From a virus, in IMG/VR virus record IMGVR_UViG_3300034061_006822, positions 1-23,178 of that record: a DNA stretch of 23,178 nucleotides; one strand, given 5' to 3'. Position numbers and translations under genes: made by a program. The notes beneath the pieces were generated by a model. That model searched no databases and had not been told where the DNA came from. It worked only from the letters and a program-made list of their open reading frames with translations. Each line of letters begins with the position of its first letter. Position 1 is the first letter of the stretch. Positions 1 through 23,178 of the stretch are shown here, one piece after another.

Positions 1-317
1 CGCTGCACCATCGCCAGCGATTGCCAGCCGCCCAATTCCATCAGCGTCACCAGATCCACACCAGCCAGGACCATGCGCGCCGCCCAATCATGGCGCCAAT
101 CGTGGATCCTGAAGCCCGTCACGGCAAACGGCGTGTCGCTGACATAGACTTCGCGAATTAAGTCAAGGGCATGAGGACCCCTTGATGAAGATGAACCATC
201 ATCTCTCCAACAAATACCAAAGTAAACCCAAGGATAATCTTTCATGTCGATGTGTCTTATCGGCCCCACAACATCGCCGTTCCGCATCCGGTAATACGCG
301 CCTTCACGGATTTTCAT
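1..317 (-). CDS. Small phage protein fused in frame to tyrosine integrase C-terminus (partial)
   Basis: The frame is open from an ATG at 317 to the window edge, giving 106 residues with no stop. Residues 1-62 (starting MKIREGAYYR and containing DLIREVYVSDTP) look like a small phage protein of unknown role. From about residue 67 the sequence is unmistakably the catalytic end of a tyrosine recombinase: R70-IHDWRH with the HxxR box (H72, R75), then GVDLVTLMELGGW with W98 in the His/Trp position. The tyrosine nucleophile would be expected at residue 107, just outside the window. The integrase N-terminal, core-binding and first-arginine regions are missing, so strand-transfer activity is not expected unless they are encoded elsewhere. 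The start overlaps the preceding gene's stop (ATGA). I read the frame base by base and saw no frameshift. It could be a decayed integrase captured by deletion, or an assembly junction. Confidence 0.75.
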   Translation of the reverse strand, partial: MKIREGAYYRMRNGDVVGPIRHIDMKDYPWVYFGICWRDDGSSSSRGPHALDLIREVYVSDTPFAVTGFRIHDWRHDWAARMVLAGVDLVTLMELGGWQSLAMVQ

Positions 318-445
318 ATTACCGCCCCCAATAAAGCCAGCGCCAGAATAGCGCCGCAGATTGCCAAGATTGCCAGCGCTTGCCCGCGCGTGATCGGCGC
401 GTAATTCCGATCAGGCGCAGGGCCGGGATAAAAGCCGCCCCCCAT
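314..445 (-). CDS. Small single-span membrane protein, 43 aa
   Basis: This short ORF begins MGGGFYPGPAPDRNYAPITR and ends with one hydrophobic stretch of about 23 residues rich in Ala, Leu and Ile (residues 21-43), which looks like a single membrane span at the C-terminus. A strong ribosome-binding site (GGAGG) lies 7 bases before the ATG at 445, which favours this start over longer readings. The start overlaps the stop of the upstream gene (TGATG), and its own stop overlaps the next start (ATGA), so it sits in a tightly coupled leftward operon. I do not recognise a family. Tiny membrane proteins of this kind are common in phage operons and can act in lysis or host interaction, but nothing here shows that. 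Confidence 0.6.
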   Translation of the reverse strand: MGGGFYPGPAPDRNYAPITRGQALAILAICGAILALALLGAVI

Positions 446-612
446 CAAACCCCCTCCAACAGAACAAGCCAAACTGCCGCAATCCAAGAGATGCCCTTGA
501 ATAGTGCCTCGAATGCCGCGTTGACCGGCCCGGCGCCAATCGCTAGCGTCAGGATCAGCAACGCGCAAAGCGGGCCTAGCACGATCCACCAGATAATGCG
601 TTCGTGGTTCAT
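445..612 (-). CDS. Small membrane protein with two hydrophobic segments, 55 aa
   Basis: The product starts MNHERIIWWIVLGPLC and has two hydrophobic segments, roughly residues 7-28 and 41-53, separated by a short GAGPVNAAFEALFKG linker. It is therefore probably a two-span or hairpin membrane protein. The ATG at 612 overlaps the TGA of the SNF2-like gene (ATGA) and has a GAGGAG ribosome-binding site about 8 bases upstream, so translation is probably coupled. Its stop in turn overlaps the next small gene. The two-span layout and small size would suit a holin or spanin-like role, but a separate holin-like gene lies at the right end of the window and no catalytic lysis gene is adjacent. The function is unknown. 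Confidence 0.6.
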   Translation of the reverse strand: MNHERIIWWIVLGPLCALLILTLAIGAGPVNAAFEALFKGISWIAAVWLVLLEGV

Positions 613-2252
613 TCTTCGATCTCCTCGTAAATCTCTTTCAACATCGCGCCTGAAAGAGATGTTTTCCTCTGAAGCCTTGCAAGAATTGCGCGATCAATTC
701 CCTTGTTGGCAACCAGGTCCCAATATTGGGCAGTGCCATTCATGCCTATTCTGTGGATGCGGTCTTCTGACTGCCATCTTTCAATTGAGTTGTCGCTGTT
801 TGAATAATAAATTGCATTAATGCATCCTCCAGATTGCAGATTCAATCCTGTCCCTGCAGAAGCTGGATTGGCAACAAAGAACCTCGCTCTGCCTTCAAGG
901 AAATCTGAAACAGCCCTTTCTTTTTCTTCTCTCTCTGTTCCGCCATAATATGAAACGGATTTCTCGTCAGGGAATTTATCTGAAAGCGCTTGAATGATAT
1001 TCGTTATGTCCTTCCTGAATCTTGCCCAGATTATGACAGGGCCTTCTATGCATTCAATGACATCAATCAAAGCCCTGCAGCGAGGGTTTAAGGGCGGCGT
1101 GTAAAAAGATTTAGCAGAACCATCTTCATTGTAAACAAAGCCATTCGATATTTGCTGAACCTTCATCGCGGCTGATGCAGGATTAATTGATGATATTCTC
1201 TCAATATCGCCAGAGAGCAAGGCTTCCTTGATTTCTGATTTTATTGATGATATCTGATCTGATTGATAATTTGATAACTCAAATGGCCAGCGGACAAAAG
1301 TCTTCGGCGGAAGACCGATCTCGTCTTTTGCTAATATAAATGTGTATGGCTCTATGAGGCTCATGAACCGTTCAAGGTTCTTGCTTCCGACAATCTGCTT
1401 GCCTTCAAATCCTCCCATGACACAATACTCATTCCTGAACGAAGAAGAGTATCTGATGCCGATTATTGATTCATCAAGCCACTTAAACTGGGACCAAGCA
1501 TCTTCCAAATTGGCAGCAATCGGCGTCCCTGTCAGGATCATCCTTCTTGAGCAAAGCCTTCCGATCTTGCTTGAAGATTTCCAGCTCAAAGATGAATGGT
1601 TTTTGATCTGGTGACTTTCATCAAACACAAAAAGCACTCTGCCGGAATGCTGCTGGATAAAACTCAACGCAGCATTGAATCCTTTTGAGCCTTCCACTCT
1701 CAACGCTTCGACGTTGATGCAAAAGAAGACTATCTTCCCAACCAGGGACCTCTGCGGGCCTTGAGGCCACAGATAGCAATCATAAGGAGCGCCGAAGTGC
1801 TCTGGTATTTGCTGAACCGCCCACTGCTTGTGTGGACCCTTCTTGCTGACGACAAGGCAAGCTGTTATCTCTCCAGAGGAGAATAGCTTGCCTGCATGGG
1901 TAAGCGCGACCCATGTCTTGCCTGTTCCTGGGCGCATGAAAAGTGCAGAGTTGGTAACACTTGAAATGTGTTTAATTGCTCTTTCTTGATGAGGCAGGGC
2001 GCTTGTTCTCGGGCTATAAGAAAAGTCCGAGAAAAATTGATTTCGTGCTTGTTTTTCTGAATTCTCTTCAATCGTGGCAGAAAGGCTTTCAACGAGTGTG
2101 CTGATGTTCCTTTTTGATGCCTCGAAAGAAAGGCCACCGCCCTTCAACCAAAGCCTTCTTCCTTCGAGAAGTTTAACAACAGATAAGTTTTTGATTGTCG
2201 GCGCGATGTTTATCGTTGCCAATCCGTTGTCGCCTTTTTTGATGTGCGGCAT
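609..2252 (-). CDS. SNF2-family (superfamily 2) DNA-dependent ATPase / helicase-like protein
   Basis: This 547-residue protein has the ordered SF2/SNF2 motifs: Q-like SALPHQERA (84-92), Walker A RPGTGKT (107-113), Walker B DESH (211-214), motif III LTGTP (240-244), motif V SAGTGLNLQ (465-473) and motif VI QSEDRIHRIGM (494-504). Both RecA-like lobes are therefore intact. SNF2 enzymes translocate on double-stranded DNA using ATP and remodel DNA-protein complexes; most phage versions are compact, like this one, with no extra domains. It probably acts in replication, recombination or removal of bound proteins, but the target cannot be read from the sequence. The ATG at 2252 has a GAGAGG ribosome-binding site. 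It is followed directly by overlapping small membrane genes and preceded by a 10-bp hairpin. It is noticeably more AT-rich than the genes at the right end of the window. Confidence 0.9.
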   Translation of the reverse strand: MPHIKKGDNGLATINIAPTIKNLSVVKLLEGRRLWLKGGGLSFEASKRNISTLVESLSATIEENSEKQARNQFFSDFSYSPRTSALPHQERAIKHISSVTNSALFMRPGTGKTWVALTHAGKLFSSGEITACLVVSKKGPHKQWAVQQIPEHFGAPYDCYLWPQGPQRSLVGKIVFFCINVEALRVEGSKGFNAALSFIQQHSGRVLFVFDESHQIKNHSSLSWKSSSKIGRLCSRRMILTGTPIAANLEDAWSQFKWLDESIIGIRYSSSFRNEYCVMGGFEGKQIVGSKNLERFMSLIEPYTFILAKDEIGLPPKTFVRWPFELSNYQSDQISSIKSEIKEALLSGDIERISSINPASAAMKVQQISNGFVYNEDGSAKSFYTPPLNPRCRALIDVIECIEGPVIIWARFRKDITNIIQALSDKFPDEKSVSYYGGTEREEKERAVSDFLEGRARFFVANPASAGTGLNLQSGGCINAIYYSNSDNSIERWQSEDRIHRIGMNGTAQYWDLVANKGIDRAILARLQRKTSLSGAMLKEIYEEIEE

Positions 2253-2270
2253 GAAATTGACCTCTCTGTA

Positions 2271-2300
2271 AGCAGCGAGAAGCGCAACCCTCTCGCTGCT
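2271..2300. other. Intergenic hairpin upstream of the SNF2-like gene
   Basis: A perfect 10-bp inverted repeat (AGCAGCGAGA and TCTCGCTGCT) flanks a 10-base loop in the 62-base gap between two leftward genes. On the plus strand it is followed by TTTTGTT, resembling an intrinsic terminator for rightward transcripts. On the minus strand, the direction of the local genes, there is no T run, and the hairpin sits about 20 bases before the SNF2 start codon. It may be a processing or attenuation hairpin in the leftward mRNA, or a barrier to antisense transcription. Confidence 0.5.
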
Positions 2301-2314
2301 TTTGTTGCTGGAAA

Positions 2315-2872
2315 TTACTCAACCCGGCAATTGCCGTGCTCGATGTCCCATGCCAGGTCATTGAGGCGACCGCCAGAAGAAATATATTCTTCAAAGCTGA
2401 TGCCAGGATTGCTGATGATGATCTGCATGGAGTTAAAACCATGACTGCCTTCCCGGCGAGGGTTGACAGCCGACCCATCATCAGCAAACTTCGCAGGGTG
2501 CAAAGATTTTCCGCTGTAAGCGGAAACGCGGCGAGCCTTCGGCTGCGTAGATTCAGCCTTGGGAGCCTTGGGAGCCTTCACGCGAGGCTTCTTGGCGACT
2601 TCAGTTTCAACATTTTCCATGGTTTCAGGTTCTTCCTGTTCTGGTGGTGAGAAGGTAAAGGTGTATTGCGGGAGCAAGCGCTGAGCAAGCGCTGCCTGCT
2701 CTTCGTTGCTTCCGATCAAAGTCACCGTGACGCGCCACTCTGATCCGCTGCCGACAGCTTGCGTCTCAAATTGGCGAATTGAAAAATCAACAGAATTGTC
2801 TTCATTCAGGCGAACAATGTCGCGCTGTGCTGCAGCAATTGCGTTGATCTTGCGGGTAAAAGTTTTTGTCAT
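2315..2872 (-). CDS. Conserved phage protein of unknown function (internal start inside the DenV frame)
   Basis: An ATG at 2872 lies in frame with the DenV ORF and has its own AAGGA ribosome-binding site 8 bases upstream and a possible promoter (2913-2941), so a separate 185-residue product is likely. Residues 1-80 (MTKTFTRKINAIAAAQRD...) look globular. Residues 85-125 form a charged linker rich in Glu, Lys, Pro and Ala (EEPETMENVETEVAKKPRVK). The C-terminal 65 residues (SGKSLHPAKF...NPRREGSHGF...GISFEEYISSGGRLNDLAWDIEHG) look like a compact helical module. I do not recognise a family. The layout of globular head, flexible basic/acidic linker and small C-terminal module would suit a DNA-binding or adaptor protein, but that is inference only. 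Confidence 0.65.
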   Translation of the reverse strand: MTKTFTRKINAIAAAQRDIVRLNEDNSVDFSIRQFETQAVGSGSEWRVTVTLIGSNEEQAALAQRLLPQYTFTFSPPEQEEPETMENVETEVAKKPRVKAPKAPKAESTQPKARRVSAYSGKSLHPAKFADDGSAVNPRREGSHGFNSMQIIISNPGISFEEYISSGGRLNDLAWDIEHGNCRVE

Positions 2873-3469
2873 CTGCGGGTTCCTTCTTTGGCAGGCGTTG
2901 GTGCCTAAAAATATTTTCTCTTTATTTTTGCAAAAAGGCAACAAAAAAGTTTGCTTTTTTGCAAAAAAGTTCTCAGTCTGAAAACCTTGCGCCGTGGTCG
3001 CCGGCAGGCTTCCAGGGCTTTCCGCCCCAAGGGCTTGGCTCGAACCTTTGACACCTGCCGGCGACCACGCGGCGTGGCCGCGCGACGCTGTTTCAACAGG
3101 CATGCGCTCAAGGATTCTGGCCCGGTTGATCGCGAGGTCGCTCGGCCCAGGCTCCCAGTCTTTCCAGCAAGAAGCGCCAAGCCTTTTGTCAGACTTCCAG
3201 CGCTCTGCAACTGAAGGAAAATTGACAACAAATCCTCTGCGAACCATCTCCGCAACAAGAGCTTTGTGTCTCGATTCAAGCCACAACAATTTGTCGTAAA
3301 AGAAAATAACGTGACCTTTGCCGAGCGAGTAATTCTTTGGAATGCAAAATGATTTCTCGCGCTCATGCGCCTTTGCTGAAAGGGCAAACACCCTCGGCAA
3401 TTCTCTATATTCTGCCACCAGGTGCTTGCTGTGAAGCTCTGATGGACAAACAACATTAATTCTTGTCAT
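2315..3469 (-). CDS. DenV-like pyrimidine-dimer glycosylase, in frame with a downstream phage protein (384 aa)
   Basis: Residues 1-125 closely resemble T4 endonuclease V, a base-excision enzyme that flips and cuts UV-induced pyrimidine dimers. The N-terminus MTRINVV...HLVAEYRELPRVF keeps the key residues known for T4: Thr2 (the alpha-amino nucleophile), Arg3, His16, Arg22, Glu23 and Arg26. The GKGHVIFFYDKL block (50-61) and DLAINRARILERM (111-123) also match. The aromatic WYKYYG tail of T4 DenV is absent. Instead the frame runs on, without a stop, through a GC-rich palindromic element (residues about 134-159) and an AT-rich linker into a second protein starting at Met200. Either this is a true fusion, or the element extended denV while the second gene is made from its own start. 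A GAAGGGG ribosome-binding site precedes the ATG at 3469, immediately after a 109-bp repeat. Confidence is high for the DenV domain and moderate for the full-length fusion. Confidence 0.8.
   Translation of the reverse strand: MTRINVVCPSELHSKHLVAEYRELPRVFALSAKAHEREKSFCIPKNYSLGKGHVIFFYDKLLWLESRHKALVAEMVRRGFVVNFPSVAERWKSDKRLGASCWKDWEPGPSDLAINRARILERMPVETASRGHAAWSPAGVKGSSQALGAESPGSLPATTAQGFQTENFFAKKQTFLLPFCKNKEKIFLGTNACQRRNPQMTKTFTRKINAIAAAQRDIVRLNEDNSVDFSIRQFETQAVGSGSEWRVTVTLIGSNEEQAALAQRLLPQYTFTFSPPEQEEPETMENVETEVAKKPRVKAPKAPKAESTQPKARRVSAYSGKSLHPAKFADDGSAVNPRREGSHGFNSMQIIISNPGISFEEYISSGGRLNDLAWDIEHGNCRVE
2913..2941 (-). promoter_or_regulatory. Possible leftward sigma70-like promoter for the second protein of the DenV ORF
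   Basis: On the minus strand TTGCCT (2941-2936) is followed after 17 bases by GAAAAT (2918-2913), and the start codon at 2872 lies about 40 bases further on. The same TTGCCT box with a 17-base spacer occurs in the divergent control region at 5091-5063. The surrounding DNA is very AT-rich. The -10 match is only 4 of 6, so this is a weak call. Confidence 0.3.
2942..2969. repeat. Three alternating A6/T6 blocks able to form two exclusive hairpins
   Basis: CAAAAAAG (2942-2949), CTTTTTTG (2954-2961) and CAAAAAAG (2962-2969) follow one another, so the middle block can pair with either neighbour. The second and third overlap into a perfect 16-base palindrome (2954-2969). A further TTTTTGCAAAAA lies just before, near 2925-2935. 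The block sits between the GC-rich palindromic element and the putative promoter of the downstream gene. Confidence 0.55.
2993..3069. repeat. GC-rich palindromic element inside the DenV reading frame
   Basis: A perfect 16-bp inverted repeat, CGTGGTCGCCGGCAGG (2993-3008) against its complement at 3054-3069, encloses 45 bases. Four more pairs (CGCC/GGCG) extend the stem after a two-base bulge on one side. The inner part contains AGGGCTT twice as a direct repeat. The element is much richer in GC than the AT-rich DNA immediately to its left, and long open frames cross it on both strands. It lies exactly where the conserved DenV sequence ends (after residue 125), adding residues about 134-159 to the frame. 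This resembles palindromic elements that insert in frame into coding genes, such as those described in Rickettsia, but no kinship is shown. Confidence 0.65.
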
Positions 3470-3483
3470 CTGGCAACCCCTTC

Positions 3484-3592
3484 AGGTTCCAAGTTCCTTT
3501 TTTCTTCTTCTTCATAGACTCTGGAAGAGGAAGGAGGAAAGAGAAAGAGGGGAGAGATTTGAAACCAAGCTGAAAAAGGGAACTTGGAACCT
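3484..3592. repeat. 109-bp imperfect palindrome, copy 1 (upstream of denV-like gene)
   Basis: The ends are perfect 14-bp inverted repeats: AGGTTCCAAGTTCC (3484-3497) and its complement (3579-3592). Inside, CTTCTTCTTC (3504-3513) can pair with GAAGAGGAAG (3524-3533), with one G-U pair, around a 10-base loop. The interior is a pyrimidine tract followed by a purine tract. A second copy of exactly the same length and orientation lies at 15536-15644, about 82% identical without gaps by my count. This copy fills most of the 141-base gap between the DUF932 stop and the denV start and ends 14 bases before the denV ATG. It may be an RNA hairpin (processing or attenuation), a protein-binding site or a small mobile element with terminal inverted repeats. 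Confidence 0.85.
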
Positions 3593-3610
3593 CTCCCTAA
3601 AACTGTCAGA

Positions 3611-4561
3611 TCAGGCTGCCAGCTCAAGAAGCCTTTCTTCAACATCCGTCTTGAGTTTGCTGTTGTCGCCGAGCCATGCACGTTGCATGCGCGTCGCATT
3701 GTTCTGGCCAGCAACGTGATCTGCCCAGTGGGTGACGGAATTCAACACACCCCACCCGGTGCCGACTTCGGCGCCCGGCGCATTGTAAAGACTGCCGAGA
3801 ATTTGCTGAATCTTTTTGGGCATCAGATCGCTGCCCATTATGTCAGACTCTCCTGCAAGTTCTTCCGCGCCAATGGCAGGAAGCAAAACTTTGCGCACAG
3901 CATCTTCAACAGAAATCTTCAGCTGGTCAAGTGTTCTGGCGCGTTTTTCGGCCAGAGCAAGGTTCTCGTGCGCGCTCTGAATCACCGCGTGCGCAGAGTC
4001 GGCATCGAATTCAGTCAGGTGATTTTGGGTATAGTTGATCACCCCTTCGCGCTCGGCCATCGCCATCGTGTTGGCACAAACGACCCGAACAGTGGTCGTG
4101 CGGCAGGTGATTGCGCGCCCGACTTCGTGCGGAGAGGTGATCAAGAGGTAGCCATTGACTTTGTCGCCAGGCTTGACGTCAAATGAATGGCCCAGTCGCG
4201 CGAGCGCCCAGACCGTTTTGCCGCCGCGCAGGCTTCCAGCAGTTTCAAGGGTCGCGCCGCCAGCTTCAACATACCTGCGCATGAAGCCGAGCATGTCAGA
4301 GTTTTGCAGTGGCTTCCAGCCATTGCCAGCAACAGTCAAAACCCGGTTGTCAGTGCTGCGCACCAGCGCTTTGCGCGGCAGCTCAATCACCCTGCCCAGC
4401 TCGCTGGGGTCTGAGGCAAAAGTCGGCAGGAGCTTGACTTCCCAATCCAGGCCGGAAGCCTTCAGCATTTCGTCAACACTGATGTTGCCGTCAACTCGTG
4501 CACCGAGGCCATGCCACGGCACTTCATTTGCGTAGGCCATTGTTTCGACTTCGTGAGACAT
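3611..4561 (-). CDS. DUF932 family protein
   Basis: This 316-residue protein has the sequence pattern of the DUF932 family, found widely in phages and plasmids: VPWHGLGARV near residue 14, then GWKPLQNSDMLGFM (81-94), a central SPHEVGRAITCRTTTVRVVCANTM block (about 143-166) and a C-terminal TGWGVLNSVTHWADH (about 269-283). The length fits the family. The biochemical role is not established; some relatives are annotated as LGT- or plasmid-associated proteins. The ATG at 4561 has an AAGGA ribosome-binding site 8 bases upstream. It is the second gene of the leftward arm, after a hairpin at 4607-4634, and is followed by the 109-bp repeat. A DNA-related or anti-host early function is plausible from its place near the divergent promoters but is unproven. 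Confidence 0.85.
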   Translation of the reverse strand: MSHEVETMAYANEVPWHGLGARVDGNISVDEMLKASGLDWEVKLLPTFASDPSELGRVIELPRKALVRSTDNRVLTVAGNGWKPLQNSDMLGFMRRYVEAGGATLETAGSLRGGKTVWALARLGHSFDVKPGDKVNGYLLITSPHEVGRAITCRTTTVRVVCANTMAMAEREGVINYTQNHLTEFDADSAHAVIQSAHENLALAEKRARTLDQLKISVEDAVRKVLLPAIGAEELAGESDIMGSDLMPKKIQQILGSLYNAPGAEVGTGWGVLNSVTHWADHVAGQNNATRMQRAWLGDNSKLKTDVEERLLELAA

Positions 4562-4606
4562 TTTCTGATCCTTTTTTGCAGAGAGATGATCCCCTCTGCT
4601 GCCTCA

Positions 4607-4634
4607 AGCCTCGCCAAGTTTCCCTGGCGAGGCT
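4607..4634. other. Perfect 10-bp hairpin between two leftward genes
   Basis: AGCCTCGCCA (4607-4616) and TGGCGAGGCT (4625-4634) form a perfect stem with an 8-base loop, between the winged-helix-like gene and the DUF932 gene. On the minus strand no T run follows directly (TGAGGCAGC), so it is not a classical intrinsic terminator in the local transcription direction. It may be an mRNA processing or stabilising hairpin, or a weak attenuator. Confidence 0.5.
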
Positions 4635-4655
4635 GGTTGCGTTATGTGGAAACTA

Positions 4656-5015
4656 TCAATCGGTCGGGAATGTGCCGCCAAAGCACATATCTTGCAATTC
4701 AGGACAGGTCGGCGTCACTGTAAGTTCTGCATAATTTGGCAATTTAGCAGCCTTTCTGAAGCCTTCTTCAGTGAGGATGACGCATTCGCCATCAGAAATA
4801 AGCAAGCCCTTCTTAACCAAGCTGGAAACTGTGCCAGAAAGCACCTTTCCTTTTGGTGCCTGATACTCTGAGTCGCTGTCGCTGATGCAGTCGCACCAAA
4901 CTTGAAAATCATCTTGGTTAAATCTGTAATCCAGATTCCATTTCCACCTTGCGGATACGAAGTGGTTTTTCAGGACATTGTCAAGAACCGCTTCTTCGTT
5001 GGCTGTCAGCGTCAT
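4656..5015 (-). CDS. Small winged-helix-like protein, unknown function (119 aa)
   Basis: This is the first gene of the leftward arm, starting at an ATG at 5015 with a GGAGAG ribosome-binding site and lying directly next to the divergent promoter region. The middle of the protein (TVSSLVKKGLLISDGECVILTEEGFRKAAKL, written here only for its pattern and spanning about residues 62-92) has the helix-helix-beta-hairpin rhythm of a winged helix in which a recognition helix is followed by a small wing. The N-terminal TANEEAVLDNVLKNHF could be the first helix. The C-terminus ends in a Pro/Cys-containing tail. A transcriptional regulator of the divergent region is a reasonable guess from fold and position, but no family was recognised with certainty, and the first half has an acidic Asp/Ser-rich stretch (ISDSDSEYQ) not typical of repressors. 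Confidence 0.7.
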   Translation of the reverse strand: MTLTANEEAVLDNVLKNHFVSARWKWNLDYRFNQDDFQVWCDCISDSDSEYQAPKGKVLSGTVSSLVKKGLLISDGECVILTEEGFRKAAKLPNYAELTVTPTCPELQDMCFGGTFPTD

Positions 5016-5062
5016 CTTCGTCTCTCCTCGGGTTGGTGGGGTCGCCCCCTGCTGATAAAGAC

Positions 5063-5091
5063 TTTATGAACCATCCAAACAGAAAAGGCAA
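5063..5091 (-). promoter_or_regulatory. Possible leftward promoter of the early arm
   Basis: On the minus strand TTGCCT (5091-5086) and CATAAA (5068-5063) are separated by 17 bases, about 50 bases before the first leftward start codon at 5015. The same TTGCCT box and spacing occur before the internal gene at 2872. The -10 match is 4 of 6. The location in the divergent gap supports it. Confidence 0.4.
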
Positions 5092-5108
5092 CAATTTTCT
5101 TTCACTTT

Positions 5109-5136
5109 TTGAAAATATTTTCATTAATTATATCAA
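5109..5136 (+). promoter_or_regulatory. Possible rightward promoter in the divergent control region
   Basis: TTGAAA (5109-5114) and TATCAA (5131-5136) are separated by 16 bases in the most AT-rich part of the divergent gap, about 110 bases before the GTG start at 5249. The gap 5016-5248 holds no convincing gene. An upstream ATG at 5066 is in frame with the next gene but lacks a ribosome-binding site, and the residues it would add look like translated AT-rich non-coding DNA. Operators are likely here but I could not identify one. Confidence 0.3.
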
Positions 5137-5248
5137 CAGCTTAAAAGAAAAACGCCTGGAGGAACAAAAAACACTTTTCAAAAAGCCTTTTTTCGGGCAA
5201 GATTCCTTTCGCTGGATCCAAGCCAGCGAACCCTTTTGGAGAACAACA

Positions 5249-6067
5249 GTGACCAAAAAGCCAAATCTCCCTGCTGTCAAGGCAGAGAGCCCAGTCGCCG
5301 CCATCAGCGACGACTTTTACGAGCACCAGGGTGCCGGTCTTCAGAATGTCGGTGCATCTGACGTTCTAATCCCTCGGCTCAGCATCCTTCAGGCCTTGAG
5401 TCCGCAGATCAACAAGCGCAAGCCTGAATACATTGAAGGCGCCGAGCAGGGCATGATCTGCGACATCGGCACCGGCGAGCTTTTCAAGGATGGCGTGCTG
5501 TTTGTGCCTTGCTACTACTCAAAGGTCTATATCGAGTGGCACCCTCGCGAATCAGACAAAGGTCTGGCGGCCATTCACACTGATTCCGAAATCCTTGATC
5601 AAACCACGCGCAATCACCGCAATCAGCCTGTTCTGCCGAATGGAAACTACATCTCAGAAACAGCGCAATTCTTCGGCCTGAATCTCAACGCTGATGGTCG
5701 GCGCAGTTTTATCCCGATGGCTTCGACCATGTTGAAGCGGGCGCGGCGGTGGATGACCCTCGCGACTGGGGAAAAGCTGGACCGTGGAGACGGCACCAAA
5801 TTCACTCCGCCGCTGTTCTATCGCGCATATCACCTCACGACTGTCGCCGATGGAAATGCGCAGGGCGACTGGTTCTCTTGGAAGATCGAGCGCGGACCTT
5901 CGCTGCCTGAGCTCGGCGGAGCTTTCAAGGATTTGGGCTTTGGAAATTGGCGCGCCTTGAAGGAAGATTGCGTTGATTTCATGAAGTCGTTGTCTGAGGG
6001 CAAGCTGCGCGGCGACATCGGCGCTCCGGAGGAAAGTTCTCAGCATGACAGCGAAGGAGCGATGTGA
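5249..6067 (+). CDS. Conserved phage protein of unknown function, first gene of the rightward arm
   Basis: The chosen start is a GTG at 5249 with TGGAGAA 8 bases upstream, giving 272 residues (VTKKPNLPAVKA...). The frame is open further upstream to an ATG at 4949, but that part overlaps the control region and the opposite gene and does not look coding. A conserved-looking block follows: SDVLIPRLSILQALSPQ, then KPEYIEGAEQGMICDIGTGEL and VLFVPCYYSKVYIEWHPRES. This pattern recurs in phage proteins found beside replication and recombination genes, but I know of no established activity. The C-terminus is Glu/Ser-rich (GAPEESSQHDSEGAM), an acidic tail that is also seen in phage single-strand-binding proteins, so an ssDNA-binding or recombination role is possible but unproven. 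Its stop is coupled to the next gene (TGATG). Confidence 0.8.
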   Translation: MTKKPNLPAVKAESPVAAISDDFYEHQGAGLQNVGASDVLIPRLSILQALSPQINKRKPEYIEGAEQGMICDIGTGELFKDGVLFVPCYYSKVYIEWHPRESDKGLAAIHTDSEILDQTTRNHRNQPVLPNGNYISETAQFFGLNLNADGRRSFIPMASTMLKRARRWMTLATGEKLDRGDGTKFTPPLFYRAYHLTTVADGNAQGDWFSWKIERGPSLPELGGAFKDLGFGNWRALKEDCVDFMKSLSEGKLRGDIGAPEESSQHDSEGAM

Positions 6068-6624
6068 TGGAGGATCAGGCAGAATTTGATCTACCTCAAC
6101 CTGATTCTTCCAGGCCGGGCCTGCCTGCGCTCGACAAGGTTCTGCGCGAGGCCATTGACCTTGAGTCTCTTGTCGTGCAGCAGGAGAGTGAGCTGAAGGC
6201 CACCAAGGCTGCTCTTCAGCGGATCAAGACAGGCACGATCCCTGACATGATGGCCGAGCTTCAAATGGAGAAGATGACCTTCATGGGCTGGGAAGTCAGC
6301 GTCAGCGACTTCGTCAGCGGCTCTTTGCCGAAGGAGGCTGTGAAGCGTTCTGCAGCAATCAACCTGCTCGTCGGCTACGGCGCTGAAGGCCTGATCAAGA
6401 CTGAGGTGAAGGCAACTTTCGGAAGGAGCCAGCACAATGCTGCAATTGATCTTGCTCAACGTCTTGTTGAAGAAGGATTCTCTGCAGAGATTGAAAGCGG
6501 CGTTCACACCCAGACGCTTTGCAAATTTGCACGCGACCGCATCGAGGCTGGCGAGCAGATCGATTTGGACATTCTGGGTCTTTACACCGGCAAGGTGGCG
6601 AAGATAAAAGAGGTCAAAAAATGA
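6067..6624 (+). CDS. Conserved phage protein of unknown function (185 aa)
   Basis: The start is taken as the ATG at 6067, which overlaps the previous stop as TGATG and has GAAGGAG 7 bases upstream; a GTG one codon earlier is also possible. Residues about 20-55 (ALDKVLREAIDLESLVVQQE...) are strongly helical with heptad-like spacing, suggesting a coiled coil. The central MEKMTFMGWEVSVSDFVSGSLPKE is a short beta-rich stretch. The C-terminal half has a pattern of two charged helices ending in a Lys-rich tail. It looks like a partner of the preceding gene, being coupled to it and similar in codon style. No family was recognised. A DNA-binding or recombination helper role is an inference from position only. 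Confidence 0.75.
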   Translation: MEDQAEFDLPQPDSSRPGLPALDKVLREAIDLESLVVQQESELKATKAALQRIKTGTIPDMMAELQMEKMTFMGWEVSVSDFVSGSLPKEAVKRSAAINLLVGYGAEGLIKTEVKATFGRSQHNAAIDLAQRLVEEGFSAEIESGVHTQTLCKFARDRIEAGEQIDLDILGLYTGKVAKIKEVKK

Positions 6625-7514
6625 CCACAATTATCGTCGGCGCCGGAATGGCTGGGCTTTTGGCTGGTTGCATGATCCGAGATCATCGCATTATTGAAAG
6701 CCAGCCGTCTCTTCCGAACAATCATCACGCAGTTTTGCGTTTTCGTTCTTCGGTTGTTGGGGATGTCGTCGGCATCCCGTTCAAAAAAGTCAGGATGATG
6801 AAGTGCGTTCAATCCTGGCAGAACCCTGTCGCAGACCAGCTGTCTTACAGCTACAAGACGAATGGCACTGCGCAGTTGCGCTCAGCAATAAGCGCAACTG
6901 GCGAGCTTGCGGACCGGTTCATCGCGCCCTCAGATTTTATCCAAAGGATGGCTGAGATGTGCACCATTCAGCATGGGTCAGATTTCGATCCCAATCTGTC
7001 ACCAGGCTCTCCGATCATCAGCACAATGCCGATGCCAGCGCTAATGGTGGCGCTTGGCTGGAAGAACATCCCTGAATTCAAGACTCACAAAGGTTTCATC
7101 CTTCAGCGCTCTTTGAAGGATGTTGATGCGTATTGCACTGTTTACGATCCTGATCCGAGCAGTGCAATAACTCGCGTCAGCATAACAGGCGACAAGCTAA
7201 TCGCAGAGCTCGCTTGGCCTCAGGAGACAGGGAAGGTTCTGGCCAGGGCGATGGACCTTCTCGGCCTGCCAGACCGCCTTGTCATTGCTGGCAATGAGGG
7301 ATGGAGAGAACAGAAGTATGCAAAGATATCGCCAATCAGCGATGATATTCGCAAGAATTTCATCATGTGGGCAACAGAGAAGTTTGATATTTACAGCCTT
7401 GGCCGTTTCGCGACGTGGCGCCCAGGGCTTTTGATGGACGACATTGTCAATGACGTCCGTGTCATCCAACGACTCATCAACGGTGGATCGTCGTACCACC
7501 ACAAGAAAGGCTGA
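6621..7514 (+). CDS. FAD/NAD(P)-binding oxidoreductase (amine-oxidase/UGM-like fold)
   Basis: The ATG at 6621 overlaps the previous stop (ATGA) and has an AAAGAGG ribosome-binding site, giving 297 residues. The N-terminus MTTIIVGAGMAGLLAG contains a Rossmann dinucleotide motif GxGxxG (G7, G9, G12), with an acidic residue (E26) at the end of the second strand, as in FAD-binding enzymes. The C-terminal GRFATWRPGLLMDDIVNDV resembles the FAD-contacting GR-x-W...D segment of UDP-galactopyranose mutase and related flavoproteins. The substrate cannot be told from sequence. It is shorter than most UGM or amine oxidases. It lies 5 bases before the flavin-dependent thymidylate synthase gene, so a part in pyrimidine or flavin chemistry, or in DNA base modification, is worth considering. 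Confidence is good for the fold and low for the reaction. Confidence 0.75.
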   Translation: MTTIIVGAGMAGLLAGCMIRDHRIIESQPSLPNNHHAVLRFRSSVVGDVVGIPFKKVRMMKCVQSWQNPVADQLSYSYKTNGTAQLRSAISATGELADRFIAPSDFIQRMAEMCTIQHGSDFDPNLSPGSPIISTMPMPALMVALGWKNIPEFKTHKGFILQRSLKDVDAYCTVYDPDPSSAITRVSITGDKLIAELAWPQETGKVLARAMDLLGLPDRLVIAGNEGWREQKYAKISPISDDIRKNFIMWATEKFDIYSLGRFATWRPGLLMDDIVNDVRVIQRLINGGSSYHHKKG

Positions 7515-7519
7515 CCAAA

Positions 7520-8296
7520 ATGAACGTGACTTTGATTGACTACACTGGCTGCGGGTCTCCTGACCCGGCGCGCCACGCGGCGAATGTCTTGGTGTTCACC
7601 AAGCAGACCCGCCTTGAGATGAAGCCGAATCTGTTCGCTCAGATTGAGGCTTGGAGCGATGAAAAGATCATCGCTGAGTTGTCCTATATGGCCAACACCA
7701 TCCCGAGCAGTTGGGAATTCGTTGAATACAAATTCCTGATTACAGACGTGACCAGGGCTTTCACGCACCAATTCGTCAGGACCAGGACAGGCTCTTATGC
7801 GCAGCAGACGATGCGCGTCTTGAATGTTGACGGTTGGACCTATGGCTACGGGCCGACGACCAAGCCTGTTCAGAGCATCCCATTTGATGCTGAAGACAGT
7901 GCACAGGCGGACAGGTCTGCATTTTACGACTCAACGATGCAGATGATTGCCAACGCCTATAATGATCTGATCGAGATGGGCGCAAAGATTGAGGATGCTC
8001 GCGGCGTTTTGCCGACAAACATCCACACCAACATCGTCGCGAAGTTTTCGCTGCGCTGCGTTGCTGATATGGTACGGAAGCGTTCTTCGCCGAGGACCCA
8101 GGGCGAGTATCGCGATGTCCTGGAGGCCATGCGCGCCGAGGTGATCCGCGTTCATCCTTGGGCAAGTCTTTTCATTGACAGGGATTTTGACCGATCAGCG
8201 AAAGATCTTGATGCTGCGATTGCAGGATCAAGCCTTGCTCCCGAAACCAAGACAGCGATGATGAAGCTCGTTGATCAGTTGAGGGCTGCGTCATGA
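7520..8296 (+). CDS. thyX: Flavin-dependent thymidylate synthase ThyX
   Basis: This 258-residue protein matches the ThyX family, which methylates dUMP to dTMP using methylene-tetrahydrofolate, NADPH and FAD. Residues 79-99 (RAFTHQFVRTRTGSYAQQTM) contain the signature region. The usual RHR...S motif reads R87-T88-R89-TG-S92 here, so the His is replaced by Thr. EDARGVLPTNIHTNIVAKFSLR (about 158-179) matches the conserved ARxxLP block involved in nucleotide binding. An AAAGG ribosome-binding site precedes the ATG at 7520. It overlaps the HAD phosphatase gene by four bases (ATGA). Phages carry ThyX to raise the dTTP supply for genome synthesis. Identity is certain at family level; whether the altered signature changes activity or substrate is open. 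Confidence 0.93.
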   Translation: MNVTLIDYTGCGSPDPARHAANVLVFTKQTRLEMKPNLFAQIEAWSDEKIIAELSYMANTIPSSWEFVEYKFLITDVTRAFTHQFVRTRTGSYAQQTMRVLNVDGWTYGYGPTTKPVQSIPFDAEDSAQADRSAFYDSTMQMIANAYNDLIEMGAKIEDARGVLPTNIHTNIVAKFSLRCVADMVRKRSSPRTQGEYRDVLEAMRAEVIRVHPWASLFIDRDFDRSAKDLDAAIAGSSLAPETKTAMMKLVDQLRAAS

Positions 8297-8736
8297 CTGC
8301 TATTATCGTTGACCTTGACGGCACGCTCTTCGATCACGATCACAGGATTGATTTTGCGAAGAACAAGGACTGGGATGGCTATCACAGCAGGCTCGGCCTT
8401 GACAGGGTTCATCTGGACGTGATGTGGTTGCTGAAGGTTCTGCCAAGCTATGTCCAGATCGTTTTCTGCACTGGCCGGCCTGAGAAGTGGAGGGCTGCGA
8501 CAATTGCGCACATGCGCAAGCACAACATCATTGTCCCGGACGAGCTTTTGATGCGCCCAGACAATGACTTTTCCAAGGACTCAATCTTGAAGCCTGCCTT
8601 GCTTGAAGGTTTCTTTGGCGGCAAGCAGGCGACAATTGACAATGTCAAGTTTGTTCTTGATGACCGCGATGCTGTTGTCGAGGCTTGGCGCAATTACGGA
8701 CTTGTTTGCTGGCAAGTCAGGCAGGGGAGCTTCTGA
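8293..8736 (+). CDS. HAD-superfamily phosphatase (polynucleotide kinase 3'-phosphatase-like)
   Basis: This 147-residue protein carries the HAD motifs in order: motif I DLDGT (D7, D9), motif II CTGRPE (T60), a candidate motif III lysine (K95 or K100 in FSKDSILK) and motif IV LDDRD (D123, D124). The arrangement FCTGRPEKWR...TxxHMRKH...LLMRP resembles the phosphatase domain of T4 polynucleotide kinase/phosphatase, without the kinase domain. It could remove 3'-phosphates from DNA or RNA ends, or act as a nucleotidase on dNMPs. It sits between thyX and a MazG/DUF1599-like gene, which favours either nucleotide salvage or DNA end repair. The start overlaps the thyX stop (ATGA) and the stop overlaps the next start (TGATG). 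Confidence 0.85.
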   Translation: MTAIIVDLDGTLFDHDHRIDFAKNKDWDGYHSRLGLDRVHLDVMWLLKVLPSYVQIVFCTGRPEKWRAATIAHMRKHNIIVPDELLMRPDNDFSKDSILKPALLEGFFGGKQATIDNVKFVLDDRDAVVEAWRNYGLVCWQVRQGSF

Positions 8737-9089
8737 TGGAAAAGCCGAAAAAAGTTCCTGACTTCCTGCGCGACGCTGCAGCGATATATGAACAGCGCAA
8801 TTCTCTTTACGGCGATAACTACAAGCGCTTCGGTCTGGTAATGGTTGCCTTGTTTCCGCACGGGATGAACCTTGAATCATCCGAGGATTGGAACAGGGCA
8901 GGCATCTTCGTTCAGATGGTCAGCAAGATTACGCGCTATGCAAATTGCTGGAGCTCAGGTCACGATGATAGCCTTGATGACCTGTCAGTCTACACGATGA
9001 TGCTCAGAGAGCTTGATGGAGAGGCTTTTGACAGCACCTCTCTGAAGGCACCTCTTCAAGAAATGCAAGACGAGAATGGCGCAGCCTGA
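8736..9089 (+). CDS. DUF1599/MazG-like putative nucleotide-handling protein
   Basis: This 117-residue protein begins MEKPKKVPDFLRDAAAIYEQRNSLYGDNYKRFG and contains WNRAGIFVQMVSKITRYA and SSGHDDSLDDLSVYTMMLRELD. This fits the all-alpha, MazG-like DUF1599 group, in which acidic residues (here in H-DDSLDDL, about residues 87-94) would bind metal. Related proteins were proposed from genome context to act in phage nucleotide or DNA modification, and MazG-fold enzymes hydrolyse NTPs or dNTPs to monophosphates. That would suit its place after thyX and a HAD phosphatase. The ATG at 8736 follows a GGGGAG ribosome-binding site and overlaps the previous stop (TGATG); a longer reading from 8685 runs inside the upstream gene and is less likely. 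Confidence 0.75.
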   Translation: MEKPKKVPDFLRDAAAIYEQRNSLYGDNYKRFGLVMVALFPHGMNLESSEDWNRAGIFVQMVSKITRYANCWSSGHDDSLDDLSVYTMMLRELDGEAFDSTSLKAPLQEMQDENGAA

Positions 9090-9250
9090 TGTTTGGTGTT
9101 CGCCAAAACTCTGTCTTCATAAAAGTCTCGCAGGTCTGTCCGAGTGCCTGCGACGATCGTCTGGTCCGCGTCAAGGACCCTTTCCTCCCTGCAAACTTCC
9201 CTGGCGTTTCGGCGCCAGGGCTTTTTCCAATATTGTTTGACGGAGCTTGA
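9089..9250 (+). CDS. Candidate small ORF bridging two operon genes (53 aa)
   Basis: An ATG at 9089 overlaps the preceding stop (TGATG) and the frame stays open for 53 residues to a TGA at 9248-9250, one base before the GTG of the DnaQ-like gene. The product starts MFGVRQNSVFIKVSQVCPSACDDRLVRV and continues with a Pro/Gly-rich tail (LPANFPGVSAPGLFP). Two cysteines (CPSAC) could bind metal. The ribosome-binding site is weak. The exact end-to-end fit between neighbours is the main support. Against it, a terminator-like hairpin lies inside the frame (9199-9228), so the stretch may instead be an untranslated spacer. Confidence 0.45.
   Translation: MFGVRQNSVFIKVSQVCPSACDDRLVRVKDPFLPANFPGVSAPGLFPILFDGA
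9199..9228 (+). terminator. Terminator-like hairpin before the polymerase genes
   Basis: CCCTGGCG (9199-9206) and CGCCAGGG (9213-9220) form a perfect 8-bp GC-rich stem with a 6-base loop, followed by CTTTTTCC. This has the form of an intrinsic terminator, with a short T run. It could lower expression of the downstream replication genes or be read through under antitermination. The same bases also lie within a small open frame, so the function is uncertain. Confidence 0.5.
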
Positions 9251-9251
9251 T

Positions 9252-9788
9252 GTGACAATAAGGTTTTTCTTTGACACAGAGACGACGGACCTTGTATCAA
9301 ACACTTTGTTGCCGATCAACCAGCAGCCAAGGATCATTGAATTTTATGGCTGCCTGCTTGATGATGAATATAAATTGATTGAAGAGGTTGAGAGCTTTGT
9401 TGATCCTGGCATTGACATATCGCCAGAGATAACAAGGATTACAGGCATAACGCCATCGCACATCGTTGGTGCGCCGAAGTTTCAGGTCATCGCTGAAACA
9501 GTCAAAAGCCTGATAGGCAGGGCTGATGAGGTCGTCGCGCACAATTTGAGTTATGACTTGTTCGTTCTTGAAACAGAGATGAAGAGAATCAACAGAACAG
9601 TCATTTGGCCAAAGCTGAAGACTTGCACTGTTGAATCCACTGAGTGGATAAAAGGCTACAGACTCAGCCTTTCGGCCATGCACGAAGAGTTCTTCAAAGA
9701 GCCTTTCTCCGGCGCCCACCGTGCGCGCGTTGATGTTGAGGCCATGATCAGGTGCTTCAAGCACGCAAGACAGGAGTGCTTGATTTGA
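9252..9788 (+). CDS. DnaQ-like 3'-5' exonuclease (DEDDh family)
   Basis: The start is taken as the GTG at 9252, seven bases after a GGAG ribosome-binding site, giving 178 residues; longer readings run through the terminator-like hairpin. The product has all five catalytic positions of DEDDh exonucleases: FFDTETTDL (D8, E10), HNLSYD (D102), and H156 with D161 in GAHRARVD. This is the family of the polymerase III epsilon proofreading subunit. It removes mispaired 3' ends in single-stranded DNA. It is immediately upstream of, and overlaps by four bases, a DnaE-type polymerase alpha gene, so it most likely serves as that enzyme's proofreader. No alpha-binding tail or clamp-binding motif could be made out with certainty. 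Confidence 0.9.
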   Translation: MTIRFFFDTETTDLVSNTLLPINQQPRIIEFYGCLLDDEYKLIEEVESFVDPGIDISPEITRITGITPSHIVGAPKFQVIAETVKSLIGRADEVVAHNLSYDLFVLETEMKRINRTVIWPKLKTCTVESTEWIKGYRLSLSAMHEEFFKEPFSGAHRARVDVEAMIRCFKHARQECLI

Positions 9789-12631
9789 TTCGCATCAGGA
9801 CAGGCTATTCCTTCAGAGAAGCAGTTGGGTCTCTGGAAGAGGTCGCGCAGCAACTCAAGTCAGTGCACCAATCAAATCGTTGGCCGATGACTGACCGTTC
9901 TTCAACCTTTGGTTGGTTGCGCTGGGAGAAGCTGGCCAAGAAGAACGGCGCAATACCTGTCTTTGGCGTCGAGCTTGCTGTCTCTGAATCAATACACGCC
10001 AAGAAGCCGAGCTTTGATTTCTGGACATTCCTCGCCAAGGGAGACTTGGCTTGCATCAACAGGCTTGTTGAGTTGGCCACCACACAATTCAGATATCGCC
10101 CGCTGCTGACCATCGATCAAGCGCTCGCGCAAGAAGGTGTGTACAAAATAGCAGGAAACAGGACAAACCCTTTGTCTGTCGGTGCAGGCAGGGAAGATTT
10201 GTTCTTGGCCCTTGGCCCAGGGACTTCGAGGGGACAGGTCGTGGCCGCGAAAAAGCTCGGTTGGAAGCTCGCTGCAGCAAGCAACAATCGCTACCCTCAA
10301 GAGCAAGACAAAGGGTTTTACGAGGTGCTCTGCGGAAGAAATGCAGAGACGCAGAGTTATCCGCAGCACATCCTCAGCGAAGATGAGTGGAAAGAATCAA
10401 CACAGCAATTTACAGAATTCCACGAAGAAGCTCTGATCAACTCTTTGGCAATCCTTGAAGGCTGCAACTCAAAGCTCCCTCGTGCCGAGCTTCTTCGCCC
10501 AGAGAGGCCGGAAACATTGCTGGAGATGTGCATTAAAGGCGCCGAAAAGCTCGGTGTTGATCTTTCTGATGAAGTGTATTCAAAAAGATTGAGCAGAGAG
10601 TTGGACCTTATCCAAGAGAAGAAATTTGAGGATTACTTTTACATCGTTTCGGACATGTGCATTTGGGCGCGTGACAGGATGATCGTCGGCCCGGCGCGCG
10701 GGTCAAGTTGCGGGTCGCTCGTGTGCTATCTGCTCAGGATCACAACAGTTGACCCAATTCCTTTTGGCCTGATATTCGAGCGATTTATTGACATCAACCG
10801 TGACGATCTGCCAGACATTGACATTGACTTCAGCGACCAGCAGCGTCACCTCGTTTTTGAATATGTCAACGACAAATATGGCTCGGAGAGGGTCGCGCGG
10901 CTCGGCACTGTGGCAATGTTTCAACCGAGGTCTGCTCTGGCCGAGGTCGGCGCCGCACTGAGGATACCGCGCTGGAAGTGCGATGCTGTTTCTGAGTCGT
11001 TGATTGAGAGAAGCTCAGGCGACAGCCGCGCGCTCAACACTCTTGAAGACACCCTGAAATCAATGCCAGCAGGCAGGGACTTGATTGATGAATATCCTCA
11101 ATCAGTCATCGCTGCAAGGTTTGAAGGCCACCCAAGGCACTACAGCCAACACGCTGCAGGAATCGTGATTGCCGAGCGTCCGATAACAGACTTTGTCGCA
11201 GTGGACCACCGCACAGGCGCGACGATGTGCGACAAGAAAGACGCAGAGGAGCTCAATCTGCTCAAGATTGATGCGCTGGGCCTTACTCAGCTTTCTGTCT
11301 TTGAAGATGCGTTGGAGATGGCTGGTTTGCCAAGGGATACGCTTGAGAAGCTGCCGCTTGAAGATGCTGCTGCATTTGACGTTCTCAACAACAGCAAGTG
11401 GTCTGGTGTGTTTCAGTGGAATGGTATGGCCCTTCAGTCAATAACAAAGCAATTCAAGGTCACCTGTTTTGATGACATTGTTTCTGTGACTGCGCTTGGG
11501 CGCCCAGGGCCGCTGGCCAGCGGCGGCGCGCATGAGTGGATCCGGCGCAAGAACAGGGTGAACCCGATTGAGTATCCTCACCCAATCTTCAAGCCATACC
11601 TTGAAGACACAATGGGCATTGTTCTTTACCAAGAGCAGGTAATGGAGATCGGCAGGCAGATCGGCAGCTTGTCATGGGGAGAAGTCACCGCCTTACGCAA
11701 GGCGATGTCCAAATCTCTCGGAAAAGAGTATTTCGATCAATTCGGCGATCCTTGGAAGAAAGGCGCTATAGCTCGCGGCGTTGATCCCAGCAAGGCTGAC
11801 AAGGTTTGGGACGATTTGTGCGCATATGGCGCTTGGAGCTTCAACAAAAGCCACTCTGTTGCATATGGATTGATCAGCTATTGGTGCTGCTGGCTGAAGG
11901 CGCATCATCCATTCGAATTCGCTGCAGCGACACTGACTCATGAAACAGACCCAAACAGGCAGATAATGCTTTTGAGGGAGATGGTGGCAGAAGGCTATGA
12001 ATATGTGCCATTTGACCCAGATCAGTCAACTGACAGATGGACAGTCGGCTCAAGAGATGGCAAGCGCGTTCTTGTTGGGCCTTTGTCGGCTGTCAAGGGC
12101 ATAGGGCCAAAGATGGTCAGCCAGATCATGAGTGCGAGAGCGCGCGGCGAGAAGATTGATGGTCGTGCTGCTAAAATTATGCAGTCAGCAAAAACAGACA
12201 TTGACAGCCTTTTTCCAATAAAAGATGCATTCAGAAGGATTCTGCCTGATCCTTCTGCAAGGAACATTCACACCCCTGCCACACCAATCTTCAATGTTCA
12301 GATCCAGAGCGAAGATTATGATGTGTTGGTCTTCTGCACACTTAGCAAGATCAATCCGCGCGACGAAAACGAAGCAGTGATTGTGGCCCGGCGCGGTCAT
12401 GAAATAAAAGACGGCAAGACTGCATCTCTCAACCTTCAGTTGACAGACGACACAGACACGATCTTCGGCAAGATTGACAGATTCAAGTTTGCAGAAATCG
12501 GCAGGCCAATCATTGATCGCGGCAGGGTCGGCAAGGCTCTTTACGCAGTGAAGGGTCGTGTCAGGGGCGGTTCGAGCTTCAGGATGATAAGCATAAAATC
12601 GGTTAGATACATAGGAGACATGGCGGAATGA
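9785..12631 (+). CDS. DNA polymerase III alpha subunit, DnaE-type (phage replicase)
   Basis: This C-family polymerase is about 948 residues long, shorter than the roughly 1160 of E. coli DnaE. I place the start at a TTG at 9785, eight bases after AGGAG and overlapping the DnaQ-like stop; a GTG at 9752 is also open. The N-terminus (YSFREA...PMTDRSSTFGW) aligns with the PHP domain but has lost most metal-binding histidines. The palm is intact: GPARGSSCGSL (about 302-312), LPDIDIDFSD with two catalytic Asp (about 342-351), and KIDALGL with the third Asp (about residue 495). A helix-hairpin-helix (AVKGIGPKMV, about 770-779) and a possible OB-fold C-terminus follow. No phage clamp or clamp loader is seen, so it would probably use the host clamp. 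It overlaps the primase-helicase gene (ATGA). Confidence 0.93.
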   Translation: MIRIRTGYSFREAVGSLEEVAQQLKSVHQSNRWPMTDRSSTFGWLRWEKLAKKNGAIPVFGVELAVSESIHAKKPSFDFWTFLAKGDLACINRLVELATTQFRYRPLLTIDQALAQEGVYKIAGNRTNPLSVGAGREDLFLALGPGTSRGQVVAAKKLGWKLAAASNNRYPQEQDKGFYEVLCGRNAETQSYPQHILSEDEWKESTQQFTEFHEEALINSLAILEGCNSKLPRAELLRPERPETLLEMCIKGAEKLGVDLSDEVYSKRLSRELDLIQEKKFEDYFYIVSDMCIWARDRMIVGPARGSSCGSLVCYLLRITTVDPIPFGLIFERFIDINRDDLPDIDIDFSDQQRHLVFEYVNDKYGSERVARLGTVAMFQPRSALAEVGAALRIPRWKCDAVSESLIERSSGDSRALNTLEDTLKSMPAGRDLIDEYPQSVIAARFEGHPRHYSQHAAGIVIAERPITDFVAVDHRTGATMCDKKDAEELNLLKIDALGLTQLSVFEDALEMAGLPRDTLEKLPLEDAAAFDVLNNSKWSGVFQWNGMALQSITKQFKVTCFDDIVSVTALGRPGPLASGGAHEWIRRKNRVNPIEYPHPIFKPYLEDTMGIVLYQEQVMEIGRQIGSLSWGEVTALRKAMSKSLGKEYFDQFGDPWKKGAIARGVDPSKADKVWDDLCAYGAWSFNKSHSVAYGLISYWCCWLKAHHPFEFAAATLTHETDPNRQIMLLREMVAEGYEYVPFDPDQSTDRWTVGSRDGKRVLVGPLSAVKGIGPKMVSQIMSARARGEKIDGRAAKIMQSAKTDIDSLFPIKDAFRRILPDPSARNIHTPATPIFNVQIQSEDYDVLVFCTLSKINPRDENEAVIVARRGHEIKDGKTASLNLQLTDDTDTIFGKIDRFKFAEIGRPIIDRGRVGKALYAVKGRVRGGSSFRMISIKSVRYIGDMAE

Positions 12632-14829
12632 AAGTTAGCAGCCTGAGCGACCTGCCTCAGACAATGAGTTACCTTCGGCGCGTTGGCGCTGAACCTCGTT
12701 CATTGCGCACAGCAGTTGTGAAGCAGGCTCAAGGCCGATACTGGCGCGACATGGCAGTGATCAAATTCAAAAAGACAGGAGAGATTGACTGCTCAACAGC
12801 AGAGCACTCTCCGACAGAGCTTGAGCAGAATTCGATAATGTCTGAATTCTCCAGCGTTCAGTGGCCAGAGCTCAAAAAGATTCAGAGCATAATAAATCCG
12901 CCTGAGATGATAAAAGTTGCAGAGAAAGAATCACTTTTTGAGTTCCGGGACACAGACAACAAATTGATAATGATTCAGGTGCGCCTGGACAAAGAAGGCG
13001 AAAAAAGATATGTCCCATGGACCTATTGGGACGACGATCAGTGGCGGAATTGCGAGCCTGATGGGCCTTTGCCGCTTTGGGGTGCAGACGCATTAAAGGA
13101 ACACACCACAGCCTTCATCCACGAAGGCGCAAAGGCTGCCAGGAATGTGCGCTGGATGGTCGAGGGAAAGACTGCAGAGGCTCGCAAAGCCTTGGCCGAG
13201 CATCCTTGGGGTCAGGAGCTTGCGCACGCGGCGCATGTTGGCTGGATCGGCGGCGCGATGAGTCCTTATCGCACTGATTGGTCTGCGCTCCAGAAGTCTG
13301 GCATCAAAAGAGTTTACATCGTCGCAGACAATGACGAGCCAGGCAGGAAGGCGGCACCCTCAATAGCCTATCACATGAGGGTCCCAACCTTCATGATTCA
13401 ATTCACCAATGAGTGGCCAGAGCATTTTGATCTTGGCGACAAATTCCCACCGAAGATGTTCGGTGGCGTCGGTGGTTCGGAGCATTACACCGGCCCACAA
13501 TTCAGGGAATGCCTTCACCCGGCAACATGGGCCACAGACCTTGTTCAACAAAAGCAAGGCAGGCCGACCGCGCGCTTGAGAAGCAACTTCAAAGATATGT
13601 GGGCATACATTGAAGAGGCCGACATATTTGTTTGCACAGAGATGCCAGAGATAATTCGCTCTGAGTCTGTTCTCAATAAGATGCTTGCCTCTTATTCCCA
13701 CGTCAATGACACAACCAGGCTTTTGGTGAAAGAGTTTTCTGGCAGGTCGGCGCGCATCTGCTACAGGCCAGACAATCCTGGGCTTTTGGTGACGTTTAAA
13801 GGCTCTTCGGCGATAAATCTCCATGTGGCATCAACGATACGACCTTCGCCTGGAGATTACAAGCCTTGGCTTGAGTTTCTTGACTATCTGTTCCCGAACA
13901 AGCAAGAGCGCGAGTCTGTCATGCGCTGGTGCGCGACAATCATCGCTCGCCCTGAAATAAGGATGGCCTACGGGCTTTTGCTTGTCAGCGAGAGGCAAGG
14001 GGTCGGCAAGACGACCCTCGGCTCAAACATCCTTGCGCCGCTTGTCGGCACGCACAATGTTGGCTATCCTGGCGAGTCAGATATCCTCGGATCATTCAAT
14101 GACTGGATGGCGAACAAAAGGCTGGTAATCGTCAACGAGATATACTCAGGATCTTCATGGAAAGCCTACCACAGCCTGAAAAGCGTCATCACAGACAGGG
14201 ATTTGACTGTCAACCAGAAATACATGCGCCAATACCAAATTGACAATTGGTGCCACGTTGTGGCCTGCTCCAATTCCATGCGCGCTCTCAAGATGGAAAA
14301 TGATGATCGCAGGTGGTTCTATCCAGAGGTGACAGAGGTTCCTTGGCCGAGCAGCAAATTCTCTGAATTGAGGCAGTGGCTTGACAATGGCGGACTTCAG
14401 ATCATCTGTCATTGGGCGAAAAACTTTGGCGAATATGTGCGGCAAGGCGACCGTGCGCCGATGACTTCGCGCAAGCAGGAATTGATTGAAGGCAGCAGGT
14501 CAGACGCCCAGAGAGAGGCAGCAGCACTGGCAGAAGTAATGAAGGACCGCAGCTCGCCAGTCGCTTTGGCGATAAAAGATGTTGTTGCTTGGGTCAGGGC
14601 AGCAACGCAAGGCAAAGTCTTCGACAGCGATTATGAATTGCGTAAGGCAATGCAAGATGTCGGTGTGCGGTGCTGGGGCAAAAGAGTTAAGATTGCTGGC
14701 AGGCTTCAATATGCCATGGTCAATGATGCGCTGTGGGACCTTCTTGCAAGGGCTGATGACGAAAAAGACCTTGAAGAAATCCGCAACCACAGGCTTTTGC
14801 CCTCTCAACTGATGGAGCATGAATTGTGA
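12628..14829 (+). CDS. TOPRIM primase fused to SF3-like helicase (DUF5906-type)
   Basis: This 733-residue protein combines two parts. The N-terminal half has TOPRIM primase signatures: HEGAKAARNV with the conserved Glu (about 165-174) and VADNDEPGRKA with the DxD-type acidic pair (about 232-242). The C-terminal half has a helicase ATPase of the kind found in phage primase-polymerase proteins: Walker A SERQGVGKTT (about 454-463), Walker B RLVIVNEI (about 498-505), and ACSNSMRAL followed by NDDRRWFY, resembling the sensor/motif C and arginine-finger region. No N-terminal CHC2-type zinc finger is visible, so template recognition must differ from DnaG. It would prime and unwind DNA for the adjacent polymerase. 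The start overlaps the polymerase stop (ATGA) and the stop overlaps the next start (GTGA). Confidence 0.9.
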   Translation: MKVSSLSDLPQTMSYLRRVGAEPRSLRTAVVKQAQGRYWRDMAVIKFKKTGEIDCSTAEHSPTELEQNSIMSEFSSVQWPELKKIQSIINPPEMIKVAEKESLFEFRDTDNKLIMIQVRLDKEGEKRYVPWTYWDDDQWRNCEPDGPLPLWGADALKEHTTAFIHEGAKAARNVRWMVEGKTAEARKALAEHPWGQELAHAAHVGWIGGAMSPYRTDWSALQKSGIKRVYIVADNDEPGRKAAPSIAYHMRVPTFMIQFTNEWPEHFDLGDKFPPKMFGGVGGSEHYTGPQFRECLHPATWATDLVQQKQGRPTARLRSNFKDMWAYIEEADIFVCTEMPEIIRSESVLNKMLASYSHVNDTTRLLVKEFSGRSARICYRPDNPGLLVTFKGSSAINLHVASTIRPSPGDYKPWLEFLDYLFPNKQERESVMRWCATIIARPEIRMAYGLLLVSERQGVGKTTLGSNILAPLVGTHNVGYPGESDILGSFNDWMANKRLVIVNEIYSGSSWKAYHSLKSVITDRDLTVNQKYMRQYQIDNWCHVVACSNSMRALKMENDDRRWFYPEVTEVPWPSSKFSELRQWLDNGGLQIICHWAKNFGEYVRQGDRAPMTSRKQELIEGSRSDAQREAAALAEVMKDRSSPVALAIKDVVAWVRAATQGKVFDSDYELRKAMQDVGVRCWGKRVKIAGRLQYAMVNDALWDLLARADDEKDLEEIRNHRLLPSQLMEHEL

Positions 14830-15008
14830 TTGTTTTGACATTTGTTCTGTGCCTTGCCGGGCAATGTGAGCCAGGCATTCAATATCAACGCGCAGCAGGC
14901 TATGGCGAAGCTCGTGCTTGCAGGTTGGCTTTCGATTATGTGAGGGCCAGAGCGCGCCCTGAAGCGGTGTTTAAAGATGTTGAATGCAAGCTGGAGGAGA
15001 AGAAATGA
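14826..15008 (+). CDS. Small protein with hydrophobic N-terminus (60 aa)
   Basis: The GTG at 14826 overlaps the primase-helicase stop (GTGA). The product begins MIVLTFVLCLAGQCEPGIQYQ: a hydrophobic stretch of about 11 residues followed by small residues and Cys, which resembles a short signal sequence or lipoprotein-like leader, though no basic residue precedes it. The remainder (GEARACRLAFDYVRARARPEAVFKDVECKLEEKK) is charged and helical, with two more cysteines. It may be exported and disulfide-bonded. Its stop overlaps the next start (ATGA) and it supplies the strong GGAGGAG ribosome-binding site of that gene. I do not recognise a family. Confidence 0.6.
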   Translation: MIVLTFVLCLAGQCEPGIQYQRAAGYGEARACRLAFDYVRARARPEAVFKDVECKLEEKK

Positions 15009-15130
15009 GCGACATGCGCGATGGCCTAAAAATTGGCTTGGGTGTGGCACTTGTTTTTGGGGTGCCTATTGCTGTCGTCTGGGGGGTGATCATCCTGATG
15101 GCTTGGTTTCAAAAAACATTGGGCCTTTGA
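15005..15130 (+). CDS. Tiny single-span membrane protein (41 aa)
   Basis: The ATG at 15005 has a strong GGAGGAG ribosome-binding site and overlaps the preceding stop (ATGA). The product MSDMRDGLKIGLGVALVFGV continues into a single long hydrophobic stretch (about residues 10-34) and ends WFQKTLGL. The charged N-terminus and amphipathic C-terminus suggest a simple transmembrane peptide. The function is unknown. It lies between replication genes and a nuclease gene, not in a lysis cassette. Confidence 0.6.
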   Translation: MSDMRDGLKIGLGVALVFGVPIAVVWGVIILMAWFQKTLGL

Positions 15131-15146
15131 CGAGAAAACAATACCG

Positions 15147-15569
15147 ATGAATTTTCTTTCAGAGAAAGATGTCCGTAGCTGGTGGCGAGATGAAGCAAAG
15201 GCTGCAGGGGAAGAAAAATGCCTTTTCTGGATCGAACCAAAGGCGGGATCGACATTTGGTTTCCCTGATTTGCTTTATGCAAAAGGTGGAGTGCTTCTGC
15301 CGTTTGAGTTAAAGATTGGTGAGTTGACAGGTAACACTTTGGTTTGGAAACAAAGAGTGATTCAATCAATATGTTCAGCAAAGATGATGTCGGCTGGCGT
15401 CGATGTGTTCACCTTTGTCGGTGTGCGAAACACAAGCAAAATTGCTTTTCTTCACACCTCTCAAGGATTCCTTGGGAAATCAACAAATTGGCAAGAAATT
15501 TCCTGTTTTCGAGAAATTTGGGAGAAGGCTCGGCCAGGTTCCAAGTTCCTTTTTTCTTCTTCTTTCTAG
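15147..15569 (+). CDS. PD-(D/E)XK nuclease (VRR-NUC / Holliday-resolvase-like)
   Basis: This 140-residue protein shows the PD-(D/E)XK core: FWIEPKAGSTFGFPDLLYAKGG (about 27-48, with Asp41 in FPD) and LPFELKIGEL (51-60, with E54-x-K56). A helix containing WKQRVIQSICSAKMMSAG follows, which fits the QRxxxxxxxxxG pattern of VRR-NUC and phage-type resolvase-like nucleases. It would cut branched or damaged DNA in a metal-dependent reaction and may resolve replication intermediates. The ribosome-binding site is weak. The last ten or so residues (GSKFLFSSSF) are encoded by the 109-bp repeat, copy 2, so the natural C-terminus may have been altered by that element. Confidence is good for the fold and moderate for the substrate. 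Confidence 0.8.
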   Translation: MNFLSEKDVRSWWRDEAKAAGEEKCLFWIEPKAGSTFGFPDLLYAKGGVLLPFELKIGELTGNTLVWKQRVIQSICSAKMMSAGVDVFTFVGVRNTSKIAFLHTSQGFLGKSTNWQEISCFREIWEKARPGSKFLFSSSF

Positions 15570-15644
15570 ACTCTAGAGGAGAGAGAGAGGAAGAAGAAGA
15601 GAGGGGAGTTTCGAAAACAAGCTGGAAAATGGAGCTTGGAACCT
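15536..15644. repeat. 109-bp imperfect palindrome, copy 2 (upstream of NusG-like gene)
   Basis: This copy has the same length and orientation as the one at 3484-3592. The ends AGGTTCCAAGTTCC (15536-15549) and GGAGCTTGGAACCT (15631-15644) pair with one A-to-G change that keeps a G-U pair in a plus-strand RNA. The interior again runs from a T/C tract to an A/G tract, with TCTAGACTCTAGA at the turn and CTTCTTCTT able to pair with AAGAAGAAG. It overlaps the nuclease stop codon and ends 19 bases before the NusG-like start, directly before that gene's ribosome-binding site. Confidence 0.85.
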
Positions 15645-15663
15645 TTTCGGAAAGGAAACTAAT

Positions 15664-16164
15664 ATGTGGAAGTTAATTCAAATATTCAGAGGCAAGACGC
15701 TGGCTTCTTGTGCTGTGCTTGTTGCTTGTGGGGCAGAGGTGTATTGCCCTGTGAAGAAAGAGCGCAAAAGAATTCGCTCAACGAGAGGCAAGATTGTCAT
15801 TGTTGATGCTCCTGCTTACTATGGTTGGGCGTTCATGAAAGGCTTTCCTGATCCGAGCGCTCTTGCTTTTCACGCAGATGTTAGGTTCAAGATAATCGAA
15901 GGCTCTGCAGCCTGTTTCTCTGATGATCAGATAGATCAAATAAGAGAAGACGAGCGCAGGTGGAATGCTCAGCACTCTTTCCCTGATGGGCGCAAGCCTT
16001 TTGCTGAAGGAGAGAGAGTAGTTGTTTGTGGCGGACTGCTCAAAGGCAGAGACGTCGTTGTTGTTAAAGACCAAGGGAGCATTGTTTTGATAAAAACAGG
16101 AGATGAAAATATTTTTTCCGTCATCAAAATAAATCCTTTTCTTTTGGACCGTTTTGGCGCATAA
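15664..16164 (+). CDS. NusG/RfaH-like transcription elongation factor (NGN-like + KOW)
   Basis: This 166-residue protein has the size and layout of NusG paralogs. The N-terminal part (WKLIQIFRG...AEVYCPVKKERKRIR...YYGWAFMKG) fits an NGN domain, including the VYCP segment that in NusG/RfaH precedes the RNA polymerase contact. The C-terminal FAEGERVVVCGGLLKGRDVVVV (about 113-134) is a clear KOW motif: acidic/Gly, V-x-V, then GxLxG. Such proteins bind the RNA polymerase clamp and change pausing or termination. An AAGGA ribosome-binding site precedes the ATG at 15664. Its position just before the packaging and head genes suggests a role in late-gene antitermination. The 109-bp repeat in its leader could be a target for self-control, but this is inference. 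The gene is AT-rich relative to the late genes. Confidence 0.78.
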   Translation: MWKLIQIFRGKTLASCAVLVACGAEVYCPVKKERKRIRSTRGKIVIVDAPAYYGWAFMKGFPDPSALAFHADVRFKIIEGSAACFSDDQIDQIREDERRWNAQHSFPDGRKPFAEGERVVVCGGLLKGRDVVVVKDQGSIVLIKTGDENIFSVIKINPFLLDRFGA

Positions 16165-16263
16165 AGGGGTTGAGGTTGATCAGCTGGAACCTATATGGTG
16201 GACCGCTAACTTCAAAACTGCAAAAGCAGCCAAGGTGTAACTTTGCCTTTTTTCCAAGAATAA

Positions 16264-16572
16264 ATGCCAGACCCATACTATCAGACCCCTTTATGGAAGC
16301 AGCTGAGAGCAGAGGCTCTGAAAAGGGATTTGTTTCGCTGCACCTTTGCTGGTTGCAGCTCCCGTGCTTCAATTGTTGATCACATTAAGCAGCGGAGCGT
16401 AGGCGGGCTTGACGAGCTTTCAAATTTGAGAAGCCTTTGCCACCATCATCACAACATGCGTCCTCGCCTGTATGCGGGCCGCGTGGCGGGCTGCGATGCA
16501 GAAGGTTGGCCCATCCCGCCCCAGGCGCCCAAGCTCGGCCAGAAGGCTCGGTTTGGCCGTGCGAAGCGGTAG
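16264..16572 (+). CDS. HNH endonuclease beside the terminase
   Basis: This 102-residue protein contains a complete HNH fold. A zinc-binding pair CTFAGC (C26, C31) is followed by VDHIKQRSVGG (D39, H40) and DELSNLRSLCHHHHN (N54, C59 and His62/63). In HK97 and many relatives an HNH nuclease coded next to the terminase is needed with TerL to cut DNA at cos sites, so packaging with defined cohesive ends is likely here. The ATG at 16264 lacks a strong ribosome-binding site. The second half of the gene is richer in GC and CGN arginine codons than the first half. The 99 bases before it hold no clear gene. Confidence 0.9.
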   Translation: MPDPYYQTPLWKQLRAEALKRDLFRCTFAGCSSRASIVDHIKQRSVGGLDELSNLRSLCHHHHNMRPRLYAGRVAGCDAEGWPIPPQAPKLGQKARFGRAKR

Positions 16573-16654
16573 GGGGGCAAAATCTTTGGGCAAAGGGGCA
16601 AAACCGAATGGGGATTCAACTACTTTCAAAACCGCGAAATGAAAGACAAAAGTG

Positions 16655-17122
16655 ATGGCTGGAAGAAGGCCGAAACCAACGCATTTGAAGCTTGTTACCG
16701 GAAACCCTGGAAAGCGTGCGATAAACAGTTCTGAGCCAAATCCGAACAGGGGCATTCCAGCCCAACCAAAGCACCTCTCGCCTGAAGCAAAGTTGGCTTG
16801 GGACAGCTTTTCTTCAATGTTGGATAAAATTGGCGTTCTCACTGAAGCTGATGGGGCGGCGTTGGAGCAAATCAGCGAAACTTATGCAGAGGTCGTTTCT
16901 CTTCGAGCTGACATAGCCACAAATGGACGATTCCAGACCGTTTCCACAAAATCAGGCGACGAGATGGAGCGCTTGCGTCCTGCATATTCAGCGTTGATGG
17001 ACGCTGATCGTCGGCTTAAAGCATGGCTTGTTGAGTTCGGCGTAACACCTGCAGCCAGAGGAAAAGTGAAGGTAAATGGCGCAACCGAAAAGCAGGAAGA
17101 CCCTTCTTCCGCCTATTTCTGA
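16655..17122 (+). CDS. terS: Terminase small subunit (P27 family)
   Basis: This 155-residue protein has the P27-type small-terminase pattern: an opening MAGRRPKPTHLKLVTGNPGKR, a central helical region (LSPEAKLAWDSFSSMLDKIGVLTEADGAALEQISETYAEV, described here by its parts) and a C-terminal half with MERLRPAYSALMDADRRLKAWLVEFGVTP. TerS binds phage DNA and directs TerL to the packaging site. The ATG at 16655 is preferred to the GTG one codon earlier; the ribosome-binding site is weak. It overlaps TerL by 47 bases, longer than the other overlaps here. Arginine codons include AGA, AGG and CGA, as in the replication genes and unlike TerL. Confidence 0.88.
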   Translation: MAGRRPKPTHLKLVTGNPGKRAINSSEPNPNRGIPAQPKHLSPEAKLAWDSFSSMLDKIGVLTEADGAALEQISETYAEVVSLRADIATNGRFQTVSTKSGDEMERLRPAYSALMDADRRLKAWLVEFGVTPAARGKVKVNGATEKQEDPSSAYF

Positions 17123-18884
17123 TGAGCCAGAAGACCACACAACCGCATGGGCGCGCGATGTAGTAGCCTCTCGCGTTATAGCCGGGCCTCATATCCGCAA
17201 CGCTGCCAAGCGGCACTTAGCAGACCTTAAAACCGGCAAGACGCGCGGCTTAGTTTGGGATGTCACTGCCGCCAACAAGGCGATCTCGTTCTTTGAGGTG
17301 GTGCTACGCTTGAACGGCGGGCAGTTTGAAGGCAAGCCCTTCACGCTGCATCCGTCGCAGAAATTCATAGTTGGCAGCCTGTTCGGCTGGAAACGGGCGG
17401 ACGGCTCACGGCGCTTTCGCCGGGCTTATATCGAAATCGCAAAGGGCAACGGCAAGTCGCCCTTGATGGCTGGTATTGGCATGTGGTGCCTGTTGGCGGA
17501 CGGCGAGGACCGGGCCGAGGTTTATGCGGCGGCGTCCAAAAAGGACCAGGCTATGGTTCTTTTCCGGGACGCGGTTGCGATGTTTCAGCAATCGCCCGCG
17601 CTGGAAAAGCGGTTGACGCCTTCCGGGGGCAACCCAGTTTGGAATTTGGCGGACCTGAAGACGGGCAGTTTCTTCCGCCCGATAAGCAGCGATGACGGGC
17701 AGTCTGGCCCGCGTCCAAGTTGCGCCTTGTGCGATGAAGTGCATGAGCATCGCAACGGCACGATGATTGAAATGTTGGAACGCGGGTTCAAGTGGAGACG
17801 CCAACCGCTCCTGATTATGGCGACCAATTCAGGCTCCGACCGGACTACGGTTTGCTGGCAGGAGCATCAGCACGCGGTGCGGGTTGCAGCCGGAACGCGC
17901 GAGCCGGACGACGCCGCTACCTTTGTCGGGGAAGTGCTGGACGACGAGGCCTTTAGCTTTGTTTGCGGGCTTGATCCAAGCGACGATCCGCTTGAAGACC
18001 CGAGTTGCTGGACGAAGGCGAACCCGCTTTTAGGCGTGACAGTGCAGGAGGATTATTTGGCCGGCGTAGTGCGCCAGGCCAAGGCGATACCGGGCAAGCT
18101 GAACAACATCTTGCGGTTGCACTTTTGCACTTGGACGGACGCTGAAACGGCTTGGATGGCACGGCCCGCGCTTGAGGCGGTGCTGTCTGACTTTGAGCCT
18201 GAGAGCGAGCATAGCGGCGCGCAAGTTTTTGTGGGCTTGGATTTGTCCGCCACGCAAGATTTAACCGCGATGGCCTTTGTTGTGCCGACCGGATTTGTGG
18301 ACTTGCCGCGCGATGATGGGCAGATGGCGCGGTTGCCGACCTTTGATGCATGGGTAGAAGCCTGGACGCCAGGCGATACGCTTCATGAGCGCGCGTTGCG
18401 GGATAACGTGCCTTACGATCTTTGGGTTAAGGACAGCTTTCTGAATGCCGCGCCTGGCCGGATGGTGCGCTTTGATTTTGTTGCTGCGCGATTGGCTGAA
18501 TTGGTCGGCTTATTTGAAATAGCAGCTGTCGCGTTTGATATTTACGGCTTCAAGAAAAACTTCGAGCCTGAGCTTGATAACTTGGGTGTGACGCTGCCTC
18601 TTTGGGAACACCCACAAGGCGGCAAAAAGAAATCGCAGGCTGGGCTTTGGATGCCCGGCTCCAAGATGATGTTGGAGCAGCTTATTCTCGAGCGCCGGAT
18701 ACGGTTGCGCCGCTCGCCGGTGCTGATCTCGGCCATGATGAGCGCCAGCGTGGAAGAAGACCCATGGGGAAACGCTTGGTTTTCCAAGCGCCGTGCGGTG
18801 AACAGGATTGATGCCTTGATCGCGCTTGCGATGGCGGTAGGGGCTGCGACATCGCAGGCCGAGGGTAAATCGTTTTGGGAATAG
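17076..18884 (+). CDS. terL: Terminase large subunit (HK97-type TerL)
   Basis: This 602-residue protein is the ATP-driven packaging motor and headful/cos nuclease. The ATPase domain shows a Walker A-like AKGNGKS (122-128) and Walker B CALCDEVHEH with D220 and catalytic E221, then a motif III-like MATNSGS (249-254 region). The RNase H-like nuclease domain shows VGLDLSATQDLTAM (Asp389), AVAFDIYGF (about 490) and a late RIDALIALA aspartate (about 575-580), giving the acidic triad. The N-terminal DHTTAWARDVVASRVIAGP and HPSQKFIVGSLFGW segments are typical of the Terminase_1 family. It starts inside terS. The first few codons still resemble the left-hand genes (AGG), but the rest uses CGN arginine and is richer in GC. 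Confidence 0.95.
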   Translation: MAQPKSRKTLLPPISDEPEDHTTAWARDVVASRVIAGPHIRNAAKRHLADLKTGKTRGLVWDVTAANKAISFFEVVLRLNGGQFEGKPFTLHPSQKFIVGSLFGWKRADGSRRFRRAYIEIAKGNGKSPLMAGIGMWCLLADGEDRAEVYAAASKKDQAMVLFRDAVAMFQQSPALEKRLTPSGGNPVWNLADLKTGSFFRPISSDDGQSGPRPSCALCDEVHEHRNGTMIEMLERGFKWRRQPLLIMATNSGSDRTTVCWQEHQHAVRVAAGTREPDDAATFVGEVLDDEAFSFVCGLDPSDDPLEDPSCWTKANPLLGVTVQEDYLAGVVRQAKAIPGKLNNILRLHFCTWTDAETAWMARPALEAVLSDFEPESEHSGAQVFVGLDLSATQDLTAMAFVVPTGFVDLPRDDGQMARLPTFDAWVEAWTPGDTLHERALRDNVPYDLWVKDSFLNAAPGRMVRFDFVAARLAELVGLFEIAAVAFDIYGFKKNFEPELDNLGVTLPLWEHPQGGKKKSQAGLWMPGSKMMLEQLILERRIRLRRSPVLISAMMSASVEEDPWGNAWFSKRRAVNRIDALIALAMAVGAATSQAEGKSFWE

Positions 18885-18892
18885 GAGGCGGG

Positions 18893-20089
18893 ATGCCCTT
18901 CTGGTCGCGCCTCTTTGGGCGAAAAACACTCGAACAGCTTCCGCCTTTTGCGCGCTGGCCCGAAAGCAAGGCCGGGGTGGACATCAACACCACAACCGCG
19001 CTTGGCGCTGCGACGATTATGGCTTGCACGCGCGCCATTGCGGAGGGCGTGGCGCAGACTGAAATCAAGTTTCACCGGCAGTCGGGCGGGAAAGAACGCA
19101 TTCTTGACCATCCGCTTTTGCCGATCCTGACAAGGCGCCCGAACCCTTGGCAGACAAGTTTCGAGTTTCGGGAAACGCTGCTTTTCCATCTGGTTCTTTG
19201 CGGTAATGCTTTCGTCTTTGTCAATCGCGTGCGCGGGCAAGTGGTGGAATTGATACCGATTGAGCCTGGCAAGGTTTGGGTTCAGCGCAACCCCGACATG
19301 ACGATGACTTACACCGTCACCTTTGAAGACGGGCGCGCGGCAACCTTGACCGCCGCAGATATTTGGCACTTGCGCGGCCCGTCCTGGAATAGCTGGATGG
19401 GCCTAGAGGCTATCAAGGTGGCGCGTGATGCCATCGGCCTGAGTATCGCGCTGGAAACCTCGCACGCGCGTTTGCACAAGAATGGGCTGCAACCTTCCGG
19501 CGTCTATACGATGGAAGGGACTATGGTTGAGGAGCAATACAAGCGGCTTCGCGCGTATCTTGAGCGGCACTTTGCCGGGGCGGAAAATGCGGGAACGCCT
19601 TTGATCTTGGACCGAAACGCCAAATGGATTCCGCAAACCATGACTGGAGTGGATTCGCAGCATCTTGAGACCCGCAAGCACCAGATCGAAGAAATCTGCC
19701 GCCACATGCGGGTGATCCCGCTTATGGTGCAGCACAGCGACAAGACGGCGACCTATGCCAGCGCCGAGCAGATGTTCATCGCCCATGTGGTTCACACCAT
19801 TGCGCCATGGGCGACACGCTTCGAACAATCTGCCGAGGCTAACCTATTGGCGCCGGGTGAAGACGTGGACATTCGCTTCAACCTGAAAAGCCTGATGCGC
19901 GGCGCGGCAAAGGATCGCGCCGAATACTACGCAAAGGCGCTTGGTAGCGGCGGCTCGCCGGCATGGATGACACAGAATGAAGTGCGAGAAGACGATGGGC
20001 TTGACGCAATCGAAGGCGGTGACGCCTTGCCGCAACCTGCAAACATGACCACGCCCGCACGTGTGGAGAATAACAATGCAGCGACTTGA
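18893..20089 (+). CDS. Portal protein (HK97 family)
   Basis: The ATG at 18893 has an ideal AGGAGG ribosome-binding site; an earlier in-frame start at 18875 would overlap the terL end and is less likely. The 398-residue product begins MPFWSRLFGRKTLEQLPPF and contains the HK97 portal features AATIMACTRAIAEGVAQTEIKF, LLFHLVLCGNAFVFVNR, VQRNPDMTMTYTV and WHLRGPSWNSWMGL, with the C-terminal EEICRHMRVIPLMVQHSDKTATYASAEQ. Twelve copies would form the ring through which DNA enters the head. It follows terL by 8 bases and overlaps the protease gene by 14 bases. Confidence 0.95.
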   Translation: MPFWSRLFGRKTLEQLPPFARWPESKAGVDINTTTALGAATIMACTRAIAEGVAQTEIKFHRQSGGKERILDHPLLPILTRRPNPWQTSFEFRETLLFHLVLCGNAFVFVNRVRGQVVELIPIEPGKVWVQRNPDMTMTYTVTFEDGRAATLTAADIWHLRGPSWNSWMGLEAIKVARDAIGLSIALETSHARLHKNGLQPSGVYTMEGTMVEEQYKRLRAYLERHFAGAENAGTPLILDRNAKWIPQTMTGVDSQHLETRKHQIEEICRHMRVIPLMVQHSDKTATYASAEQMFIAHVVHTIAPWATRFEQSAEANLLAPGEDVDIRFNLKSLMRGAAKDRAEYYAKALGSGGSPAWMTQNEVREDDGLDAIEGGDALPQPANMTTPARVENNNAAT

Positions 20090-20735
20090 ATTTGCTCTTG
20101 AGGTCAAAAGCCTTGGCGACGACGGGATTTTCGAAGGCTATGCCTCAGTCTTTGGAAACCGTGACGAAGGCGGCGACATCGTAGAGCGTGGCGCCTTTGC
20201 GCGCACGTTGCGCGAGCGTGGCGCCAAAGGCGTGAAGATGCTTGCCGACCATGATCCCACCAAGCGCATCGGCGTGTGGGAAGAAATGGCGGAAGATGAT
20301 CGCGGCTTGCGCGTGCGCGGGCGGCTGCTGACTGAAAAGAACATCGGGCGCGAGGCGCATATTGATTTAAAGGCAGGCGCGCTTGACGGTTTGTCTATCG
20401 GATACCGGGTAAAGTCTGATGCCTATGATGGCCGGCGCCGTGCGCGGGTGCTGAAAGACTTGGACCTGTTGGAAGTTTCGCTGGTGTCGTTTCCGATGAA
20501 TGACGCGGCGCGCGTGACGGCGGTTAAATCGCTGTCAGTGGATGAAATTCGAGAGATTGAGGACTCCCTTCGCGACGAAGGGCAGCTTTCGGCGGCACAG
20601 TCCAAGCGGGCTGTCGCGATCCTCAAGAAATGGCTTCAGCGTGACGCTGAAGTGCCGAACACGACGCCTCGTGACGAGGTGGTCGCGGCTGAACTGGCGG
20701 AAATGATCCGCCGGAACATCGCAACCCTCTCATAA
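20076..20735 (+). CDS. Prohead maturation protease (HK97 S78-like family)
   Basis: The start is the ATG at 20076, preceded by GGAG, giving 219 residues; a start 5 codons earlier is weaker. The fold markers of herpes/HK97-type assembly proteases are present: FEGYASVFGNRDEGGD (19-34), LADHDPTKRIG with the catalytic His59, DGLSIGYRV with the nucleophile Ser107, and LLEVSLVSFPMN (131-142). It cleaves the N-terminal scaffold domain of the capsid protein, and then itself, inside the prohead. It lies between portal and major capsid, the usual order. The last third (SVDEIREIEDSLRDEG...) is helical and likely removed during maturation. Confidence 0.93.
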   Translation: MQRLEFALEVKSLGDDGIFEGYASVFGNRDEGGDIVERGAFARTLRERGAKGVKMLADHDPTKRIGVWEEMAEDDRGLRVRGRLLTEKNIGREAHIDLKAGALDGLSIGYRVKSDAYDGRRRARVLKDLDLLEVSLVSFPMNDAARVTAVKSLSVDEIREIEDSLRDEGQLSAAQSKRAVAILKKWLQRDAEVPNTTPRDEVVAAELAEMIRRNIATLS

Positions 20736-20745
20736 GGCAATCAAA

Positions 20746-22047
20746 ATGGATATGGAAATCAAGTCCCTGCTTGAAAAGCAGGGCGAAGCCTTTGCCGCGT
20801 TCAAGGCAAGCGTGAATGATGAAATCGTCGAACTGAAGAAAGGCGCGGCGGACTCCGTGACCAGCGAAAAAGTTGGTCGCATCAATGACGCGCTCGACAA
20901 GCTTGGCGATGAAGTCAAGGCCGCCGTGAAGCGTTCTGATGAAATCGAAGCCAAGGCGAACCGCCTGGCTTTGCTTGGCGGCGCGGCTACGGAAGTCGAA
21001 ACCAAGGCGGCTGTAGAGTTCGCTCGCCAGACTGGCCGGCAGGTCACTGTTGACGATATGCGCGGATATAAGTCCGCACTTTTCGGCATGAATGGCCCGC
21101 TTCGCAAGGCTCGCCCGGATGAAGCCGAAACCAAGGCGCTTTCTGTCGGGTCTGATCCTGACGGCGGCTATCTGGTGACGCCTGACACCACGGGCCGCAT
21201 TGTGACCCGGATTTACGAAACCAGCCCAATGCGCCAGGTCGCGTCGGTGATGTCCATCGGCACTGACGCGGTGGAAGGCTTGAACGATCTTGGCGAAAAT
21301 GGCTTTGCCTGGGTTGGCGAAACCAGCGCGCGGACAGAAAACCTGACGTCGCAACTCGGCAAGTGGGCCATTCAGGTTCATGAAGCTGTGTCCGTTGTTT
21401 CCGCCACGCAAAAGGTGCTGGAAGACGGGCGCCTTGATCTGGAAGCCTGGCTGTCCGCCAAAAGCGCCGACCGCATTGCGCGCGGCGAAAATGCGGCTTT
21501 TGTGAACGGCGATGGTGTCAGCAAGCCTCGCGGCTTGGTGTCTTATCCGACCGCCGCGACGGTTGACGCTTCCCGCGCTTGGGGCACGTTTGAACACATC
21601 AACACAGGCGCTTCTGGCGCGTTCCGCACGCGCTCGGGCGATACCAACCCGGTCGATGACTTGGTGAACGTGGTCTATGCACTGAAGTCAGGCTTCCGCA
21701 ACAACGCGCAGTGGATGACTTCGCGCGCCGTGTTGCGCGAGGCGCGCAAGCTGAAAGACGGCCAGGGCAATTTCATCTGGCAGCCTGCGGCGGTTGCGGG
21801 CCAGCCTTCCGCGCTCTTGGGCTTTAATGTGGTTGAAGCGGAAGACATGCCGGCGCTGGGGGCGAATAGCCTTTCCATGGCCTTCGGTGACTTCCGCGAG
21901 GCTTACCTGATCGTGGATCGGATTGGCCTGTCGGTGCTTCGTGATCCGTACACCGCATACCCGTATGTGTTCTTCAAGTTCCGCAAGCGGGTCGGCGGCG
22001 GCGCCATCAATTTCGAAGCGGTGAAATTCGTCCGCTTCGGCACCTGA
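20746..22047 (+). CDS. Major capsid protein (HK97 fold) with N-terminal delta/scaffold domain
   Basis: This 433-residue protein has a helical, charged N-terminal region (residues 1 to about 130, rich in Lys, Glu, Asp and Ala) that looks like the HK97 delta domain acting as a built-in scaffold. The mature part begins near ALSVGSDPDGGYLVTPD (131-147), the typical start of HK97-type capsid subunits, so cleavage around residue 130 is likely and would leave about 303 residues. Further marks are IYETSPMRQVASVMSI, FAWVGETSARTE, AWLSAKSADRIARGENAAFVNGDG and the C-terminal FFKFRKRVGGGAINFEAVKFVRFGT. An AAGG ribosome-binding site lies 8 bases before the ATG at 20746. It follows the protease by 10 bases. 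Confidence 0.95.
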   Translation: MDMEIKSLLEKQGEAFAAFKASVNDEIVELKKGAADSVTSEKVGRINDALDKLGDEVKAAVKRSDEIEAKANRLALLGGAATEVETKAAVEFARQTGRQVTVDDMRGYKSALFGMNGPLRKARPDEAETKALSVGSDPDGGYLVTPDTTGRIVTRIYETSPMRQVASVMSIGTDAVEGLNDLGENGFAWVGETSARTENLTSQLGKWAIQVHEAVSVVSATQKVLEDGRLDLEAWLSAKSADRIARGENAAFVNGDGVSKPRGLVSYPTAATVDASRAWGTFEHINTGASGAFRTRSGDTNPVDDLVNVVYALKSGFRNNAQWMTSRAVLREARKLKDGQGNFIWQPAAVAGQPSALLGFNVVEAEDMPALGANSLSMAFGDFREAYLIVDRIGLSVLRDPYTAYPYVFFKFRKRVGGGAINFEAVKFVRFGT

Positions 22048-22054
22048 TCAATCT

Positions 22055-22077
22055 GAGGCGGGCATGGCGCCCGCCTC
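22055..22077 (+). terminator. Strong hairpin after the major capsid gene
   Basis: GAGGCGGGC (22055-22063) and GCCCGCCTC (22069-22077) form a perfect 9-bp GC-rich stem with a 5-base loop, seven bases after the capsid stop. The following TCTCCCC is not a classical T run, so it may stabilise the capsid mRNA or weaken downstream transcription rather than end it. Confidence 0.5.
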
Positions 22078-22110
22078 TCTCCCCACATTCGGAAGCAAAG
22101 GAAAGCTCCC

Positions 22111-22542
22111 ATGATTCGCGATCTTCACGATAACCTTTCGACTGCGCTGCTTGTCGCGCCGCAGACTGCGACTGCTGACGTTACGCCGGTAAGCGTGGAC
22201 CTTCTCGGCTTTCGCGCCGCGATGGTGCTGCTTTACATCGGCATCGGCGGCATCACTTTTACCAGCACGAACAAAATCGAGTTTATTCTCGAACACAGCA
22301 ACGACAATTCCACCTGGAACGCTGTTGCTCAATCTGACGTGCTTGGCCATACTGTGGTTGCTGGCGGAATTGTTCGCTCGCTGGTTGCTGCCAAGGCGGC
22401 TGCTGATGTGCAGAAAATTTCTTACATCGGCGGGCGCCGTTATGTGCGCTTGACGCCTGATTTCAGTGGCACGCACGCAACTGGCACGCCGATGACCGCC
22501 TTTATGGTGCGCGGTATGCCGGAACAAATGCCGGTTGCCTGA
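22111..22542 (+). CDS. Small beta-rich virion protein of unknown role
   Basis: This 143-residue protein starts MIRDLHDNLSTALLVAPQTA after an AAAGGAAAG ribosome-binding site. Most of it alternates hydrophobic and polar residues as in beta strands (VDLLGFRAAMVLLYIGIGG, NKIEFILEHSNDNSTWNAV, RRYVRLTPDFSGTHATGTP), with no obvious transmembrane span beyond short hydrophobic strands. Its position straight after the major capsid gene, between two hairpins, suggests a head-decoration or head-completion protein. No catalytic motif is visible. A standard head-tail adaptor is not seen here; this protein might take a related role, but that is inference. Confidence 0.75.
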   Translation: MIRDLHDNLSTALLVAPQTATADVTPVSVDLLGFRAAMVLLYIGIGGITFTSTNKIEFILEHSNDNSTWNAVAQSDVLGHTVVAGGIVRSLVAAKAAADVQKISYIGGRRYVRLTPDFSGTHATGTPMTAFMVRGMPEQMPVA

Positions 22543-22551
22543 TGACTTGAC

Positions 22552-22586
22552 GGGCCGCGTGGCAACGCGCGGCCCTTCCTTCTTTT
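22552..22586 (+). terminator. Intrinsic terminator with GCAA tetraloop
   Basis: GGGCCGCGUG pairs with CGCGCGGCCC (22552-22575) in a 10-bp stem containing one U-G pair and closed by a GCAA (GNRA) tetraloop, and is followed by TTCCTTCTTTT. This is a good intrinsic-terminator shape nine bases after the preceding stop. Confidence 0.65.
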
Positions 22587-22598
22587 AAGGCCGCGCCA

Positions 22599-22901
22599 AT
22601 GTCTGAAGATTCTCTTGGCTTTATCGCAAAAATGGCAGCGGCGGCGGTCAGTTTTGGCGCTGGCTTCCGGGTGGCCTTTGCAGCGCACGCGGGCAAGCGT
22701 GGCTGGCACTTGGCATTAGAGGCTGTTGTGGGCGGCGCTCTTGGCATTATCGCCGCCGCTGGCGCTGTCTGGTTTGATCCCAGCTTGAAGGCGGATTCCT
22801 GGGCGATCTTTATCACAAGTGGCGCGGCTGGCCTGGCCGGCGCCATGGGCACGCGCGGGCTGGATTTACTGACTGAGTGGCTTTCGCGGAAAGCTAAGTA
22901 A
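22599..22901 (+). CDS. Putative holin-like membrane protein
   Basis: This 100-residue protein has three hydrophobic stretches: about 10-29 (KMAAAAVSFGAGFRVAFAA), 38-59 (LALEAVVGGALGIIAAAGAVWF) and 68-85 (WAIFITSGAAGLAGAMGT), with a charged tail LLTEWLSRKAK. This matches small phage holins that have short charged loops, in particular the superfamily III/LydA-like pattern with a DSWAxF...G-x-G-TRGLDLL ending. Holins open the inner membrane at a set time to release lysis enzymes. No endolysin is next to it in the window, and it sits among head genes, so a structural or membrane role cannot be excluded. Spacing after the upstream terminator is 12 bases. Confidence 0.65.
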   Translation: MSEDSLGFIAKMAAAAVSFGAGFRVAFAAHAGKRGWHLALEAVVGGALGIIAAAGAVWFDPSLKADSWAIFITSGAAGLAGAMGTRGLDLLTEWLSRKAK

Positions 22902-23178
22902 ATGGCCAACCAAACCGTCACCACAGCCCTTAACTACGACGCCGCCTCGATTTCCGGGCTGCTGAACGGCGAAACCATCACGATCAACTCCGGCGGCTCT
23001 GTCACGATCAACAGCGACGTGCGCTGGGGTCAGAACGCCGCCGTTCTTGGGATCATTGACGTAAACGAAGGCGAGCTTCGCATTAATGGCACCGAGACAT
23101 GGTGGGTGCCGTTTTCGTCGGCCACCGGCACCGTGCCGGCGCTCGGCACGCAGGGCACCCTTGATGTCACGCGGGCAG
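22902..23178 (+). CDS. Probable virion protein, N-terminal part only
   Basis: An ATG follows the holin-like stop directly, and the frame is open to the window edge (92 codons). The product starts MANQTVTTALNYDAASISGL and continues with repeated short beta-like stretches (GETITINSGGSVTINSDVRWGQNA, then VLGIIDVNEGELRING and TWWVPFSS). Repeated T-I-x-I and V-x-I strands, Gly/Asn turns and the lack of long helices suggest a beta-helical or beta-sandwich surface protein, for example a tail fibre or head-surface protein. The 3' end and stop lie outside the window. I do not recognise a precise family. Confidence 0.7.
   Translation, partial: MANQTVTTALNYDAASISGLLNGETITINSGGSVTINSDVRWGQNAAVLGIIDVNEGELRINGTETWWVPFSSATGTVPALGTQGTLDVTRA

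Follow-up and report, generated by a model that had tools for sequence, protein, structure and literature searches.

We identified two copies of a 109-bp palindromic element in a 23,178-nt stretch of viral DNA (IMG/VR record IMGVR_UViG_3300034061_006822), referred to here as the window. The left copy (copy 1, positions 3484..3592, transcribed strand minus) sits inside a leftward operon, with a DUF932 gene (3611..4561, minus strand) upstream in the same operon and denV-family and SNF2 genes on its other side. The denV-family gene (2315..3469, minus strand; PF03013, phrog_1183) lies directly downstream of the copy and is followed by a gene for an SNF2-type helicase (609..2252, minus strand). Its pyrimidine-dimer glycosylase domain occupies the N-terminal third of the product.

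At 384 amino acids, the product of the denV open reading frame (ORF) has roughly three times the normal length; beyond the glycosylase domain, which stops near residue 125, the C-terminal part is unrelated. A further 77-bp palindrome (2993-3069; 25-nt arms CGTGGTCGCCGGCAGG...) lies at the join within this ORF and is possibly an insertion that fused two genes. Searching with a 16-mer from this palindrome found no repeated palindrome elsewhere.

The right copy (copy 2, 15536..15644, transcribed strand plus) comes after the replication genes, which include a DNA polymerase III alpha-like gene (9752..12631, plus strand) and, upstream of the copy, a gene for a DUF5906 primase/helicase (12628..14829, plus strand). 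It precedes a gene for a NusG-like protein (15664..16164, plus strand; phrog_6386, transcription antiterminator) that opens the packaging and structural operon, in which the order is NusG-like, HNH, TerS and TerL. A small ORF (15147..15569, plus strand) adjoins this copy, and about eight relatives likewise have it next to the right element. The ORF has no match in Pfam, PHROG or PDB; by eye, it is possibly PD-(D/E)XK nuclease-like (GFPDLL...ELKIG). Its last ~11 codons fall within copy 2, in the 5′ arm. A first-pass annotation of this DNA had placed each copy just before a gene, which is accurate with the addition that copy 2 is not purely intergenic. In two relatives (L092 and L098), the stop codon of the equivalent ORF precedes the element.

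The two copies are 84% identical over 110 nt (blastn, E = 3e-28), close to the figure of about 82% that the first-pass annotation had counted by hand, and a repeat search of the window returned a direct repeat of 119 nt (80% identity) that spans both. The left 14-bp arm of copy 1 (3484..3497, AGGTTCCAAGTTCC) consists of two 7-bp units, AGGTTCC and AAGTTCC, and pairs perfectly with the right arm (3579..3592, GGAACTTGGAACCT). The arms of copy 2 (15536..15549 and 15631..15644) differ by one A-to-G change in the right arm, which is kept as a U-G pair in plus-strand RNA; the description of the ends as nearly unchanged thus holds. The repeat search also found an inverted repeat with 30-nt arms (80% identity) in copy 2. 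The interior of copy 2 contains a GAG/AAG-rich polypurine stretch (15576..15608, plus strand). Such stretches recur among the elements: read on the transcribed strand, the 3′ half is purine-rich, with AGAGAGA runs.

Both copies fold more stably than dinucleotide shuffles of themselves on either strand (z = -3.0 to -4.0). The z scores of copies 1 and 2 were -4.0 and -3.2 in this shuffle test, and -3.1 and -2.6 in an RNAfold run of 51 elements. Copy 1 ends 14 nt from the ATG of the denV-family gene (3469, minus strand) and copy 2 ends 19 nt from the ATG of the NusG-like gene (15664, plus strand), and the Shine-Dalgarno-like stretches of both genes fall outside the hairpins, all as first annotated. 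The reported shared orientation applies to the DNA: the copies are ~84% identical when compared globally on the same DNA strand, versus 61% when read in gene direction. They are inverted relative to transcription because the denV operon runs leftward and the nusG-like operon rightward. Rfam gave no matches in the window at gathering scores and none up to E 0.5 in four relatives, and no intrinsic terminator or sigma-70 promoter was found at the element.

The element in related phages

Relatives were gathered by DNA polymerase III alpha and by a 15-sequence primase alignment, and whole records were then read; all are uncultivated, and many records are fragments. No isolated phage has the same primase at useful identity, and a query with the NusG-like protein recovered no relatives. 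Phages that share the polymerase III alpha and the DUF5906 primase (45-68% amino-acid identity), the two markers of the element-carrying clade, contain palindromes of 100-180 bp at corresponding junctions. Conservation in related phages, a check that the first-pass annotation had proposed, is therefore borne out.

Two junctions predominate. One, the usual place in relatives, is directly upstream of the SNF2 helicase gene; the other separates the primase gene from the module that follows it (nuclease, NusG-like or TerS). G009 and G021 have a third site, ahead of portal-side genes named by position. In nearly all contexts read, the element occupies a junction inside a leftward or rightward operon, before SNF2/denV or before nuclease/NusG-like/TerS genes. 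Two copies are present in the window and in G001, G002, G003, G006, G014 and G016, and three in G009 and G021. Single copies were found in G007, G008 and G017, at a junction where SNF2 itself follows the replication genes. G009 (L277-L280) and G021 (L288-L291) are phages of ~66-68 kb, and the three copies of G009 are ~22-24 kb apart.

A palindrome scoring >=30 occurs within 3 kb after the primase gene in 24 of 48 non-redundant loci, versus 7 of 177 equal-size windows from the same loci, which may themselves contain true left copies; about half of the primase loci thus lack a strong palindrome by this score. The distance from the end of the element to the next start codon, as assigned by a simple ORF caller, has a median of 21 nt and is <=40 nt in 34 of 51 elements.

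Terminase relatives up to 96% identical (L012-L091) lack the element wherever they are readable, so the element travels with the polymerase/primase module and not with the terminase module. Positions 16632-22584 of the window (terminase to capsid) have 86-90% DNA identity to L012, L013, L017 and L018, in which the element was not found, and a sharp mosaic boundary lies in the HNH/TerS region of the window.

Judged by the relatives, the element is a conserved family rather than a chance repeat or an insertion. The first-pass annotation had also suggested a MITE-like element. MITE, REP/BIME and RIME sequences are small intergenic palindromes with terminal inverted repeats. A mobile palindrome of this kind, duplicated within the phage, would explain the terminal inverted repeats and the presence of more than one copy, and similar tandem-heptamer palindromes do occur in bacterial chromosomes and in an unrelated phage (L006). 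Unlike such elements, this one is found at fixed operon junctions, in just one to three copies per genome, and keeps these places in phages whose polymerases are only 45-68% identical. Its ends are wholly rewritten between phages while its place is kept, which is not expected of a transposed element, and no close DNA relative of the window was found among 50,697 phage records. We consider mobility very unlikely.

Arm pairing and orientation

The arms fall into 35 types that differ from one another at >=3 of 14 positions (for example GGTTCCAAGTTCC, GGTTCGGAGTTCG, GGATCCAGATCCA, GGATCGGGATCGG, TTTCCGTTTCCG and AGGACGGAGGACGG). Arms form 13.1 of 14 possible pairs with their own partners versus 5.9 when swapped (the highest of 2000 arm shuffles reached 7.6), a difference that is inflated because most elements were recognised by their palindromicity. 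Every one of the 14 positions shows all four Watson-Crick pairs among the 35 types. Arms were compared anchored at their ends because a MAFFT alignment of all GGTTCC-type elements was too poor to yield a consensus fold (9 pairs).

In an alignment of seven TTTCC-type elements, 11 of the 32 consensus pairs have changes on both sides. Compensatory changes, for which the first-pass annotation had proposed a test, are therefore seen in this small alignment. Pairing is not confined to the 14-bp arms: it extends far past them, the elements form up to about 60 pairs, and the inner stems also contain compensatory changes. RNAfold predicts 14-63 long-range pairs across the 51 elements (median z -4.9), and the predicted stem is long and nearly continuous (at least two helical turns). 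Support less biased by selection than the arm test comes from the positions of the elements, the seven-element alignment and the arms common to copies of one genome. The retention of pairing despite rewritten letters suggests a conserved RNA signal. With its letters rewritten and its stem kept, such a signal would escape sequence searches. A two-arm pattern search of viral and genome collections, the route to relatives first proposed, matched just tandem TTCCAAGTTCCAGG repeats (L006-L011), which have a similar design and cores that are not homologous.

Copies within a genome share their arms. Arms match at 13 of 13 positions in 11 of 13 within-genome copy pairs, versus a between-genome median of 10 of 13, with the within-genome figure partly selected since some partner copies were chosen by arm similarity. 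The arms consist of tandem units of roughly 7 bp, with a periodicity of z = 11 at offset 7. No unpaired motif is conserved across arm types beyond low-complexity purine runs; an ACTC-like stem motif occurs in about half.

Orientation and mismatch type both bear on whether the element acts as RNA or DNA. In six of the nine multi-copy genomes (G001, G003, G009, G014, G016 and G021), copies agree better when read along transcription, often on opposite DNA strands. In the other three (the window, G002 and G006), one copy is inverted relative to transcription; such tolerance of inversion is what would be expected if a double strand, and not a particular sequence, were recognised. On the transcribed strand, G-U mismatches outnumber A-C mismatches 98:69 (p = 0.03) in copies away from SNF2 and equal them (39:39) in SNF2-side copies, a split chosen after the data had been seen; across all copies the excess is a weak signal (p = 0.07). 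Taken together, the orientation and G-U data favour an RNA that tolerates inversion, while leaving some room for a role at the DNA level.

Such a role would have the tandem 7-bp units of the inverted arms bind a phage or host protein, as an operator, looping or iteron-like site, with the hairpin incidental. The 7-bp periodicity is in keeping with this, as are the equal G-U and A-C counts of the SNF2-side copies and the arms that are private to each phage and common to its copies, as would be the case for a protein and its operators. A precedent comes from Geobacter metallireducens, where paired opposite-strand sites of three to five tandem hepta- or octanucleotides were proposed to bind global regulators (PMC2700814). 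As in the element, units of 7-8 nt repeat in tandem on opposite strands, either side of a spacer; the Geobacter sites differ in being chromosomal, present in many copies per class and conserved in sequence within a genome, and they have no link to phage operons or to covarying stems. A binding site would not need pairing far beyond the arms or compensatory changes in inner stems, nor does it account for the steady placement ~20 nt before start codons. We regard a DNA-level site as unlikely.

The first-pass annotation had further listed a replication or packaging site. Palindromes are common at replication origins, and in several phages the replication module lies between the copies. However, there are only one to three copies, pinned near start codons, one of them before SNF2 wherever SNF2 sits (including the single copies of G007, G008 and G017), and orientation tracks transcription rather than the DNA strand in the six genomes noted above. 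A packaging, recombination or replication-origin function is the least probable of the readings considered, and we largely discount it.

A candidate leader RNA hairpin

We propose, with a probability of roughly 45%, that each copy acts in cis as a hairpin in the leader RNA where two co-transcribed genes meet. Its most likely role would be that of a double-stranded signal, of the RNase III type, for cleavage or for stability. This reading fits best because the stem is long and symmetric, its letters are free, inversion is tolerated and its place before ribosome-binding sites is fixed. On transcription of the operon, the 109-nt stretch would fold as one long hairpin with an outer stem of 14 bp, inner stems (A/U-rich and others) and a low-complexity loop. 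The hairpin base would end ~20 nt before the next start codon, with the ribosome-binding site in the gap. A host RNase III-type enzyme would cut the stem, or the stem would block decay, and the genes behind it would then lie on a separate mRNA of different stability. In this way the replication genes would have transcripts distinct from those of two other operons, the late one (NusG-like/terminase) and denV/SNF2. We infer three parts of this model: the read-through transcripts, the action of a double-strand-specific enzyme on the stem, and the effect on mRNA levels. Co-transcription across the element is likewise presumed from gene order, and the junction positions and 21-nt median distance place the element between such genes, before a ribosome-binding site.

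RNase III processing hairpins between the genes of T7-like phages, and the lambda leader and sib sites, are long double-stranded stems between co-transcribed genes. As in these systems, the stem lies just before the next ribosome-binding site, and pairing is kept while the sequence is free to vary. The element differs in its length (100-180 nt), its 7-bp tandem arm units, its occurrence at one to three per genome and the matching of arms between copies; cleavage here is putative. A double-strand signal requires neither shared arms nor 7-bp tandem units, so that gene conversion between copies and slippage, respectively, would have to be assumed in addition. An RNA hairpin had been among the roles first suggested, and in this general form it is supported by the position near start codons, the pairing kept with rewritten letters and the orientation kept in most multi-copy genomes.

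The main rival to an RNase III-type signal is an antitermination RNA, in which the nascent hairpin, alone or with the NusG-like protein, makes RNA polymerase resistant to termination downstream. HK022 putL and putR provide the RNA-only model: they are ~70 nt, form two stem-loops and lie downstream of early promoters (PMC9378689). The resemblance is that putL and putR are also a pair of similar structured RNAs, one serving the leftward operon and one the rightward (PMC9378689). Unlike them, the element is one long hairpin that abuts start codons deep in operons and lacks conserved sequence; neither an invariant unpaired motif nor an Rfam match points to the conserved sequence by which put RNA contacts RNA polymerase.

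LoaP provides the protein-dependent model, as a NusG paralogue that acts through the dfn/mln leader hairpin, and NusG paralogues bind leader hairpins (PMC12691694). The resemblance would be a NusG-type protein that works through a leader hairpin. A UNCG loop caps the small dfn hairpin, whereas the element forms a large one, and many phages carry it with no NusG-like gene detected. A NusG-like gene lies directly behind the right copy in the window, L098/L099, L101, L106, L123, L204 and L200, and nearby in L114 and G018. The idea of a NusG-protein target, also raised at first, thus gains from some nine phages in which a NusG-like gene follows the right copy and loses from the carriers in which none was detected by HMM (G001, G005, G009, G014-G017; some are partial records).

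Arms that match within and not between phages would suit a co-evolving binding protein. Against antitermination, no unpaired motif is conserved beyond the purine runs and ACTC-like stem motif, the element can be inverted relative to transcription, and the coding start follows after ~20 nt; a search of the sequence just beyond the element found no terminator-like site. We therefore judge antitermination improbable, though worth weighing. More speculatively, and with similarly low probability, the arms may serve as an address private to each phage. In this view, a co-evolving factor in control of entire operons would read the hypervariable tandem-heptamer stem, for which the hairpin is the scaffold. 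Such a stem could act as a self/non-self tag, or as a new kind of RNA for processive antitermination or operon switching.

No described equivalent of the element was found in the literature beyond the analogues cited here. Were the RNase III-type reading correct, structured leader RNAs would mark the operon junctions throughout a clade of uncultivated phages and would offer a handle on how these phages split early from late expression. The concerted arms allow a clear test between gene conversion and a recognising factor as what keeps the copies alike.

Tandem-heptamer palindromes elsewhere

The design of tandem-heptamer palindromes may extend beyond this phage clade, judging from comparable arrangements in other records. 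An unrelated phage fragment (L006) contains three different long palindromes, GTTCAAAAAGAGGGACACGG..., AACCACAGAGACACAG... and AGGTTCCAAGTTCCAGG..., at 1113-1247, 3417-3524 and 3946-4055, each of which shortly precedes a structural gene. Two bacterial chromosomes contain tandem-heptamer GGTTCCAAGTTCC palindromes (L008, 2795-2897; L010, 3781-3897) with ends ~7-20 nt from start codons. Their neighbouring genes are, by eye, gpsA-like and aldo/keto reductase-like, and the L010 palindrome fills almost all of the gap between divergent genes. Finally, a terminase relative from another phage group (L065) has a 146-bp palindrome of the same design (6192-6337), with GAAGGAGAT tandem units, ~22 nt before an ATG.
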